Part shown: piece after piece, positions 1-64,000 of the stretch | Position numbering within the stretch: the stretch's first letter is position 1 | Layout: each line of letters starts with the position of its first letter | IMG/VR virus record: IMGVR_UViG_3300036791_000458 | Span: 1 to 64,000 of that record | Reading direction: 5' to 3' (one strand) | DNA: 64,000 nt | Source of the DNA: a virus | Position numbers and translations under genes: made by a program | Notes under the pieces: generated by a model | Databases searched by the model: none | Told to the model about the DNA's origin: nothing | Seen by the model: only the letters and a program-made list of their open reading frames with translations

Positions 1-42
1 TTCTTTTTGAATTTGCTCTGAGGTAACTTCCGGGTACGTCAT
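1..42 (-). CDS. 5' end of next tail-tip gene (truncated by window edge)
   Basis: Fourteen codons (MTYPEVTSEQIQKE) are open from an ATG at 42 to the window edge. The ATG overlaps the stop of the BR0599-type gene in an ATGA arrangement, so the pair is probably translationally coupled. In siphophages with the DUF2460 then BR0599 order the next gene is often an NlpC/P60 tail-tip peptidase, but too little is visible here to assign that. Confidence 0.6.
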   Translation of the reverse strand, partial: MTYPEVTSEQIQKE

Positions 43-1754
43 AGCACCGCCTGAGGTTGAGGAACGAACGGTTGACCACCAAAGTTTGGAGAGTTAGAGA
101 ACTTATTGAGACAAGTAGAACTTTGCTTGTCACATCCGGGATAGACATCGAAGGTATCCCCAACTTGAGGAACGTTAGGAAGCGACGCGGTCATGTAGAG
201 CACATGACTGGAATACGCTCGAACACAAACCTTTTGTCCCGCGTTTAGTCCTGACGTGAATTCTACCACACCCTGATCGAAGAAACCATCCGCTTGAGTC
301 AATCCGGTGACCAAAGAATTAACCGTAGAACCAGAAAGCACTATACTGTTTGACTTGAACGACAAACGATTTAAAGTGCAACCGAAATCGTAAAGAGTGT
401 AGGAACAAGCAGGAGTCAATGTACGTGGCGGGTTCGGTTGCTGTAACAAACCAACCACACTATTACAAGTAAGCGTAACCTGACTTCTACCTGCCGAGGT
501 GGTATCTCCAATCACTCCCATGAAGTCAATAATGGTTCCCGTAGACACATCTCCGGGAGTTGCCATAAAACAACTTTCAACTTTGATTAGGCAGTCTAAA
601 AACCCCTTCTGCAAAATGTATATCAGGAAAGGTAACCCGCTAATTAAGTCTATGGAACGAGCATTCACGGTGAGAGACATGGTTGAGACTTCAACACCGA
701 TCTTAGTCGTGATCGAACCACGAACGAAAGTAGGTGGGCCAGCTAAGAACGTATTTGCTGCCAAGTAGTAAACAAATATCTTGTCAAACTCTGCTGTCAT
801 CGTACCAGAAAAGCCACCGTTCCCGAGGTAAATTGAGACTGTCGCAGCGGTAGCAGGAACGGTTGTATTTCCAATTATTGAAGTCCAAGAGGAAGACGTG
901 GTAGACCCGATGGTAGGAGTACCGACTTGTGTATTTGAAGCATCGGAAAACACACAAAGTACATAGGCACCGTGAGTACCATCACTCTTCACCTGAGCAG
1001 AGACAGTGATGACTTGATTCGGAATAACTGGATAACTCCCGCTTATACCGTATCCACTTAAAGGCGCAGTTACAGCGAGACTTTGTCGTCCACTGAATTG
1101 AGCTGTAGTATCATAAGCGAGTGTCGCACCACCCGTAGGACTCCAACCCGGAACGGGTAGAAGATTGGATTCTTCGAAATCTGAGTTGCGAAGAAGTGGA
1201 AACTGCCCAATGGTCAAGTTCTTATTCCATGTCGTGTACCGAAGCACACTCAGTGGATTCTCTACCCCTTGTGTAAGAATGACGGATGAACCCGAAATAG
1301 TTGACCAACCAGAAAAATTTAAGCTAGTTACTAAGTTGATTCCGTCTGCGGCTTTACAGATAATTGGATTGAATGCTATTACATCTATAGAATCAGTTGC
1401 AACTGATCCACTAAATCTCAACTGAACAAAACCTACACCGTCCCCAACCCCGGAAAGAGAAACTGCTTGACTAGCACCGGGAGCAATACTAGTATTCTGA
1501 TTCACGCCAAAGTTCACATCAATACGAACCGGAGCAAGTCCAATATTTCTAACGATGACTTTAACTAAGTAAGTCACGCCACTCGCACCTACTCCAGCAG
1601 AGAAAAAGTACTTCAAGGCGGTTGTCCCACCTATACTCTGAATTCTTGTCCCGGTATTTTTTGCGGTATGGAGATTGATCGTGTATAGGTCAGCACGATA
1701 GAAATCTCTTCCGCTATTCAACAGAGAGATTAAAGCAGTAGATGCAGCTTTCAT
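39..1754 (-). CDS. BR0599/DUF2163-type tail-tip protein with carbohydrate-binding-like insertion
   Basis: 571 aa, roughly twice the usual size of this family. The C-terminal end is typical of phage BR0599 proteins: a Cys-rich stretch (PACSYTLYDFGCTLNR, about residues 447-462) and the terminal signature C-x(5)-C-x-NKFSN-x-x-NFGGQPFVP. The N-terminus (about 1-30) resembles the DUF2163 start. Between them, about residues 195-335, is an inserted beta-sandwich resembling CBM_4_9-like modules (LLPVPGWSPTGGATLAYD, then a domain end near FDKIFVYYL). The gene follows the DUF2460 gene by 3 bp. Family knowledge places these proteins at the tail tip or baseplate; binding of a surface glycan by the insert is inference. 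Confidence 0.8.
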   Translation of the reverse strand: MKAASTALISLLNSGRDFYRADLYTINLHTAKNTGTRIQSIGGTTALKYFFSAGVGASGVTYLVKVIVRNIGLAPVRIDVNFGVNQNTSIAPGASQAVSLSGVGDGVGFVQLRFSGSVATDSIDVIAFNPIICKAADGINLVTSLNFSGWSTISGSSVILTQGVENPLSVLRYTTWNKNLTIGQFPLLRNSDFEESNLLPVPGWSPTGGATLAYDTTAQFSGRQSLAVTAPLSGYGISGSYPVIPNQVITVSAQVKSDGTHGAYVLCVFSDASNTQVGTPTIGSTTSSSWTSIIGNTTVPATAATVSIYLGNGGFSGTMTAEFDKIFVYYLAANTFLAGPPTFVRGSITTKIGVEVSTMSLTVNARSIDLISGLPFLIYILQKGFLDCLIKVESCFMATPGDVSTGTIIDFMGVIGDTTSAGRSQVTLTCNSVVGLLQQPNPPRTLTPACSYTLYDFGCTLNRLSFKSNSIVLSGSTVNSLVTGLTQADGFFDQGVVEFTSGLNAGQKVCVRAYSSHVLYMTASLPNVPQVGDTFDVYPGCDKQSSTCLNKFSNSPNFGGQPFVPQPQAVL

Positions 1755-1757
1755 AGC

Positions 1758-3476
1758 TTAGTTACTCGTTTGGATGAGAGTAATTTCCTTCATGTTCCAC
1801 AACTGATAGTAAAAATTATTGAACGCCGCACTCGTGTCATCGATGAAGCGAACACGGTAATACCAACCGTAGTCACCGGAAAGAACCGCACCAGTAGGAG
1901 GCGTAACGTTAAACTGAACAATCCCCGCCTGAGTCGAAAATATCGTGTAGTCAGTCACGGTAGCTGACGATGTAGTAGTCGAAATGTACCGTGTTGGAGT
2001 TGAACCCGCTTCTAACTGAGCACCCCAGACGATTGCTGATCCAGTAGTCGTCGCAAGGTCTGGGCCGGGGTTATTCCCACTGTTAGTTCCCGTGGCCGGC
2101 TGGATTGATACGGTAACAGTCGTGTTGGTTCCATTGTTAGCTAGTGTACCAGTAAATCGCCAGTAAATTCCACAACTAATAACAGCAAAACTAATTGTAC
2201 CACCACTAGTTGCTACACCACTGTTAGTATTCAACCTAGGCGTTGCAGATACAGCAGTACCACCTGCCATCGATAGATTAAATCCAAAAGTGTTCGTCGC
2301 GGCAGTTGTTTTCAGTACGTATATAGAAAACGTATATGGTGTTAAATCAGCCGGGACTGAATTCGACACAGCGACTGCTTGAAAGACGGTAGTACTTGAG
2401 TCATTCAACGTATCAGCAGATGTGGTTCCATCAGGAGCTAAATTCGTATTAGGAGTAACTGCTGCGGAAGCTGTCCAAGGAGACTGATCAAATCCTGCGC
2501 TCTGTGATAAGAAGTTTTTCCTCGCTTTACTACTCAAAGCACTCGGGCCAGTACCACCTTGACTCATTGTCTTCGCGTAGTTAGTCGCAGTAGCATTAGT
2601 TTCATACTGAAAACCCCAAGTATAAACACTAAAAGGCGCATTTGAAACATCCTGAAGTATCGCTATCAATGACAACGAACCATTACCGACTCCCGTCACT
2701 GAAAATCGTTGCCAAGTAGTTGTAACGTTACATAAGACTGAACTAATTGCGTTTCCATGAAGTCTTACAGTCTGAGGTGAATCACCACGCAACCACACCG
2801 AGAGAGTATAAGATTGCCCGTTAACACTGGTGCCACTTCCAAAGTATGAGAGATTTTGTTGCATACGATTTTGTGGAGACGAACGTGCGATGTCCGATCC
2901 ATCATACGTAACTAAATCAGCGGTAAGCGAACCATCCGGCGCAGCAGTAGCATTAGGTGTAACGGTCACTCCCGTACCTTTAATCCACACAGCTTGCGTG
3001 TAGTCTTCCGACCATGCAACTATGTTTAGAGGATTTTGCCAGTCAGAAATGTATATGACTGGATTCGGTTTAATCTCGTACAGTTCTTCTGCAAAGCTAC
3101 CGGAAGTTTGAATAAGCTGAAACTGGGTTGTAGCACCGTCCCCAACCCCGAACACCTGACCTGTCCTGCTAGAAGACCGTGGGTCTCTGGTAAGCGCAGA
3201 AGGATCAAGTAAGAACGAGCTAAAGGCACCGTTCATGTTGTTGTAAAAACCTTCTATCGCGCTTAGATCATAGTTGGGACTCAAGGCACCTGCATATGCC
3301 TGATTCTCCAGCATGACTTCGTATGCAAGTTTAAACTTGTACTGAGGCTGAGACATCCCAGAAACACGAACTTCCTTCCGTTTGTCGAACGGTATTTGCA
3401 CGATGGTGTTATACATGGGCGTCTTCTCAAAATCCCAAGATAAACCCGGAACGGTTGGAAATAAAAGATTGCTCAC
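1758..3476 (-). CDS. DUF2460-type tail-tip protein with two inserted carbohydrate-binding-like modules
   Basis: 572 aa with a GTG start at 3476. The N-terminal 130 residues carry DUF2460 features (LFPTVPGLSWDFEKTP, then KRKEVRVSG and SAIEGFYNNMNGAFSSFLL) and the family C-terminus returns at about 505-572 (TDYTIFSTQAGIVQFNVTPP, YYRVRFIDD). The usual family length is near 200 aa; the excess is two tandem beta-sandwich modules starting near W-S-E-D-Y-T and F-L-S-Q-S-A-G-F, each with the pattern W-x(10)-NATAAPDGS or TNLAPDGTTSAD seen in phage fibre/CBM-like modules. It lies directly downstream of the tape measure gene. Role: tail-tip component, probably displaying glycan-binding modules (inference). 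Confidence 0.82.
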   Translation of the reverse strand: MSNLLFPTVPGLSWDFEKTPMYNTIVQIPFDKRKEVRVSGMSQPQYKFKLAYEVMLENQAYAGALSPNYDLSAIEGFYNNMNGAFSSFLLDPSALTRDPRSSSRTGQVFGVGDGATTQFQLIQTSGSFAEELYEIKPNPVIYISDWQNPLNIVAWSEDYTQAVWIKGTGVTVTPNATAAPDGSLTADLVTYDGSDIARSSPQNRMQQNLSYFGSGTSVNGQSYTLSVWLRGDSPQTVRLHGNAISSVLCNVTTTWQRFSVTGVGNGSLSLIAILQDVSNAPFSVYTWGFQYETNATATNYAKTMSQGGTGPSALSSKARKNFLSQSAGFDQSPWTASAAVTPNTNLAPDGTTSADTLNDSSTTVFQAVAVSNSVPADLTPYTFSIYVLKTTAATNTFGFNLSMAGGTAVSATPRLNTNSGVATSGGTISFAVISCGIYWRFTGTLANNGTNTTVTVSIQPATGTNSGNNPGPDLATTTGSAIVWGAQLEAGSTPTRYISTTTSSATVTDYTIFSTQAGIVQFNVTPPTGAVLSGDYGWYYRVRFIDDTSAAFNNFYYQLWNMKEITLIQTSN

Positions 3477-3482
3477 TTTAGT

Positions 3483-6422
3483 TTACCTCTTAAGTTTACC
3501 TCTTAGGCCACCTTGTGTGATTCTCCGTTGAATGTGTTTGTACACATAGTCGCCTATAACATCACCGTGAGTATCTAGCATACGACGAATACTTTGACTA
3601 TCAACCGCATTGATATTCAAGATAGGTTGAAAGGCGTTGCCTTCCCGACCACCACCACCAAACGTTTCGGAAAAGGTTCCACCTGACGCTGTCGCGAGTC
3701 CCGGAGTACCAGTCAACAAAGCCTGTAACGGTTGTGATATGTTTGCAGGTAGAACCATTTCATTCTGATGCACGAGCGCAAGTCCGGTTTTTGGTTGGAT
3801 ACCACCTTTTTCAAACGCGCCCACCGCCATTATAGCTGCGAAGGTTGCTGCCGCAGCAACTACGGCAAGTGGTGGAAACGCAGAAAGCGCGTCATAAGCT
3901 CTAGCTGCGCCAGACTTTGCAGACTTGAATACACTCTTCTCCGTGCTCTCAGTTTCGACTGCCTCTTTTTCTCCAGCAGCGACAGTGGTTGTAGTTACAC
4001 CTTCGCTCGCGGAAAAAGCATCCATAAAGGCAATACCTTGATTCTTAGCCGCGTTAGACGCGGTCTCAGTCGCGTCCGCTGTTTGTTTTGCAGTAACCAT
4101 CACACCTAAGTGTAGTTTTTGCGCTGCTTCCATGACGGTGTTAGAAGTCAAAAAACTCATGACCATTTTTTGAAGTGCTTTATCTATGATTGCGAGTAAG
4201 GTAGTACTCCACAAAGACGCGAGAGACTGCATGAACGTCTTTTGTCCGGTCAACCATTCGTTAGTTGCACTAGTAAACGAACTAGTTATAGCTTGCATCT
4301 GTTGATGCCACTTCATTGCCATTTGATTAGCTAACTGAGCAGATTCATTTACCCTACGACGCTCCATTACCGACATTTGATCTTGAGCTTTTTGGTACTG
4401 GGGACTGAATTCTCCATACACAGCCTTTATTTCATTGAGCTGAGCTTGTAAGGAAGCTTCCTCAGCAGCGTACCGTTCCTTAATGATAGCTACTTCCTCG
4501 TTGTACCATTGTAGTTGAGTTTCCCTTCCCATTGCTAACTTGAAAGTATTCTGTTGCTTATCGTAAGAAGCTGCTAAGTCAGCCATTTGCTTAGAAAAAG
4601 CCGCAGTCTCTTGTTCTATTACTTTACGATTTTGTTGACGAATCCTCTCGGCATTACTATCAATATCAGTTATTTCTTTCTGAGTTCTCATCTCCAGAAG
4701 TTTCTTATCAGAAGCAAACTTCTCATCAATCGCTGCTATTTTTTGCTGATCACCCGCAGCATTAGCTACCTCAAGGTTTCTAGTAGCTGTAAGAGCATCC
4801 AGTTCGACCTGTGCTCTGTCCTTCGCTTCAGCTTTAAGGTCTTCGGTCTCCTTTTCAAGAGTAATGTGATGAAGTTCGTAATCTTTTTTAGTCGCGTCTT
4901 CTGCTGCTGAAACCCGTGCTACCCCCTCTCTTTGAGCGTTACTAATTCTCTGCTTCTCCAATGCATCAGACGCATCAGATTCACGCTTTGCTTCCGCCGC
5001 ATCAAGAGCTTCGTTATCCGCAGCAGTCTTTTCTCTCGCTACCTTTTGTTGACTTTGTAATGAAGTTATAGCTGCTTTCCTATCGTTGTCACTAACACCC
5101 TGACGTTGTTTCTCTATACTAATCTTTTCATTTAAATACGTAATGTCAGCAGTCAACTTTTTGTTATTAATATCCTTTAGTTGAGTTACTTCCTGCTGAT
5201 TATTTGTATTGTGTAGAGCTAAAGATTGTTCCGCTTGCGCTTTCTCTCTAGCGAATTTCTCTTCATTTAAGGCATGAGACGCTGCCGCTGTCGCTTCATC
5301 TGATTTAAGTTTATCATTATTCTTAGTTATAAAGTTGGTAGTTGCTTCGTTTTCATCGTTCTTTACCGCGTTATGAGACTCGCCACTCAGCCTAGTTTCT
5401 TGTTGCCAAAGCCAGGCGCGCTTCTCAAAATGTCTATTATATTCATCTATCTCACCAGTCGGAAAACCTCTCCTAGCTATGTCATCCATTGCATCTTGTT
5501 CAAGAATTGTATTTCTGTGAATCTCTTGCCATGCCGCGTTATATCCAACAGCTGAATCTCTCATACGTATAATCGTACCGGACTCATCCTTCATAGGCTC
5601 ACCAGTCGGGCCAAGAACAGGTCTACCAGTCGGATGAGCTTCTTCAGCAGCGATTGCTTCTACCCGTGCTTTATTTGCCTCAGATTGAATGCGTTTAAAC
5701 ATTTCTTCTGGGCCTTCTTCTAAACCAAAATCCTGAAACGCCTTACTCACAGCAGTTTGATCATCGAGAAGTTGTTTCGTCGCCTCCTTTGAATAATTCA
5801 TTATCTTGTCAAAGCCCTCTTTAGAATTGTCACCAATATGTGCTAACTTATAATCCATCTCGGCGATTGGGCCTTTTGTAGCTCGGATCAGGGCTTCTTC
5901 TGTTTTTTCAGTTCCTTCTACTATTGAACGATCCAATTCAATAGCAGAAACTTTCAACGCATCCAAAGCTTCTTTATCAGCCTCGGCTTTATCTGCAAAC
6001 TCTTTTATTTTATCAATTGCTTTCCCTAATAGTTCGATTACTCCCAATATCGCAATAGGTGCAAACGCCGCAGCCATTAAAGGCGCGATACCTTCTATGC
6101 TACTAATAAAACGAGCGATCATTCTTGGAACATGAACACCCGTCATCTGTCCCAACTCACTGATCGCGTGAGTAGACTCAGTCATCTCAAGGCGAGTAGA
6201 CTTCAACTCACTTTCAAATTCCTTAGTAGCGTCACGACCCGAGTTCATTGCAGCCCTAGACTTTTGTCCCATGCTCTCTATTGCTGTAGTCAACTCTTTG
6301 ACGGACGCAGCCATTTGATTCATGGACGTTGCCATTATGGAAGGTGCGTCCGTACCAATAGCTTGCTTAAACTGAGATAAATCTGCGCCTAATGTAGTAG
6401 TAACTTTTAGATCGTCTGCCAT
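3483..6422 (-). CDS. Tail tape measure protein
   Basis: 979 aa. A long Ala/Glu/Lys/Gln-rich coiled-coil region (about residues 330-690) sits between hydrophobic helices at about 110-145 and 845-870. The C-terminal segment LALVHQNEMVLPANISQPLQ is a familiar tape-measure signature (H-x-x-E-x-V-LP). The gene directly follows the tail-chaperone pair, the standard siphophage position. The protein sets tail length; with the usual rule of about 0.15 nm per residue the tail would be near 145 nm, but that is an estimate. ATG at 6422 lies one base past the preceding TGA. Confidence 0.93.
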   Translation of the reverse strand: MADDLKVTTTLGADLSQFKQAIGTDAPSIMATSMNQMAASVKELTTAIESMGQKSRAAMNSGRDATKEFESELKSTRLEMTESTHAISELGQMTGVHVPRMIARFISSIEGIAPLMAAAFAPIAILGVIELLGKAIDKIKEFADKAEADKEALDALKVSAIELDRSIVEGTEKTEEALIRATKGPIAEMDYKLAHIGDNSKEGFDKIMNYSKEATKQLLDDQTAVSKAFQDFGLEEGPEEMFKRIQSEANKARVEAIAAEEAHPTGRPVLGPTGEPMKDESGTIIRMRDSAVGYNAAWQEIHRNTILEQDAMDDIARRGFPTGEIDEYNRHFEKRAWLWQQETRLSGESHNAVKNDENEATTNFITKNNDKLKSDEATAAASHALNEEKFAREKAQAEQSLALHNTNNQQEVTQLKDINNKKLTADITYLNEKISIEKQRQGVSDNDRKAAITSLQSQQKVAREKTAADNEALDAAEAKRESDASDALEKQRISNAQREGVARVSAAEDATKKDYELHHITLEKETEDLKAEAKDRAQVELDALTATRNLEVANAAGDQQKIAAIDEKFASDKKLLEMRTQKEITDIDSNAERIRQQNRKVIEQETAAFSKQMADLAASYDKQQNTFKLAMGRETQLQWYNEEVAIIKERYAAEEASLQAQLNEIKAVYGEFSPQYQKAQDQMSVMERRRVNESAQLANQMAMKWHQQMQAITSSFTSATNEWLTGQKTFMQSLASLWSTTLLAIIDKALQKMVMSFLTSNTVMEAAQKLHLGVMVTAKQTADATETASNAAKNQGIAFMDAFSASEGVTTTTVAAGEKEAVETESTEKSVFKSAKSGAARAYDALSAFPPLAVVAAAATFAAIMAVGAFEKGGIQPKTGLALVHQNEMVLPANISQPLQALLTGTPGLATASGGTFSETFGGGGREGNAFQPILNINAVDSQSIRRMLDTHGDVIGDYVYKHIQRRITQGGLRGKLKR

Positions 6423-6423
6423 A

Positions 6424-6693
6424 TCATGAGTCCGTTGGAAGTTTCATCTTCTTTTTCATTTCCTCAGCTATGTTAATAAGGTTTCTAACACGCTCAGGAA
6501 GTTGCTCGGAACCACGGAAAAAGCCTTGTTGGGTTAACATCATGGCACTTTCACGGTTGAAGGGAGTCTGTTGTTGCTCCGGAGTCGAAGGTTTCCAAGT
6601 GGTAAATACTTGAAGCAGCATCCGAATAGACATGTGTTCTGGAGGATGACTCAGCCAGTACTTGAGCAACTCAAGCACATCTGGCCAAAACAT
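6424..6693 (-). CDS. Tail assembly chaperone, second frame (gpT-like part of a probable -1 frameshift product)
   Basis: As a free ORF this gives 89 aa from an ATG, but the frame is open far upstream of it, through IVTALHWSFDEVNS and back across the whole 3' end of the preceding gene. L-H-W-S-F-D-E is the kind of motif seen in tail chaperone extensions. The position just before the tape measure gene matches the lambda G/GT arrangement, where a -1 shift fuses the two frames. The ATG-initiated 89-aa form may not be made. A fusion via the G-run at 6779-6783 would be about 221 aa. Confidence 0.75.
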   Translation of the reverse strand: MFWPDVLELLKYWLSHPPEHMSIRMLLQVFTTWKPSTPEQQQTPFNRESAMMLTQQGFFRGSEQLPERVRNLINIAEEMKKKMKLPTDS

Positions 6694-6728
6694 AGAATTT
6701 ACTTCATCGAAAGACCAATGAAGTGCCG

Positions 6729-7088
6729 TTACGATTGAGCAGCGGATATCGGCGATTTGTCTTCGGCTGCTGGAGATTCCCCCGTCTTTGCAGCTACCTT
6801 TAGACCACTGAATTCCAAAATTTCTGACTGCAAATGTTGATACAGAACAAGGTCGAGTTCTTTTGAAATCCTGTCCGGAGTCCAGCGAACGATATCACCG
6901 TTACCGTTGGAAGTAACAGGTAGAGCATTGTTCAAACCATTACAAACCAGTTCATAGCTTCGAATCCGAAGTTCTTCTGGCTTCATATTGTCCACTTTAG
7001 TTTGAACAAAGTCATCTACCTGCGCGAGAGTCAACGGCGCGATGATAAATTCCGCGCCGTCCATATTTATTTTCTTTGTACGAGGCAA
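6729..7088 (-). CDS. Tail assembly chaperone, first frame (gpG-like)
   Basis: 119 aa from a TTG at 7088, chosen because GAGAGG lies 7 nt upstream; ATG codons further upstream overlap the tail tube gene and ATG 7064 is internal. The sequence has a short beta/helix start (KKINMDGAEFIIAPLTLAQV) and ends in a low-complexity acidic/Ser tail (ESPAAEDKSPISAAQS). It lies between the tail tube and tape measure genes. Tail chaperones bind the tape measure during assembly and are absent from the virion (family knowledge). Confidence 0.78.
   Translation of the reverse strand: MPRTKKINMDGAEFIIAPLTLAQVDDFVQTKVDNMKPEELRIRSYELVCNGLNNALPVTSNGNGDIVRWTPDRISKELDLVLYQHLQSEILEFSGLKVAAKTGESPAAEDKSPISAAQS
6777..6783 (-). 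promoter_or_regulatory. Candidate -1 ribosomal frameshift site (G-run)
   Basis: On the minus strand the zero-frame codons ACG GGG GAA create GGGGG followed by AA. A slip of one base at GGG would join the 119-aa frame to the downstream chaperone frame, which has no stop through this region, giving about 103 + 118 residues. The heptamer G GGG GAA is not a perfect X XXY YYZ site, so slippage elsewhere in the 3' end is possible. Confidence 0.45.
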
Positions 7089-7110
7089 GGGGCACCCTCT
7101 CTTTCTCTGA

Positions 7111-7857
7111 TTAGAAGTCAGCGTAAATCTTTCCAAGGATTCCGGCCGCGTTCACGTTGCATGTCCAGTCGATATCCATGATCCAATAGTCTTCTTGCTT
7201 TGTCGGAAGAGAAATCTTTCCGAGCACACAAGAGAACATTTCAATTGCGAACAACTCATTGCGGAAACCGTTGTACAGAATCATCTGACAATAAGGCGCG
7301 TAGCCCATCAGTTGATTGTTAAGGGTGATCGTGGTTCCAGTAGTAACATCCGTCCACGTGTAAGAGATGAGCACAGATAGTTCTGTCTCAGCCGCAGCGA
7401 ATGTATAGGTTCCACCCGTGTTTTTGTACTGACCGGGAAGCGGTGTTGCAGCAGGAAGCACCTTGATGAACTGTCTGCCAGTTGTGCCACCGATGACACC
7501 GTAGTCAGTGTTGAAGGTAGCAAGATTGGTCACTGGCACCGTGGAAATGACCGACCCAAAGACGTGAGATTCGTTGTAGACAAAGCGATTTACACCCGTA
7601 CTTTGCGCCTGTCCAAAATAAATCTGATTGAGCATGCCTGGATCAAGTAGAGCTAATTTAGCTTTACCCGTAACCTTCAGCTTTCCACGGGCAGTTGAAA
7701 CTGGCATCTGACTCTGTCCAAACAATTCTTTTATGTCTCCAGCAAAGTCGATTTGAGCATCCTGTAGAATCCCTACATTTTGCGGAGACGGATTAGCGGC
7801 AAGATTACCGGCGTTGGGAATTGCAGATAAAACCCCAGTACCGAATTGCACATTCAT
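7111..7857 (-). CDS. Major tail tube protein
   Basis: 248 aa, preceded by AAGGAG 8 nt before the ATG. The protein is beta-rich: its N-terminal half has AQIDFAGDIKELFGQSQMPV, and GKLKVTGKAKLALLDPGMLN resembles tail tube proteins that describe tube-ring subunits. It lies immediately upstream of the tail chaperone pair, the standard tube position. No Ig-like C-terminal extension is evident. Assigned from position, length and composition; no single diagnostic motif is visible. Confidence 0.75.
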   Translation of the reverse strand: MNVQFGTGVLSAIPNAGNLAANPSPQNVGILQDAQIDFAGDIKELFGQSQMPVSTARGKLKVTGKAKLALLDPGMLNQIYFGQAQSTGVNRFVYNESHVFGSVISTVPVTNLATFNTDYGVIGGTTGRQFIKVLPAATPLPGQYKNTGGTYTFAAAETELSVLISYTWTDVTTGTTITLNNQLMGYAPYCQMILYNGFRNELFAIEMFSCVLGKISLPTKQEDYWIMDIDWTCNVNAAGILGKIYADF

Positions 7858-7887
7858 GCGTAATTCTCCTTAATGCGGCATTGCCGC

Positions 7888-8370
7888 TTATGTTATTTTC
7901 TTCGTTCCGCCCCGTGGAAGAACCGAAATTGGAATCCATAAAGCACAAGTCTCAAATAGAATGGGAGAATCAATTTCTGTCCGCCCATCTATCCAACAGT
8001 TTTCAACTAGACCACCCAGCGTCTGTGGAAGTATTGGCCCACGTGGAACCGAAGCAGTGCCGGAGTGCATCACACCCTCAATCGCGTCTAGCATATCGTC
8101 CATCATAGATTCAATCGGTGTATCTTCCGGAGTACTATCTGCTCTAAGCACCACGAGAAGAACATAACGAAAATGATTCTTCGTCAGTCCAAATGTTGCT
8201 TGAGTAGTATCTTCATTCACTTTCGCAAGAAACATTGCAGGAAGTTCAAAACCAGTCAAGTCATCCGGAACCCTCAAACGAGGATCGGCAGTCCCCCAAT
8301 TCCATGAGGTTTTGATGAGAGCGAACAACGCGCTCGAAATTTGACTTCTCTTGACTGATGCAGTCGGCAT
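7888..8370 (-). CDS. Putative tail terminator / minor tail protein
   Basis: 160 aa, mixed alpha/beta. The pattern SQISSALFALIKTSWNWG, a central YVLLVVLRAD strand and a C-terminal FETCALWIPISVLPRG strand resembles tail terminator (gpU-like) proteins that cap the tail tube. It lies between the HK97 gp10-like gene and the tail tube, where terminators are usually found. Assignment is mainly positional. Confidence 0.5.
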   Translation of the reverse strand: MPTASVKRSQISSALFALIKTSWNWGTADPRLRVPDDLTGFELPAMFLAKVNEDTTQATFGLTKNHFRYVLLVVLRADSTPEDTPIESMMDDMLDAIEGVMHSGTASVPRGPILPQTLGGLVENCWIDGRTEIDSPILFETCALWIPISVLPRGGTKKIT

Positions 8371-8376
8371 ATATAT

Positions 8377-8574
8377 TTACCTGACTAACGCAACTCTGTC
8401 TTTCTCTTTCGCTTTTCCCTCTACCTTAAGTGGAAGTTTCTTGATCACTATCAACAAGAGAGAACCAAACTGAGAAACATGCTCAATCACAAAATCATCG
8501 CTTTCTTCTTCAACCCATTTTTTGAAATCACGAACCGTGGAAAAATAGATAACAGTACGTGTCGGTTCACTCAT
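8377..8574 (-). CDS. Small hypothetical protein in head-tail connector region
   Basis: 65 aa with a good ribosome site (GGAGTAAAC then ATG). Contains T-R-T-V-I-Y-F-S-T and F-K-K-W-V-E-E followed by a hydrophobic strand LLLIVIKKLPL and a basic tail. Not recognised. It lies 2 bp after the gp10-like gene and 6 bp before the terminator candidate, so it is co-transcribed with the connectors. Confidence 0.65.
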   Translation of the reverse strand: MSEPTRTVIYFSTVRDFKKWVEEESDDFVIEHVSQFGSLLLIVIKKLPLKVEGKAKEKDRVALVR

Positions 8575-8576
8575 GT

Positions 8577-9164
8577 TTACTCCATTTCTTGAGCAACAAC
8601 TTGTCTAAATCTTTCTGCAATGTAGCTACTTCTTTCCGCGAGACTAGATCGCATATAAGACCGCATTGCGAGTGGTGGATGGTTGACACTCTTTACTACT
8701 ACACCACCTAAGCTAGCAAATCTCTCTCTACTAAGTCCCCTCAACCGTCCACCCGCCTTTCCTATGTTACGTAAAACCGTTCTAACCGTAGAGCGATCTA
8801 GCGAAACAGAAGTGAAAGTCGTGGGGAAAAAAGCAAGTGCGCGTTTATTTTTTGGCCTGATGGTATACCAACCTCTTCCACCGTACTCTTGGACTCCTGC
8901 ATAGGCAAGGCCACCACCTGCTTCAACTCCACCAGTAATCACATCAGCAGAGTTAGTAACCGGAAGTCGCTTAACGGAACGAGCAAGCGAACCAGACCTT
9001 CTAACTAGAACTTGGCCGGATAATTTCTCCGTAACTATGTAGGCCGCAAGTCTATCCGTCTCAGTCGCCATAGTCTCTTCTACTCTTGCAGTCACCCTGA
9101 GTAAACGCGCACGAAGTCTCGCGATAACTTCCTCGGAATTCGAACTGAAAGTAAGCGTTATCAA
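8577..9164 (-). CDS. HK97 gp10-like tail completion / neck protein
   Basis: 195 aa. The motif GLAYAGVQEYGGRGWYTIRP followed by KNKRALAFF and RSGSLARSVKRLP upstream is typical of HK97 gp10-like proteins. The start is probably a TTG at 9164 overlapping the upstream TGA. The C-terminal HPPLAMRSYMRSSL is also common in this family. Role: joins or completes the head-tail interface. Neighbours are a gp6-like connector upstream and tail genes downstream. Confidence 0.75.
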   Translation of the reverse strand: MITLTFSSNSEEVIARLRARLLRVTARVEETMATETDRLAAYIVTEKLSGQVLVRRSGSLARSVKRLPVTNSADVITGGVEAGGGLAYAGVQEYGGRGWYTIRPKNKRALAFFPTTFTSVSLDRSTVRTVLRNIGKAGGRLRGLSRERFASLGGVVVKSVNHPPLAMRSYMRSSLAERSSYIAERFRQVVAQEME

Positions 9165-9796
9165 ATCGGTATAATCGTTTTGTAGTTGTTAAGGATCGCT
9201 TCAACTACTGGTTCGCATTCATAATCCTGATAAGAAGTGGTTCCCGCGCCACCTGCCATTGTCTTGCTTTTCAAACCTATCCAGTCACGACGCTTATAGG
9301 TAAGTGCGACTTGAATTACACATGCTCGCTCAATGTCTGGTGGCGTATTCTTATAGCCTGCCGTGTAGACTATATTAATATTTTGAACACCTTCATCAAA
9401 TCCACCAGAACCATAGCCTACACCGGGGCCACCACGCATAATAAGCGCGTCTTTTGCGCTGTTGATCATGACTCCAGTATCACTATAGTTCGGAGCAAGT
9501 GGAATCGACCTACCGCTAACGTTCAACGATATGACGCTTTGAATTGGATTGTTGCGTAGAAACATTAGACCATGACCCGTACCGTCATACCACTCATTGA
9601 ATTCAACGGGTTCATTGAATGGGTTCACCTCTGGTACGTCACCATCTGCGCCCAGACCGACCTTCCACATAAAAATCCAACTCCACATCACTATGCAAGC
9701 TTGGATATTATCGTCGTCAGTAGACGCCGCGGGTGCCTTACCCGTACCCGACAACCAACTTTTGACCGCATCGACAGTAGTTAATTCAATTCCCAT
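9161..9796 (-). CDS. Head-tail adaptor (HK97 gp6-like)
   Basis: 211 aa. Begins with T-T-V-D-A-V-K-S-W-L-S and a helical region, includes the strand segment NPIQSVISLNVSGRSIPLAP, then VQNINIVYTAGYKNTPPDIE and a helix AAC-type segment ending with KRRDWIGLKSKTM. The VxYTAGY-x(3)-PxxIE pattern is typical of gp6/gp15-type adaptor proteins attached under the portal. ATG at 9796 follows the upstream stop by 2 bp. Confidence 0.8.
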   Translation of the reverse strand: MGIELTTVDAVKSWLSGTGKAPAASTDDDNIQACIVMWSWIFMWKVGLGADGDVPEVNPFNEPVEFNEWYDGTGHGLMFLRNNPIQSVISLNVSGRSIPLAPNYSDTGVMINSAKDALIMRGGPGVGYGSGGFDEGVQNINIVYTAGYKNTPPDIERACVIQVALTYKRRDWIGLKSKTMAGGAGTTSYQDYECEPVVEAILNNYKTIIPI

Positions 9797-9798
9797 AA

Positions 9799-10629
9799 TT
9801 AACCTGCTAACGCCTCTATGTCGTAGAAGTCACGAACATGATTTTTGAGTTCTTCGGAATCACTAATAACTCTCTTTACGTATTCGTAGCGTTCTTCGAG
9901 AAGACCTACGGGACGAATGCTCTTTCTACGATGGTATCCGTACCAGCCGACATGTTGCGCATGAGCTGTTATGGGATAGACTGAGAAGCACCTGTTGAGT
10001 CCCATCACCCGAAGTATCAATCCATCCTGCTCACAGTACTCATTGTCGAAACCGAATCCAAATAGATGGCGACGAATGTAGTACTCCATGTGAGAAAAGT
10101 AATCAGGAATCGCGTGCCTAATAATATGACTAAGAATTCCACGCTCAAAACAAACTCCCCAAGAAGCGTAATCCATATAGTTTTTGTAGTAACCGTTTTC
10201 AACGTCTGCGTTTGGTGCCGAGTGACGCTGGTTCATCGTCCCGATAGAACAAAAGCAATCCGGGAACAACTTCTGAATGTAATAATGCCACTCAAAAAAG
10301 TCCTTTGAAACCATGATGTCATCCTCAACCATGAAGACGTATTTTGCATCAGTTTCATAAGCTTCCCGGTAGGCAGTCAGAACGTTGTAGCTGTTACCAC
10401 TGTAGTTGTGAGTTGGGCGAATGATTATGTCAATCTGCAAAGTAGGAAACTTCGCGACTACAGTCGCAATGTCCTGTATTGGTGACTGGAAACCTTCATG
10501 AGAATCTACGCAAACCCGAATATCTAACTTTGCCGCATCCGGACAACGAGCAATACGCTCAAGACAAATCCAGAGCATTTCCGGACGACTGTATGTCGGA
10601 ATAATCAGAATGTCTTTTTGATCGCTCAT
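9799..10629 (-). CDS. GT-A fold glycosyltransferase (family 2-like)
   Basis: 276 aa. Starts KDILIIPTYSRPEMLWICLE, the usual GT-A N-terminal strand, with a DxD-equivalent F-M-V-E-D-D-I at about residues 98-104 preceding K-D-F-F-E-W. A C-terminal part with GFDNEYCEQDGLILRV corresponds to an acceptor-side ED/EQD motif. It is the last gene of a four-gene glycosylation cassette set between capsid and connector genes; start overlaps the preceding stop (ATGA). Likely transfers a sugar to a virion or host surface substrate; the acceptor is unknown. Confidence 0.78.
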   Translation of the reverse strand: MSDQKDILIIPTYSRPEMLWICLERIARCPDAAKLDIRVCVDSHEGFQSPIQDIATVVAKFPTLQIDIIIRPTHNYSGNSYNVLTAYREAYETDAKYVFMVEDDIMVSKDFFEWHYYIQKLFPDCFCSIGTMNQRHSAPNADVENGYYKNYMDYASWGVCFERGILSHIIRHAIPDYFSHMEYYIRRHLFGFGFDNEYCEQDGLILRVMGLNRCFSVYPITAHAQHVGWYGYHRRKSIRPVGLLEERYEYVKRVISDSEELKNHVRDFYDIEALAG

Positions 10630-11087
10630 AACTTCTCCAAAGTGTAACGAAGATCGTTAAATTCCCGTCTCACTTCTAGTTGCTTCCACCACTTGGAATA
10701 GTTCTCTCCAAAGTAGTAGCGACCAAAGTCCTGCCATACCGTCCCGGACTCTGGCCCCGGGCACCAGTAAAGAAAACTCTCCGGATGGAAAACCCGATAA
10801 TGAGTAGGATCACGGTACGAGTAATGATTGTCCCAAGCAGGAAGCCTCATGTTGAGAATCCCACCCTGTCTTAGTAGTCGATGACACTCATCTAGCCATA
10901 CCTGTACATCCATCTTCAAATGCTCAAACACATCTGTCGCAAGTATCTCATCAAGTGAACCGTCTTCTAAGGGCCACGGAATCTGCTGTAAGTCCCACGC
11001 GACATCCACAAAATAATCATGCTTCCACTTGTCGTGGTGAGTGTAACCTTCAGTCGGTTTGTTTCCACAACCTAGTTCAAGTTTCAT
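10626..11087 (-). CDS. Class I SAM-dependent methyltransferase
   Basis: 153 aa from ATG 11087, which overlaps the upstream stop as ATGA. Motif I is K-L-E-L-G-C-G-N-K-P at the very N-terminus, followed by V-A-W-D-L-Q-Q-I-P-W-P and an EILATDVFEHL segment (post-motif II) and LLRQGGILNMRLP. These are the motifs of Methyltransf_11-like enzymes. Short for the family. It probably modifies a sugar nucleotide or glycan made by the adjacent glycosyltransferases. Confidence 0.82.
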   Translation of the reverse strand: MKLELGCGNKPTEGYTHHDKWKHDYFVDVAWDLQQIPWPLEDGSLDEILATDVFEHLKMDVQVWLDECHRLLRQGGILNMRLPAWDNHYSYRDPTHYRVFHPESFLYWCPGPESGTVWQDFGRYYFGENYSKWWKQLEVRREFNDLRYTLEKL

Positions 11088-11632
11088 TGCTTCACCACTA
11101 TCGCGGTGTTTCTCCAATCAGCATTCTTCTCTTTGATCAGTCTCGCGTCAGAGTTATCTCGCAAAAAATCCGTAAAGACTTTATTGAGCTGCGGAAATAC
11201 ATGATGACCAACGTCATCAAATACCAGACACCCACCACGTTTCAACAAACGCCAAGAGTTAGTTAAGTCGGCATTCGCGCCCTCTGCACTATGATCACCG
11301 TCTACCGTAATCAAGTCGAACTCTTCGCTTAAGATAGGAACTAGAACTTTTGAGTCGCCATCTAAAAAAGTTACATGAGCATCAAACAAATCTAATACCG
11401 GAATTATATGCTCGTGATTCGACAATCCGTGGTCACAGTACTTTGGATTCCAGATGTCACACAAAACGATTCTAACCAAAGAAGCATTCACTAGAACCGT
11501 TCTCAGAGAACCACCACCATCTACACCAATTTCGAGGTAACTCTTCGGCCTGATCGATTTACACGCGAAGCACAGGGCATCGTGAAGGTCTTGCCCCGGA
11601 ATCCCCGACCATTCCCAAACCAGTTCCATCAA
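11084..11632 (-). CDS. Class I methyltransferase, Methyltransf_24/CmcI-like
   Basis: 182 aa. S-Y-L-E-I-G-V-D-G-G-G-S near residue 31 is motif I; FDLITVDGDHSAEGANADL at about 106-124 is the V-D-G-D-H/D motif typical of Methyltransf_24 and cephalosporin-hydroxylase-like proteins; GGCLVFDDVGHHVFP follows. The start overlaps the upstream glycosyltransferase stop. Part of the 9.8-13.2 kb glycan modification cassette. Confidence 0.8.
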   Translation of the reverse strand: MMELVWEWSGIPGQDLHDALCFACKSIRPKSYLEIGVDGGGSLRTVLVNASLVRIVLCDIWNPKYCDHGLSNHEHIIPVLDLFDAHVTFLDGDSKVLVPILSEEFDLITVDGDHSAEGANADLTNSWRLLKRGGCLVFDDVGHHVFPQLNKVFTDFLRDNSDARLIKEKNADWRNTAIVVKQ

Positions 11633-12540
11633 GCAACCCCTGCCATCACATCAAGATTCTTTTCGAATACTTCCCTGTCCAAACGAAATTGTTCACGAGC
11701 ACGTTCCCGAAACAACTCTATCTGCATATCAGTCATATTGAGTGCTATTGAAACTCCGTCCATTATCGCGTCCGGTGACACGTAGTGAAGACTCGCGGAG
11801 TTATATGGTTTAGTTCGATCATAAGGAACCATGATTGCAGCCGAGCACTCATTCATAGGAGGCGCATCGGTAGTGATTACTATCGCGCCAACCCCTAAAC
11901 CTTCATGAAGCACATGACCGTAACCTTCATAGGCAGATGGCATGATATGAAACAAATGACTATTCATCAAAGGCACCATTTCTTCATCGGTGACTCTTTG
12001 TATCCAAGTAACGTTTTTCTGCTTAGGGCGATAATACTCAGATACTACAGTTAGCTGTGAATCGATATTTCGCCACGCTCTCAGTATAGAATCAGTGTTT
12101 TTGAACTGAGATTTCCCCGCAACATGAAGAAACTTTCTCTCCCGTTCAATTTCCGGAACGTAAAAGTCTAATGCCTTCCAACCGAGATAGTCGATACTGA
12201 ATCTCGTTTTTGATTGGTTCTGCCAATCCACACGTCTCTTCTCTCTAAAAATTTCAGCACAATCTTTAGTCTTTGCGAATACCTTGTCTATCTCTGGAAG
12301 AAGATTATCGAAGTACCACCACTCAGCATTAGGTATCACCCATTGTTCACGCGCACACTTGAATAGTTGTGGTGCGACTAGCTCAACAAAGATGTTGAAG
12401 TCTACTTCCGGACACTCAATATCATTCCACATGACCTTGGAGACTTCCACGCCGCGAGACGATAGCTCTCTACCGAGCATTTCACAGTCTCTCTGTAGTC
12501 CAACACCGTTGCTCAAATTGGATATGATGTTAACCCGCAC
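11629..12540 (-). CDS. GT-B type glycosyltransferase (GT4-like)
   Basis: 303 aa from a GTG at 12540 (VRVNIISNLSNGVGLQRDC), with AAGG upstream; longer in-frame versions only read through the preceding gene. G-V-G-L-Q-R-D-C marks the glycine-rich N-terminal loop, FLHVAGKSQFKNTDSILRAW the second Rossmann domain, and PSAYEGYGHVLHEGLGVGAI the E-x(7)-E donor-binding motif of retaining GT4-like enzymes. It overlaps the preceding glycosyltransferase gene by 11 bp. Confidence 0.8.
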   Translation of the reverse strand: MRVNIISNLSNGVGLQRDCEMLGRELSSRGVEVSKVMWNDIECPEVDFNIFVELVAPQLFKCAREQWVIPNAEWWYFDNLLPEIDKVFAKTKDCAEIFREKRRVDWQNQSKTRFSIDYLGWKALDFYVPEIERERKFLHVAGKSQFKNTDSILRAWRNIDSQLTVVSEYYRPKQKNVTWIQRVTDEEMVPLMNSHLFHIMPSAYEGYGHVLHEGLGVGAIVITTDAPPMNECSAAIMVPYDRTKPYNSASLHYVSPDAIMDGVSIALNMTDMQIELFRERAREQFRLDREVFEKNLDVMAGVA

Positions 12541-13219
12541 TTGTTGCCTTCGCCTCAAGAAATTCAACCGGAAGTTCTTCCAAAGGAAGTGTCTGCCACC
12601 AGTTACCATCCGTAAGTCTGTACTCGCTCGTATTGTTCCCATGAACACGAGCAACCATCGTCTTCTCTCCGTCCACACTGTGAATCTGATTATTAATCCG
12701 CGCCTTAACTACAAAGGCATTATCCTCGCCTATATTCTTACATTCGAAGTTGTGCTGTTCCCAAAACTCACGGGTATAGCAAAGACTAGAACCACATGAG
12801 TACTCAGTGCTGGGATGAGTGTACTTGTAGAGTTGTTTTTCTCTTGAATCAAAAAATAATAGCGAATAAAAACCAACTACACTTTTCCCAGAAGAATTCA
12901 TCGTTTTGACTTGCTTAGTAATACGATCACTGGCTGACCAATCATCGTCATCGAAGTGAATGAATACCGAACCTTTGCCAAGTCGGTTCGCGATATTACG
13001 CTTTGCACCTATTGACTGCCTAGTAGGATAAAACTCAGACATGACAGGACGGTAATAGGTCACTCCCGGTACACCTTCACACAAGTCTTTGACTATGTCG
13101 TAGCCGTCATCGACAACTATCAATTCCTTTTCCTGCCAGTCCTGTTTTTGATAGCACTTCAGCGCGGAGACTAAAAAGTCACGTCTGTCCGCCGTCGGCA
13201 TTATGCAAGTGACTAACAT
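12530..13219 (-). CDS. Family 2 glycosyltransferase
   Basis: 229 aa from ATG 13219 (MLVTCIMPTADRRDFLVSAL), the usual GT2 N-terminus. ELIVVDDGYD is the first Asp motif and VFIHFDDDDW the DxD metal/donor site; KNIGEDNAFV is the ED acceptor motif. An in-frame ATG 30 nt upstream would add ten residues encoded by a strong hairpin, so the shorter start is preferred. First gene of the four-gene glycosylation cassette. Confidence 0.82.
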   Translation of the reverse strand: MLVTCIMPTADRRDFLVSALKCYQKQDWQEKELIVVDDGYDIVKDLCEGVPGVTYYRPVMSEFYPTRQSIGAKRNIANRLGKGSVFIHFDDDDWSASDRITKQVKTMNSSGKSVVGFYSLLFFDSREKQLYKYTHPSTEYSCGSSLCYTREFWEQHNFECKNIGEDNAFVVKARINNQIHSVDGEKTMVARVHGNNTSEYRLTDGNWWQTLPLEELPVEFLEAKATSAG

Positions 13220-13227
13220 AAGAATTA

Positions 13228-13253
13228 AGAGATGCTTCCGGAGAAGCATCTCT
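13228..13253 (-). terminator. 11-bp hairpin with UCCG tetraloop between decoration gene and glycosylation cassette
   Basis: Perfect 11-bp inverted repeat (AGAGATGCTTC ... GAAGCATCTCT) closed by a four-base loop; on the minus-strand RNA this is a cUCCGg tetraloop of the very stable UNCG class, followed by UUAAUUCUU. It could be a terminator or an mRNA-stabilising hairpin just before the glycosyltransferase start. Confidence 0.6.
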
Positions 13254-13268
13254 CACAGCCGGCCTTTT

Positions 13269-13712
13269 TCATGCAACCGTAATCAACTGAAATGGAGCAG
13301 TTGATTGTGGGTTGTCTGGATCAGCAGTGGTAAGGGTGACATCATGACGTGCCATACCTTGCCCTGCGTATTTCAGTATGTTGACTTCGGGAACGGCAAC
13401 TTTCACCTCAGTGTCCGTCCAAGCTGGCGTGCTCTGGACAGGACTTTGCTCAGTGTCTTCATCCATCACCACGCTCGCCGCAAATCCGCCAACCGTAACC
13501 GAACCAATATCGGTGCCGAAGTTTGTTCCGGTGATAGTAATGGTATCTCCCACCTTTGCAACTTCGGGATCAATTGTTTCAATGGTAGGCGCAGTGGACG
13601 ACGCTTTTTCAGTAGCGGACGAAGACGACACTGACACCCGTTTTGCTGGCTTCAGCGGGGTTGGCGGTGGCGTCTTGTGTTCAGTTGAAGTTTTGTGCTC
13701 TTGATCAGTCAT
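13269..13712 (-). CDS. IPT/TIG Ig-like protein, capsid decoration candidate
   Basis: 147 aa. A Lys/Pro/Ser/Thr-rich N-terminal 40 residues precede a single IPT/TIG domain (APTIETIDPEVAKVGDTITI, then TGTNFGTDIGSVTVGG and a WTDTEVKVAVPE strand). A ribosome site AAAGGA lies ahead of ATG 13712. It is the first gene after the major capsid gene, where decoration proteins are usual; Ig-like decoration of capsids is well known in siphophages. Separated from the capsid gene by two hairpins, so its expression level may differ. Confidence 0.7.
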   Translation of the reverse strand: MTDQEHKTSTEHKTPPPTPLKPAKRVSVSSSSATEKASSTAPTIETIDPEVAKVGDTITITGTNFGTDIGSVTVGGFAASVVMDEDTEQSPVQSTPAWTDTEVKVAVPEVNILKYAGQGMARHDVTLTTADPDNPQSTAPFQLITVA

Positions 13713-13727
13713 TTGAAAAATCCTTTC

Positions 13728-13782
13728 GAGATATGGTTATAACCATCTCTAATCCTCATTGGCACTAATAGCACCAATGAGG
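13728..13782 (-). terminator. Two tandem hairpins after the major capsid gene
   Basis: A 9-bp perfect stem (CCTCATTGG at 13754-13762 with CCAATGAGG at 13774-13782) is followed on the minus strand by a 14-nt palindrome ATGGTTATAACCAT at 13733-13746 within a longer imperfect stem. They lie between the capsid stop and the IPT/TIG gene. No long U tract, so attenuation or mRNA 3'-end protection is as likely as termination. Confidence 0.5.
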
Positions 13783-13798
13783 AAAAGAGTTAAACGAA

Positions 13799-15388
13799 CT
13801 ACGGATTCACTACGTTCGCGGCGCCTGTTATCACGGCAATCCCGAATGGGATGTAGTGTTGAAGCGTCTCGAAGCAGTAAGTTCCAAGTTCATGCTGCAA
13901 TTTTCTGTAGGGCCACTTAATCGAGAAGTGATCTTCCAGTGACATGATCTGCCGTACAGTCGGAATAGTTCCGCCCGCGGCAGGATACGGGTTGTTAATC
14001 AGGTCAAAGTAGATGCAACCTTGGGGCATCCACGGGTGAGTAAGAACGGGAAGAACCTTGGGCGCGCCCGTGTTTGAATACTTGGAACGGTATTCAACCA
14101 GTTTGGTGCCACCGGACAAAGTTCCATCTGAATTGCGATCAAACACGATTCTTTGCGCAAGGGAGTGCCCAGTACTTGACTGAACAATGGCGCGGGAAAT
14201 CGCGGAAATCAAATTACCACCGACATAGATTTTGTCGAAGGTCAACTTGTAGTTAAGCCAGAAGAAGTCCATGACATCTTCAAACTCTTTGATCGTCCCG
14301 TCGCCGTTCGCAGTGAAGCCGGCCCCGGCCAAGTCCTTCCAATAAGAAGGTTGCGACGCATTCGCGTTGCTGAATCCCCACGTCATCAAGCCATCAAAGT
14401 CAAGAGTGTTGTAGGAATTGTCGGTTGACAGTCCTTTGGTGGTGACTGCATCAGTCGCGTTTGCTTTTTGGTTTGTTCCCGGAGGCGCCCCTGAAATGAC
14501 TACGGTTGAGGTTGACGAAAGTCCCCAGAACACAGCATTTGATGTCACAGGAGTCGTTGCATCAGTCGTGTCAACAAACCACGCGTAGGCAACGGCGCCA
14601 GCAATTGGATTCACCGTGAACTGAACGGACTGTTTACTTGTGCCTGAGCTTGACGCGACAACTGCTGACGCGGCGGAAACTACTGACGTGCCACCGTTGA
14701 TATCGTCAGTCGAAGAATCCGCGTTAACACGGCGGAATGGAAGCTTCACCCCGGTTGGAGTCGCGAGATACTGACCCCACGCGGTCAATGCGACACAAAA
14801 CGCCGAAACATTCACCGCATTTGGAAATCCGGTGCCACCTTTTGCATCAACCACCGTGGTCACACCGAGCGCGACTGGTGCGGAAACCGTTCCCAAAACG
14901 AATCCATAGGTTCCGCCCACTCCGGGAGTACCGGAGTTGCCAAAGAGAATCATTCTCTCTTCGCCCATGAGTAACGCGTTCAACTGGGAAAGTTGCGCGA
15001 GTGATACGTTGTCATCGAACCCCAAACCAGTTGCTTGCGCTTGGAAAGATACCTCAACATCCTTGCCCAAGAACTTGTAAGGCGCGTAGTAGTCTTTCTC
15101 AGTGAAGTTGAGATAGGCGTTGCGGTTTCCTTCTGACACGGCAGGATAGCCACCAGCATCGATACCAGTGATTGCTTTCCAGTTAATTCCCAGACCGCCA
15201 ACCCGTTGCCCATTGAACATCGGGTTTTTGCGAGGGATAGAAGCAAGGAGCGGATAGAACACCGGATAGATGTTCTTCGCTTGTGCTTCCAAGTTGTAGA
15301 AGTTAAGGCCTGTGCCAGTAGAGATGCCCGTGGTTGTAGCATCCTTTCTGAGACCTTTGATTAATTCCAATATAGATGGGTTAATCAT
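13799..15388 (-). CDS. Major capsid protein (HK97-fold)
   Basis: 529 aa, ATAGGAG ribosome site ahead of ATG. The N-terminal arm TTTGISTGTGLNFYNLEAQA followed by KNIYPVFYPLLASIPRKNP is characteristic of a soil-phage major capsid family; the A-domain end has YIPFGIAVITGA. About residues 222-335 form a Ser/Thr/Ala-rich insertion with a fibronectin-like strand pattern (VQFTVNPIAGAVAYAWFVDT), probably a surface domain, which explains the size. It follows a scaffold candidate and an XkdF-like protease. An N-terminal piece of this protein recurs in the 1,874-aa cargo protein. Confidence 0.88.
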   Translation of the reverse strand: MINPSILELIKGLRKDATTTGISTGTGLNFYNLEAQAKNIYPVFYPLLASIPRKNPMFNGQRVGGLGINWKAITGIDAGGYPAVSEGNRNAYLNFTEKDYYAPYKFLGKDVEVSFQAQATGLGFDDNVSLAQLSQLNALLMGEERMILFGNSGTPGVGGTYGFVLGTVSAPVALGVTTVVDAKGGTGFPNAVNVSAFCVALTAWGQYLATPTGVKLPFRRVNADSSTDDINGGTSVVSAASAVVASSSGTSKQSVQFTVNPIAGAVAYAWFVDTTDATTPVTSNAVFWGLSSTSTVVISGAPPGTNQKANATDAVTTKGLSTDNSYNTLDFDGLMTWGFSNANASQPSYWKDLAGAGFTANGDGTIKEFEDVMDFFWLNYKLTFDKIYVGGNLISAISRAIVQSSTGHSLAQRIVFDRNSDGTLSGGTKLVEYRSKYSNTGAPKVLPVLTHPWMPQGCIYFDLINNPYPAAGGTIPTVRQIMSLEDHFSIKWPYRKLQHELGTYCFETLQHYIPFGIAVITGAANVVNP

Positions 15389-15414
15389 TTCTCTTGCTCC
15401 TATTGTATCGGCTC

Positions 15415-15443
15415 GTCAGACTCAAGCTATAACTAGCTTTCTG
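15415..15443 (-). other. Short hairpin in the 5' leader of the capsid gene
   Basis: AAGCTA/TAGCTT with loop TAAC, flanked by TCAGA/TCTGA arms, lies about 27 bases ahead of the capsid ATG on the minus strand. Possible leader hairpin stabilising capsid mRNA. Confidence 0.35.
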
Positions 15444-15471
15444 ACCCGATTTTTGTTACAGTTCAACTTGA

Positions 15472-15499
15472 CGGGACGGTCTAGTTTCGAACCGTCCCG
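15472..15499 (-). terminator. 9-bp GC-rich hairpin before the capsid gene
   Basis: CGGGACGGT/ACCGTCCCG with a 10-nt loop, immediately after the stop of the scaffold candidate. No U tract follows, so this may be a processing or attenuation structure that separates scaffold and capsid expression rather than a full terminator. Confidence 0.5.
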
Positions 15500-15509
15500 C
15501 GCAATTGAA

Positions 15510-16307
15510 TCAGTGCAGCTTTGACATTGGCTCAATCAATGTAACGGGAAGCTCCTGTGATTTTGTCCCGCGCATAAGCTTGAGCGCCTCTTCCTGATCA
15601 CCACCAACCGCCTTTGCGATATCGACTGGCCCAGAGTTTACGGGCGGTTTGACATCAGTCGCGTCATTCACTTTCGTCACCGCGCCACCCCCGCCTGCAC
15701 GAACAACAGGACGAACATCTGAGCGATCACCAACGCCAGTCCCGTTCCCGTTTCCGCTCATGGCTTTTTCCACTGTGCCATTGCCACCGGAGTTTCCGCC
15801 CTGATTGCCGGCGTCATCGTTTCCCGCAAGTGCTTTGACAAACTCTTCCATGAAAGAAGTCATCGAAGAATCCACTGCTTTCTGGATCATCTGCTGAACG
15901 TCTTCCGCCTTCAAAACTTTCTCGGCATCGTTCTTCTTTCCGTTCCCATTGCCACCGTTGCCACCGTTACCGCCGTTCTCGCCAGTCGTTTCACCTTTAC
16001 CGCTGGTCGCAGTCGCGCCAGAACCCTTGCTCGAACCCGCAGCTTTGTTCGCGCCGAAGTCCTGAAGGTTCTTCGTCCCTTCGGCTTCAAGATCGATGGA
16101 CTTCAATTCTCCACTTTCATCACCGAGAATTTTGTGAACATTCCCGATTGCTGCGCTCATGTCATCTGCATGTGCCTTGTGAAGGGCATTAATTTTTGAC
16201 ATGTGCCCATTGTGAAGATCATTTGCTTTCTGGTAAAAATCCGCAACCGCCTTTGTCATACGCGCCAATTGGGTGGCTGCCGACTTCGTTTTCTCTAAGT
16301 AATTCAT
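15510..16307 (-). CDS. Scaffold protein candidate
   Basis: 265 aa between the XkdF-like protease and the major capsid protein, the normal scaffold position. The first 75 residues are helical (KTKSAATQLARMTKAVADFY, HKAHADDMSAAIGNVHKIL); the rest is Gly/Asn/Ser-rich low complexity with a second helical part VLKAEDVQQMIQKAVDSSMT and a charged C-terminus ending LIEPMSKLH. Such a helical, disordered, capsid-adjacent protein fits a scaffold, but no family motif is recognised. Confidence 0.6.
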   Translation of the reverse strand: MNYLEKTKSAATQLARMTKAVADFYQKANDLHNGHMSKINALHKAHADDMSAAIGNVHKILGDESGELKSIDLEAEGTKNLQDFGANKAAGSSKGSGATATSGKGETTGENGGNGGNGGNGNGKKNDAEKVLKAEDVQQMIQKAVDSSMTSFMEEFVKALAGNDDAGNQGGNSGGNGTVEKAMSGNGNGTGVGDRSDVRPVVRAGGGGAVTKVNDATDVKPPVNSGPVDIAKAVGGDQEEALKLMRGTKSQELPVTLIEPMSKLH

Positions 16308-16355
16308 TTCGGACGTTACCTTTCCCCGCCAACTGGCGGTTGGGTTTTGTTTGGG

Positions 16356-18401
16356 TTAAGGTTGATAAGAGTTCGTTGCAGCGAGATACAAACCCTCACT
16401 GGGTTGCGATGCTTTGTACAAACTTTCTACAAGCTTCTCACAGTCATCTCCGTAAGGCGCCTTCCCGTCAGTCGCTTCATCGAAAACATCGTCAGTACCG
16501 TTCTTCTGTGACGCCTTGTAAATGGTAATATCCTTTTCAAACTCTGCCTTCTCAAGCTCGTTAGCTTGAATTACTTGCTTCTCAAGATCGGTGAGTTCTG
16601 ACGCACAGAACAACCCGACTGGACTACAGCTTGAGCTACAGTTAGGGTAACAAGAAGACGTACACTCATCGGGCGCCTTGTCAGTTTTTGTTTGCGCGAG
16701 TAGTTCATCGACTTCTTCCTTCGCCATTGACAGGAAGGTTTCAGCCATGCTTTCGATGTCAGATTGAAGATCAGCAGGAAGAGTAGACGCGGTGTCTTCT
16801 TCATACGTCTGCTCATTTTGAACTGACCATTTCAACCACGCCATTTGAAGAATCAAAGACGCGAGGCGGGCGACTTCGTTCAACCCTTTCCTGAGTCCAC
16901 CAGTAGTCGCGTCAACCGTCTTCCAAGTATCAGGGATAGCATCAGTCGCGCCCAAATCCTTCGCTCTACGTTTGATGTGCTGTTTGACTTTGTCCGGATT
17001 CTTCGCTCTACCTATTGCTTGAATCGCGTTGTGTAGGTCACTGGTATTCGCGATTGGATAGGAACCGTCAGCCATTGCGTGACCTTTGTCCGCCAGTTTT
17101 TCCCGTTCCTTGTCGGACACATCCCGCTTTGTCAGTTCATCGAGCGTAGTCTTGACTTCATCTTTCGACTTGCCCAGTCTCTTTCCCAGTGAAGTACGCA
17201 AGATGTCCATCACCTGCTCGTTTACCTTGTCCACATGGATGCCGACTGCAACCGCCCGAGTAAGAAGATTGTTCCACGCGGTTTCTTTCCCCTCATCATT
17301 TTCGAACTTGATTTTGTTGAAGGTTGCAAGTTCTTTTTTGACCATAGCGCGCTCTGCGAGTTTTGCGACCAATGGATCAACCTTCGCGACTTTCTTCGCT
17401 TTGCCTAGGCAGTGGTCATCGTCACAACCGGGACAATCTTCACAGTCATCGTTCTGACAGGACTCACAGTCACACTCACAACCATTCTTGTTGCCGTCTT
17501 CTTTCTTGAGTTCTTCGGTTGGCACAACTTTTTTGTTTAACGCCGCGAGCACCAACCGTCCAATTTCAAGGTGATGAGTCTTCAACATATCCCGAACTTC
17601 TGCCTTGGTGAAAACTGGTTCAATAGTTTTCGTCGCGAGTCCTTCCATGACTTTGTGCGCTTCATACCCTTCGTCATTCATCCAATTCGCGAGTGCCCAC
17701 GGGTTGTCAATCTCCGGATGATCTTTCATGGCTTCAACTGTGCCTTCCCAGCCTTCGGGTGACTTCTTTTCGACGGATGGTTTGTAGCCATCGTCAACCG
17801 CGTCTCTGTATTTCTTGATGACAGCGGGAAGTCCTGTCCACTCTTTGGATTGCTTTTCAACTTTTTGTTCAACCGACTTGAACTTACGAAGCTCAACCGT
17901 TCCATCGGTTTTGACGAATTCAAAGTGAGCATCCGGATTGCAAGGGTTGTCAACAAGAGAAACTTCTGACGGTTTCGCGGTGTAACGTTTGAATTCTCCG
18001 TCAGTGATTATCCCACCCATGTACTCGCCACCGTGGGAAAAGCCGGTGTAAACACCTTGAAGACATTTCTGCCACGCGGGTTCATCCACAACCTTTGCAG
18101 TACAGTAGATGACTTTAGCTTGATCATCATAGAGCAAGTTAGTCAACTTGCCTACTGCGATTAGTTTGTGCATCTCGCGAAGGTTACCGAGTGAGTTTCC
18201 ACTTGTCGCCTTCGCGAATTCCTGTGACCACGCTTGATAGTATGGTTTAGACTTCGCGTAGTCGCAAATCTCGCCCGTCTTATCCGGTGTTTCAGAGGTA
18301 ACGATTCCAGATACCTCACGCAACGCGGAATCAATTTTTGTGATCGGTACGATCTTCCGAAATGATCCCATTGAAATTGGAGTTCTTGCTGCCTTTTCCA
18401 T
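16356..18401 (-). CDS. XkdF-like prohead protease with Cys-rich and DUF6582-like C-terminal regions
   Basis: 681 aa from ATG 18401, chosen for GGTGAGGAT just upstream. Residues 15-175 resemble XkdF-like phage serine proteases: REVSGIVTSETPDKTGEICD, a candidate His in NLREMHK, a candidate Ser in VYTGFSHGGEYMGG, and EVSLVDNPCNPDAHFEFV. Downstream are two Cys clusters (NGCECDCESCQNDDCEDCPG; CTSSCYPNCSSSCSP) that could bind metal, and a motif AMADGSYPIANTSDLHNAIQ with GRAKNPDKVKQHIKRRAKDL found in DUF6582-type phage proteins. Proteases of this type cut scaffold and capsid arms during maturation. Unusually long for a prohead protease. Confidence 0.75.
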   Translation of the reverse strand: MEKAARTPISMGSFRKIVPITKIDSALREVSGIVTSETPDKTGEICDYAKSKPYYQAWSQEFAKATSGNSLGNLREMHKLIAVGKLTNLLYDDQAKVIYCTAKVVDEPAWQKCLQGVYTGFSHGGEYMGGIITDGEFKRYTAKPSEVSLVDNPCNPDAHFEFVKTDGTVELRKFKSVEQKVEKQSKEWTGLPAVIKKYRDAVDDGYKPSVEKKSPEGWEGTVEAMKDHPEIDNPWALANWMNDEGYEAHKVMEGLATKTIEPVFTKAEVRDMLKTHHLEIGRLVLAALNKKVVPTEELKKEDGNKNGCECDCESCQNDDCEDCPGCDDDHCLGKAKKVAKVDPLVAKLAERAMVKKELATFNKIKFENDEGKETAWNNLLTRAVAVGIHVDKVNEQVMDILRTSLGKRLGKSKDEVKTTLDELTKRDVSDKEREKLADKGHAMADGSYPIANTSDLHNAIQAIGRAKNPDKVKQHIKRRAKDLGATDAIPDTWKTVDATTGGLRKGLNEVARLASLILQMAWLKWSVQNEQTYEEDTASTLPADLQSDIESMAETFLSMAKEEVDELLAQTKTDKAPDECTSSCYPNCSSSCSPVGLFCASELTDLEKQVIQANELEKAEFEKDITIYKASQKNGTDDVFDEATDGKAPYGDDCEKLVESLYKASQPSEGLYLAATNSYQP

Positions 18402-18408
18402 AGTATCC

Positions 18409-18786
18409 TCACCATTCATTGTTCCAACCAACCGGATAGCCGGTATTCCTGCCTATTTGAACCGCCCTATCGTCTTCCAGCGAAATCATCCACGGGTCTT
18501 TCTCGTTCGTGATAGGTAGTACTTCACCAAAAATCTCCAAACAAAAGGCGGAGATGACAGAATAGCCTATCATCACCGCCTTTAGTCTTTCCTCAGAACC
18601 ATCATTCCAGACTCGGCCAGTGAAGATTTTGACTATCTGTCCATCAGCTAGTCTTTGTCTCACCCTATAAATGGTAGGCCATATAGGCTCACCAATATAG
18701 CTTGGATCATCACGAATGTCTTTATCCGGAATCGTTACTAGAGTACCATCAAAATCGATTCCGTACCATCCTTCTTGGGCGGTCAT
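18409..18786 (-). CDS. HAD-superfamily-like hydrolase
   Basis: 125 aa. G-I-D-F-D-G-T-L-V at residues 9-17 is HAD motif I (D-x-D-G-T) and K-I-F-T-G-R-V is motif II (T-G-R). A C-terminal ISLEDDRAVQIGRNTGYPVG supplies acidic residues in place of a clear motif IV. Small, capless HAD-like phosphatase; substrate unknown. It sits just upstream of the protease gene. Confidence 0.72.
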   Translation of the reverse strand: MTAQEGWYGIDFDGTLVTIPDKDIRDDPSYIGEPIWPTIYRVRQRLADGQIVKIFTGRVWNDGSEERLKAVMIGYSVISAFCLEIFGEVLPITNEKDPWMISLEDDRAVQIGRNTGYPVGWNNEW

Positions 18787-18802
18787 AAAAGATTTTTTCT
18801 TT

Positions 18803-19144
18803 CTAATTATCCGTGTTCTTTCTTACTCCTACCGTAACTAGGTCTTCCCAGTGTCCATTTGCACCACCCGGAGTAACTATGTCACTAACTCTGACATAGG
18901 TTCCCGGATTAGGAACTGAGGTGCTTTCAATTGGAGTGGAGTACCAACCTGCGCCTAAGACACTGTCAGGACTAAGCTCTAAATCGCTAAGATTATCCAG
19001 TACTTCTCCCGGTTGCGAATCAGGATGTGCCCTGCTACGATTTTTATAGTAGCTAACCGTTACAGTAGCATCAAGAATAGGATTCCCTGTAACTAAGTCA
19101 GTAACCTTGACTGCAACTTTATTATCGTTATCCCAGTAAAGCAC
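18803..19144 (-). CDS. Small beta-rich structural protein, hypothetical
   Basis: 113 aa from a GTG with GAGG 9 nt upstream. Strand-rich sequence (KVAVKVTDLVTGNPILDATV, VSYYKNRS, GAGWYSTPIE, GTYVRVSDIV) resembles CarboxypepD_reg/Ig-like modules found in phage head or fibre accessory proteins. Not firmly recognised. Confidence 0.6.
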   Translation of the reverse strand: MLYWDNDNKVAVKVTDLVTGNPILDATVTVSYYKNRSRAHPDSQPGEVLDNLSDLELSPDSVLGAGWYSTPIESTSVPNPGTYVRVSDIVTPGGANGHWEDLVTVGVRKNTDN

Positions 19145-19154
19145 TTTAGTTACC

Positions 19155-19469
19155 TCATGTCTCCACCGTGTCTTGTTCTAACAAGGCAGCTTCTTCAACA
19201 TTGACACTGGCACTCAATTGTATATCTAGCGAAACTACCTGCTGGAGTAAGATATCCATTGGCTCCATCGTCATGCTCGGTGGTTCGATAAGCAAATCCA
19301 TTCTCAGTGTATTGAAATCAAGGAATAGAGCATCAAGAAGAATCTTCGGAACAACTGGTACAGTTCCGCCCCACGGGGTTAAACCCCATTCCTCAACACC
19401 CCAGCCCGTATCAGGCTGTGTTCCACCCCACGAAGAAGAATTCCACGGTGCTGATCCCCAAGGTGTCAT
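19155..19469 (-). CDS. Trp/Gly-rich hypothetical protein
   Basis: 104 aa; ATG overlaps the upstream stop as ATGA. The N-terminal 37 residues are a Trp-Gly-Pro-rich repeat (TPWGSAPWNSSSWGG and VEEWGLTPWGG), followed by an amphipathic beta/helix part with alternating Leu/Asp. Such W-G repeats occur at N-termini of some phage structural proteins. Function unknown. Confidence 0.6.
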   Translation of the reverse strand: MTPWGSAPWNSSSWGGTQPDTGWGVEEWGLTPWGGTVPVVPKILLDALFLDFNTLRMDLLIEPPSMTMEPMDILLQQVVSLDIQLSASVNVEEAALLEQDTVET

Positions 19470-22447
19470 GAAATCAACTCAAATCCAAATTGCTCAGAGC
19501 GTTGTTTCAGTAGTTCCCTGTCTCGTTTAACCGACTCTTCGTTCCACGCGACCTTGTACACTTCATCCATTTGCCCGTCACCGTTGTGAAGAGGATGATC
19601 ATGATGTAGAATCGCGTCTTTGCACCAGAAGTATTTTCCTAGTTTCTTTGCGCGCCCAGTCAGTTCGTTGTCACAACCGACATGGTTGTAACCCGTGTGG
19701 AAAAACTCCCCGCCTATCAACGGAAGTAGCTTTTTACCAGCCAGCCAGTGAGTCGCGAGTTTGTCACCCCAGACACCGTCATTCAAACCTATCAGACCAT
19801 CAAGATTCGGGAAGTTCTCGAGCATTGAATCAACCGCGTGACGAAGGAAATCTTTTTGGGGAATTACATCGTCGCCCAAGAACAATATCAGTTCCCCATT
19901 AGCTTGCTCTACACCCTGCGCAACCATCACCGGACAACCCTTACGATCTTCAAGAGAATCCTGCATAGAGATTACTTCGTAGTTAGAATAGCCAACAGTT
20001 TCCGGTAACATGGTCAGCAGTCTAAGCCATTTCTCTTTTCTTTGTGGTTGGACGGTTGGAATTACGATTGAAACTTTTGGTTCTTGTGTATGCAGTTTAA
20101 CTCGAACCGGAACCTTTGGCGCTATACTCAACCCGTATAGTTTGTGTAGCACATCCTTGTCTGCTTGGTTTGTTCTACTTTGATACATGAAAATTGGATC
20201 AAAGCTACTACCTGCGTCGATGTAGGTTCCGGATGGATCGCCCTTCGCGAGTTCTGCAATCCATACCTTTGCCGCGAGTCCCGCACAGAAAATGAAAATC
20301 TTTCCTTCACACGAGTGTTTAAGCACTTCTGGCAGGATTCTTCTATGATCTTCGAACGCTTCAGTCGGACTTATACCTACATAATTTTTGATCTGTAGCA
20401 AGTCCATGACACCGGAGCGTAAATCACTGGGGCCGACAAACACTTTCTTGTCTGGCGGGTAGTCCTTTACCGCCATCCAAAACTCTTTGACCTTCTCAAG
20501 ATTGGAGTCAGTCCGATGAAGAAGCGTGTTGTATTCTTTTTGATTGTCAAAGTCTACAACATAGGCACGACCTTGAAGATAACGATATGCCTCCCGTAGC
20601 TTTTCTGCGAGTTCCACTGAGTAGGACTGGCCATCACAGTTTTTTCCCACGTCACCCCTCATGCACGCCATCTCACCATCACCACGCTTGACAAACGTAA
20701 AGGGAATTCTATTCCGAATCCTGCGAGTCAAGTCTTCGATAGTTACCGGAATCGGATTGAGCTTTTTGATCCAGATGGAATCAACAACTTCCACCTCACC
20801 AAGTTCATCCTTAACCGCATTCATTACTTCCGGCCACGTTGTAGTGTAGTCATGACCACAAAGAAGTTTCTTCGCCTTCGGTTTCCACAACTGGATATCG
20901 CGACGAACGGCGTCATAAGAGTGCTCCGCGTCAATGAATACCATGTCGAATGCACCATCAGGATAGTCGCCTGCTGCGAATTCCATGTTTCTCACATTGA
21001 CTTTCAGGTTCCGAAACGGTGCCATGTTCTTAAGGAAGTTACCGTACACATCGATATGTTTTGCTGCTTCCTTCGTCAAGTCCCGTACATCAGCAGAACC
21101 CTGAAAGTGATCGATTGCAGTCACTAGACCGTGAGGACACCCGGAACACAAAGCGTGGGTAGACTTTCCCTGCCAACTTCCCAGTTCTACAATTGACTGC
21201 ATGGTAGATGCCGTCTTGTATAGCCATAAAAGCTCAGGGTAGGTCATCCAACCTTCGATTGAAGGATCAGCGTAGGGAAAATAAAATTGTGTGTCACGAT
21301 GAAAATCCGGATTGAATGGTTCGAATTCAAGGGCTTTCATTAGATGCTCCTGCGCCTTGTCTATCTTACCCATCCAACCGTTTGCCCAGTAAAGTAAAGC
21401 GTGGGGTTCTGAGGTATAGTGACGGTGATCATTTGCGTAATATCCGTTCCAAGGTATCTCCAAAGATGCGGCAGCATAGCAGGCAGTAGCTTGATAGTTT
21501 TGGTTGTGTTTGTAGAAGTTGGCAAGTCGTAGTAAGGATTCTCTACGATTGCAATCGACATAGAACGCCTTGTTATAGACCTCAACCTGTTTTTCCGGTT
21601 GGTTAAGAATTCCATAAGCATCTCCCATAAAAATTAGACTCTGAGCACGTTCTGCGTCCCAACGGTTCATGGCTACATGACGAGTAAACTCGTGAATAGC
21701 GGACTTCGGATGACCTGTCCACAATAGCTCACGGCCTAAATAATGACTTTGGCGATCCTCATCCGGATTCATGAAGGCATCATAGGCGAGTCCCACAAGA
21801 TACCGTGAGCGATGATTACGGTTAGGTTCCTGCCAGTGTTCTAGGTAGAGAACGGTTTCCGGTAGCATAGACCGTGTCGCATACAGTGAAGCCTCACGAG
21901 GGGACAGAACCTCATGAACTACATTTCTCCACTGCAACAATCTCCGGTCATAGAACTTGCTTTGAATGAACTTCAATGCGGGATTACCGTACTGATCATG
22001 ACTGAAGCAGAAGTTATACTCGAACTGTCCGACACCATTTTGAATCAGACTATTAATGGCATCGATATCTAATGTAGTAAACTGCTCATCACAATCCGCG
22101 AAAGACACATGATCGGATGTCGCGCATGACGCGGCATAGTTACGTGACGCGGAAAAGTTGAATAGCTTATCCCCCGGATTCACTATCGGGGACTCACCGC
22201 CCACCACAAACTTATGGTTTATTTTTTGCGCGAGACTGGTGTTGATGGTAGTAACGAATTTTTCACCTGCCTCAAACACAACACAACCGAGTGAACGCGC
22301 AACATCTGTAGTTCCATCGGTTGACCCGGTATCAACAAGGACAATCTCACCCTGCCTAGACTGGAAATCCCTGAGTGAAGAAACCAGTCTAGGCAGAGTA
22401 TTCGCTTCGTTCTTCGCGATCAGCACTATACTAAAAAGGGGCTTCAA
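19466..22447 (-). CDS. Multi-domain glycosylation protein: GT2 - TPR - methyltransferase - GT-D - GT2
   Basis: 993 aa from TTG 22447 (GTGAGG with 5-6 nt spacing). Residues 1-220: family 2 glycosyltransferase (FSIVLIAKNEANTLPRLV, EIVLVDTGSTDGT, SFADCDEQ). About 230-390: TPR-like helices (HPKSAIHEFTRHVAM, EPHALLYWANGWMG, KAQEHLMKALEFEP). About 410-560: class I methyltransferase (SIVELGSWQGKSTHAL, DMVFIDAEHSYDAVRRDI). About 570-760: GT-D domain with the RGDGE signature at 588-592, as in DUF1792 glucosyltransferases. About 785-990: a second GT-A domain (KVSIVIPTVQPQRKEKW, LILFLGDDVIPQKDF). Lies next to fibre and capsid genes; probably assembles and methylates a glycan on virion proteins (inference). 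Confidence 0.85.
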   Translation of the reverse strand: MKPLFSIVLIAKNEANTLPRLVSSLRDFQSRQGEIVLVDTGSTDGTTDVARSLGCVVFEAGEKFVTTINTSLAQKINHKFVVGGESPIVNPGDKLFNFSASRNYAASCATSDHVSFADCDEQFTTLDIDAINSLIQNGVGQFEYNFCFSHDQYGNPALKFIQSKFYDRRLLQWRNVVHEVLSPREASLYATRSMLPETVLYLEHWQEPNRNHRSRYLVGLAYDAFMNPDEDRQSHYLGRELLWTGHPKSAIHEFTRHVAMNRWDAERAQSLIFMGDAYGILNQPEKQVEVYNKAFYVDCNRRESLLRLANFYKHNQNYQATACYAAASLEIPWNGYYANDHRHYTSEPHALLYWANGWMGKIDKAQEHLMKALEFEPFNPDFHRDTQFYFPYADPSIEGWMTYPELLWLYKTASTMQSIVELGSWQGKSTHALCSGCPHGLVTAIDHFQGSADVRDLTKEAAKHIDVYGNFLKNMAPFRNLKVNVRNMEFAAGDYPDGAFDMVFIDAEHSYDAVRRDIQLWKPKAKKLLCGHDYTTTWPEVMNAVKDELGEVEVVDSIWIKKLNPIPVTIEDLTRRIRNRIPFTFVKRGDGEMACMRGDVGKNCDGQSYSVELAEKLREAYRYLQGRAYVVDFDNQKEYNTLLHRTDSNLEKVKEFWMAVKDYPPDKKVFVGPSDLRSGVMDLLQIKNYVGISPTEAFEDHRRILPEVLKHSCEGKIFIFCAGLAAKVWIAELAKGDPSGTYIDAGSSFDPIFMYQSRTNQADKDVLHKLYGLSIAPKVPVRVKLHTQEPKVSIVIPTVQPQRKEKWLRLLTMLPETVGYSNYEVISMQDSLEDRKGCPVMVAQGVEQANGELILFLGDDVIPQKDFLRHAVDSMLENFPNLDGLIGLNDGVWGDKLATHWLAGKKLLPLIGGEFFHTGYNHVGCDNELTGRAKKLGKYFWCKDAILHHDHPLHNGDGQMDEVYKVAWNEESVKRDRELLKQRSEQFGFELIS

Positions 22448-22458
22448 TTGAACCTCAC

Positions 22459-24375
22459 TTAGTTGCCAAACTTTATCATCTCTCCACCATTCACGGTGAA
22501 TGAGTTATTACCAGAGGCAGTAGCGAAGGTGCCTATGAGCGTAATTGTTTGTGAAGCAGAAAAATCAACTGCCTTGGTAACAACCTGATTGACATCGATT
22601 TTTGGCGTACTGGTTGCTTGACCAAGTTTCAGATTGCCAGAGACCGAACAAACGCCTTTAGTCCCGGTTGTACGCCGAATGATAGTAAACTCAACTTCAA
22701 ACGGATAGTCAGTCGATTGAGATGGCACAGTCTGACTCGCGAAGCTGAGTAACGTCACGACATTCTTCACTGCTAGTCTAATCTGAAACGATGTTGAAAC
22801 CCCGATACGAACCGTTCCAAACGCATGAATCTTCAAACCCCTGCCAATCGCGTCTAAGTATCCCGCAGACATAGCTGGCCCAGTATACAAGTACTGATCT
22901 TTAGTGGTTGACGCGGAAGCAGTCGTGGTATCAACTTTCACATCCAAGACTGCCTTGCTAGAATCGGGCGGTTCGGGAGTTGGTTCTGGGGGTTCGGGAG
23001 TTGGGTCGGGGGGCTGAGAACCACCGCTGAGAGTAACATTCTCAAACGTTTCTGGTGCCATCTTATTCTCCAAACTAGGCATGCCCTGAACTTCAACATA
23101 CAACGTATAGCTACCAGCTACTGGTGCCGAGACTTTACTCAAATCAAACTGCTTCGTATCTCCGGGCATGACTGTAGCGAGAAGGTAAGCGGTTTCACCG
23201 TCAGTAGTTCCCCACAAGTTATACTGGCGAACTGTGTTTTCATTTCCGGTGACTGTAAAACTCAATAGGTTACCAGACAAACTTGCCTTTATTCCAAGTT
23301 TTGTTCTGACACCACCTTGGACGGCGGAACCTTCTTCAAAGTCATCAAGTATGATGGTAGCAAGAAAATCAATCCGCCCACCACCCTTGACATAGTCTGC
23401 ATTCGCCTTCCAAGTATCCAGCCACGTCTGTCCGCCATTTTGACTGATATACTTTCCTAGCGACCACCCGGTGCTACCTGTTAGTGTTCCGTTGAATCCC
23501 GGCCAACAAGACGTGACGTGAATTAGATCGGGATGAGAATTGCACGCGGGAAAGAAACTCTTCGTCAAGTAGTCAATACCGGATGGACTCGCGGAGCTAT
23601 CCGCGTTTGAATCTAGCCATGAAAGACTACCGTCGCTCCTCGCTATGTTGAATCCATTTGCCTGATATTGAATCAAGAGAGGATTGGAGTGTGATTTAAC
23701 CGCGTCACTCACTTTCGTCCAATTTACATTATTACCCGCAACTGAAGCTACGTTCCAAAGTAAGAGCATAGGGCGGGAGTCACCTTTAAACGTGCAGTGC
23801 TCATACTTCGGACTCGAAGCATAACGATCCATCACATGGTTTATCGCGTTGATGATATCAGATTGCATCGTAGAAGGTGTACTACCTTGGTTGCCGAAGT
23901 ACTGCTGATCAATCATGATCATGAAATTCAAACCCAGATTCTCACACTCAGTCACCCATAGATCAACTGTTGCATCGTTTGTGCACGTAGTCTTTGTCGG
24001 GTGATACCAATCTGGAATGAGAATGTCATAACCACGGTCAATCATATCTTGCACGATGGTTTTGATTGTAGCCGGGTCGGTGTCATTCACCCCAATATCA
24101 GGATGATTCGAACGTCCCCACCACAACATCGAATGCATCGCAATACGACCTGTCCAGTTTGCAGGCATCAGATTCCTGACAGACTCTTTACTGATAGTCA
24201 TCGGAGCGGCTGCGTTCTCAGAGTCATCAAACCAGTTTGAATCAACTGATAACCAATTCCCATCGTGGTTGGTTTTGCCAGTGAATAGGTCTGGATAGTT
24301 CGCCTTGTTGTAGTCAGGAGAAGATGTCACGTTGTGTGCTGTAAAGGACTCTACGGTTCTAGTTTTAAACGCCAT
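22459..24375 (-). CDS. TIM-barrel glycoside-hydrolase-like protein (GH71/GH99-like) with fibre-type C-terminal domain
   Basis: 638 aa. Residues 45-345 look like a (beta/alpha)8 hydrolase: [76 protein letters not shown] and [14 protein letters not shown] beta-sandwich follows, then a Pro/Glu linker (PEPPEPTPEPP) and a C-terminal domain (about 500-638) that is also the C-terminal domain of the 925-aa collagen-like fibre, ending VNGGEMIKFGN. A paralogue without that domain lies at 31240-32628. Likely a tail-associated polysaccharide depolymerase or glycan-binding protein; the GH family is a tentative call. Confidence 0.6.
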   Translation of the reverse strand: MAFKTRTVESFTAHNVTSSPDYNKANYPDLFTGKTNHDGNWLSVDSNWFDDSENAAAPMTISKESVRNLMPANWTGRIAMHSMLWWGRSNHPDIGVNDTDPATIKTIVQDMIDRGYDILIPDWYHPTKTTCTNDATVDLWVTECENLGLNFMIMIDQQYFGNQGSTPSTMQSDIINAINHVMDRYASSPKYEHCTFKGDSRPMLLLWNVASVAGNNVNWTKVSDAVKSHSNPLLIQYQANGFNIARSDGSLSWLDSNADSSASPSGIDYLTKSFFPACNSHPDLIHVTSCWPGFNGTLTGSTGWSLGKYISQNGGQTWLDTWKANADYVKGGGRIDFLATIILDDFEEGSAVQGGVRTKLGIKASLSGNLLSFTVTGNENTVRQYNLWGTTDGETAYLLATVMPGDTKQFDLSKVSAPVAGSYTLYVEVQGMPSLENKMAPETFENVTLSGGSQPPDPTPEPPEPTPEPPDSSKAVLDVKVDTTTASASTTKDQYLYTGPAMSAGYLDAIGRGLKIHAFGTVRIGVSTSFQIRLAVKNVVTLLSFASQTVPSQSTDYPFEVEFTIIRRTTGTKGVCSVSGNLKLGQATSTPKIDVNQVVTKAVDFSASQTITLIGTFATASGNNSFTVNGGEMIKFGN

Positions 24376-24404
24376 AATAAACCTACTTCCCGTTCGGAAT
24401 TCTC

Positions 24405-27400
24405 CTAGTTATTCACTACCTCTATGATTGCTTCACTAGCGGTAATTGTATTTGAAGCATTACCAGTTTTAATAGAAAATGATAAGATGCCATTCGCTAT
24501 TGTCGTGTCGAAGGCACTCATCGCTGGTTGAATAATCTGAATTGGGACAACGGATATACCAGTCAAAGCTGTACCGACTGCTGCGCCGCTTGTATTGAAC
24601 AATATGGCTATCGCCATTCCTGTGCCAGCAGCACCAACGCTTCTAACAGTGAACATGATTTGGATAGCCCAAGCTATGTTAGTTCCTGTTGTAGCTTGAG
24701 CGGCGAATGTAAAAGCACATATCGATGCATCTGCTGTCGTACCAGCAGTTCCCCAACGCATTGTAAACACTGGCGCGGAAGCATTACCACCAGTAGCAAC
24801 ACCCAACATATGACACTGAAAAACAGTACCTGCAACTAATCTATTTGCAGCAAGTGCAGCAGTTTTTACTGCAATTGTTTCCGTTTGACTGATTGCAGCT
24901 GTCGCAGAAAGTAGTGCAGCTCCGCCCGTACCAACACCAGCACCAGTGTAACCAGTCGCGCCTGTAGATGAGGCTGATCCTGCTACACCAGTATAACCAG
25001 TGTAACCAGTCGTACCTTGAGTTCCGGCAGGGCCAGTATATCCAGTCGGGCCAGTTACTGTACTTGGTGTTCCAGCAGACCCAGTGTAACCAGTTGGCCC
25101 GGTTACGGTAGATGAAGCTCCAGTGTATCCGGTGTAACCCGTATAACCAGTCGCACCTGCTTGAGCCATCAAAGCCCAGAACGAAGTATTGGTCGGAAGA
25201 TTTCCAGTAGACGGAGCAATACAAACGTAGCTTGAATTCTGGTAGCTAACTACATCATTGACTCCATACGTGGTGCCTGCATTGTAAGCACCTCTCCAAG
25301 TTAAAATCGGAATTGGAGTACTTGGCGCGACTACACCAGAACGAGTTGCGACAAGGTTAATACTTACATCTGCCATCGTGGCATCTTGAGTAGCAGGTGC
25401 AAGAATTGTTAATCTATCACCCGGATTAGCAGTTACCACTAAACCACTGGAAGAAAATGTTTCTACCCCTGATGTATTGAATGTGCAAGTTCCAATTTGC
25501 ACTCCATTCTTGTATATGGTGTAGACGGCAGTTGCAGTTGGATTAGTACCTACTGATGCCTGAGAAGTTGGAGTGTTGAAGTCAGCAGGAAATTGAGCAG
25601 GAGCAGCTACCGTACTAATACAAACTAGTTGACTGGCGGTAGGTTTTCCTGCAACAGCAGAAACAACATGCGTAAAATTATCAGTGCCTAATCCCGTATA
25701 ACCAGTCGGGCCGGTATAGCCAGTGAAATTCCCTGCTCCAGTGTAACCAGTTGGCCCGGTGTAACCAGTATAACCAGTGAAGTTTCCTGCTCCAGTGTAA
25801 CCTGTGTAGCCAGTCCTTCCGGTGTAACCAGTAGTACCAGTCGGGCCTATAAGTCCAGTGTAACCAGTTGGCCCGGTTACGGTAGAAGATGCTCCAGTGT
25901 AACCAGTTGGCCCAGTGACGGTAGAAGAAGCACCCGTGTAACCAGTGTATCCAGTGTATCCGGTAACGGTTGACGCAGCTCCCGCTGGCCCGGTATATCC
26001 CGTGTAACCAGTGAAGTTTCCTGCTCCAGTGTATCCAGTTGCACCTTGAGTTCCAACACTTCCGGTGTATCCGGTGTATCCAGTCGCTCCTACTACACCC
26101 TGAATTCCCTGAGCACCTGTATATCCGGTGTATCCGGTTGGGCCTTGAGTTCCAGCAGTACCTTGACTTCCGGTGTAACCTGTAAATCCAGTTGGCCCGG
26201 TTACTGTTGAAGCTGCGCCTACAGAACCCGTGTAACCAGTGTAGCCAGTAGTACCTTGAGTTCCGGCAGTTCCTTGGCTACCTGTATATCCGGTGTACCC
26301 GGTTGGGCCTTGACTTCCAACAGTACCTTGACTTCCGGTGTAACCTGTATAACCCGTGTAACCAGTAAAAGCACCCGTCCCAGTGTATCCGGTGTACCCA
26401 GTTGACCCCGTGGGGCCGGGATTCCCTGCGCTCCCCACAGAACCCTGAGCACCAGTGTATCCGGTGTATCCAGTGTAACCAGTCGAACCTTGAGTACCTT
26501 GAGTTCCGGTGTAACCAGTATAGCCAGTCGGCCCGGTAGAACCAATTCCAGCAATACCAGTGTATCCGGTGTAACCAGTTGAACCTTGAGTTCCGGGACT
26601 TCCGGTGTAACCTGTATAACCAGTTGAACCTTGAGTTCCCGGTGTTCCGGGAGTACCTTGTGCACCCGTGTATCCTGTATAACCTGTTACTCCTTGTGTG
26701 CCTTGAGTTCCGGTATATCCGGTGTAGCCAGTCGAACCAATAGTTCCAGCAGTGCCTTGACTACCAGTATACCCAGTGTAACCTGTAGCTCCCTGACTAC
26801 CTACATTCCCAGTGTATCCGGTGTATCCTGTCGAACCTTGAGCACCAGTGTAACCAGTTGGGCCTGTAGTTGCAGAACCGGAACCCGCAGGCCCGGTGTA
26901 ACCAGTAGGCCCGGTTGGGCCACCACCTGACGGCCCAGTAGGCCCAGTTGGGCCTGTAGATGACGCGGCACCCGCGCTTCCCGTATATCCGGTGTAACCA
27001 GTACTTCCAATCGCACCTTGAGTCCCGGTGTATCCGGTATATCCAGTTGCTCCGATAGTTCCAGCAGTACCTTGATTACCCTGAGCACCAGTATATCCAG
27101 TGTAACCTGTAGCTCCACTACCCGTATAACCAGTGTAACCTGTGGCTCCTTGTGTACCCGGAGTTCCGGTAGTTCCGGCAGTACCTTGACTTCCGGTGTA
27201 ACCAGTCGGCCCAGTGTAACCTGTAGTTCCCTGTACTCCTGAAGCACCCGTGTAACCAGTCGGGCCAATGGTTCCTGCTGTTCCCGTGTAACCAGTTGGC
27301 CCTATGGTTCCTATACCAGTGTAACCAGTGTAACCAGTATACCCGGTGTATCCTGTCCCACCAACCCCCGGTGTACCTTGAGCACCAGTATAACCAGTTG

Positions 27401-27794
27401 GGCCTGTGAAGTTTCCTGCGCCAGTATAACCAGTGTATCCAGTCGTACCAGTCCCAGAAGCACCTGTATATCCAGTTGGGCCGATAGAACCCGGAGCACC
27501 ACCCGATCCCGTATAACCAGTAGGCCCGGTGTAACCAGTCCTTCCGGTGTAACCAGTAGCACCCGTAGAAGATGCACTACCTGCGCCTCCAGTATACCCA
27601 GTGTATCCGGTGTATCCTGTAGCACCAGTGTATCCAGTCGCACCATTCCCACCACCACCAGTGCCGCCACCTTGATTATTTTCTGCAAAGGTATCGATCT
27701 TATCAAAGTTTTGGTTGACGGCCGAGTCCCAACCAACTTCACCGCGAAGAGGTTTATAGAGACTTAGAAACGGAGTTGTTGTACCAGATGCCAT
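24405..27794 (-). CDS. Collagen-like tail fibre 1 (GxT/GYTG repeats)
   Basis: 1,129 aa from ATG 27794 (AAGAGG upstream); the start [19 protein letters not shown] matches the start of the second fibre. About 650 residues are Gly-x-Thr triplets dominated by [10 protein letters not shown] and GPTGYTG. Then comes a beta-sandwich (about 715-850), a [20 protein letters not shown] module of CBM5/12-like type, more collagen repeats, and a C-terminal beta-rich domain ending IIEVVNN. Collagen-like repeats trimerise in phage fibres (family knowledge). Thr and Tyr replace the usual Pro, and the Thr residues are possible O-glycosylation sites. Confidence 0.85.
24905..27650 (-). repeat. Tandem collagen-triplet coding repeats, fibre 1
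   Basis: Coding repeats of 9-30 bp that give [18 protein letters not shown], in two blocks (about 25690-27650 and 24905-25170). Near-identical units such as the coding sequence for [11 protein letters not shown] recur many times, so copy number may vary by recombination. Confidence 0.85.
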
Positions 27795-27801
27795 AAACCT
27801 C

Positions 27802-28467
27802 TTAGCTTGATATGTAGAATAAAATCGGTGATGGTGTTGCGACAACAGCTTGTTTGAATGCAGCTACAAACGCCATCACTTGATAGTCTGTAGTTGTTGG
27901 TGTAAAAGTACCAGTCGCAGCAATTCCAGTAGTGCTTGCATAAGCTAACATTTCTTCCATGTAGGCAAGTCCATCAGAAGTAGTAACGACTGAACTAAAA
28001 CCGGAACCGGGCGTGAATGTTCTACCACCTTGTCTAACCTCTGATGCGAAACCCAAAACTAAATCGCCAGACTGGGCAAGAACAGCAGTAGCACTCGAAG
28101 TCCAGTTTGGTGAACCCGGATCAAAACCATTATCTAGACCTGTTGCTTTATCCAACGGAGATGCGAGAGTACCAGAGTATTCTGCCACGATTAGTTCTGC
28201 CTGATTAAATGTAAACGTTGCTACAATACTAGTCACACCAGCGGGTGACGCCGGAAGAAAGTAAACACCAGCCAGAAACGGCGTTGTTAAATTTTTTGCA
28301 ATCGTTAAGCTGGTGCCTGAATTAGTTTTAACTGTAATTGCACCCGATGTTCCAAGAACAGTTAGATAAGCAACAATCAGACTATTTGCCTGCGAAGCAG
28401 TAATTGTTACAGTCAAGCTAGTTGCACCAGACGTAACTCCTGCCTTTTGTTGAACTCTAGTTGCCAA
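27802..28467 (-). CDS. Beta-rich structural protein, hypothetical
   Basis: 221 aa, probably from TTG 28467 that overlaps the stop of the upstream fibre gene (FGN-stop). Strand-rich with Ser/Thr/Ala-rich composition: [68 protein letters not shown]. The pattern (long alternating strands ending in MAFVAAFK) is common in uncharacterised soil-phage proteins. Placed between the two fibre genes, so probably a fibre accessory or adhesin. Confidence 0.65.
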
Positions 28468-31234
28468 ACCGTACTACCTCTCCACCATTCACGGTGTATA
28501 TATTGCTTGCTGATGCAACACTAAATGTACCTAGAAGAATTGGCGTTTGTTGAACTGTCATGTCAACCGCATTACTTACAACTTGCTCAATATCAAACTT
28601 CGGTGTATTCGCTGTACCAGTCGCAGCCTGAGCAACCATCAATTTACCGACACAACCGAAAATACCTGTCGTACCAATTGAACGACGAATGATAGTAAAT
28701 TCAACTTCCCAAGCATAACTGACTCCAGCAGTCGGAATCGTCTGAGCTGGAAACATAAGCAAGGTAGTAACACCTTGAATAGCTAACCTAATCTGGAAGG
28801 TTGTTGTAGAAGCTGCGAGATTAACTGTCCCGAAGGCGTGAATCTTCAAAAATCTTCCTGCAACGTCTAGGTATCCTGCTGGAATCACAATACTATACAA
28901 AGTTTGGTCACCAGTTGTATTTGCAGAAAGAGTTGAAGTCGTAATCTTTGCATCACGAACGTAAAGTGCTTGCGCGGAATCCAGTAGATCAGCATTTGTA
29001 TCTAAACCCGCGTAACCGCTGGGTTGATTTTTGTTAGCAGTTAATTCTGCGCCCGTTGTACCACCTGAACCCGAAGGCCCAGTATATCCGGTGTATCCAG
29101 TCGCGCCTTGACTTCCAGAACTTCCGGGAGCACCTTGGGCACCAGTGTAACCAGTAGCACCAGTTGCTGTCGCAGCTCCCGCTGATCCTGTATACCCGGT
29201 GTACCCAGTCGCGCCACCCTGTGCCATAACATTCCAGAACGATACGTTCGTCGGAACGTTACCAGTCGATGGAGCAATACAAATGTAACTACCATTTTGA
29301 TAGCTAACCGCGTCATTCACTCCATAGGTAGTACCACTAGCGTAAGCACCTCTCCAAGTTACAATTGGAATTGGACTACTCGGTGAGACAACCCCTGATC
29401 TTGTTGCAGCTAAAGTGATACTCACGTCTGATAGTGTGGTATCTTGAGTTGCGGGCGCAGTCACCGTCAATCTGTCACCCGGATTTAGCGTTACAGTTGT
29501 ACCACCCGTTGTGGTGAACGTGAAAACACCAGCAGTAGAAATTGCAATCGAACCTACTTGAGTACCATTTTTTTGAACAGTATAGGTTGCAGTAGCCGTG
29601 GGATTAGTTCCAACCGAACCTTTTGAGTTTGGAGTCGCGAAGTTCGCAGGAAACTGCATAGAAGTCGCGGCGGTATAGATCATCACCGACTGACTTGCAC
29701 TCGGTTTTCCTATGACTGCGGAAACCAAGTTACTAAAATTATCAGCCCCTAAACCAGTGAATCCGGTGTAACCTGTTGCACCAGCTATACCTTGAGGGCC
29801 AGTTGAACCCGTCGCTCCCGCTGGGCCTTGACTTCCCTGTGGGCCTTGAATACCTTGACTTCCCTGTGGGCCAGTAGAACCTTGTATACCTTGCGCGCCT
29901 TGTGGGCCTTGAATACCTTGACTTCCCTGTGGGCCAGTAGAACCTACAGAACCCGGTGCTCCCGGTGTTCCTTGAGCACCAGTGTAACCAGTATAGCCAG
30001 TGTATCCAGTCGGCCCCACAACGCCTTGTGTACCTTGAGCACCAGTGAAACCAGTGTACCCAGTGAAACCAGTTGCACCTATAGTTCCGGGAGTACCTTG
30101 AATACCAGTGTAGCCAGTGTAACCAGTGAAACCAGTGTATCCAGTCGCGCCCAAATTACCAGTTGTACCTTGAACACCCTGAGCACCAGTGTAACCAGTA
30201 GGCCCAGTTGAACCTTGAATACCAGAATTACCCGTGTATCCGGTGTAACCAGTATAGCCAGTTGAACCTATAGTTCCCGCGACTCCTGTATACCCGGTTG
30301 GCCCGGTAATTGCAGATGCGGGGCCAGTATAGCCGGTGTAACCAGTATAGCCAGTTGAACCTGTAGAAGACGCGCCACCCTGTGGCCCGGTGTATCCTGT
30401 CGCACCAGTTGCTGACGCGTTTCCTGCTGGGCCAGTTGTACCAGTATATCCGGTGTAGCCAGTCGAACCAGTCGCAGAAGCTGAACCTGCTGGCCCGGTA
30501 GTTCCGGGAGTACCTTGAATACCAGTGTAGCCAGTGTAACCAGTGAAACCAGTGTATCCAGTGAAACCCGTGTAACCAGTTACACCCGGAATACCTTGAG
30601 CACCAGTATATCCGGTGTAACCCGTGTAACCAGTTACACCCGGAATACCTTGTATTCCTTGGCTTCCGGTATACCCGGTGTAGCCAGTATATCCTGTAAC
30701 TCCCTGATTACCTTGAGCACCCTGTATTCCTTGACTTCCGGTATAACCAGTGTATCCAGTGAATCCCGTGTAACCTGTTACGCCTTGTGGCCCTTGTATT
30801 CCTTGACTTCCAGTGTAGCCAGTATATCCTGTAACTCCCTGATTACCTTGTGGCCCTTGTACTCCTTGACTACCTTGACTTCCGGTGTAACCTGTCGCGC
30901 CTTGTGGGCCTACCGGGCCTTGATTTCCCTGTACACCTTGAACACCTTGAACACCCTGATTGCCTTGAGCACCTTGTGAGCCTACCAAACCTTGTGGCCC
31001 TTGACTACCTTGTGGCCCTTGAGTGCCTTGAGCACCTACTGGGCCTTGTGGCCCTGTAGTTCCGGTAGTTCCGGCAGGGCCGGTGTACCCGGTATAACCT
31101 GTCGCACCAGTCGCACCACCCGAGTACGCTCCATCCAGAATATCCCAGTTCGCGTTAACCTGATCACCCCAGTCAAACGAATCGTTTGCAGGTTTGAAAA
31201 GGTTTAGATTAGGAGTTGTCGAACCTGTAGCCAT
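28457..31234 (-). CDS. Collagen-like tail fibre 2
   Basis: 925 aa. N-terminus [20 protein letters not shown] followed by [18 protein letters not shown] is the same attachment module as fibre 1. About 450 residues of collagen triplets mix GxQG-type units ([19 protein letters not shown]) with GYTG units. A beta-sandwich and [20 protein letters not shown] module match fibre 1. The C-terminal domain (about 780-925, ending [11 protein letters not shown]) instead matches the hydrolase-like protein at 22459. The two fibres therefore share stalk and middle modules but differ at the tip. Confidence 0.85.
29755..31125 (-). repeat. Tandem collagen-triplet coding repeats, fibre 2
   Basis: Main collagen block of fibre 2, with recurring units coding [19 protein letters not shown] and [14 protein letters not shown] short second block lies at about 29060-29220. 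Unit composition is more Gln/Val-rich than in fibre 1. Confidence 0.8.
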
Positions 31235-31239
31235 ATCAA

Positions 31240-32628
31240 TTATGCTGGAGTGGAAAACTCCAAAAGCTGCGAAACATTCCCAAAAGCAACATTTGCAAAC
31301 GTTTGCGCCGCCATATGATTTTGAAGACTAGGCATACCTTGCGCCTCAACATAAAGCGTGTATACACCAGCAGTAGGAACCGAAGTGCTACTCAAATCAA
31401 ACTGTTTTGTACTACCCGGAAAGACTGTCCCAAGTAAGTAGGCATTTACTCCGTCACTAGTTCCCCAAAGGTTATATTGCCGGACGGTGTTTTCTGTGCC
31501 TGTGATACTAAAAGTCACCAGATTACCGGATAGACTTGCAGTAATAACAACATCCGTTCTGATACCACCTTGAATTGCAGTACCTTCCTGAAAATCATCA
31601 AGTATAATCGTCGCGAGGAAGTCGATTCTTCCGCCACCATTAACGTAGCTAGCGTTTGCACCCCACGTATCTAACCATGTCTGTCCGCCGTTCTGACTAA
31701 TGTATTTTCCCAGTGACCACGATACACTTCCGGTCAATGTTCCGTTGAAACCCGGCCAGCAGGAACTAACATGAATCAAAGTTGGGTGAGAATTACAAGC
31801 AGGAAACCAACTATTCGTAAGGTATAAGATGCCGGACGGACTGGAAGTATTATCTGCATTCGAATCTACCCAAGAAAGACTGCCATCGCTCTTCGCAACC
31901 GTGAATCCACTATTCTGATACTGAATCAAGAGTGGATTGGAATGTGGAATAACCGCAGCGCTTACAGCATTCCAATCGACGTTTGCACCAGCCACGGCTG
32001 CTACATCCCACAACAGAAGCATTGGACGGGATACTCCGTTGAATGTGTAGTATTCGTACTTCGCGTTTCCCGCGTAGCGATCCATGAGATGATTGATTGC
32101 AGAAATTATGTCTGCCTGCATAGTCGCGGCTGTACTTCCCTGATTGCTGAAGTACTGTTGATCGATCATCAGCATGATGTTCATACCGACGCTATTCGCA
32201 CCAGTAAACCACAAATCGACAAGCGCGTCATTAGTAACCGTAGTCTTCGTTGGGTGATACCAATCAGGAATAAGAATGTCATAACCGCGAGCTTTGATGT
32301 CCTGTAAAATCTTCGTAATAGTTGCGGGATCACTGTCGTTTATTCCGATGTCAGGATGATTAGCCCGTCCCCACCACAACATCGAATGAATAGCAATACG
32401 TCCAGTCCAGCCGGAAGGCATTAGATTCCGAACCGTCTCTTTGCTAATGACTATCGGTGCTGCCGCATTTTCTGAATCGTCCATCAAGTTCGAATCTACC
32501 GCGAGATTAGTGCCATCATGATTCGTAGTGCCAGTAAACAACGATGGATAGTTAGTTTTGTTGTAGCCAGAGTTGTTCGACACGTTATGCGCGGTGAACG
32601 ACGCTACCGTTCTGGATTGAAACGCCAT
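31240..32628 (-). CDS. TIM-barrel glycoside-hydrolase-like protein, short paralogue
   Basis: 462 aa. Almost colinear with residues 1-455 of the protein at 22459 ([53 protein letters not shown]), then stops without the Pro/Glu linker and tip domain, ending LEFSTPA. The ATG overlaps the upstream TAA (TAATG). Either a depolymerase acting without the trimer tip, or a truncated duplicate. Putative GH71/GH99-like fold, catalytic residues not assigned. Confidence 0.6.
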
Positions 32629-34856
32629 TAGTGCTTTTTAGGTGGCTGAGGTTTCTTGCCTTGACTTGACAAGAACTCAAAGGCGCCAAGATCAAACTTC
32701 GTACCCTGCGGTCTGGCATTGCCATCTTTGTCTGTTGCCAGTCCTGAAATTGTCAATCCTGTATCGATAGCTGGACTTCCCGCCGATAGATGCATGGTTG
32801 AATCCAGTAAAGGATTTCCGGTTTGATTGTTTGTTGTTTGTGATGGCGGAGCTATTGTCAAACCATACCATAGATTAGTGTCACCTGTTATCTGAGCTAG
32901 TTGCCCACCAACATACAGTTCGCCCTTATTCTGTACCACTACGTTATTCCGCAGATTCATCTTCAAGGAAGCCGGCCCACCTGCTATAACGAAGGCACCA
33001 CGAGAATTCTGAGCGTTAGATGAATTGTTAGCTCCGGCATCAAGGACAGTGTTGTTATAAATTTGAACTGTACCCGTTCCTGCGTTCCCGTTGTTGGTGA
33101 TCCCGGCAACATAAACTCCGGTAAAGGACGCGCCCAATTGTAGTGGATCACGAAGGCCGACATGACTAATCGTGTTATTGAATGCTTCAACCGTGCCCTT
33201 GGATGGATCGACGGTGGCGAAGTTTATGCCGTCACAGTTATCGCCGTCAATGCGATTATCATGAACGTGCAAATCAAACTGGTTGAATCCAGTTGTATCT
33301 CCGGAGCCGCAGGATGGTTTGCATAGCGGTGAGGAATGAAACTGAAGTGCCCGGCAAGTGAAGTTATCGTGAATGTTATTCCATCCAACATCGATATGGT
33401 TGCAATCGGTGCTAAAGTAAACCGCATGATAATACTTTGAAGACGCGGGATTGATTCCAGCATTGTGAATTTCATTACCATAGAGCTTGATCTGACTTCC
33501 ACCGCTCACTTGGAAGCAACCTACTTGGTCATCTCCACCCGGGCACTGCATCTCGTTTCCTACTATGCGCCAGCCAGTGCCACCAATATCGATAGCTTGG
33601 GTTCCACCAATCAAGTGAAGTTTGGACAGTACCCAGTAGTCAATGTTGACGCCTATGTTGGGAGTACGAATACCATAATGTAGTCCACCCGAAACCCCGA
33701 TGGTGACGGTTGCTCCGGGGTAGGCAACTAGAGCTTTAGGCGCATTAGCTGTACCAGAATTACTGTTGCCATTGTTATCCATACTCATGTAGGCGGTGAA
33801 GTTGTCTTGCGTTTTCTGAGAGACGCCATTCATGATGTAGGCAATGTCACCAGCCGCAATTGTATTCTTTGCTTTCAGAATTGTTTTCCAAGGCGTAGCC
33901 AGTGCCCCGTTTGCGGTATCACTGCCTGTAGTAGATACGAAGAAAATGCTGCCTGGCCGTACAGTAAAAGGAATTCCATTGGAAGATTTTCCACCCACAG
34001 TCACGATAATCGATCCCGTTGAAGCCTGTGATCCTAATTGAAAAACTATTTGCGTATCTGTCCAAACTGGGTAGCTGGTAGCCGCTCTGCCACCGATGGT
34101 TACACTAGATGTTGACTGAGTATTCCCGAAGCCTTTACCCCAGATGGTGACGAAGGCACCAGCATTGTTAACTCCACCAGTTGCAGGCCCACTGACAAGG
34201 TCACTGAAAAAGATTGCTGGAGCACCAGCAGTTGGGTTCGGAGTTGGCGATGGCAATGGACTTGGCGTCACCGTAGGTGCCGGAGTTGCCGTGGGACTTG
34301 GACTCGGCGATGGAGTTGGCGATGGAGTCACCGTAGGTCTTGGAGTTGGAGTCGCCGTGGGATTCGGAGTCGCCGTAGGAGTTGGTGATGGCGACGGACT
34401 TGGTGGCGGAGTCGGAGTTACCGTAGGCGATGGAGTCGGTGATGGAGTTGGTAATGGTGGCTTCCCTGTATTCCAACTGACTCCGGTTACATTCACTGTA
34501 CCTAAGATGGCTTGGTTAGACATCAGAAAAATCTTGGCCGACTCATCTACAGTTGTACTTGAAGACGATGTTGCTGTAGGTGTAAACCGTACAGCAATCG
34601 AAGCTCGCCCACCTCTTGGAAGGATAATGGGCAATCGCGTTTCTACTCTAAAATCTCCGTTAGTAGAAGGAGCTAAGATGATTTGTTGACTAGTCGTACA
34701 GCTTGAAGTAACCTCAATGTTTTGCTTATTGGAAGTACCAATCTCCCACATCCCGAAGTTGAAAGGGTTGTGCGATGCTGTAACGCATTGTACACACTGT
34801 GCAAAACAACCCGCCGACAACAAAAGCATCATTATTGAAACTTGAAGAGTTTTCAT
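32628..34856 (-). CDS. Secreted-type beta-helix protein with signal peptide, Hydin-like and IPT/TIG domains
   Basis: 742 aa, AGAGGG ribosome site. Residues 1-19 form a signal peptide ([20 protein letters not shown]) with either an imperfect lipobox (LSAGC) or signal peptidase I cleavage after CFA. Then an ASPM-SPD-2-Hydin/choice-of-anchor-like Ig domain (about 25-130), an 80-residue Thr/Pro/Ser linker, an IPT/TIG domain (about 218-300), and a right-handed beta-helix (about 300-735; [20 protein letters not shown] start, then N-x-I and VYNNTV-type rungs). This layout is that of exported bacterial proteins rather than virion proteins. It may act as a fibre-associated lyase or be exported from infected cells. 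Confidence 0.75.
34201..34460 (-). repeat. Coding repeat for the Thr/Pro/Ser linker of the beta-helix protein
   Basis: Degenerate 6-12 bp units (minus-strand codons for PTPTPSPTP) spell the linker between the Hydin-like and IPT/TIG domains. Such repeats are prone to length change. Confidence 0.7.
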
Positions 34857-34867
34857 TTTACTGCCCT

Positions 34868-36871
34868 CTATTCTTCTTCTTCCTGACCGTCACTAAAAAC
34901 CGGAACTAGAATGCACCTGCACGATGGATGAGTATCTTCGATTGGAATCGGTGCTTCAGAAAAGTCATATGGATTGTCATCCTCAAAGTCCAAGCAAACT
35001 TCACAAACGTCAACCTCGTTGGTAGTCAAAAAATTTAGCTTAGCTATGTTTCCAGCTTCTTGCCACGCGAGAAAATTTGACTGTACCTGAGCGTTACCTA
35101 TTTCGGTTCTCGCGATATTTGCTGCTCGTTCCTCTGAGAAGGTTCCCGCGTCCTGAATCGCCTGAGTCACATCCTGTATCGATGTAGGCTCAGAGAATGC
35201 GTCGGTAATAATCCGGTTGATGTCTGACCGCGTAGTGTCTGAGATAACCCACTTTGCATTAGGATTATCTACTAGCTCACCGTCTACCCATTTCTTTCCG
35301 ACCATCTCTGCGGCTCTGTCTTGCGCGAACTGTTGGGACGCTTGATCCGCTGACGCTATCACGTCATTGTCTGTGATATTCAATTCAGTTATGCCTTTGT
35401 CTGCGCCAACGCTCGTAGCACTCTCTAAAGCATCTTGCGCGTCTTTTACTTCTTGGACTCCAGACTCAGAAATTATTGCGTCTTCTTCCGTCTCTCCCAC
35501 TTCCGCTAAAGTCTCACGAAGCGCGTCAGCGTTATCTTCCGCTTGTGTCAATAGTTCGAGTAGTTGATCATCGGTGAGAGGTGTTTGTGAAGTCGCCTGA
35601 GATACTAAACCATCTTGAAGCGGAGAAGGTAGCGCGTTATATCTATCTCCTGCGAGATTGAGTAGTCTCTGAACTACAGATGCTTGCATAGATGGTTCGT
35701 CTGCCTTGAATATTTTGCGCGTCTTTTTCACCCTGAGAGGTTTCAGTCTATCAATATGCTTACGAATGATGGAAAGAATTCTACCTTTTTGTTTCGCAAA
35801 GGCAGAAGAAACAGTATCTTGTAGCTTAGTCTGCGCGTCCGATAGCTGAGGATGCTTGTAGTCGGGATCAATCTTGATCTTATGTGCCTTTGCAATCGCG
35901 ACTTTCCTTGCGCGGTCACTGATTTTGATCTTCCTGATAGCGACTAACTTCACACGAGAAGGAACTATCTTGCGTATAGTCAAACCCTTGACAGGTACAT
36001 CTGCATCCACTTGCAGTTCATGTAAGAAGTCGCGACTCACTCTATCGCGAATTAGTGCCTTGTCTGGTATGTTCAATGAAGGGATTGCAAGAATCTGTAT
36101 TTTTTCAGGAGTAGTACCGCGAAAGTCTTTTAAGCTGCCAAATATGATAGTGTTTTGACCGCCACCCGCAGAATCTCTTCCCCACAAATAGGTGTTGTAG
36201 GAATCTTTGAGCACTGAGTCACGGTGTTCCGGAGTATCTTTGCCAACACTCATATTAACTTCGTAGTTTCTCCGGGCATTGTCTAACGCGCCATTTAAGG
36301 CACCAGCAGATAAACCACTACGTAGCTCATCTTCTCTCGCAAATTTCTCTATGGTAGAAAAATCTGGGTTATGAGCAAGTTCCGTCATCTGTTGGATGTC
36401 ACGCTGAATGTCCCGAGCATCATTTATGTTCGTAGTGAAGCTAACTGCTTTTGCCTGTCCCGAACTACCCAACCCGCCTTTATTGTCACTTGAACCTGCC
36501 TGCAATAAACCGGACTGTTGTATATCATCGCCATGAGAAGTCACGTGGTATAGTTCCGGGTACTTCACAACTGCTTCATCTTTGGACAAGGGGATGCCCT
36601 TAACTACAGAACCTTCCCCTTGTCCCGCTCGCCCAATCCACGTGTTATACGTTTCCCCCCACGACTTATTCTCTTTGATGTCGTCTTTGGTTGCATAGAC
36701 CTTTGGTTCATCTGATTCTGAAAAGCGACCATGATCATCACGTGACTGATCTTCGGAGTATTTTTTGACTGGGCGAGTAAGCTTAGTAGGTTTAGTGCGC
36801 GAAGATAAAGTAGGCAGACTTTCATCTGGTGGTGTCCAACTTCTAGCTATCAGTCTAGTTAAGTCTGCCAT
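34868..36871 (-). CDS. MuF-type head morphogenesis protein with N-terminal linker and ART-like domain
   Basis: 667 aa from ATG 36871, which shares bases with the upstream stop (TAATG). A cargo linker [14 protein letters not shown] lies at 37-50. Residues 105-290 begin [18 protein letters not shown] and contain [13 protein letters not shown], a pattern seen in ADP-ribosyltransferase-like domains (YHVT ... I-x-x-GL). Residues 515-660 are the Phage_Mu_F domain: [25 protein letters not shown] at 622-626 and HPSCRC at 648-653. MuF proteins sit at the portal inside the head and are classic carriers of effector domains (family knowledge). Confidence 0.82.
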
Positions 36872-39800
36872 TAACTTTTCTTCCAAGTTTTTGTACTGGT
36901 ATCGTAGTATCCAATTGGTTTGAGCGTAACTACCGTGGTAGGAATATCAGCTACGTGGAAATATGGATTCGGAACCTGACGAGTGCCCGTTACTTCATAT
37001 TCTCCCGAGACTATCGCTTCTGACCATTTGTAGCCAAACTCTTGCGCGTCTTCCTTTGACCACGGATTGTACCCGGACATTCTGGTGCCTTTCGGAAATT
37101 CGAAAACCGTTGGAATACCTTTCTGATTCTCCGGATCGTGATACGCGTATATTTGAACTTCTCCCACATCACCGCCACTTGTCGCAGTCAAAGGAAGTTT
37201 GAATGTATCTCCAACCTTCCATTGAATCTTTGCACCGTCATCAAACGCGTGAAATAGTTTCTCGTTCGAACCACCATGATCATTCGAAATATTATCTAAC
37301 ATCAAACCTACATCTTTTTTCTCCGGGTCACTTGCGAGTCCATCATACTTGAATCCGGGAATACCCATTTCCTGCGCGGAATACCCGGACATCCGGAAAC
37401 TAGTTCCATGAGACGAACCCCAGTACCCGCGCCCTACACGCGTGTGTGTATCTGCATCGTAGTCTTCTGCGGTGTATCCTGAACCGGATGACGATGTGAA
37501 TTGACCACCACCCGGTTCACCTGCCGCGACTCGCGCTTGATCTTCTGAGTACTTATTGATTGGCGGTTGCGGAATGAAGAGGTCACCTTTAAAAACAATT
37601 TGATCGGTGAACTTGTTCTTGCAGTATTCAAGTGTCTTTTCGTCGTTCAAGTACTTTTTGAATGCAGCTAAATGTCTTCCCTTCGGAGCATAGGCCATGA
37701 ATACGATGTCCGGCTCGCCATGATTAAATTCTTTAAAGGCAGTCTTGTTCCAATCGTGAGGCGCGTAGGTATCATCCCATTTTGAACGACTAGTCTCTAC
37801 GAATCCTGCCTTCGCATACAACTTGGGAAGCACAGTGTCAAAGCAATCTAGTTTGTTGCCACCATTCTGAACTGCTAAACTAAGCGCGGAATAGGCGACG
37901 CCTTTATTCCCGGAACCGGGAGTATTGAAAAGCGATACAATATCACCGTCATCTTTGATCGCAACTCCGCCCTTACCATTCTCGGTAACAAACAATCGCA
38001 TGTGCTCGTAGTCTTCTGGTGGATAGACGTATACAGAAGCACTAGCTGGATTCACAGCCTTAGATGCTTGAATAGCTGCGGTGAAAGCTACGGCCCGGTT
38101 ATCTCCTTGTAGTTCAAGGTAATTGGTTGGCGTTATACCCTTCGAAGAAAAGTCTTCATGTGCTTGTTTATTAGTTTCCCAAGGAATCGCGGCAACGTTC
38201 TGTCCTGCTACATTTACAGTCCGAATCCCTCTAACATTTCGTCCGTAAGCGTTGGATATTCCTTCTTCACTTCCGCTTTTATCTCTTCCAGTGTCTGCTC
38301 CGGAAGCGCGGGTGTCTTCGGTTGTGGATTGTCCGGCACTTGTTCCCCCTTCTGCTTCGAATCTTCCATGATAGTCACGTGCTTGGTCTTCTGAGTATTT
38401 CTTGACTGCGGTGCCAAGTTTAATTACTTCGCTCGTACCATCTGCTTTAGTAATCGTAAGAGAATCGATGAATACAGTTTGACCTGATAGAATCTGGTTG
38501 CCAACTAATTTTAAACTACCGCAATCAGGTTTCACGTAGGCGATAGTCATGTGAGGATGGAAATCAAACGTTGCAGGTTTAAAGTCTGCGTAGTCTGCGA
38601 CTTCCTGATTGATCTGCTCAAGTGGAGTTAAATCTTTTTCTAAGTCATCGCGCTTCTTCTTTTTCCCGTCTGTTTCAAGATTGTATGTGTTCAATCCTGT
38701 CTCGGTTGTTATACCGGAAGTAGTTGCGTCCTTGATCATGGCAGGTTCTTCGGCTGTCGCGAACGCTTTTTCTTTGAACTCTTCCATCGGCATAACGTCC
38801 ATCGACTGGAAGAAGTCAGGACTTGTGTAGTTATCCAAAAATGCTTTCTTTGCATCGGCTGCGGAGTCCCAACCGAGCATGACCTTGTCTTCGTCGTAGT
38901 CCCCAGTAGAAGGCTCCTTAGTATGAATAACATAAGCGAAAGCCGCGTCTTTACTTGGGCCAATAAAGCAGTCAACATGGTCACCGTCTACACCTTCTGT
39001 ACCCCGAATGTACCCGTAAGGGTACGTCATCGTTATAGACCAATGCTTACCGTCTTTACCGACACCTTCTCTAGTCGAACCCTTATCGGTTTCGATGGAT
39101 ATTTTCATCCCTTGGAAGTCAAGACGATCTTCTAATGGACGTTGTTTCTTAAGTTTTATTATGCTATGAGACGCGCCTGAGGCAAGCCACCTATCCGCGT
39201 TTTCTGATGCATCATCTCCCCGGAAGTTCCCGCGAATGACACCTTGCTGTAAAGACCGCTCACTGATAATAGTCGCTGTACTACTCTTAGGCCATAGCTC
39301 AATGATGATATGCTTACTTGTTACATGAGCTAGACCATCTCTCATGTGTTCTATGGTGCGCGGATCATCTTTCGCTCCTTGCATTCCTGCGATACCGTTC
39401 TCAGAAGTCACACGAATGTTGCCGTTATCTATCGCGTAGCCGACTATGTTTGAAGTCTCACCCGCGTTAACTGCAACTCTTCGAGATTGAGTACTGTCCA
39501 ACAAACCATTCTGTAGAGCAGAACGAGCATGGAATCCACCATTGTCCCGGTTAACGATAAACTCCCCGTCTTTGGTTATCCACCCTTCTGGCAGGATACC
39601 AATACTCGATAGTTTGACTGTGCCTTTTTCGCCGTGGCCTTCTTCTCCCGGATAGAACCCAGCAGGAGTTTCATCTTCACTCGCAAATCTTCCGTGGTCA
39701 TCTCTTGCTTGGTCTTCCGAGTACTTGAAAACTTTGTTAGTCTTTGGCGCACGAATCATGTAAGCATACTTACCATTATCACGACGATCAACTTCAAATC

Positions 39801-42495
39801 CAAATCCTCTGTAGAAATTTTCAAGCTGAGCCTTCTTAGGAGTAAAACCTTCGTTAGCACCTTGTCCGGGTAAAGGACGTGCCCATAGACTGACATATAT
39901 CCCATGTTTATCTGCTAGCTCAGTTACTCTATCCATCGCGGCTCTACCCGAACCACGCTCTTGAGCAGTCAACCAATGAATCTCCACTCCGGGTTTACTG
40001 GAGCTATACAAGTTATGAATATCTAACCCCGCTTGTCCTTTCGGTGTATCAAGATACATCCACGAGGTACTAGGACTCAACTTAAGCTCTTTTACATCCA
40101 ACTCTTTTTCAAAGGCATCAACGTCACCTTTAGGTGTAGATGTCTCACCACCACTTGTAAACCTGCCATGGTCATCTCTTGCTTGATCTTCTGAGTATTT
40201 TTTGATCTTCTTGATTCCGGGATTCCGCTCAAACATAGACGGAAGATAGCTTGTGACGTTAGGATGTAAAGCACCAGCGGGTGGTTCTGTGCCTTCGCGG
40301 AGTGCATTACGAATTGCAGTTGAACTAAACCCACCCGTTGTGGGACGGGGGGCATTGAAGTAATAGTGCCCTTCATGACTCGTTCCCTTGTCACCGGAAT
40401 AGATCGCTGGTGCCTTGGGTGGATTCGCACCCGGTGCTGAATCTTCTCCCGTGATAGTGACTATGGAAGTGTCTGGGTATTTCGATTGCAGGAAGTCTGC
40501 GGTATGTGTCCGCTTCAGTTTTCCTTCTATCTTGTCTGCCGCCTCCGATGGTTCCCCAGTCACTGTGACGTTTGGATGATTGACCGTATCCGAAGTAAAT
40601 GTACGACGAGCGAGTTCAACACGTTCATTCAGCGGATATGCTTTATCGCCCAGCTTCTTATCCACTAGTCTTTGTGGCGCGGGAACTACAACCACATTTT
40701 TGACATCATAGCCATTGTCTTTCATATGATTGAGCGCGTCGGTAACCGCTTGAACGTGTCCCATGTGAGGCGGATTGAAAGTACCACTGAATACTAGCGT
40801 GACTGGTTTGTCTGTCGATGGCGCGTCTTCACTCTCAAACCTACCATGATAATCTCGTGCTTGGTCTTCTGAGTATTTAGTGAGATTAGGCGAACTAGAA
40901 CCAATCTCAACTACCAATGGGCATGCCCAGTCTGAATTCTTCGATGGAGAAAAAGCAGTGATTCTTCCAGTAGTCACTTCGAATGGTTCAATCGACGCGA
41001 GATAGTCTCGCAAATCAGATATGTCAGCACCGGGTAGAATTCCATAGCGAACTGTGATATGTGGTTCGTCTTCTTTCCCCTCACCCATTACGTCGCTATC
41101 CGGAATCAAGTCCTGAATCGTTCGCAGTCCAAGTGCTACATTTGAATCTTGAGGAATGATCACCTGAACAAGTCCATAAGAGTGTGTTACCTCTCCGGTA
41201 ACAGGATCAACCGACTTGGAAACTTTGCCTTCTTTGTCGCCTTTGTCTTTTTTGTTTTTTTCTTCTTTCAGTCGCTGTCTTTCCTTTTCGATATAACGCT
41301 TTAAGTCCTCTACGTCTTCCGGTTCAGAGAATATATCGTGCTCGTCTCTGTACTTGTACTTCTTATCATCAGTCGCTTTCTTCATCCCCGATGTCTTTTT
41401 GACGAACTCATCCCATAGCTTCTGATCATGAATAGTCTCTTTGCCATTTTCTTTGGTGTAGACTAAAGTCCGGGGACGATTGATATTGCTATATAGAGTC
41501 GCGCCACTGACTTCATTCATGTCTTTCAGTCTCATGAAGTTTTCCGCGGCACCTTGATTGCTCGATCTGACTAATTCGAGCGGAACGAGACGACCATAAT
41601 CCTCATCTTTGGGATTCGCTGCTCTACTAAACATCCTTTCAATAGCAGTATCTACCGGAATATCAACGTAGGCGACATTGACTTTGTATCCTTCACCATT
41701 GAGATTCTTCACCATCGCTAGAGTAGTAGGTTTTGAACCCACTCCGTTGTAGATCAAATCTAGGTTCCGAGCAACTGAGCGTCCAAGTAAATCTTTGGAC
41801 ACGACTTTAGCTTCATCATACAAACGTGGTGCTGCGTTCTGAGGATCAACCATCCTGAGCTTTTCCCACTCTGGCAGTTGCTTTATCACGTTATCAGAAT
41901 CGATGTGAACTACATTCGGGTTTTTGCTCATCTCTCTAAACAAACTAGACTTGCCCGATGCAGTTCCACCACCTAAAATCGTCGCGACTGGCGGATCGCT
42001 TATAGGTACTTTTCCGGTCAAGTCGCTATTGATTATCTTTTCATGAAACTCTGCGCGAGATGGAACCCAACCCGATTCTTTCTTGTAGGTTTCCTTGGTA
42101 GTTTTATCTGATTTTGCGTCGAATCCTTCTCCACTCTCACCACCTGCGAACTGTCCACCTTCTGGTGAACCCGCTGGAACCCTTGCTTGGTCTTCTGAGT
42201 ATTTTTCAAAGAAGACTATCGCCTTACCAAACTTTTCTACCGCGTGAGTAGTTACAATACGCGCTCGTAGATATGAACCATTGAACACACTGGGTAGTGC
42301 TCGGAACCATTTCTCCGGAGTACCTTTCGCAGTTAGACTCTGGCCTTTGAACTTGATAGGATCATTCAAAAGGTTCGCCATCAAAACATGATAGTCCGGA
42401 GCGACGTTATCTGTTGAAACCTCTCCACCGTCCAGCAGAACTTTACCCGCGAGTAACTGGGCGTTGGGTTTAGTCACCAAGATTTCACAAGTCAT
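36871..42495 (-). CDS. Giant polyvalent cargo protein: kinase, split 2H phosphoesterase, NMNAT-like, GNAT-like, pyrophosphatase-like, ART-like
   Basis: 1,874 aa from ATG 42495 in a TAATG overlap (ATG 42504 is an alternative). Domains in order: N-terminal unknown (1-95); P-loop zeta-toxin-like kinase (170-350; GGGTASGKS at 175-183, IDSDN); 2H phosphoesterase first half (440-540; PHITVRYG, H479-x-T481); nucleotidylyltransferase (560-760; GTFNPPHMGH at 571-580, SSTAIR at 724-729); GNAT-like (790-915); unknown (950-1110); InPase-like (1115-1250; YPYGYIRGTEGVDGDHVDCF); capsid-arm-like peptide (1255-1274); 2H second half (1290-1360; HPHMTIAYV, H1315-x-T1317); GNAT-like (1420-1640); ART-like C-terminus (1680-1860). 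Six KYSEDQAR linkers at 98, 540, 766, 924, 1366 and 1648. Matches the polyvalent-protein concept of Iyer and colleagues. Confidence 0.85.
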   Translation of the reverse strand: MTCEILVTKPNAQLLAGKVLLDGGEVSTDNVAPDYHVLMANLLNDPIKFKGQSLTAKGTPEKWFRALPSVFNGSYLRARIVTTHAVEKFGKAIVFFEKYSEDQARVPAGSPEGGQFAGGESGEGFDAKSDKTTKETYKKESGWVPSRAEFHEKIINSDLTGKVPISDPPVATILGGGTASGKSSLFREMSKNPNVVHIDSDNVIKQLPEWEKLRMVDPQNAAPRLYDEAKVVSKDLLGRSVARNLDLIYNGVGSKPTTLAMVKNLNGEGYKVNVAYVDIPVDTAIERMFSRAANPKDEDYGRLVPLELVRSSNQGAAENFMRLKDMNEVSGATLYSNINRPRTLVYTKENGKETIHDQKLWDEFVKKTSGMKKATDDKKYKYRDEHDIFSEPEDVEDLKRYIEKERQRLKEEKNKKDKGDKEGKVSKSVDPVTGEVTHSYGLVQVIIPQDSNVALGLRTIQDLIPDSDVMGEGKEDEPHITVRYGILPGADISDLRDYLASIEPFEVTTGRITAFSPSKNSDWACPLVVEIGSSSPNLTKYSEDQARDYHGRFESEDAPSTDKPVTLVFSGTFNPPHMGHVQAVTDALNHMKDNGYDVKNVVVVPAPQRLVDKKLGDKAYPLNERVELARRTFTSDTVNHPNVTVTGEPSEAADKIEGKLKRTHTADFLQSKYPDTSIVTITGEDSAPGANPPKAPAIYSGDKGTSHEGHYYFNAPRPTTGGFSSTAIRNALREGTEPPAGALHPNVTSYLPSMFERNPGIKKIKKYSEDQARDDHGRFTSGGETSTPKGDVDAFEKELDVKELKLSPSTSWMYLDTPKGQAGLDIHNLYSSSKPGVEIHWLTAQERGSGRAAMDRVTELADKHGIYVSLWARPLPGQGANEGFTPKKAQLENFYRGFGFEVDRRDNGKYAYMIRAPKTNKVFKYSEDQARDDHGRFASEDETPAGFYPGEEGHGEKGTVKLSSIGILPEGWITKDGEFIVNRDNGGFHARSALQNGLLDSTQSRRVAVNAGETSNIVGYAIDNGNIRVTSENGIAGMQGAKDDPRTIEHMRDGLAHVTSKHIIIELWPKSSTATIISERSLQQGVIRGNFRGDDASENADRWLASGASHSIIKLKKQRPLEDRLDFQGMKISIETDKGSTREGVGKDGKHWSITMTYPYGYIRGTEGVDGDHVDCFIGPSKDAAFAYVIHTKEPSTGDYDEDKVMLGWDSAADAKKAFLDNYTSPDFFQSMDVMPMEEFKEKAFATAEEPAMIKDATTSGITTETGLNTYNLETDGKKKKRDDLEKDLTPLEQINQEVADYADFKPATFDFHPHMTIAYVKPDCGSLKLVGNQILSGQTVFIDSLTITKADGTSEVIKLGTAVKKYSEDQARDYHGRFEAEGGTSAGQSTTEDTRASGADTGRDKSGSEEGISNAYGRNVRGIRTVNVAGQNVAAIPWETNKQAHEDFSSKGITPTNYLELQGDNRAVAFTAAIQASKAVNPASASVYVYPPEDYEHMRLFVTENGKGGVAIKDDGDIVSLFNTPGSGNKGVAYSALSLAVQNGGNKLDCFDTVLPKLYAKAGFVETSRSKWDDTYAPHDWNKTAFKEFNHGEPDIVFMAYAPKGRHLAAFKKYLNDEKTLEYCKNKFTDQIVFKGDLFIPQPPINKYSEDQARVAAGEPGGGQFTSSSGSGYTAEDYDADTHTRVGRGYWGSSHGTSFRMSGYSAQEMGIPGFKYDGLASDPEKKDVGLMLDNISNDHGGSNEKLFHAFDDGAKIQWKVGDTFKLPLTATSGGDVGEVQIYAYHDPENQKGIPTVFEFPKGTRMSGYNPWSKEDAQEFGYKWSEAIVSGEYEVTGTRQVPNPYFHVADIPTTVVTLKPIGYYDTSTKTWKKS

Positions 42496-44483
42496 TAACG
42501 CCATGTGTGTGCTAGCTTTTCCCACTTATCGGTGTTCGCAAGTGTAAGAATTCTGTCTTCTACTCCCGCAATAGATTTTTCCGGTAGTCCAACTGCTCTT
42601 AGTCTTTCCTGAATCTTTGGCCATGCTTCCTGATAGGGTTCTGCGAAGTCTGCGGGAACGAATTTCTGAGCGCGGGGAGAATCGAAACGTTCGAATGCTT
42701 CATCAATGAACATTCCATTGCCACCCGAATCATACGGCAATCTATCGGGAAACGATAAACCATGATCGATCAGCTTTAGTTTTCCATTGTCAGAAACTAT
42801 CCAATTACCATTATGGCGATCTTCGTTACCGATGACGTAGTCAAAAGCCGCCGCTCTCGCTAAGTCTTCATTACCATCATATGCTTTGACATCCGGAAGA
42901 CTTCTTGCAACCTCACCATTCTGCCAATCGAGCACTACACCTTTCTCGCCATCAATAGTACGAATAGTAGCGGGAGCAACCATATCTGTCATACCTGCGG
43001 CTTTCGCGACTTCCCATGCGCCCGCCTCACGTGCTGACTGCTTACCGTCTGTAATCGCGTAACGCATTCCTTTCGCTTCACCACTGTCTGGTTTGAATAC
43101 GCCCTTGGTGCCATCGTCAAAGTAGACCACACGAGTATCACTGACACCGCCACCTAATTTCGACATACCTTCAATTGGAGTAGACACTAGATGCTTGTCA
43201 TAGTCTTCGGGAGTCGCGCCTACAAACGGTTTTGCTGCGTGTTCTAGGTCAGCGTCAGAACGAACAACAGGCATGAATTCGAGATTAACATCACCCCAAG
43301 ATTCGCCTCCCCCGCTCACAAATTGTCCACCACCCGGACTACCTGCTGGTACTCGTGCTTGATCTTCGGAATACTTGACTAGTTCAATTAACTTCGCCTT
43401 TGTCACCCGACCTACATACTTGACTGCTTTTCCACTATAAGTTCGCCATTCACCTAAACCACCCGCTGACAGACTGACACCCATAGCACCGGGTACTTTT
43501 TTGAACTCCAAGAGTTGAATCTGATCTTTGGGAGTCGATGCGAATGCCTTTAGGTCTGAGGAAAAGAAAAGTGGATTGAGTCTGCCACCCGCGTCTTCTC
43601 TCACTGCGGAAAACGTTTTGTAGAAGTCGAATGTGCGATTACGTAATTCATCTGCGCTCATTGGGCGTTCGAACGTATTGTAGCGCATCTTATCATCGCC
43701 GCCCATCCAACTGTAACTGTCTGAGCGCGGAGTCCAACCGGGCATGTCTTCTTCTGTCGCGCCACCAAACTTAGATGGACTCAACTCCTTACCATGAATC
43801 AAAGCGTCTAAACCCATTGGATATGGATCACCCGGATTCCAGTTAGGACTAGGCGCGACCTCAGAACTACCCCAACGAATCACATTCGTTAGATATGGAC
43901 TGGGCGCGCCTTCACCTTTTGTAGCTTGATCTAACATATCTTGAACGGAGATTTTCCCATTCGCGACATCATGTGCTTCTAACATCGCGTCCCGAATATC
44001 GCCACCAATTTTTGGATCAGCAGCAAAACTTATGCTCTTGTCATCACCACCACCTAATCCGGTTCCTTGTCCCATGTTTAGTTCGAAGCGAGACTTTAGT
44101 CCATTCGCGATTACAGCATCTGCGGCAGTAGTAACGTGATACAAAGGCACATCAGGAAGTGGTTGAAAAACTTTCCCGGATACATTGAGACCTGCACCAC
44201 GCGCCTCTGCCATTGCCGGGTCTAGTTTCCCTTCTGAAACTGCGGCAAGTGTTTTTTGTTCCCAGACTTGTTCTTTATCGCGCCTTTCCTGCCTCTGATC
44301 ATCCGTCTCATCGGGTTTCCATCCACCCGTGTATTGATCACGACTCATTGAAGCCGCGTCACCTTCACCAGAAAAGCGTCCATGATAGTCACGTGCTTGA
44401 TCTTCTGAATATTTCTTTAGACCATCATGCAGAATTACTGCGAACGGTATAGCTTTACTTCCGATGTTGGGAAACGAACTCAT
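42495..44483 (-). CDS. Cargo protein: ART-like domain plus PI3K/HipA-like kinase domain, two KYSEDQAR linkers
   Basis: 662 aa; ATG overlaps the portal stop (ATGA). Linker KYSEDQARDYHGRF lies at 24-37. Residues 110-365 hold an ART-like region starting LYHVTTAADAVIANGLKSRF, closely parallel to the MuF protein. A second linker KYSEDQARVPAGSPGGGQF lies at 370-388. Residues 430-650 form a kinase-like fold: VVYFDDGTKGVFKPDSG (nucleotide-binding Lys), IGNEDRHNGNWIV (catalytic D-x-x-x-N) and KLKLIDHGLSFPD (metal-binding Asp), the motifs of PI3/4-kinase-like and HipA-like enzymes. Placed directly after the portal; likely packaged and delivered (inference). Confidence 0.8.
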   Translation of the reverse strand: MSSFPNIGSKAIPFAVILHDGLKKYSEDQARDYHGRFSGEGDAASMSRDQYTGGWKPDETDDQRQERRDKEQVWEQKTLAAVSEGKLDPAMAEARGAGLNVSGKVFQPLPDVPLYHVTTAADAVIANGLKSRFELNMGQGTGLGGGDDKSISFAADPKIGGDIRDAMLEAHDVANGKISVQDMLDQATKGEGAPSPYLTNVIRWGSSEVAPSPNWNPGDPYPMGLDALIHGKELSPSKFGGATEEDMPGWTPRSDSYSWMGGDDKMRYNTFERPMSADELRNRTFDFYKTFSAVREDAGGRLNPLFFSSDLKAFASTPKDQIQLLEFKKVPGAMGVSLSAGGLGEWRTYSGKAVKYVGRVTKAKLIELVKYSEDQARVPAGSPGGGQFVSGGGESWGDVNLEFMPVVRSDADLEHAAKPFVGATPEDYDKHLVSTPIEGMSKLGGGVSDTRVVYFDDGTKGVFKPDSGEAKGMRYAITDGKQSAREAGAWEVAKAAGMTDMVAPATIRTIDGEKGVVLDWQNGEVARSLPDVKAYDGNEDLARAAAFDYVIGNEDRHNGNWIVSDNGKLKLIDHGLSFPDRLPYDSGGNGMFIDEAFERFDSPRAQKFVPADFAEPYQEAWPKIQERLRAVGLPEKSIAGVEDRILTLANTDKWEKLAHTWR

Positions 44484-47410
44484 AGAACCTGTCTCAACTG
44501 AGGATAAGCAGTTTTCAATTGCAGGAAGGCAGCTTTCTCATCCACATCCCCGCGAATGTAAACCGTATCTGAATCCGGATCGTATGCACAGAATTTTTCG
44601 AAGCTGGAAAGGTCGCCTAGTTCCGGATGAACGAATTTGCCTTTCTCTATTTCCTTACTCATCCAAATAATTTTGGTCATTGAACGACCAAAGTTTTCAA
44701 CTAGAACTGAACCATCACTCTGTAACACGTAACGCTTCATCACGTGTCCCATAGTAACGCCCTTCGGCGCGATTCCCCATTTATTCTGGAAGTCAACTGC
44801 CTTTGTCAGAGCAGTACCTATATCAACGTTCAAACGATGAACTGGCATCGTAGTAGTTCCGTACTTTGACCTCACGTCATTCACGATAGTCGCAGCCCAC
44901 CTGTGGTGACCATCAAGCACGTAATTGTCTTTAGTCACAAATATAGGTGCTTCTGTTAACTTACCACTTTGAAGACTTGCAGCCATTCCGCTGACCTTCC
45001 AACCGTCTAACTCTCCTTGTGACGCTCGTAGATGTGACGCAAGAACGGTTTCATCTGTAGACGTGATTCCTTCGTCTTCAAGCGACCTGATAAATTGGGG
45101 GGCTAAATCAACGTATGCAGTCTTTAAATCCGCGCTCTTGGGCAGAAGTGCTGCGGCAAGTGAACCGGGCGCGGGTGAACCCGACAACTGTGGCATGTCT
45201 ACTCTTGGAATACCCAAGTTATCTTGGGCGAATAGGTTGGTTCCCGGAACCGATACTGCCGCGAGATTCCAGTTGGGAACTGTCTTACCTGCGGCCTTTG
45301 CCGCATCACCTTCTGCCTTCATCTTCTCAACTAGTGTCGCGATTTCATCCGGTTGATCTAGGGTGACATGCTTACCTTCGCCTATTAGTCTCTGTGCTTT
45401 TTCTAAGTCCTTTCCACACGCAATGGGATTCGAACGGGAACCGGGTTCGTGCGATGGCGCGTCATGAGATGCTGTGTAGTCTGGTACGCCACCTTTACCA
45501 TTTGAACTTGAACTACTCTTACTTTCGCTTCCGCCTCCGCCGTTACTGGTGAACTGTCCGCCACCTGATTCTCCTGCTGGTACTCGCGCTTGATCCTCTG
45601 AGTACTTCAACAGTTCATAGCCACCAGAGAAAGCAGAGTATAGTTCTAGTCCGCCTTCTACTTTCTCCTGCTTGTGTTTCACGTTGACGTTTACATTGAC
45701 GTTTGCACCGGGTTGCTTCTGTTTATTTCCCTGCTGTAACTGAGGTGGTTGCTTACCAGTCTTACCATTGTTCTGCTGATTTTTAGGGGAAGAGCCGCTA
45801 GCGCCGGATATCGCATCCTGATTCTTCCCCTTATCCGAGCCAGCCCCTTGTTGGTTTGGCCCAGAACTTGACTTACCGTTTCCTTTTCCGTCTTTGCCCT
45901 GTCCCGGTTCACCGGGTTTACCGAAACCACCACCACCAAACGGTGACGCGCCCGGTTGTGGAGGCGGTGTGTCCAACGGGATAAAGCCAGAAACTCCAAA
46001 CACTCCGAGCTTATCTGCATTTGGGTCGGGATATGGATCATCACCACGTCTTTTTCTAGTTTCGTTTATAGTGTTGATTTTTCCGGTAAGCAATCCATCG
46101 ATCTGTGCTTGCTTCAATGGATCAGTTTCTCTTTTGTCCTTGTGCGCGAATTCGTAGTCATCGCTTAACCCCATCTTCTTGATGATTTCGTTGTTGATGT
46201 CAACAACGAAGTTAAGCATTGGTTCTAGTCCTTCTTCATCAGCACTGTCTGACGCGACTTGAGCAGTCGCTCTATTCATCATTTTCTGGAACGCTTGAGA
46301 CGATACACTAAACGCGTAACAAACTATCTGAGCAAGCCATTCATCGATAGGGTCTTTGAGTAGTGCTTCTTTTGAGAAGACTACATTTGGGCGCGCATCA
46401 GTTGTACTCCCGCCATATCCGGGAAGGAAAGTTAAGCGACGACGCTTCGCGATATCGCCCACCATGATAGAATCGAACCACTCTTGAATCTCACGAATAC
46501 GATTCGGTTGCAGAGACGCGGGTAGAAAACATAGTGCTTCCGGTATGTTTCCGTCCGAATAGTATTTGCTTATGAACTCCTGCCTTTTTAGTCCGATACC
46601 AATCGTGATTAGTATCTGCTCAACTGGCGGATATCCGTAACGCCTATGTGTTCTTTCGTTCCTCATGACGTACAACATATCGTCGGTAGTCAAGTTACAA
46701 GCAGGGATTCCATAGACAACCTGTTGATACGCGACATCTGGTGAAGGCGGGGTCAAACCTTGATCGGTAATCACGCGTGAAACAGTTCCGCCATCGAGCG
46801 GATGGACTGACGCGATTTTCTTCTTTTTATCGCGCTCAAGATATAACGCTATCGCGTCAAGCACGAAGCAATCTTCCATCCATAGTCTTTGCCACTGTCT
46901 GTAGTTATGATAGCCATCTGGGCACGCGAAAAAAGCAGTAAGTGCTTTTATGTTCTTGTCTTCTGCTGCAGCCTTTTCTCTAGTTGCGTTTGAGTCACCT
47001 GCCTTGGTCTTCAAACGAATTTCCCAAGGGACACGAGCTATTTGATCTTTGCGCGTCTCAATAACTAAGCGAAGTATGTCCCAAGAGTCTGCAAGTGTTC
47101 TGAGAATGTCGAAGTCAATCCCGCCCTTATCATCACCGGGAGTCCAAAGCATGTTCTCACCGGGTATGAACGCTCTCTGTCTTGGGCGATAGGTAGGAGG
47201 CGCAACGGGCCTCATGGGTTGAAGCGCGGAGAACCAATAGTTGTTCGCGATATCTTCAACTGTCTGACTACCGCCTGGCGCAAGTATCTCACCTAAACCA
47301 AGCATTTGAACGCTCTGAGGAACTTGAGTAGAAGGCGATGCTCCCAGTGCTCGCACCTGCGGGGTCAACCGCTGTTTGACAGCGTCTTTAAAATTACTCT
47401 TGCCTGCCAT
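44480..47410 (-). CDS. Portal protein with C-terminal cargo linker and ParB-like domain
   Basis: 976 aa, about twice a normal portal. Residues 70-460 are the portal core (WDILRLVIETRKDQIARVPW, RNERTHRRYGYPPVEQILIT, DPIDEWLAQIVCYAFSVSSQ). Residues 480-600 are a disordered Gly/Pro/Gln/Asn linker ending NVNVNVNVKHKQEK. The cargo linker KYSEDQARVPAGESGGGQF is at 602-620. Residues 710-890 hold a ParB-like domain, with NLGIPRVDMPQL and YVLDGHHRWAATIVND (DGHHRW at 833-838). ATG 47410 was chosen because earlier ATGs lie inside a terminator-like hairpin. The ParB-like part may act on DNA or nucleotides inside or after leaving the head. Confidence 0.85.
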   Translation of the reverse strand: MAGKSNFKDAVKQRLTPQVRALGASPSTQVPQSVQMLGLGEILAPGGSQTVEDIANNYWFSALQPMRPVAPPTYRPRQRAFIPGENMLWTPGDDKGGIDFDILRTLADSWDILRLVIETRKDQIARVPWEIRLKTKAGDSNATREKAAAEDKNIKALTAFFACPDGYHNYRQWQRLWMEDCFVLDAIALYLERDKKKKIASVHPLDGGTVSRVITDQGLTPPSPDVAYQQVVYGIPACNLTTDDMLYVMRNERTHRRYGYPPVEQILITIGIGLKRQEFISKYYSDGNIPEALCFLPASLQPNRIREIQEWFDSIMVGDIAKRRRLTFLPGYGGSTTDARPNVVFSKEALLKDPIDEWLAQIVCYAFSVSSQAFQKMMNRATAQVASDSADEEGLEPMLNFVVDINNEIIKKMGLSDDYEFAHKDKRETDPLKQAQIDGLLTGKINTINETRKRRGDDPYPDPNADKLGVFGVSGFIPLDTPPPQPGASPFGGGGFGKPGEPGQGKDGKGNGKSSSGPNQQGAGSDKGKNQDAISGASGSSPKNQQNNGKTGKQPPQLQQGNKQKQPGANVNVNVNVKHKQEKVEGGLELYSAFSGGYELLKYSEDQARVPAGESGGGQFTSNGGGGSESKSSSSSNGKGGVPDYTASHDAPSHEPGSRSNPIACGKDLEKAQRLIGEGKHVTLDQPDEIATLVEKMKAEGDAAKAAGKTVPNWNLAAVSVPGTNLFAQDNLGIPRVDMPQLSGSPAPGSLAAALLPKSADLKTAYVDLAPQFIRSLEDEGITSTDETVLASHLRASQGELDGWKVSGMAASLQSGKLTEAPIFVTKDNYVLDGHHRWAATIVNDVRSKYGTTTMPVHRLNVDIGTALTKAVDFQNKWGIAPKGVTMGHVMKRYVLQSDGSVLVENFGRSMTKIIWMSKEIEKGKFVHPELGDLSSFEKFCAYDPDSDTVYIRGDVDEKAAFLQLKTAYPQLRQVL

Positions 47411-47436
47411 ACTGTATCTCAATTCTTTTTTTGAAA

Positions 47437-47472
47437 GGGGTGAAAAGATCATGCCACCGAATCTTTCACCCC
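47437..47472 (-). terminator. Hairpin before the portal gene
   Basis: GGGGTGAAAGAT pairs with ATCTTTTCACCCC with one bulged base, loop TCGGTGGCATG. It separates the small membrane protein gene from the portal gene and would mask earlier portal ATG codons. Only a short U tract follows (CUUUC), so a weak terminator or processing site. Confidence 0.5.
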
Positions 47473-47502
47473 TCATTCGATGCTACGTAAGGCAACCAAC
47501 TC

Positions 47503-47748
47503 CTACACGGGAGAAAGACGTAGCACGCGAAAGGTATCACCCGCGAATTTCAGTCCACTACCACCACCCACCAGTTGTAGCAGGAAGATGATAACACAAA
47601 TTCCAGCGACGACCAGCAATACCACCTTGCCAATTTTTTGGAATTCCGGTGGCAGCAGGGTGAGGATGTAAAACGCGACTGCAATCGCAATCACAAAAAC
47701 CAGAAAGTAAATCAACATCGTTACTATAGGCATCATAAGCAAAAGCAT
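47503..47748 (-). CDS. Small two-helix membrane protein, holin candidate
   Basis: 81 aa with two hydrophobic helices (MLIYFLVFVIAIAVAFYILT and KVVLLVVAGICVIIFLLQLV) joined by LPPEFQKIG. Size and topology fit a class II holin, and an amidase gene lies 1.2 kb upstream in the same operon. Other small phage membrane proteins look similar, so the lysis role is inferred from context. Confidence 0.55.
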   Translation of the reverse strand: MLLLMMPIVTMLIYFLVFVIAIAVAFYILTLLPPEFQKIGKVVLLVVAGICVIIFLLQLVGGGSGLKFAGDTFRVLRLSPV

Positions 47749-47770
47749 AATTTAGCTCCTTTTCTCCAAA

Positions 47771-48250
47771 TCAGTTAACCTTGATTTCTACCTTCGGCAC
47801 TGGTTTTGTACCGTTGACAGTAGTCAAGGAAACTTGTTCTGGGGAACTTGTTGCCCAAGGTACATCTGGTACTTCAGGCCTTTGGACTGCCATAGGTTCG
47901 TGGAACACCTTCCACTTGTCAGTTGAAACAACTGGTGCTTCGGGCCAATTTGCGTGACATCTAGCACACGTGTGTAACAGTCGCTCAAAGATTGCGTCAT
48001 ATACTACTTCATGTTTCTTGCGACACCCACACGCGGGACACATCGCCTTATTCGACACTTTACGTATCGCAAAAAAGCGAATGTAGATTCGTATGTATAC
48101 CGACAAGAACAAACGAGCGAACCATAAGAACGGACTGAGCAAGAAAAGTAATACGGGCCACACGTATTCCCACACCTTCGCCCAGAATTCTTTTACGCGA
48201 AGCGTAAAAGGTATTGGCACTACGTAGTCATATCTTGAAGGGGGAATCAT
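47771..48250 (-). CDS. Membrane protein with zinc-ribbon motif
   Basis: 159 aa. A hydrophobic segment near residues 28-60 (VWPVLLFLLSPFLWFARLFL) is followed by a C-P-A-C-G-C ... C-A-R-C-H zinc ribbon at about 71-98, then a Pro/Val-rich tail. Located in the lysis region next to the holin candidate. Function unknown; the membrane plus zinc-ribbon layout suggests a membrane-anchored interaction protein. Confidence 0.65.
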   Translation of the reverse strand: MIPPSRYDYVVPIPFTLRVKEFWAKVWEYVWPVLLFLLSPFLWFARLFLSVYIRIYIRFFAIRKVSNKAMCPACGCRKKHEVVYDAIFERLLHTCARCHANWPEAPVVSTDKWKVFHEPMAVQRPEVPDVPWATSSPEQVSLTTVNGTKPVPKVEIKVN

Positions 48251-48259
48251 CTAGTTATT

Positions 48260-48511
48260 TTATCCTCGTCTCATGACCGGAACCATTTGTAGTACTGCGA
48301 TTCCAGTCTGATCTACTACCTTCGCCCACTGATAGAAATTGGAATCAAACAAAACGATTGCAGACTTCCCTGTAACGGGAAACGCGTCATTGCTCTTTAC
48401 CATCGTCTCTGCTTCAGTCCGGCTACAATGATGGTGGTGAAGGCAATTAGGAAAGTCACCCGTCTCATTCCAACGTCGAACATCACGATGCCTTAGTTTA
48501 CAGACTGACAT
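48260..48511 (-). CDS. Small hypothetical protein with HHHH/Cys motif
   Basis: 83 aa; the start overlaps the preceding gene by 19 bp. The N-terminal half has C-L-H-H-H-H-C-S-R, a possible metal site, and SAIVLFDSNFYQWAKVVDQT follows. Not recognised. Confidence 0.55.
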   Translation of the reverse strand: MSVCKLRHRDVRRWNETGDFPNCLHHHHCSRTEAETMVKSNDAFPVTGKSAIVLFDSNFYQWAKVVDQTGIAVLQMVPVMRRG

Positions 48512-48726
48512 TTTGGTTCTTCTGCGTCAACCAATTGTAGAAGTCGCCTACCTTCGTCTATAAGCTGTCGCATCTCCCCAATGGTAAGGTCATCGATTGG
48601 TTTGTGCGCGGCTTTTAGTTCTTTTGGAAACTCAAACTCAAAACCAAACTTGCGCTCTTGTTTGATGTATGCAAGAACAAGCATTAGCTCTGTTTTGACT
48701 TTCTGCCTTAGGTCAACATGCTTCAT
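48493..48726 (-). CDS. Small helical hypothetical protein
   Basis: 77 aa, mostly helical (RQKVKTELMLVLAYIKQERK, TIGEMRQLIDEGRRLLQLVD). Overlaps both neighbours by a few bases, suggesting coupling. Not recognised. Confidence 0.55.
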   Translation of the reverse strand: MKHVDLRQKVKTELMLVLAYIKQERKFGFEFEFPKELKAAHKPIDDLTIGEMRQLIDEGRRLLQLVDAEEPKCQSVN

Positions 48727-48911
48727 TTTATTTCAAGATAACCAGTATGCCCAATCGTTCCGGGTACGTACTCATCTTTGAACGTTTGATTGAGCAATTC
48801 TTTCAGTTCGTGTACCCACTCAAGAGGTGGAACTGTGGCACAGGTGATAGACATCTCTATCGCGTCAAATAGAACCGAAATTCTTTCTGCGCGTACTGGA
48901 TCATTTGCCAT
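48723..48911 (-). CDS. Small hypothetical protein
   Basis: 62 aa; starts MANDPVRAERISVLFDAIEM, predicted helical with PPLEWVHELKELLNQ. Stop overlaps the next start (ATGA-type). Not recognised. Confidence 0.55.
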   Translation of the reverse strand: MANDPVRAERISVLFDAIEMSITCATVPPLEWVHELKELLNQTFKDEYVPGTIGHTGYLEIK

Positions 48912-48914
48912 GCT

Positions 48915-49559
48915 TCACTTCTTTAACGTGACACGTGAGGGTGTAACCGCGACTTTTGGTTTCTCTTCTTGTTCTTGTTCTTGTTCTTGTTGTTTAGTCG
49001 CGTTGACAATCTGATCGATGAAATACTGCTTGTCTACGTTCACACCGGGACATCTACTATCCCCGTACCCGACTCCCTGTCCTGCCTTTGGGTCATCCTT
49101 GTGGAGTCGCAAAGACTTTGGGTCAAGTTTAGAGTGACGTGTTAGAGATATTAGCGCGGAGATTGTATTGTCTCTGACAATGTCGCTTAATGGTTCAACG
49201 TTGTAGTCGCCTACCATCTCAACGCCATAGCTAATATCGTTCCCTGTCATAGTGTGTGAACCGGGACAAGTCAAAGGGGTGAACACCCAAATGCGATCAG
49301 CGATAAACAGATGTGGCCCACCATTTAAGCGAAGCTGATCACGATAGTATTTCTCCATGTTCATCAACCGTTGCTCGACTGTCACCTCACCCGATGACCA
49401 ATGGTCAATACCGGGATGAGATTCGGTGAAGCGCGGGATGAACGTATTGTGTAGCACAATAAACTCAGGTTTCCATCTGTAGTCTTCGAGACGAAGACTG
49501 CTGACGTATGCATCAAACTCTTCTGCATCAAATGAGCGATTAACTATTCCATACCACAT
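48915..49559 (-). CDS. Endolysin: N-acetylmuramoyl-L-alanine amidase (Amidase_2 type)
   Basis: 214 aa. EFIVLHNTFIPRFTES gives the first zinc His, GGPHLFIADRIWVFTPL the second part of the site, ISYGVEMVGDYN the conserved G-V-E strand and LRLHKDDPKAGQG with DSRCPG the final His region: the Amidase_2/PGRP pattern. A C-terminal Gln/Glu-rich tail (KQQEQEQEQEEKPKV) is odd for an endolysin. Cuts the amide bond between peptidoglycan sugar and stem peptide at lysis. No signal peptide, so it needs a holin; the 81-aa protein downstream is a candidate. Confidence 0.8.
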   Translation of the reverse strand: MWYGIVNRSFDAEEFDAYVSSLRLEDYRWKPEFIVLHNTFIPRFTESHPGIDHWSSGEVTVEQRLMNMEKYYRDQLRLNGGPHLFIADRIWVFTPLTCPGSHTMTGNDISYGVEMVGDYNVEPLSDIVRDNTISALISLTRHSKLDPKSLRLHKDDPKAGQGVGYGDSRCPGVNVDKQYFIDQIVNATKQQEQEQEQEEKPKVAVTPSRVTLKK

Positions 49560-49699
49560 GTTTTTATCCGGCTTTCTTAGACACGAATTCTTACATCGGC
49601 AACTTGCCAGTAGACTCTAAGAGTAGCTGGTTTACATCTGCTACATAGACGATTGCTTAAGTCACTAGTTAAGAGTCAAGAACTCGCAACTTATTGTTT

Positions 49700-51571
49700 T
49701 TAGTCTAGTGGCATTAGATCGCTTCCGACATAGACCGCGTTTCCAATACCAGTCGCGCCACACGCATTACACTTCCAACTGTTGTCTGCATACTGAGACA
49801 AGAATTTGTTCGGACATCTTGGGCAAACATCCGGCTGTTGCTTCGATGTCATGACCTTTCCCAAAGACTTGATACCAGTTTTACTTTGCAATTCTTCTTT
49901 GTTGGTTGCCATCTTCTCAATCCATCCCCCGCTATCTTTCTGTAGATCAGATAGCTCTTTCTCACGATCTACTGAATTGATTATTTCGGTAGGGGTGAGA
50001 CCGGACTTCCGCTCTTTCTCTTCTCTTGCTTTTTTGATCTTTTCCGCGTCCTGTCCCCACATCTCAATCAAGCCATGTAATCCACTTTTCGCGAAAGCGA
50101 GCATGATACCTTCTGCTCTATCTGGCGATTTAATGCCACGCGCTTTCGCGTCCGCCTTTGATTCGATCACTGTCTGGCCACGGGGATTCGGTTTCCAGCG
50201 AATAGTAGTCAACTGACCTTTTGCGACATCGTCATCTAGTCCATTGACATCTCCTGCTTCGAACCTCAAACGAAGTCCCCAGTACAATTCCGCTTTGAGT
50301 AAAAAGAAATGCTCTTTGTCTTCTGGCGACTCACCTACATTGACATCTGACACCGGATAACCTTCGTCCTCAAGATGACGCGCTAGGTAATAACCAATTC
50401 CTGCGGAATCCACATTGACGTTTTCAAGATAGTCTTTGTAGGGCATCAATCGCTGTATCAGTTCCCCTCGTGGGTCGGGATCGGGCCACGCTTCAAGTAG
50501 CATGATGTCGCTTTCCACTCGAATACACAAAGTGGTTTCGTCCTCACCCGGCCCTGCAACGTCTATACCTGCTGATGCTTTCGCTTTTCCATCTCGTAGT
50601 TTTGCCCAGACTTTTTCCCTGTCTACTTCGCGATTCGATGCTTGATCTAGCCATGACAAGAATAAAAGCGAGTCTTCTGCTTGTTCCGGGAACTCGCCAA
50701 ACACTCTTGACTGGACAAATGGATTATTGATTCCAAGCGATCTAATCATCTGGTACACCCAGCGACGGGATATCAGATGAGGCACGGGTGAGATGTCCAA
50801 CTCATCCGGGGTCATCTTGATTAGTTGCGTAGGAGTCAAACCTTGTAGATTGGGCGTGTCAAAGGCAGAGATGGTAATCTTCGCATCCCAGAATTCACGA
50901 TCAGAGTGAAACGCGTTGTAGAAGTCACCGCCTACGATTGTAGGGTTACCTATAGCTAGCAATCGAACGTTACCGGATGCCATCAATCCTTCAATCGCTT
51001 TCCATATCTTCGGAACTACTCCGGGTGCTTCATCTAGGATGACTAAAATGTTCTTTGCGTGGAATCCTTGGAACTTAACGCCTTCGTCCTGATGTTCAAT
51101 GTTAGTGGTAAATCCTAAGGCGTAGCGTTTTGGCCCTATCTTTAGCTGAGTCAGAATCGGTTTGGGAAACGGATACTTGCTTCTACCAACTGCTGCATGT
51201 ATCTCTGCCCAAAGTAGTTTTTCTACTTGGTTCTTCGTAGGCGCAGTAGTGATTACTATTGCTTCTTCCCATCTCGCGAGAAAATGTAGGGTAGCTAATG
51301 CAGCGATGAAAGTCTTCCCGGATGAATGGCATGCCTTGACTGCGGTCTTTCGCTTAGTGTCGATAGAACGAAGTATCTCTTCTTGCTTTTCCCACGGGAT
51401 TGAATCTAACCAGACTTTGCTAAACTGGACTGGATCAATAAGCGTTTCTCTGACCTTCTGAGATTGCTCTGCTGTAAGTTTGCTGGGATCAATCGTGGGC
51501 GTATTCAGGGAAGAAGGGGGCGGGTTGGTTGGGGTTAGTCTCGCTCTGACGTTCTCACTAGTGAAAGGCAA
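49700..51571 (-). CDS. terL: Terminase large subunit with C-terminal zinc ribbon
   Basis: 623 aa from a probable TTG at 51571. ATPase motifs: KTAVKACHSSGKTFIAALAT (Walker A-like) near residue 75 and ILVILDEAPG (Walker B) near 180. Nuclease part: ASAGIDVAGPGEDETTLCIR at about 313-332, with further acidic residues at VNVDSAGIGYYLAR and SPDRAEGIMLAFA. The last 60 residues add a zinc ribbon (CPRCPNKF ... W-K-C-N-A-C-G), unusual for terminases. Motor that packages DNA through the portal. Confidence 0.88.
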   Translation of the reverse strand: MPFTSENVRARLTPTNPPPSSLNTPTIDPSKLTAEQSQKVRETLIDPVQFSKVWLDSIPWEKQEEILRSIDTKRKTAVKACHSSGKTFIAALATLHFLARWEEAIVITTAPTKNQVEKLLWAEIHAAVGRSKYPFPKPILTQLKIGPKRYALGFTTNIEHQDEGVKFQGFHAKNILVILDEAPGVVPKIWKAIEGLMASGNVRLLAIGNPTIVGGDFYNAFHSDREFWDAKITISAFDTPNLQGLTPTQLIKMTPDELDISPVPHLISRRWVYQMIRSLGINNPFVQSRVFGEFPEQAEDSLLFLSWLDQASNREVDREKVWAKLRDGKAKASAGIDVAGPGEDETTLCIRVESDIMLLEAWPDPDPRGELIQRLMPYKDYLENVNVDSAGIGYYLARHLEDEGYPVSDVNVGESPEDKEHFFLLKAELYWGLRLRFEAGDVNGLDDDVAKGQLTTIRWKPNPRGQTVIESKADAKARGIKSPDRAEGIMLAFAKSGLHGLIEMWGQDAEKIKKAREEKERKSGLTPTEIINSVDREKELSDLQKDSGGWIEKMATNKEELQSKTGIKSLGKVMTSKQQPDVCPRCPNKFLSQYADNSWKCNACGATGIGNAVYVGSDLMPLD

Positions 51572-51577
51572 TTTATT

Positions 51578-51790
51578 TTAATCTCTCGCTAAGTCTTCCA
51601 ATCTGACTTCACGTGAATATCCGAACTTGTCTTTTAATATTATTGTGCCACCATCGTGAACGTGGGCGGCTAGAATTCCCCATGTGTTCATCGCCTTAAA
51701 CGCCATGGCATCAAGCGCGCTCATCTTCTCAAAGAGACGCGCATTGAAGTTGATCTTATCCGGGTCTGCTATAGTAACTACTGCTCTCAT
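51578..51790 (-). CDS. Small hypothetical protein upstream of terL
   Basis: 70 aa with AGGTGAAGTC before the ATG. Segments AVVTIADPDKINFNARLFEK and AMNTWGILAAHVHDGGTIIL are seen. Not recognised; co-transcribed with the large terminase. Confidence 0.6.
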   Translation of the reverse strand: MRAVVTIADPDKINFNARLFEKMSALDAMAFKAMNTWGILAAHVHDGGTIILKDKFGYSREVRLEDLARD

Positions 51791-51798
51791 GACTTCAC

Positions 51799-53466
51799 CT
51801 ATTCTTCCTGCTTGTGAGCATTCCTTGATGCTTGTTGAGCAACATATGATGCTCTTCTTTTCTCGCCCATCGATGAATCATCATTCGCGTGAATTTTTGC
51901 AGCATTCGCGTGAGCTTCTCCGGCAGATGCATGATTTTCCCAGTCTGCGCTTCTTCCAGCAGCATCATGTTCTCCACCTCTTGCATAGTGGTAGGCACTT
52001 GCTGCTTCGTGCTCCTTTTTAGTAGACGCGTTTTCTGCTTTACCACCACTTCCAGCAGGATATCTACCAGAACCCGGCCCACCTTTGAAGACTACTTCTT
52101 CCCTACCAGTCGATGCTTTGTAGAGAGTAGTCGCGTCTTGTGCTTTAAGCGAAGATTGTTCTTTGTCGCGAGCATCCCATGACGAATCATGCGCGACTCT
52201 TGACGCGACACGTGCCTTCTCACTCATCGAACCAAGTTCATCTTTTGAAGGCGTGTCCGCTCCAGTTTTCAAATGTGCCTTGTAGGCAGCGGCATGAAGA
52301 TCGGCTGCATTTTGATGAGCATCAGCCGCGTCATTGTATGCTTTCATCCCAGTACGTTCTGCGATTTGCCGCGAACCACGTGCCATGATCTGATGGTGTT
52401 GCGCGGCATCAGCATGTGCTTTGGCGCTATCTGCGCCCAAGGCATTATGAATCACTCGTTCTCTCGCAGCTTCTCCCGCTGACGAACTACCACCACTTCC
52501 TGCGGGATACCTGCCGGAACCCGGCCCGCCCTTGGTCATTCCAGTCCCCAAGTTTTCAACCGGGATTCCGGCAGGAATGTTGTCTGCTCTCACGAATCGC
52601 TCAACATCGGACTTATATGGAATCGATGGATTCGTCCTCATGCCGTTGACGAAGTCTTTCACCAGACTACATTCTGACGCGTCCGGTGTTGACTGTGACA
52701 TCTGTTGAATGAATGATCGCTCAGGTACTTTCCCATGCGCGAGCATACTTGCTTGACGAGCAAGAGATGAAGGCGGCTGGACTCCTTCTGAACCAAGTGA
52801 TACCGCGTGCTCGTGCGCGTATGCCGCGTTAAAGTGCTTTTGCGCGTCCGAGTCTCTTCCTTCTGTTTGAAGTGTCGCGCCTACTCTTCGATGATACTTT
52901 CCTGCGCGTTTATGAGCATCAGTAGTTTGCGCGTTCTCTGATGCAATTTGATCTGCAAGGAAACTACCATTCTCCAAACGGGGCTGATCGGGCGCGTACT
53001 TGTTTACTTTGCCACCTGTTTGTTTAACGAATTGCTCAACGAAACTCATGTTACTCTCCCTTTTTCCCACCTCTCCGGGTTTAAGTTGCGTCGGTTCTTT
53101 TCTTGGCTTAACTAGAAAAGCATGAACTCCTATAGAAGAATTGTTTGCGTCAGTAGAAAGTCCCTCTCTGGTATGAGGATACTTTCCACCTTCTGTAATT
53201 ACTCGCCTATGAAGTTCCGCTGCGTGCTCATGAGCGTTCTGTCTCTGTCTTTCCGCGGCGACCAAGTTAGGACGATTCGCGTACATGTTCGCTTCTCTAT
53301 CATGATAGTTCGCAGCTTCCTCGTGTTCTGCATCAGTACTCGCGCTCGAACACTGCTTCATCTTCTCTTCGGTATCTTGCTCACACTCATCGAAGTGTTC
53401 ATGATCAGGTCTCGCGTTACCCGTATCGCCTCCGTACTGGTAAATGTAATTCTCAAGTAAGCTCAT
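51799..53466 (-). CDS. Modular His/Ala-rich protein with KGGPGSGRYPAGSGG linkers (internal virion protein candidate)
   Basis: 555 aa with at least four helical His/Ala/Glu-rich modules (AERQRQNAHEHAAELHRRV; DAHKRAGKYHRRVGATLQTE; AYNDAADAHQNAADLHAAAY; NHASAGEAHANAAKIHAN). The modules are separated by two copies of KGGPGSGRYPAGSGG (312-326 and 461-475) and one NKYAPDQPRLENGSF (about 155-169), relatives of the cargo linkers further downstream. SFVEQFVKQTGG and SFIQQMSQST show internal duplication. Linkers of this type occur in phage head-associated proteins. It may be packaged in the head or bind DNA. Confidence 0.6.
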   Translation of the reverse strand: MSLLENYIYQYGGDTGNARPDHEHFDECEQDTEEKMKQCSSASTDAEHEEAANYHDREANMYANRPNLVAAERQRQNAHEHAAELHRRVITEGGKYPHTREGLSTDANNSSIGVHAFLVKPRKEPTQLKPGEVGKRESNMSFVEQFVKQTGGKVNKYAPDQPRLENGSFLADQIASENAQTTDAHKRAGKYHRRVGATLQTEGRDSDAQKHFNAAYAHEHAVSLGSEGVQPPSSLARQASMLAHGKVPERSFIQQMSQSTPDASECSLVKDFVNGMRTNPSIPYKSDVERFVRADNIPAGIPVENLGTGMTKGGPGSGRYPAGSGGSSSAGEAARERVIHNALGADSAKAHADAAQHHQIMARGSRQIAERTGMKAYNDAADAHQNAADLHAAAYKAHLKTGADTPSKDELGSMSEKARVASRVAHDSSWDARDKEQSSLKAQDATTLYKASTGREEVVFKGGPGSGRYPAGSGGKAENASTKKEHEAASAYHYARGGEHDAAGRSADWENHASAGEAHANAAKIHANDDSSMGEKRRASYVAQQASRNAHKQEE

Positions 53467-53553
53467 CTACTTTTCTTTCTAAGCACGAACAAAATTTGAT
53501 TTCTGAACCTAATTTTCTCCCCGGTGGAGATTTTCCAGTCGAAGACTACTTTT

Positions 53554-53750
53554 GACTAGTGCTTAGTGCAAAAAACAAAGTGCTTACTTACTTTTTGGAC
53601 TAAGCACTAGTCTTTTTTCATTATTCAACTACCCTGAATATGACTTTTCCCGTCCCCCGATAAACACATAAAATTTCCGAAAACTGACTAAGCACACTCG
53701 AAAATGGCATAAGCACATTTAAAAATAGGAAAGCTAAGTGATTTAAGTGA
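53554..53750. repeat. Iteron-like cluster of TAAGCAC/GTGCTTA repeats with a 14-bp inverted repeat
   Basis: Five exact copies of TAAGCAC in either orientation (53559-53565, 53580-53586, 53601-53607, 53689-53695, 53710-53716), one near copy TAAACAC at 53661 and two TAAGTGA at 53735 and 53744. The first and third lie in a perfect 14-bp inverted repeat (GACTAGTGCTTAGT at 53554-53567 and ACTAAGCACTAGTC at 53599-53612), followed on the plus strand by six T. Between the small terminase region and the structural genes: candidate packaging site, replication origin or operator. Confidence 0.65.
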
Positions 53751-54093
53751 TTTTCGACTGAGATTCATGATCGAATCCATTCGGTTTGGTGATACGAATT
53801 TCACCACTAGTTAAACGCTCATCGTTTTCTGTCACCTGCCTACTCAAACTCTTCAGAAAATCACTCGAACTCGTTTTTCCCCCCGACGAAGATTGATCGG
53901 AAGTAGAATTCGAATTGTGCTTTGGGGTTTTCAGTAGTTCGAGTGATAGCTTAAACGCGATTCGAATCGCGTCTAATATGCTATTTCCATATGTCCGGAA
54001 ACAATGGTACTGCATCCAAAAGTGTCTGGGCAGGGAAAGGATACGCTTCCATAGTGGTCGCCTTTTCAGGATTACTTCTTTACCAGTATCCAT
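53743..54093 (-). CDS. Hypothetical protein between repeat cluster and terS
   Basis: 116 aa; ribosome site AGAGGATG ahead of ATG. Basic N-terminus (KEVILKRRPLWKRILSLP), an amphipathic or membrane-associated helix (SILDAIRIAFKLSLELLK) and a Ser/Asp-rich C-terminus. Its stop lies within the TAAGTGA repeats. Not recognised. Confidence 0.55.
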   Translation of the reverse strand: MDTGKEVILKRRPLWKRILSLPRHFWMQYHCFRTYGNSILDAIRIAFKLSLELLKTPKHNSNSTSDQSSSGGKTSSSDFLKSLSRQVTENDERLTSGEIRITKPNGFDHESQSKIT

Positions 54094-54183
54094 TTAAGCA
54101 TCCTCTGAGACAGTTTCCCACGTATCCCAGTGTCAAAAACGTCTACGAACTCGTTAGAAGGGCAAGCAATTAGGTTTAAACTA

Positions 54184-55071
54184 CTATCCTATGGTTCCCT
54201 CTATAGTGTTCGGGTGATTCCCATTCCTACCTGTCCCGCCATTCCTCGTGGGATAGGTCTCATGTGGCACATTTCCATCAGTCAACTGGTGCACATTCAT
54301 CTGTCCGACATCACCATTGATAATCGCGTCTAGTACGTTGATAGTTACATTAGTTGGCTCCTGCTCTTCCTTAGGCATGAGTCTCTGCCACTTAGTCAAA
54401 AGAGTAAGCGCTTGAAGTTTGTCATGTAGTTTGAACTTAGTCCGCCTTACTTTGGTAAAAACTTTAACTCCATTGTTTACAATAGGTTCCCTCAACACTT
54501 CTTCCTCGCAGATAAGTTCTCCAATCGCAGCTGCTTGATTACGTGTGATATTTTGTAAATCAAATGACCATGATCCATCGGGATTGATCTGAATGTAATC
54601 GTACACATTGGAATAAGCGAGATTAGCGAGCTCTGATAGAGTCTTCTCAGCAGAAATTTCGAGGTGCCTAGACGCAACTTTAAGTACTCGATCTATCTCT
54701 TCTTTCACTCTGGGATTTTTCAGTAAGATAACCGAAACCTGCATAGGGTTCGAGTATCCTGCCTTCTGTGCCGCGGCTGTACCATTTAACTTGGGGTCTT
54801 CAACAAAGAACCGTACAAAAAGTGCTTGCCTAACGGTCAACTTACTTCCGGTAGCTCCACGTTTACCAAGCTTGATGAACTGATTGGAAATTTCCTGCTT
54901 TTTCTTGGTAGCTTTCGCAGTGGAATTCTGACGGGACTTCTTGGACTTCTCTCTTTTTTGGGGGGAGATAGGTTTTCCAGTCGAAAAGACTAAAGGTACA
55001 CGCGGGGGGACAGTCCTAACTTCTTGAGGCGTATTATCCATATAAACATTGGGGTGCCCATAACTAAACAT
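54184..55071 (-). CDS. terS: Terminase small subunit
   Basis: 295 aa. KLTVRQALFVRFFVEDPKLN followed by GTAAAQKAGYSNPMQVSVIL is the Terminase_2 helix-turn-helix pattern (L-T-x-R-Q-x-x-F-V, N-G-T-A-A-x-x-A-G-Y); a long C-terminal helix-rich part with VRRTKFKLHDKLQALTLLTK fits oligomerisation. A basic 60-residue N-terminal tail (KREKSKKSRQNSTAKATKKK) is longer than usual and may bind DNA. The start is uncertain (ATG 55071 or ATG 55041, no clear ribosome site). Recognises the packaging site; the repeats at 53.55-53.75 kb are a natural candidate. Confidence 0.82.
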   Translation of the reverse strand: MFSYGHPNVYMDNTPQEVRTVPPRVPLVFSTGKPISPQKREKSKKSRQNSTAKATKKKQEISNQFIKLGKRGATGSKLTVRQALFVRFFVEDPKLNGTAAAQKAGYSNPMQVSVILLKNPRVKEEIDRVLKVASRHLEISAEKTLSELANLAYSNVYDYIQINPDGSWSFDLQNITRNQAAAIGELICEEEVLREPIVNNGVKVFTKVRRTKFKLHDKLQALTLLTKWQRLMPKEEQEPTNVTINVLDAIINGDVGQMNVHQLTDGNVPHETYPTRNGGTGRNGNHPNTIEGTIG

Positions 55072-55134
55072 GTCCGAAAATGTCTATTTGAGCAAGACAC
55101 ACTTAGGTACAAGACACAAATCCGGATGAAGATT

Positions 55135-55162
55135 ATGGTACTCGTATTGAGGGGGTTGTCAA
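55135..55162 (-). promoter_or_regulatory. Candidate sigma70-type promoter for the terminase/structural operon
   Basis: TTGACA (55157-55162) and TACCAT (55135-55140) with a 16-bp spacer on the minus strand; CATAAT three bases further gives a 19-bp spacer. The start codon of terS is about 60 bases downstream. A 6-bp hairpin (AGGTAA/TTACCT, 55180-55196) just upstream could end transcription from the array region. Confidence 0.5.
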
Positions 55163-55230
55163 GGGCGAGGGAAGTTATTAGGTAAATAAATTACCTTAGA
55201 CAGCATGAATGGATTCTAACTTTTTAAAAT

Positions 55231-56490
55231 ATAGCTCAGACTCAGACTGTGACTATGACTTAAACTTTGACTGTAGCCGTCTTTGACTCCGACTTAGACC
55301 TTGTCCATGACTTCGACTGTAGCTTACGAACGTCTTTGGAACTCTATGACTTTGACCACGACCTTGCCTTCGACTGTGGCTACTGAGACTTTGGCATTGA
55401 AAAGGACTCGGCCTTTGACTGCGACTACGATTACGACTTCTTCAACTTCGACTTAGGCATCAACCGTGACTTTAACCTTGACTCCGGCTTCTAAGACTAT
55501 GCCTAAACAGGGACTCAAGCTATGACTGAGACTCCGTCTTCTTTGACTTCAACTACGACACCGACTTCGACACCAGCTATGGCCAAGTCCTTGACTTTAA
55601 CCTTGACTCCGGCCTCTGTGACTTAAACACTGCCTGGGACTACGACTTCAACTGTAGCTTCTACGACTTCGACATAGATATCGCCTTCGACTCTGCCTAG
55701 AACGTTGACTATGGCCTCTTTGACTAGAACATTGACCTCGTCTGTAACTCTGACTTCGGCACTCTTCGTCTACGGCAATGACCGGGTCTATAGCTGCGAC
55801 TCCAACTTCGGCTTCTTCGTCTTCAACCTAGACTGGGACTACGACTTCAACTGCGACTTCTTAGACTCAAACTTAAACATCGGCTATAACTCAAACTTTG
55901 ACACGGACTCAAGCGATTATGACTATGGCCGTGACTTGGACTCAGACTCCTGAGACTGCGACTTCGTCTACGGCAATGACTATAACTGTGCCTTGGACTT
56001 CGACTTCAGCTTCTGTGACTACGACACCGACTTTGTCCATAACTTTGACCGTGATTTATAACTAGACTACAACTCCGACTTTGACATTGCCCATGACCTT
56101 GACTACGACAGAAGACTACAGCTTCTGAGACTCGGACTGGGACTTCGTCTAAAACTCAAACTCTGACAGCGGCTGTGACCATGACTTTAACTGAGACTGT
56201 AGCTTCTCGGACTTAGACACAAACTTAGACCTCGCCCATGACAATAACCATGACTTCAACTGCGACTGTGACTCCAGCTTCTGCGACTAGGACATAAACC
56301 ACGACTTCATCTTAGACCGGGACTGCGGCTAGCTTCGACACGAGCTTTGACTTAGCCCACGACTATGCTTCAACTTTTTACGCGTAGACTTTGACTTGGC
56401 TTCAACTTAGTCATTGACTATGGCTTCTGTGACTAGGACTGTGACTGAATCATTGACACCGACTACGGCTTCTGAGACTATGACGTAAAC
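55231..56490. repeat. Hexanucleotide array, plus RRCTNY / minus GTCRNA, main block
   Basis: About 1.26 kb built of diverged 6-bp units, mostly GACTNY, AACTNY, GGCTTC and AGCTTC, with single-codon inserts after many GGCTTC units. A longer-range element GRCTTCT-N-N-GAC recurs about every 50-120 bp. On the minus strand the units read as RNA then GYY (V-x-V-x-A), but GTC-TAA and indels stop every frame, so no ORF above 60 codons exists on the minus strand. No gene seen; origin, structural RNA or sponge-type repeat are open options. Confidence 0.85.
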
Positions 56491-56491
56491 T

Positions 56492-56644
56492 TCACTTCGA
56501 TTCTACTTGCCTATTGTCTGCAAGAAGTAATAACGCTTCAAGTTCAAACTGCAATTTTAGTGTATCCGTGCCATCAACATCCTCACCATTCTTCTTACGA
56601 AGCAATTCCAAAAGATGTCGGGTTGCAGTAAAATCCATGATCAT
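56492..56644 (-). CDS. Small helical protein embedded in the hexanucleotide array
   Basis: 50 aa (MIMDFTATRHLLELLRKKNG, then a helix TLKLQFELEALLLLADN), with TGGAG 8 nt upstream of ATG 56644. Clean, non-repetitive sequence in the middle of the hexanucleotide arrays, so selection is maintaining it. Amphipathic helices suggest a small dimeric protein. Not recognised. Confidence 0.6.
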   Translation of the reverse strand: MIMDFTATRHLLELLRKKNGEDVDGTDTLKLQFELEALLLLADNRQVESK

Positions 56645-56654
56645 TTAGCTACTC

Positions 56655-56840
56655 CAATACTTTGACAGTGACTTAATCATAAGCACCGACATGGACTACG
56701 ACTGTGGCTTCTATGACTCAGTCATGGACTCGAACTAGGACTGTGGCAGCAACTTCAACCTTGACTATGACTCCGGCTTCTTCGACTTTGATCAAGGCTA
56801 TAACTTCAACCTAGACTGCGGCATCGGCTTCTTTGACTTC
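56655..56840. repeat. Hexanucleotide array, second block
   Basis: Same RRCTNY units fill the gap between the 50-aa gene and the 84-aa gene and run into the last codons of the latter, where the E-V-K-E-A-D-A-A-V C-terminus is spelled by array-like units. Confidence 0.75.
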
Positions 56841-57065
56841 GGGTTCATCAGGTTCATCGGTGAGAGTGACCTTGAAATATTCGCCACCTATCGAAAACAC
56901 ACGAGCGATATGTGATTCTTCTTCTGAAAGTGGTCTCCCAACTTCAATGCTAATGACAGGAGAAAAACCCTCGCTATAATCCGTTGCTTCCTTCACAAAA
57001 ACATCAAAATCGTTTTCCTCAAGATCATTACCTTCGAGCGGTATTTCAATCAAAAGTTTTTTCAA
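56811..57065 (-). CDS. Small acidic protein bordered by the hexanucleotide array
   Basis: 84 aa from TTG 57065, which has GGAGG five bases upstream; the ATG at 57077 overlaps that ribosome site. KKLLIEIPLEGNDLEENDFD, PVISIEVGRPLSEEESHIAR and FSIGGEYFKVTLTDEPDEPE give a compact acidic alpha/beta protein. C-terminus merges into the array. Not recognised. Confidence 0.65.
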   Translation of the reverse strand: MKKLLIEIPLEGNDLEENDFDVFVKEATDYSEGFSPVISIEVGRPLSEEESHIARVFSIGGEYFKVTLTDEPDEPEVKEADAAV

Positions 57066-57084
57066 GTTTGCCTCCATTTTCTTT

Positions 57085-57214
57085 ATCTTTGACTAAAACT
57101 GCGACTGAAACTGTGACTTAGACTCCGGCTTCTTCGACTGAAACTCGAACTCTGACACGAACCGTGACTTTGACTCAGGCTTCTTCGACTTTGGCTATGA
57201 CTTAGCTAAGGCGG
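57085..57214. repeat. Hexanucleotide array, third block
   Basis: Same units (for example GACTCCGGCTTCTTCGAC) fill the whole gap between the 84-aa gene and the ARPP-1-like gene. Confidence 0.75.
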
Positions 57215-58291
57215 TTACTGAATTTCTAAAATGGTCAAGTGCACCATCTGTCCGCTCATCTCCACCACTTCACCAACGTATTGCTTCGAGGTTAGTCCGA
57301 AGATTGCGACATGTGGCTCACCATTTGATGGTTTGTGCTCATAGATGAGATTGGTTTTAAAATCCATCGTCAGAACTTTTTTGACGGCCTCAACCGCGTG
57401 CTCGGGTTTGTACTCGAACACATTGGTTTTGTCTTCCCCTCTCAATAGTTCTGTGCCCATACGTTTGACCGCGTCTTTGTGGAGTGCTTCCCATGACAAC
57501 GGCACATCGAACAATTCGATAGTCTTGCACCCGGTGTAGGTAATCAGTGACAACCCACACTGGTTTTCATGCAGGCGTGCCTTGGAAAGAATGTCATCGA
57601 AGTTCTGCGAGAAAGCATCGAAGTTATCCTTGAGATTATCCTGTCTAAAAGAAGAAAGAGGCGGCTGTTCCTCGGGAATTGATACTGACGAACCGAATAT
57701 TCCGCTAGAACGAGATGTGAATGTACGACGAACACCCGGAACACGTCCGGAGATATCCGCGCTCACTCTTTCACCACCCATCATGGCGTTCATGGTTGTA
57801 GTGGTTTTGGTTACGTTCTCCCAAACCGTATGTTGATCTGCTGGAGTGAACCCCGCTGTGTAGCTCGCGTTCTCAACCGCAATTGGAACGGTGCCACCGT
57901 ACTTGAAATTGCTTCCAGTACGAATACCATGACTCGCGTGAACACACCGAGCATCAAGCGCAACCTCAGAGTTAGGAAACAACACCGCGCTTCTGGTAAT
58001 GATTCTGGACTGGGTTCCCTTGCCTTCGAAGATGGTTCCGGAGCGAAGGAAGACGTTTTCTTTCCCAGTGTTTTTGATATTGATTTTGTTGATCATGCCA
58101 CTGTCCGTAACAATGACGTTTTCTGTCTCTGGCATGGTGACATACTGACGGACAAAAGTGGTTTCCCGAAGGATTGGAAGGATACAAGCTAAGGATTTCT
58201 CGGATGGACGATCTGGTTTTCCGAATGAGAAACCCAACTTCTCTTCTGCTACTGCAAGAAGAACTGCCTCTTTGCTAAGAGTTTTAGCCAT
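57215..58291 (-). CDS. ARPP-1-like protein
   Basis: 358 aa from ATG 58291 with AAGGAG 6 nt upstream. The core (INKINIKNTGKENVFLRSGT, IFEGKGTQSRIITRSAVLFP, NSEVALDARCVHASHGIR) follows the ARPP-1 domain pattern: paired strands, a G-x-x-Q-x-R-I segment, a hydrophobic strand with P-N-S-E-V and a conserved Cys. ARPP-1 was named for its association with ADP-ribosylglycohydrolase and phosphatase genes (family knowledge, from memory), so a link to ADP-ribose or NAD metabolism is plausible. A middle Ser/Arg-rich region separates it from a C-terminal alpha/beta part. Confidence 0.6.
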   Translation of the reverse strand: MAKTLSKEAVLLAVAEEKLGFSFGKPDRPSEKSLACILPILRETTFVRQYVTMPETENVIVTDSGMINKINIKNTGKENVFLRSGTIFEGKGTQSRIITRSAVLFPNSEVALDARCVHASHGIRTGSNFKYGGTVPIAVENASYTAGFTPADQHTVWENVTKTTTTMNAMMGGERVSADISGRVPGVRRTFTSRSSGIFGSSVSIPEEQPPLSSFRQDNLKDNFDAFSQNFDDILSKARLHENQCGLSLITYTGCKTIELFDVPLSWEALHKDAVKRMGTELLRGEDKTNVFEYKPEHAVEAVKKVLTMDFKTNLIYEHKPSNGEPHVAIFGLTSKQYVGEVVEMSGQMVHLTILEIQ

Positions 58292-58347
58292 GTGGTACTC
58301 CTTTTGTTCACGGATTCTTCCGTGTATACACATGTGTACTACCTAAC

Positions 58348-58632
58348 TCAGAAAAATGTCAAATCTTCACGGACTCGCAGAACTAGCTTTTCAGCCATTC
58401 CTATAGCTGCGTCCGGTGACTCATACTGTGGTTTTGAGGTGACCAAATCACGTATGCGTATAGAACCGGATGGTGTCCTGTCCAGCATCCCGATATAGAG
58501 ACCAAACTTCCCAGTCTCTTTATCAGGCCCGAAGTAAGAACAAAAAACTTCGTCTTCATCGGCTGCACGAATCACAATAAAGGTAAGCTGCGAGATACTT
58601 CCCAGCATTCTATCGACTTCATCGATTGGCAT
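58348..58632 (-). CDS. Small hypothetical protein
   Basis: 94 aa from ATG 58632 (AGAGAAAGAGAA upstream), overlapping the previous gene by 14 bp. Strand-rich: SQLTFIVIRAADEDEVFCSY, KFGLYIGMLDR, then a helix SPDAAIGMAEKLVLRV. Not recognised. Confidence 0.6.
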   Translation of the reverse strand: MPIDEVDRMLGSISQLTFIVIRAADEDEVFCSYFGPDKETGKFGLYIGMLDRTPSGSIRIRDLVTSKPQYESPDAAIGMAEKLVLRVREDLTFF

Positions 58633-58816
58633 GTATTCTCTTTCTCTCGCGTGCTTTAAAGTCGTACAGTCCACCCCAGTGACCTAGTGAGCGAAGTTCA
58701 TTACGAAGCCTTCTACTCATGGTACTTCTACAACCGTACTTATTGTTTGCCCAAGCGAGTACATCAAGAAGACTACTGACTTTCACTTTACGACTAACTT
58801 TACGATCAATTAGCAT
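58619..58816 (-). CDS. Small basic protein, DNA-binding candidate
   Basis: 65 aa, AGGAG 7 nt before the ATG. Arg/Lys-rich (KVSRKVKVSSLLDVLAWANN, STMSRRLRNELRSLG). The helix-loop-helix with basic residues could bind nucleic acid. Not recognised. Confidence 0.6.
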   Translation of the reverse strand: MLIDRKVSRKVKVSSLLDVLAWANNKYGCRSTMSRRLRNELRSLGHWGGLYDFKARERKRIHANR

Positions 58817-59172
58817 ACTACTCTCCTGTCAATCAGTCAAAACATCGTCATAGTCGGAGCGTTCTCTAAGCTCCATTTCCTCTGCTGGTACTGACGGTAA
58901 ACGTCAGATGGCGAAGGTCGTCAAGCGCGGGAAGGTGTACGGGTTCCGGGACGGTATTGTCCACCCACACGAACTAGCTTAGTATAGCTCATAATTTTCC
59001 CCCTTTGGAATTACGTTCTGAATAAATATACTTCGACTTAGGCGGCGTCGTAGTCTGAGCCTGTGACCGTGACTTAAAAAAATGGACTACTCCCCAACGA
59101 CAGAGAGTAGTCCCGAGTTTATCCGTACCCGGAAGGATTTCGGATAAGCAGCCTCAACCATGAGCAAACCTG
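58817..59172. other. 356-bp gap with hairpins and no clear gene
   Basis: Contains a 6-bp hairpin CTGACG/CGTCAG (58891-58907) immediately followed on the plus strand by a 24-codon ORF (58908-58982) with no ribosome site, a short patch of array-like hexamers at about 59030-59075, the terminator at 59076-59113 and a second 7-bp hairpin TTATCCG/CGGATAA (59119-59147). Confidence 0.6.
59076..59113 (-). terminator. Intrinsic terminator after the 237-aa gene
   Basis: Perfect 9-bp stem GGACTACTC/GAGTAGTCC with a 12-nt loop, followed on the minus strand by A then seven U. Classic rho-independent terminator. Confidence 0.88.
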
Positions 59173-59886
59173 TTATTCTGCTTCTGCTTTTTCTTCGCCT
59201 TCAACTTCTTCGTCGTCTTCTGGAACGGTGACCTTTGCTTTCTTGGGCGCGGGAGTCAGATAGTCCCAACCCGCGACTTGGAACCGTCCATACCCTTGAG
59301 GACGAGCAGAACCGATACCAATCTGTTTCCCGCCCCATTCGATCAGCTTCTTCAAATCGTCGGGCAGGATGATTTCCTCATCAACAGAGAACACGCCCCG
59401 GGCAATGAAGTCATCGATGTAGAAACTGGAGCACCAGTTCCGCTGGTTGGACGTTTCCATTTTGACGAAACGTTCAAAGAGCTTCGCGTCAGCGACAGTC
59501 TTCTCGGTGACCATCATTTTGTCCGCTATCTTGACACCGATGAACGTCAAACCCTTGTCAGACACACGCGGAATCGCTTTCGGCGCTTGCATCGACGCAT
59601 TGTTGATGAAACTCTGAATGATTCGTTCCGGGATTGCGATCAGACCTTCACGCGTGCCGTCCACGGTGTAGAAGGGACGTTCTGCTTTTTTCTGCATGTC
59701 TTCGTAGTTCTCTTTGGTGAGACCACGTTTTTCGAGCGCAGCGAGCAGAGCCTGCTCTTTTTTGCTCGCGCCCAGTTTGGGGTGAACGTCTTTGCTGATG
59801 TCGATGATTGTATTACGCTCGGGCCAGTAAGGCAATCCGATGTAACCGGAACCATTGAAGTTAAACGCGACTTGAACTTTAACCAT
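59173..59886 (-). CDS. Unknown early protein with RAMP-like glycine-rich loop
   Basis: 237 aa. VKVQVAFNFNGSGYIGLPYW at the start and KQIGIGSARPQGYGRFQVAG near 195-214. The G-x-G-x-x-R-x-x-G-Y-G-R-F loop resembles the glycine-rich loop of RAMP/Cas7-like RRM folds, but no other Cas hallmark or CRISPR array is present. A highly acidic C-terminal tail (EDDEEVEGEEKAEAE) resembles DNA mimics or ssDNA-binding proteins. It has its own terminator downstream, so is probably expressed strongly. Function unknown. Confidence 0.6.
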   Translation of the reverse strand: MVKVQVAFNFNGSGYIGLPYWPERNTIIDISKDVHPKLGASKKEQALLAALEKRGLTKENYEDMQKKAERPFYTVDGTREGLIAIPERIIQSFINNASMQAPKAIPRVSDKGLTFIGVKIADKMMVTEKTVADAKLFERFVKMETSNQRNWCSSFYIDDFIARGVFSVDEEIILPDDLKKLIEWGGKQIGIGSARPQGYGRFQVAGWDYLTPAPKKAKVTVPEDDEEVEGEEKAEAE

Positions 59887-59954
59887 AAGGTACTCCTTCT
59901 GTTGATTGTTTTACTAAACAACTTGACTTTGGCACAGACTGAACTAAAGCTGCA

Positions 59955-60419
59955 CTACGGGAGTCGGTCTAGTAGCTCAGGACGATTTCTCTTAAGCCAC
60001 CTTTTCAATGCTTTAAGTTTGTACAAAGTCCGTCTACCAGACCGTTCAACGGGGAATGATGAGTTCAACAGTCTCCATCCGGAAACTGTTGCTGGAGGCA
60101 CATCCAACATTCTCAATAACATGTCCAACGTAACCAAGTCAACACTCCGCCGAGAAAACACGTTTTCAATTTTCTGATCGGCAACCTCATTGTGAGTTAT
60201 CCAACCCGTCTTAGTTCCATACGGGCGCCGGAATTCAATCCAAATGCGGTAGCTATTTAAAACTTCGACCATCCCATAAATCGGATGCTTGATCTGGCCG
60301 AGTTCATCACAGCGAATCCAATCCTTCTTTCCATCCGGGCGTAAAAATTGAATCCAGAGATAACCTCGCTTCAAAACTTTTACCATTCCAAAATCGGGGT
60401 GCTTAATCTGATCACTCAT
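59955..60419 (-). CDS. Tandem-repeat protein with C-terminal helix-turn-helix
   Basis: 154 aa. Two copies of a 38-residue unit (IKHPDFGMVKVLKRGYLWIQ... and IKHPIYGMVEVLNSYRIWIE...) form an SH3-like or KOW-like beta module, followed by a MerR/excisionase-like helix-turn-helix (LDMLLRMLDVPPATVSGWRL, SGRRTLYKLKALKRWLKRN). Likely transcription regulator or DNA-binding protein of the early region. GAGAGGAAAC ribosome site. Confidence 0.65.
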   Translation of the reverse strand: MSDQIKHPDFGMVKVLKRGYLWIQFLRPDGKKDWIRCDELGQIKHPIYGMVEVLNSYRIWIEFRRPYGTKTGWITHNEVADQKIENVFSRRSVDLVTLDMLLRMLDVPPATVSGWRLLNSSFPVERSGRRTLYKLKALKRWLKRNRPELLDRLP

Positions 60420-60522
60420 AGTTTCCTCTCATCACTTTTCTGACTTCCTTACCACGCCCACAACCTGATGCTATCACATCAACAAGGGAGAAAATGCAAG
60501 CTGAACATAAAGCTGTAGGCGC

Positions 60523-60553
60523 GGAAAGTAAACCAGAACTATGACTTCTCTCC
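60523..60553. repeat. 31-bp direct repeat, copy 1
   Basis: Matches 61087-61117 with one mismatch (GGAAAGTAAACCAGAACTAT with ACTTCTC). This copy lies in the gap between the HTH gene and the 130-aa gene; copy 2 covers the 3' end of the 115-aa gene. May be a duplicated 3' end with a processing or protein-binding site. Confidence 0.7.
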
Positions 60554-60614
60554 ATAACATTTAGGATTTTTATTACCCCTGCCCTGCCCTGCCACGTTTA
60601 GACTAGTCTTTTGA

Positions 60615-61007
60615 CTAATGTACCTTATCCTTATCCTTAGCTTCTATGGGTACGTACTCCGGCCCACCTAAATCTGGATATCCCGGAATTTCTATCATTG
60701 TTTTCATGCCTAAATTCATCCTAGCTAATTCATCTTCACTCGGAAACTTTTGACCTGAATCAATGTAGGAATCAGCTAAGGCTGAGAATATAGTTATGTT
60801 GTTGTTCCGGATGGTTACTGCGGAGATATACCAAGTATGAGCAGCAGAACTAAGACTCTGCCATACTTGTTCATCCACATCGTTGATTGCTTCAATTAGT
60901 TTATTAATGACTTCCGCTTTGTCATCACCAAAAACAGGTTCCACAAACTCTGGTAAAGTTTTTGCTGCGTCGATTACCTCTTGGTATACGGTAAGTTCTT
61001 TTGGCAT
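60615..61007 (-). CDS. Small hypothetical protein under operator-like control
   Basis: 130 aa from ATG 61007 (AGAGGA 8 nt upstream). Mostly helical (TVYQEVIDAAKTLPEFVEPV, KAEVINKLIEAINDVDEQVW, QSLSSAAHTWYISAVTIR) with an acidic C-terminus. A promoter overlapped by a perfect inverted repeat lies directly upstream. Not recognised. Confidence 0.65.
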   Translation of the reverse strand: MPKELTVYQEVIDAAKTLPEFVEPVFGDDKAEVINKLIEAINDVDEQVWQSLSSAAHTWYISAVTIRNNNITIFSALADSYIDSGQKFPSEDELARMNLGMKTMIEIPGYPDLGGPEYVPIEAKDKDKVH

Positions 61008-61024
61008 TAGTTTTCCTCTAATCC

Positions 61025-61053
61025 CGTATACCACACCCGAATTATTTTGTAAA
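61025..61053 (-). promoter_or_regulatory. Candidate promoter overlapped by inverted repeats
   Basis: TTTACA (61048-61053) and TATACG (61025-61030) with a 17-bp spacer on the minus strand. The -35 lies inside the inverted repeat at 61045-61067, so a repressor bound there would block the promoter. Confidence 0.5.
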
Positions 61054-61077
61054 GAAAATTTACAAAACTTTACAAAA
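61045..61077. promoter_or_regulatory. Operator-like repeat TTTTGTAAA-N5-TTTACAAAA plus a third half-site
   Basis: Perfect 9-bp inverted repeat (61045-61053 and 61059-61067) with a third copy TTTACAAAA at 61069-61077. Spacing and AT-rich palindrome fit a dimer-binding site; a binding protein is not identified, though the HTH protein at 59955-60419 is a candidate. Confidence 0.55.
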
Positions 61078-61086
61078 GACGTTTAA

Positions 61087-61117
61087 GGAAAGCAAACCAG
61101 AACTATGACTTCTCTCC
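61087..61117. repeat. 31-bp direct repeat, copy 2
   Basis: Second copy of the repeat at 60523-60553; includes the stop codon and last codons (G-E-K-S) of the 115-aa gene. Confidence 0.7.
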
Positions 61118-61450
61118 CATACCAATAACAGTAGTACGTCTCTCCCACGTTACGTCTTCAAACCATTCATTCACCAGAAACACGACAGCCGCTTCCTTGT
61201 GTTGGTGCTTAGGTTCAAAACTGCCCATGATACACCGGATGTGACGAAACGCTTTCTCCGGGTCAACACCGGGTCTCGGTTTCATCTCAAGTTTGCTCAG
61301 CCCATGATAAAAAGAATCATGGAAGAACTGCGCATACCTATGACTAGAAAGTTTGAACTCATCCGGGATATCTTTCCACTCCGGCATGAACTTAACCACA
61401 CTCGCGGGAAACGCGACATCAACATCGTTGAAGTCATGGACAGGAAACAT
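61103..61450 (-). CDS. Small hypothetical protein
   Basis: 115 aa. FNDVDVAFPASVVKFMPEWK, a His/Phe-rich middle (RYAQFFHDSFYHGLS) and KAFRHIRCIMGSFEPKHQHK followed by AAVVFLVNEWFEDVTWE. The start is adjacent to the stop of the 99-aa gene. Not recognised. Confidence 0.65.
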   Translation of the reverse strand: MFPVHDFNDVDVAFPASVVKFMPEWKDIPDEFKLSSHRYAQFFHDSFYHGLSKLEMKPRPGVDPEKAFRHIRCIMGSFEPKHQHKEAAVVFLVNEWFEDVTWERRTTVIGMGEKS

Positions 61451-61750
61451 TTAGACCTCTTTTGCGCGACGATCACGATCACGATCCCAAAGCAAATCGA
61501 TCATCTGATCAACCGCACTTCCTAAGCGATCATGTTGCTGCGTCTTCTCTTCTTTAGAGCGAAGAACATAATGAACTTCTTGTTTCTGGCGGTCACTCAG
61601 TTTGTCGTAATCCCGCTTGTACATTTTCTGCGCCTGAGTGTTCGCATCTAAGAGCTGACGAATAGCAATACCTGTTGGAGCAGGGTTCGCATCAATTGAA
61701 CCACCCTTTTTGAATAGCACTTTCCCATACCGTTTAGTAGACTTAGACAT
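61451..61750 (-). CDS. Small basic protein, probably leaderless
   Basis: 99 aa from ATG 61750 (GTG 61756 is possible). Lys/Arg/Gln-rich helix region (QAQKMYKRDYDKLSDRQKQE) and a charged end (WDRDRDRRAKEV). No ribosome site; the -10 box ends 9 bases before the ATG. Not recognised. Confidence 0.65.
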   Translation of the reverse strand: MSKSTKRYGKVLFKKGGSIDANPAPTGIAIRQLLDANTQAQKMYKRDYDKLSDRQKQEVHYVLRSKEEKTQQHDRLGSAVDQMIDLLWDRDRDRRAKEV

Positions 61751-61759
61751 ATTCACGAC

Positions 61760-61789
61760 ATTTTAAAAACAAAATTTCAAATCTGTCAA
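61760..61789 (-). promoter_or_regulatory. Promoter with -10 nearly abutting the start codon
   Basis: TTGACA (61784-61789) and TAAAAT (61760-61765) with an 18-bp spacer on the minus strand. A typical start point would fall about 3 bases before ATG 61750. Confidence 0.6.
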
Positions 61790-61846
61790 GACTTAATTTC
61801 AACCTCTACTCTTACTCTGACAGGTTGGACTAGACCTTCTTCTTCA

Positions 61847-62221
61847 CTAGGTAGCGGGGCATTCAACGACCTCAATCTCGTTCGGATAGAGTTTGATCAC
61901 CGATGTCTTCTTATACTTTGGGCGGCTGACATGATACTGATAGCCATCGAAACTCAGGACACGTCCAAAATGCTCACCGTACTGATTCCCGTTTTTGTCC
62001 GATGAATCATAGTAATGAACAAGAGAATTCACGGGGATGTCCGGATGTTCAACCACGTATTCTTTTTTCTTCTTCTTGCGTGGCTTCTTCACCGGGGGGT
62101 TCACCACAACCGGGGGCACTGGTGGAATCAATAGCTTCACTCTCTCGGGCACCGTCACCAGTTTGACACGTGGTGGAACGGGCGGGATAATCAACAACTT
62201 CACTCGTTTAGGAACTTCCAT
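61847..62221 (-). CDS. Pro/Val-repeat protein with C-terminal SH3-like region
   Basis: 124 aa. The first 42 residues are three imperfect repeats of RVKLL-I-PPVPP, then a Lys-rich stretch (KKPRKKKKKEY) and a C-terminal beta-rich part (NSLVHYYDSSDKNGNQYGEH, FGRVLSFDGYQYHVSRPKY). The tail resembles small SH3/KOW-like modules. Function unknown. Confidence 0.6.
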   Translation of the reverse strand: MEVPKRVKLLIIPPVPPRVKLVTVPERVKLLIPPVPPVVVNPPVKKPRKKKKKEYVVEHPDIPVNSLVHYYDSSDKNGNQYGEHFGRVLSFDGYQYHVSRPKYKKTSVIKLYPNEIEVVECPAT

Positions 62222-62223
62222 AG

Positions 62224-62658
62224 CTACTCCGTTTCCTTAACAAAATATCCGTAGACACACCGGGTTCCTGCGCGACTGCAATCGTGGGTATCGTGAATGA
62301 CTCCATCGATCACTGCGGTTAGATGTCCTGATACTCTCACGACAAGTCGGCCCTTGGGTAATTCCTCTGCTCTCAGATGAACTTTGCAACCGGAACCAAC
62401 CTGCATTGTCGGTATCCACTTCCAGCCCATCTTTGCCAGATACTTCTGATAAGTCTGTCTGTAAACACCGGAGCGAGAACTGGACACCCGGCGCTTTCGT
62501 ATCCCTCGGCGTTCGGACACCGCGAGTACATTGAGCGCGTCATAAACTGTCTGGTAGGATTCACCAGTTGCGATAGCGATGGCACGGGTCACACAATCAC
62601 CCGTGACACCCTTATAGCCATATGTTAACCTGCCACCATCATTCATCACAAACGTCAT
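62224..62658 (-). CDS. Phage cysteine-peptidase-like protein
   Basis: 144 aa. G-D-C-V-T-R-A-I-A-I-A near residue 20 carries the candidate Cys and H-L-T-A-V-I-D-G-V-I-H-D with THDCSRAGTRCVYGYF the candidate His/Asp, a pattern shared by a widespread phage/bacterial family resembling papain-like NlpC folds. The family is usually annotated as hypothetical. Activity is inferred from the Cys/His spacing only. Confidence 0.6.
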   Translation of the reverse strand: MTFVMNDGGRLTYGYKGVTGDCVTRAIAIATGESYQTVYDALNVLAVSERRGIRKRRVSSSRSGVYRQTYQKYLAKMGWKWIPTMQVGSGCKVHLRAEELPKGRLVVRVSGHLTAVIDGVIHDTHDCSRAGTRCVYGYFVKETE

Positions 62659-62667
62659 TCACCGCTC

Positions 62668-62964
62668 CTACTTTGCAAGTTCAAATGCCCGGTCATACCA
62701 CTTCGCCCAGAGCAAGTCCAACTGGGGGGTAACCGAAGTGATATCCACCATTCCCATGCCCAGTCCGAACTCACCGATTCTCGGAGCAGTACTCATGAGT
62801 TTGTTGACCTCACGGGACAGTTTTGTCAACTCTGGGTCAGTCTTATACAGTTTAACAATGGCCCTGCGTCTTTCCATCGGAAGTGTGCGGTACTTCGCTT
62901 TGGACTCATCTCTCTTCTGGGCACATTCTTTCGGAGTCAGTTTTACTTTCTTCAATGTGGTCAA
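62668..62964 (-). CDS. Small helical protein, first leftward early gene
   Basis: 98 aa from TTG 62964, six bases after AGGAG; an ATG at 62970 directly abuts that ribosome site. KKVKLTPKECAQKRDESKAK and PMERRRAIVKLYKTDPELTK, then a Gly/Met-rich loop. Not recognised. Driven by a strong promoter just upstream. Confidence 0.65.
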   Translation of the reverse strand: MTTLKKVKLTPKECAQKRDESKAKYRTLPMERRRAIVKLYKTDPELTKLSREVNKLMSTAPRIGEFGLGMGMVDITSVTPQLDLLWAKWYDRAFELAK

Positions 62965-62987
62965 TGTCATCTCCTAGTTACACCACC

Positions 62988-63016
62988 ATCATATATAAAA
63001 TTTTGGGAAATGTCAA
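62988..63016 (-). promoter_or_regulatory. Strong leftward early promoter
   Basis: TTGACA (63011-63016), 17-bp AT-rich spacer and TATGAT (62988-62993) on the minus strand. Heads the leftward early operon that begins at 62964. Confidence 0.82.
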
Positions 63017-63097
63017 TACCTATTTTTCTCTTTTATTATCAATGGTTTACCGGGACAGCATTGGACGCGAAAATCAGGATTATATATAAAAAGACTA

Positions 63098-63126
63098 TTG
63101 ACAATCTTTTCTGCTTCGCTTACTAT
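63098..63126 (+). promoter_or_regulatory. Strong rightward promoter 1
   Basis: TTGACA (63098-63103), 17-bp spacer, TACTAT (63121-63126). With the leftward promoter 80 bp away this forms a divergent early switch region. Confidence 0.85.
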
Positions 63127-63147
63127 TGAAACATAAAGGAGATACAA

Positions 63148-63384
63148 ATGAGAACGTTGCCGGAAGTGGTCGCAGAAGTAAGGAAAGATTGGAAAAACAT
63201 GAGTCCGTATGCTCGCCCGTATTTCGAAGCGATGTCGCAAATGAACTCGGTGAGCGAACCCTACTACGCCGACTCCGGTACATCTGTGGTTCTGTACTTC
63301 CTGTGCAACGCTTCACAGTGGAAGGGTGAAGTCGCGAGACGAGTGAAATTGGAACTGAAAGCGATGGTAAAGGCCTCAAACTAA
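63148..63384 (+). CDS. Small rightward early protein
   Basis: 78 aa with AAGGAG 6 nt before ATG 63148. LPEVVAEVRKDWKNMSPYAR, PYFEAMSQMNSVSEPYYADS and ASQWKGEVARRVKLELKAM. Fully equipped with promoter and terminator as a single-gene unit, typical of early host-takeover genes. Not recognised. Confidence 0.82.
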   Translation: MRTLPEVVAEVRKDWKNMSPYARPYFEAMSQMNSVSEPYYADSGTSVVLYFLCNASQWKGEVARRVKLELKAMVKASN

Positions 63385-63409
63385 AGAGGTTATCGCTAAA
63401 TTTTAAAGA

Positions 63410-63460
63410 CTCGGGAAACCGAGCGGGGACGGAATCCGGGTTCCGTTCCTTTTCTTTTTT
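63410..63460 (+). terminator. Intrinsic terminator after rightward gene 1
   Basis: 9-bp stem (GGGACGGAA/TTCCGTTCC, one G-U pair, 63426-63449) followed by TTTTCTTTTTT. A small CTCGG-GAAA-CCGAG hairpin with a GNRA loop lies just before it (63410-63423). Confidence 0.9.
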
Positions 63461-63472
63461 ATTCTTTTTTAC

Positions 63473-63500
63473 TTGACATTAGCCACGGTTTATATATAAT
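63473..63500 (+). promoter_or_regulatory. Strong rightward promoter 2
   Basis: Exact consensus TTGACA (63473-63478) and TATAAT (63495-63500) with a 16-bp spacer, six bases before the next start codon. Confidence 0.85.
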
Positions 63501-63506
63501 TGAGAC

Positions 63507-63713
63507 ATGACAAAGGGAATGAACAAAAAAGGGAAAAACAAAACGGCGGTTAAAGCTGGGCAAAGATGGGTCACTCCCAGCGGAGCAGAATTAACAGTGA
63601 CCGCGGCAGGCCCAGACTACTGTGCCGTGACGTTCGAAGACGGTTCAAAAACGCTTTTGAAGAAAGAAGAATTCTCAAATTTCAAAGTGTCGTGGGCGGA
63701 GAAAGTTGGTTGA
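63507..63713 (+). CDS. Small rightward early protein, probably leaderless
   Basis: 68 aa. Basic start (MTKGMNKKGKNKTAVKAGQR) then a small beta module (WVTPSGAELTVTAAGPDYCA, VTFEDGSKTLLKKEEF). ATG 63507 lies where transcription should begin; a second ATG at 63519 has AAAGGG too close to use well. Not recognised; the beta part resembles small SH3/KOW-like modules. Confidence 0.75.
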   Translation: MTKGMNKKGKNKTAVKAGQRWVTPSGAELTVTAAGPDYCAVTFEDGSKTLLKKEEFSNFKVSWAEKVG

Positions 63714-64000
63714 ATGTTTTGACGGGGGCGAATGGCCACTGACAGACTGGAAGTCATGACTCCAGTTTTCGATGGTTTGCTACATCGCCCGCATCAAAGG
63801 ATTCAACTTAGTGACTCGGCACAATCAATCCCTCAACCTGCAACCTTCGGGACGCGGGGAACTGAGGCGGACAGGGACTCACCGGGAAATGCCCCTGTCC
63901 TTAGACTTTTCGAGAGCTTTCAAGTCAGTGTTAGGCGTTTGCCACATGGACTGCATCCACGTAAGTCCGAGCGCGGTGGAACGTGTGGCCGGATGAAAAT
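63714..64000. other. Right-end gap without clear gene
   Basis: No convincing coding region. Contains ACTGGA/TCCAGT (63746-63766) and an 8-bp hairpin GGACAGGG/CCCTGTCC with a 16-nt loop (63869-63900) followed by TTAGACTTTTC, which may end transcription from promoter 2. A 74-codon ORF at 63772-63996 lacks a ribosome site. Confidence 0.5.

What the first reader, a model, noticed from the sequence alone, without database searches (positions are those of the whole stretch)
19466..22447. Five-part glycosylation protein in a phage
GT2, TPR, SAM methyltransferase, GT-D (RGDGE) and a second GT2 in one 993-aa chain next to fibre and capsid genes. GT-D enzymes are known from Thr/Ser glycosylation of bacterial adhesins, and TPR plus GT is typical of protein O-glycosylation, so a virion protein such as the Thr-rich collagen fibre is a plausible target.
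Basis: partly seen in the sequence, partly recalled or inferred. Interest (0 to 1): 0.7.

Follow-up and report, generated by a model that had tools for sequence, protein, structure and literature searches.

The report
Phage enzyme that sugar-coats collagen fibres
This virus of bacteria carries one long multi-part enzyme, made beside its own collagen-like tail fibres, that very probably attaches and decorates sugars on those fibres; relatives with the same two ends and interchangeable middle parts occur beside the same kind of threonine-rich collagen in many otherwise different viruses.

Summary
In detail: one 993-aa ORF on the minus strand (22447 to 19466) joins GT2, TPR, methyltransferase, GT-D and a second GT2. 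An 80% identical relative has the same five parts, with purifying selection in each. The GT-D call, only a weak HMM match, is confirmed by structure: model pLDDT 89, the three best PDB hits are all DUF1792/GT-D (VIA Z 15-16).

The protein belongs to a large phage family with a fixed N-terminal GT2-TPR module, usually a fixed C-terminal GT2, and exchangeable middle modules (none, several methyltransferase types, GT-D, GT32). I found 34 distinct members in 11 architectures.

The family tracks Gly-X-Thr collagen. It occurs in 27/34 contigs with such collagen against 4/34 weak hits in control-collagen contigs (p about 1e-8). All 18 GT-D relatives, 12 on contigs not found through collagen, have Gly-X-Thr collagen within 4 kb. 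Five of six bacterial plasmid relatives sit beside such collagen too.

C. difficile SgtA (GT-A plus TPR, gene beside bclA3) adds O-GlcNAc to threonines of collagen repeats, and dGT1 (GT-D plus GT-A) extends glycans, so both halves have tested precedents.

Best reading: a single-chain machine that O-glycosylates and methylates collagen fibres. Acceptor, sugars and purpose are untested.

The parts
19466..22447 (-). whole gene, 993-aa modular glycosyltransferase (P0001), TTG start
   Evidence: relative P0002 80% identical
21803..22447 (-). N-terminal GT2 (GT-A) domain, residues 1-215, DxD-like motif D118-C-D120
   Evidence: PF00535 E 1.6e-17; profile A3 matches GmaR and SunS in the PDB. The domain end is approximate
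21278..21802 (-). TPR region, residues 216-390
   Evidence: PF13181 24.9 bits; profile A3 matches consensus TPR proteins, best 1.2e-38
20762..21265 (-). SAM methyltransferase (Methyltransf_24), residues 395-562, motif ELGSWQGKS
   Evidence: PF13578 E 9.9e-14 over the cut-off
20111..20755 (-). GT-D domain, residues 565-779, RGDGE at 588-592
   Evidence: model pLDDT 89; Foldseek top three all DUF1792/GT-D; VIA Z 15.7; D-G-E invariant in 13 relatives
19469..20080 (-). C-terminal GT2 domain, residues 790-993, GDD at 858-860
   Evidence: PHROG 14945/14775; profile of 8 relatives with invariant GEFFHTGYNH
24405..27845 (-). 1146-aa collagen-like fibre, proposed acceptor: 207 triplets counted, 134 of them Gly-X-Thr
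28457..31234 (-). 925-aa collagen-like fibre, second proposed acceptor: 165 triplets counted, 81 Gly-X-Thr
22459..24375 (-). 638-aa fibre-operon protein between the collagen gene and the enzyme, function unknown
   Evidence: no Pfam or PHROG family
27802..28467 (-). 221-aa protein between the two collagen genes, overlapping both ORFs
   Evidence: no family; homologue in L001

Best explanation
A single-chain, cytoplasmic O-glycosylation machine for the phage's own collagen fibres. Shown: one chain with GT2-TPR, methyltransferase, GT-D and GT2 modules, encoded at the end of a tight operon with two Gly-X-Thr collagen fibres, and a phage-wide family that tracks such collagens. Inferred: (1) the TPR region holds the newly made collagen chain; (2) the N-terminal GT2 puts the first sugar on threonines at the Y position of Gly-X-Thr, as SgtA does on BclA3, probably before the triple helix closes; (3) GT-D and the C-terminal GT2 add further sugars one after another, as dGT1 does on Fap1; (4) the methyltransferase caps or tunes a sugar by O-methylation. 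The sugars probably stiffen the fibre without hydroxyproline and set its outer surface for adhesion, shielding or protease resistance. The exchangeable middle modules would change the glycan while start and end stay fixed.
For: Fold and family of each part. Collagen-first test: GT2-TPR family in 27/34 contigs with Gly-X-Thr collagen against 4/34 weak hits in other phage collagens, p = 1.2e-8; 18 of the 34 at E < 1e-140 plus one strong hit cut at a contig end, against none; counting these 19, p = 5.5e-8. GT2 in general 31/34 against 10/34. Enzyme-first tests: 18/18 GT-D relatives (about 12 distinct; 12 contigs outside the collagen list) with Gly-X-Thr collagen within 4 kb on the same strand; L007 and L014, found by the C-terminal GT2, both have it; Peribacillus, Priestia (two), Niallia and P. 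sonchi plasmids have it beside the gene, 5 of 6 looked at, the main collagen gene with threonine in 0.92-1.0 of Y positions; phage DSL-LC01 too. Tested precedents: SgtA (PMC7157674) and dGT1 (PMC5063993). The phages are not one lineage: the window's terminase is in 1 of 42.
Against: No experiment. Distant jumbo-phage relatives (PaBG, Lu11, Y3; 24-27% identity) and one Paenibacillus plasmid have no such collagen nearby, so the GT2-TPR fold alone does not fix the substrate. 7 of 34 Gly-X-Thr contigs show no family member; contigs are fragments. The SgtA sequence could not be compared directly. Threonine at Y is also common in bacterial collagens held by hydration, mostly without known sugars (PMC8968730).
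Confidence: 0.75

Rival explanations
1. It glycosylates other virion proteins, such as the major capsid protein or the TIG-domain head protein, and stands beside the fibres only because of the late operon.
For: Mycobacteriophages glycosylate capsid and tail tube proteins with their own enzymes (reported in PMC12363180). Distant jumbo-phage relatives lie near head protease genes without collagen. The gene lies about 4 kb from the putative capsid gene.
Against: The family tracks Gly-X-Thr collagen in 27/34 against 4/34 and in 18/18. The window has a separate GT/methyltransferase cassette right after the putative capsid gene, a better candidate for the capsid.
Confidence: 0.12
2. It remodels the host surface glycan (O-antigen, capsule) for superinfection exclusion.
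For: A usual role proposed for phage glycosyltransferases (PMC7029224); phrog_841 GtrB-like is a weak hit.
Against: GtrB-type enzymes act with a flippase and a membrane Gtr (own knowledge); neither was noticed in the window. The gene is among structural genes. Collagen coupling extends to spore-forming bacteria.
Confidence: 0.07
3. Chance neighbours: enzyme and collagen gene are both frequent passengers of variable fibre islands, without working together.
For: Fibre regions are hypervariable and glycosyltransferases are common there (PMC7029224).
Against: Control collagens sit in comparable phages yet give 4/34 weak hits. Stand-alone relatives of the C-terminal GT2 have no such collagen. The pair recurs in bacterial plasmids and has a proven case in SgtA-BclA3.
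Confidence: 0.04
4. It glycosylates hypermodified phage DNA.
For: Some phage glycosyltransferases do (cited in PMC12619734).
Against: TPR region, link to collagen, and no base-modification gene noticed in the window.
Confidence: 0.02

Closest known systems
SgtA-BclA3 of Clostridioides difficile (PMC7157674)
   Same: N-terminal GT-A plus C-terminal TPR; gene next to a collagen-like gene; acts on threonine of Gly-X-Thr collagen repeats
   Different: 358-aa single enzyme of a spore coat; no fused methyltransferase, GT-D or second GT; sequence not compared here
dGT1 (DUF1792/GT-D plus GT-A) of the Fap1 adhesin pathway in Streptococcus parasanguinis (PMC5063993)
   Same: GT-D followed by a GT-A domain in one chain, doing successive glycan steps on a repeat adhesin
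   Different: Two parts only; extends a glycan begun by other enzymes; the phage chain also carries GT2-TPR and methyltransferase
Priestia megaterium pBM500 and related Bacillales plasmid clusters
   Same: GT2-TPR relative beside collagen with threonine in nearly all Y positions, with further GT and methyltransferase genes
   Different: Functions on separate proteins; bacterial; 23-32% identity to the phage N-module
Mycobacteriophage capsid/tail glycosylation (Che8 gp110, Corndog gp38; reported in PMC12363180)
   Same: Phage-encoded glycosylation of its own virion
   Different: Capsid and tail-tube acceptors; no collagen link reported there; sequences not compared here
GmaR (Listeria flagellin) and SunS
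   Same: GT2 enzymes that glycosylate proteins or peptides; both match profile A3
   Different: Other acceptors; no fused methyltransferase, GT-D or second GT (own knowledge)

Membership tests
GT-D (DUF1792) glycosyltransferases | GT-D fold | tested here: met
   Model pLDDT 89; 4pfx/4phr/5v4a top three; Z 15.2-15.7, next family 10.8
GT-D (DUF1792) glycosyltransferases | Pfam curated score (PF08759/PF22882, 27 bits) | tested here: not met
   Window 16.1 bits; best relative 24.5 bits. Hence a divergent relative with the fold, not a Pfam-grade member
GT-D (DUF1792) glycosyltransferases | acidic motif D-x-E | tested here: met
   D-G-E invariant in 13 sequences; its role in GT-D is from own knowledge
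GT-D (DUF1792) glycosyltransferases | sugar transfer activity | not testable with these tools
   needs enzyme assay
GT2 (PF00535), N-terminal domain | curated score and DxD | tested here: met
   64.4 bits for the whole protein against 23.3; D118-C-D120
Methyltransf_24 (PF13578) | curated score | tested here: met
   52.5 bits against 26.3
TPR repeats | curated score of one repeat | tested here: inconclusive
   24.9 against 25.7 bits in the window; relatives pass (L028, L292); profile A3 matches consensus TPR
SgtA-like collagen O-glycosyltransferases | GT-A plus TPR in one chain | tested here: met
SgtA-like collagen O-glycosyltransferases | gene beside a Gly-X-Thr collagen gene | tested here: met
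   window operon; family-wide
SgtA-like collagen O-glycosyltransferases | sequence kinship with SgtA | not tested
SgtA-like collagen O-glycosyltransferases | transfer to threonine of collagen peptides | not testable with these tools
   needs assay
dGT1-like bifunctional GTs | GT-D followed by GT-A in one chain | tested here: met
   residues 565-779 and 790-993

The most novel reading that the evidence does not exclude
A widespread phage glycan assembly line: fixed first module (priming GT2-TPR), usually a fixed last module (C-terminal GT2), and a swappable middle cassette of methyltransferases, GT-D and GT32 within one polypeptide, so that phages change the sugar coat of their collagen fibres by exchanging domains. 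This would be a second, glycan-based layer of fibre variation besides sequence change.
Probability: 0.45. Interest if true: 0.85.

Novelty: new variant of a known kind. Interest (0 to 1): 0.76.

Why it matters
Collagen-like fibres are common in phages, which lack an obvious way to make hydroxyproline. If Gly-X-Thr fibres are O-glycosylated by a dedicated enzyme, that answers how they are stabilised and coated, and shows a protein-glycosylation pathway packed in one chain. It gives a sequence rule (GT2-TPR gene beside Gly-X-Thr collagen) that predicts glycosylated fibres in many phages and in Bacillales plasmids, and a set of compact enzymes for making glycosylated collagen. It also gives a virion target for phage glycosyltransferases that papers usually assign to DNA or host-surface modification.

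Tried and rejected
Whole-chain AlphaFold with a two-row alignment failed (pLDDT 30) and was not used. L003, offered as a GT-D relative, is a chance NGDGEMACM match in a tail protein. A PF08759 search of the own record gave nothing, with no control ringing. Searches of bacterial genomes for the whole protein and for GT-D found no relative. GT-D searches of named phages and plasmids found none. An artificial ORF fusion was rejected, because gene, order and parts are conserved in L001 and related architectures recur. Common descent of all these phages as the main cause of the link was rejected: the window's terminase is in 1 of 42, and the N-modules form 17 clusters at 60% identity. A DNA-modification role found no support.

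Full report
OBSERVATION. The ORF is real and lies on the minus strand, TTG at 22447 to stop at 19466, 993 aa. Pfam gives GT2 (1.6e-17), one TPR (just under its cut-off) and Methyltransf_24 (9.9e-14); GT-D is only hinted at. PHROG adds the C-terminal glycosyltransferase. A relative at 80% identity in IMGVR_UViG_3300036828_000363 has the same five parts and gene order. dN is 0.08-0.22 and dS 0.96-1.36 in the four modules, so each is under purifying selection, GT-D the loosest.

GT-D. Thirteen related domains were aligned and modelled (pLDDT 89). Foldseek's three significant hits are the three DUF1792/GT-D entries, the next at E 0.06. VIA-align gives Z 15.7, 15.6 and 15.2 for these and 10.8 for TagA. 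Sequence scores stay under Pfam's cut-off, so it is a divergent GT-D.

FAMILY. The C-terminal GT2 led to L007 (GT2-TPR, methyltransferase, GT2) and L014 (GT2-TPR, GT2). Both have a Thr-rich collagen gene within a few genes. A profile of the GT2-TPR module (A3) then gathered 34 distinct full members in 11 architectures: N; N-C; N-MT24-C; N-MT23-C; N-MT24-GTD-C (the window); N-GTD-MT11-C; N-MT24-GT32-C; N-MT24-GTD-GT32-C; N-MT24-C-GT32; and two forms lacking the C-terminal module in the same ORF, one of them cut at a contig end. A tree of the N-module needs at least 15 changes of architecture, and GT-D appears in three separate places on it; many forks are weakly supported, so the exact number of gains is open.

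LINK TO COLLAGEN, starting from collagen. Contigs of 15 kb or more with at least 20 triplets in the scanned contig (Thr at Y 0.5 or more; control under 0.4) were taken, 34 in each arm. Profile A3 hit 27 of 34 against 4 of 34 (best control E 5e-10), Fisher p = 1.2e-8. Eighteen of the 27 were at E < 1e-140 and one more was a strong hit cut at a contig end; none in the control; counting these 19, p = 5.5e-8. The other eight were at E 1e-22 to 1e-31. GT2 of any kind: 31 against 10.

LINK TO COLLAGEN, starting from the enzyme. A scan with the GT-D profile found 18 viral loci (about 12 distinct), 12 of them on contigs absent from the collagen list. All 18 lie in GT2-TPR chains or their split forms, and all have Gly-X-Thr collagen (Thr at Y 0.61-0.81) 37 nt to 4 kb away on the same strand. 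The profile did include members first met through collagen, so this test is only partly independent. The N-module of L014, which was not found through collagen, matched 13 plasmids of Bacillales. Of six loci inspected, five have a collagen gene beside it with Thr at 0.92-1.0 of Y positions. Phage DSL-LC01 shows the same at 0.65-0.70. More distant relatives in jumbo phages do not, nor do stand-alone relatives of the C-terminal GT2. The window's terminase is found in 1 of 42 of these records, so the phages are not simply one lineage.

MECHANISM. In the window the genes run collagen (925 aa), 221 aa, collagen (1146 aa), 638 aa, enzyme, with overlapping ORFs or gaps of 11 to 29 nt. The two collagens hold 215 Gly-X-Thr triplets in the runs counted; Tyr is more frequent than Pro at X. 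C. difficile SgtA has GT-A plus TPR, is encoded next to bclA3 and adds beta-O-GlcNAc to threonines of its GPT collagen repeats in vitro (PMC7157674). dGT1 joins GT-D and GT-A and performs successive steps on Fap1 (PMC5063993). The window protein reads as an SgtA-like initiator, a methyltransferase and a dGT1-like extender in one chain. Shown: parts, fold, family, linkage. Inferred: acceptor, order of steps, sugars, methylation of the glycan, benefit to the fibre.

KNOWN OR NEW. I found no paper in the held library that links phage collagen with a dedicated glycosyltransferase; papers on phages with both assign the enzymes to DNA or host-surface modification. Virion glycosylation itself is known from mycobacteriophages. 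I rate it a new variant of a known kind: chemistry with precedent, but a new single-chain, modular, phage-borne form.

LIMITS. Contigs are fragments, samples are not random, members share ancestry, SgtA was compared by description only, and no experiment exists.

Noticed in passing
window 9799-13249, minus strand: A second sugar cassette directly downstream of the putative capsid and TIG-domain genes: GT2, GT4-like, Methyltransf_24, Methyltransf_11 and a GT2-like ORF, conserved in L001. A candidate for capsid or head-protein glycosylation.
   Followed up: partly
window 36871-47476 and 51799-53466, minus strand: The tag KYSEDQARDxHGRF or KYSEDQARVPAGxxxGGQF occurs nine times (one further variant, KYAPDQPR), standing between unlike domains: zeta-toxin-like kinase, LigT-like, cytidylyltransferase-like, pyrophosphatase, PI3K-like, and in the portal C-tail. 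It could be a processing or packaging tag for cargo inside the head.
   Followed up: partly
window 22459-24375 and 31240-32628, minus strand: Two paralogous proteins (638 and 462 aa) flank the fibre genes and match no Pfam family; the sequence looks like a glycoside-hydrolase-type barrel (impression only).
   Followed up: no
L298, L299, L310; L301; L307: Split forms: the C-terminal GT2 as a separate ORF about 0.6 kb downstream, or the N-module broken over two ORFs about 0.45 kb apart; an inserted element or intron is possible.
   Followed up: no
L007 3222-4298: A radical-SAM-like gene lies between two GT2-TPR genes, beside two GT32-like genes and a 900-aa Gly-X-Thr collagen.
   Followed up: no
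L316 (Priestia megaterium pBM500) and L320 (Paenibacillus cellulosilyticus plasmid): Bacterial relatives lie with methyltransferase genes, in pBM500 beside a collagen gene with Thr at every counted Y position, and in L320 with spore germination and CDP-sugar genes: candidate spore-surface glycosylation loci.
   Followed up: partly

Follow-up and report, generated by a model that had tools for sequence, protein, structure and literature searches.

A phage hexanucleotide array best read as the RNA guides of a six-base form of the VIPR system

Introduction

Why does a phage genome carry about two kilobases of a hexanucleotide array in the gaps around two small genes? The array is located in IMG/VR virus record IMGVR_UViG_3300036791_000458, a record of 76.5 kb with terminase and head genes. 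We analyzed positions 1 to 64,000 of this record, here termed the window; the phage itself is termed G000. An initial annotation, made from the sequence alone, placed the array at 55231-57214. It described RRCTNY units confined to the intergenic regions, with inserts that tend to be triplets and faint traces near 59.05 and 59.93 kb, and proposed a structural RNA, a protein or small-RNA sponge, a replication origin, or a repeat spreading from a V-x-V-x coding end. Our analysis instead points to VIPR, a relative of CRISPR that viruses use against one another and that a 2026 preprint described as its possible forerunner (PMC13142463). In VIPR, a RAMP protein termed Vipr works with guide RNAs (vrRNAs) made of five-base YNNGG repeats. 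The NN pairs of the repeats pair with DNA while GGY does not, and the target is read with a 1-base skip.

Results

The array is a run of hexamers interrupted by a recurring nonamer

The array described in the initial annotation was confirmed. Autocorrelation had been suggested there as a test of the 6-bp period, and lag-6 identity was found to be 0.49 in 55231-56500, 0.46 in 56640-56840 and 0.52 in 57085-57214, compared to 0.267 over bases 1-50000. GACT occurs 20-30 times per 500 bp in the main block, against a mean of 3. The features of the region, all on the minus strand, are as follows.

54184..55071 (-), terminase small subunit, one border of the array (phrog_51, E 4.7e-23)
55235..56495 (-), main array block, read as tandem vrRNA guides
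56492..56644 (-), 50-aa gene inside the array, conserved at the same place in the related phage G001 (64% over 33 aa)
56661..56842 (-), second array block, between the 88-aa and 50-aa genes, running into the last codons of the 88-aa gene
56811..57077 (-), 88-aa gene inside the array region, with array-like last codons; a 40% identical homologue lies elsewhere in G001, not in its array
57087..57206 (-), third array block, between the ARPP-1 gene and the 88-aa gene
57215..58333 (-), ARPP-1 domain protein, the other border of the array (PF20208, E 6.9e-21)
59030..59078 (-), short guide-like stretch just downstream of vipr
59084..59113 (-), terminator-like hairpin after vipr, a 13-bp stem followed by ATTTTTTT (consensus match only)
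59173..59886 (-), vipr homologue, 237 aa, with a RAMP-type glycine-rich loop GIGSARPQGYGRF towards the C-terminal end
59955..60419 (-), helix-turn-helix protein directly upstream of vipr, candidate accessory (vap) gene

A hidden Markov model read on the minus strand, the gene-coding strand, resolved the window array into 224 hexamers NNAGTY and 22 nonamers NNAGAAGCY, of which two or three nonamer calls are at block edges. Position 4 is G in 97% of the hexamers and position 6 is C or T in 99%, while positions 1 and 2 are nearly free. The triplet inserts of the initial annotation are one recurring element, the nonamer. It interrupts the array every 6-9 units, most often after 6-8 hexamers, giving super-units of most often 45, 51 or 57 bp. 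Several super-units in the window are longer, apparently where a nonamer was lost. Strict runs were found only at this locus in the 76.5-kb record and in one orientation (21 reverse, 0 forward, 0 in the backward control). The trace near 59.05 kb scored 26.6 bits at 59030-59078. Since shuffled sequences reach 22.5 and another site at 19.1 kb scores 26.1, the score alone does not establish it, but its NN message is shared with G001. The trace near 59.93 kb was below threshold.

The array was found not to be coding. Stop codons are not depleted in the V-x-V-x frame (TAA 28 against 27.8 expected, TGA 17 against 8.7), stops are present in every frame, and occasional five-base units break the triplet frame. 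Units next to each other are no more alike than distant ones, so there is no sign of recent slippage. A search of Rfam gave no hit, a blastn search with the array in phages gave none, and the array RNA folds no better than shuffled sequences (z +1.4). Other viral and bacterial contigs with GACTNY-type runs were also inspected. These were mostly coding repeats or unrelated simple repeats, and none had this architecture. They include a non-coding tandem array of units like GAGTCATAGAAGC in Viridibacillus soli (contig L136, about 3480-3830), which has stops in all frames of the array strand and for which a link to Vipr was not looked for, and an array of GTAGTC/GTAGGTC units with stops in every frame in an IMG/VR contig (L025:231-480). 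The units of the latter are near-identical, and it is probably an ordinary simple repeat. Long runs of 9-bp repeats (ACCAGTGTA type) at 24405-31234 of the window lie inside large tail-like ORFs and are probably collagen-like G-x-y coding repeats.

Elsewhere in the window, 36871-42525 (-) encodes a 1884-aa polyvalent protein with inorganic pyrophosphatase, zeta-toxin-like kinase and cytidylyltransferase-like domains. Beyond the window, at record bases 67341-69065 (L140:7341-8048 and 8634-9065), two proteins look like QueE and QueD by motif reading, without a family search, suggesting 7-deazaguanine DNA modification in this phage.

A related phage has the same layout

The initial annotation had named comparison with related phages as a check. 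Using the ARPP-1 gene as anchor, we identified two related contigs. The first, G001 (93 kb, ARPP-1 88% identical), has the same array type between ARPP-1 and the terminase small subunit, with the same 50-aa gene embedded and with 234 hexamers and 28 nonamers. The second, G002 (ARPP-1 62% identical), has neither array nor vipr. Misassembly had been put forward as one outcome that would overturn the observation; it is unlikely, because G001 comes from another dataset and has the same architecture. Searches with the terminase gave no further close relatives.

The gene at 59173-59886 encodes a Vipr homologue

The protein encoded at 59173-59886 was found to hit PHROG 4652 (E 2.6e-6). Its glycine-rich loop GIGSARPQGYGRF is RAMP-like, and a phmmer search of the PDB gave a weak match (E 1.4) to the SUSP1 Vipr protein, 36pp, which led to the VIPR preprint (PMC13142463). 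Vipr of Escherichia phage SUSP1 (KT454805; L146:28474-29061) hits PHROG 4652 at E 1.4e-96, the same family that the window protein had hit before VIPR was considered. Profile-profile comparison by hhalign gave a probability of 94% (E 1.4e-7). An HMM of 26 other Viprs, built without the window protein, ranked this ORF first of 2,394 ORFs of three phages (E 1.1e-9), covering HMM positions 29-185 of 186; the G001 homologue was found at 1.9e-9, and the next, non-Vipr ORF scored 1.1. In an alignment with 11 other Viprs, the loop residues G190, R195, P196 and G200 are invariant. Two AlphaFold models were too poor to use (pLDDT 32 and 34), so that whether the protein has the RRM core, glycine-rich loop and thumb of a Vipr structure was left undecided. 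No close relative of this Vipr was found in annotated phages, plasmids or 396 genomes of another phylum.

The helix-turn-helix protein upstream of vipr is present in both phages, and its HTH half is 41% identical to the protein at the same place in G001. Its matches to PF12728 (E 0.0048) and phrog_668 (E 0.0032) are both weak, and its PHROG hits differ from those of SUSP1 vap1. These observations do not settle whether it is a vap gene. No cas genes were recognized beside the array, where the neighboring genes are ARPP-1, small ORFs, HTH and terminase, and no initiator or ParA/ParB-type gene was recognized among the neighbors scanned.

We surveyed the surroundings of some 25 other Vipr loci from phages, IMG/VR contigs and 14 of 398 Pseudomonadota genomes. 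Most carry GGY/NN arrays, and clear arrays have the published five-base period, which was seen in nearly all other Vipr loci examined. One locus, L176, shows no array within its flanks. The IMG/VR contig L164 (3300031992_001637) and its twin L165 (3300028833_000421) have an irregular, compact five-base array (L164:3555-4140, same sequence in L165) in which GGTCAGNGGT, read by eye, recurs about every 65 bp, a possible analogue of the nonamer boundary. Only G000 and G001 have the six-base AGYY/NN form. The repeats lie on the same strand as vipr in SUSP1 and in the window.

NN pairs are conserved between the two arrays while the scaffold is not

Compared as whole hexamers, the arrays of G000 and G001 showed no sharing. 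Compared as NN pairs alone, they share 11 exact runs of 5 or more units (11, 9, 8, 7, 6, 6, 6, 5, 5, 5, 5) against 0.31 in shuffled arrays, and 7 runs of 6 or more against 0.025. The order is not the same in the two phages. In the 61 matched hexamer pairs the scaffold positions agree at 0.59, 0.64 and 0.70, where chance gives 0.58, 0.66 and 0.62. Four-fold degenerate codon sites of vipr and ARPP-1 are 0.64 and 0.71 identical; the terminase small subunit was not used in this comparison. The runs were found by NN identity, so the 100% identity within them is partly by selection, whereas the excess of runs over chance is not. Thus, over a time in which neutral sites drifted, whole NN messages were kept while the scaffold was free within its letter classes.

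A further message, AC-AC-TC-TA-GC-TA, is shared by the short stretches downstream of vipr in both phages (window 59030-59078 and L145:6045-6083 of G001), with different scaffold letters. In G001 an array-like stretch (L145:5668-5713, 37.3 bits) starts right at the vipr stop codon, while the same place in the window is still coding. Counted by hand, 8 of the 14 starts of the seven longest shared runs in the two arrays fall exactly on a super-unit start, where about 1.6 are expected, so the nonamer looks like a guide boundary. Two different guides in each phage end in the same five pairs AT-GA-TA-TG-TA (L122:7460-7527 and 7335-7391; window 56277-56203 and 55913-55857). This is unexplained, but could reflect two variants of one target or a functional ending.

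Search for targets

NN composition fits sense codon positions 1 and 2 better than any other phase in both arrays, as expected if the skipped base is the codon wobble. A search for targets in G000, G001 and G002 with skips of 0-4 bases gave no clear target. The 1-base skip was slightly enriched (13 and 7 hits against 5.2 and 1.65 in shuffles), but the reversed control at skip 3 gave 9 and 6, almost as much. Whether the guides match foreign DNA with a 1-base skip was left open by these searches. The shared guides do not match these three genomes. A scan of IMG/VR with 9 NN pairs of the longest shared guide returned one sequence in two contigs, which is out of the reading frame of its gene and does not extend to the remaining pairs, and is hence attributed to chance.

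Discussion

With high confidence, the array is best explained as a multi-guide vrRNA array of a VIPR system with about 20-25 compact guides. In this view it would be transcribed on the minus strand, the same strand as vipr, and the transcript would be bound by the Vipr homologue with one subunit per hexamer, AGYY being the protein-gripped scaffold and the NN pairs being exposed. Successive NN pairs of each guide (most often 7-9 pairs, 14-18 letters) would base-pair with spaced positions of a double-stranded DNA target, and binding would repress genes of competing phages or satellites. The nonamer would mark the join between guides and probably replaces the long 3' tail of SUSP1 vrRNAs. The structure of the array, its non-coding nature, the Vipr homology, the co-occurrence of protein and array (both in G000 and G001, neither in G002) and the conservation of NN messages over scaffold rest on our own data, whereas transcription, Vipr-RNA binding, DNA targeting and repression are inferred from the published system. 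Neither array expression nor co-purification of vrRNA with Vipr was measured, and neither the host, the targets nor the target spacing read by a six-base guide was identified. The period of 6 rather than 5 and the absence of a long 3' tail also count against this explanation.

Other explanations are considerably less likely. An array decaying or silent in this phage would fit the less regular super-units of the window compared to G001, with several doubled lengths and fewer nonamers, and the lack of a target. This is unlikely, since G and the pyrimidine at position six are kept at 97% and 99%, NN messages are kept over a distance at which neutral sites are only 67% identical, and vipr is intact with codon positions 1-2 96% identical to G001. 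A binding array for a DNA-binding protein (replication origin, partition centromere or packaging site), with AGTC as the repeated site, agrees with the single orientation and with the location just upstream of the small terminase gene in both phages. It is very unlikely, as NN letters between sites would be free, yet runs of up to 11 NN pairs are shared with G001 while the core letters drift, and the nonamer phase and the Vipr homologue are left unexplained. The units share only AGYY and are not the near-identical iterons of an origin or centromere, and no initiator or ParA/ParB-type gene was recognized among the neighbors scanned.

An RNA sponge for a host RNA-binding protein reading a short motif at regular spacing (Hfq ARN or TRAP NAG type) would fit the regular AG-containing units and the poorly structured RNA. 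It does not explain the conservation of the variable letters, the linked Vipr homologue or the five-base equivalents at other Vipr loci, and is regarded as highly improbable. The same holds for a coding repeat grown out of a gene end: the 88-aa gene ends in array-like codons and the RNA-GYY frame would encode x-V-x-V, but this reading is contradicted by the undepleted stops, the frame-shifting five-base units and the lack of similarity between neighboring units. A structural RNA is disfavored by the folding result. The interpretation in the initial annotation was thus only partly supported. It was right that the array is regular, intergenic, non-coding and unlike an origin iteron or a decayed gene, and that it may well act as RNA, but none of its four proposed functions is the best answer, and the key gene, vipr, lies outside its coordinates.

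It is somewhat more likely than not that this is a distinct VIPR type, whose Vipr grips six instead of five RNA bases per subunit with its own reading rule, and which keeps a CRISPR-like compact array of 20-25 guides delimited by a 9-base element. Some guides would persist for long times under purifying selection on the NN letters while others are replaced and the order is shuffled. A six-base version tests which features of the five-base code are essential. Six is also the backbone period of Cas7 in CRISPR, so this may be an intermediate worth placing on the RAMP tree. Two related phages that share messages but not scaffold give evidence, from natural sequences and independent of experiment, that the NN letters carry the information. 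A small Vipr with many compact guides would also be a useful multiplex DNA-binding tool.

Comparison with known systems

The closest described system is VIPR type II of phage SUSP1 (PMC13142463). Both have a Vipr RAMP protein in a phage, non-coding tandem repeats on the vipr strand near the gene, a conserved R-G-Y scaffold alternating with NN pairs, and several guides. SUSP1 has a DNA-binding accessory gene next to vipr, for which the helix-turn-helix gene here is only a candidate. The window differs in the six-base unit NNAGYY instead of five-base YNNGG, in having most often 7-9 NN pairs per guide instead of 9-16, in about 20-25 guides in a compact region instead of four separate vrRNAs, and in a 9-base boundary element instead of a structured 3' tail. 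Its Vipr is about 20% identical and longer, and the array lies about 2 kb from vipr. We therefore place the system with VIPR by its protein and its alternating array, but not in type II. VIPR systems are encoded mainly by phages or proviruses, and this record, with its terminase and head genes, agrees with that. The main text of the preprint speaks of pentanucleotide repeats but refers to 'a related consensus' in its supplement (fig. S17), which our comparison did not cover, so that a six-base consensus may already be listed there.

The array of L164/L165 likewise has many short guides packed after a vipr gene with a short recurring element, but its units are of the five-base GGY/NN type. Class 1 CRISPR-Cas, with its Cas7 backbone on crRNA, also has a RAMP protein on a repetitive RNA, a six-base periodicity of backbone contacts and a compact multi-guide array. 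In the window no cas genes were recognized and there are no identical repeats separated by unique contiguous spacers; the guide letters come in pairs inside every repeat unit.
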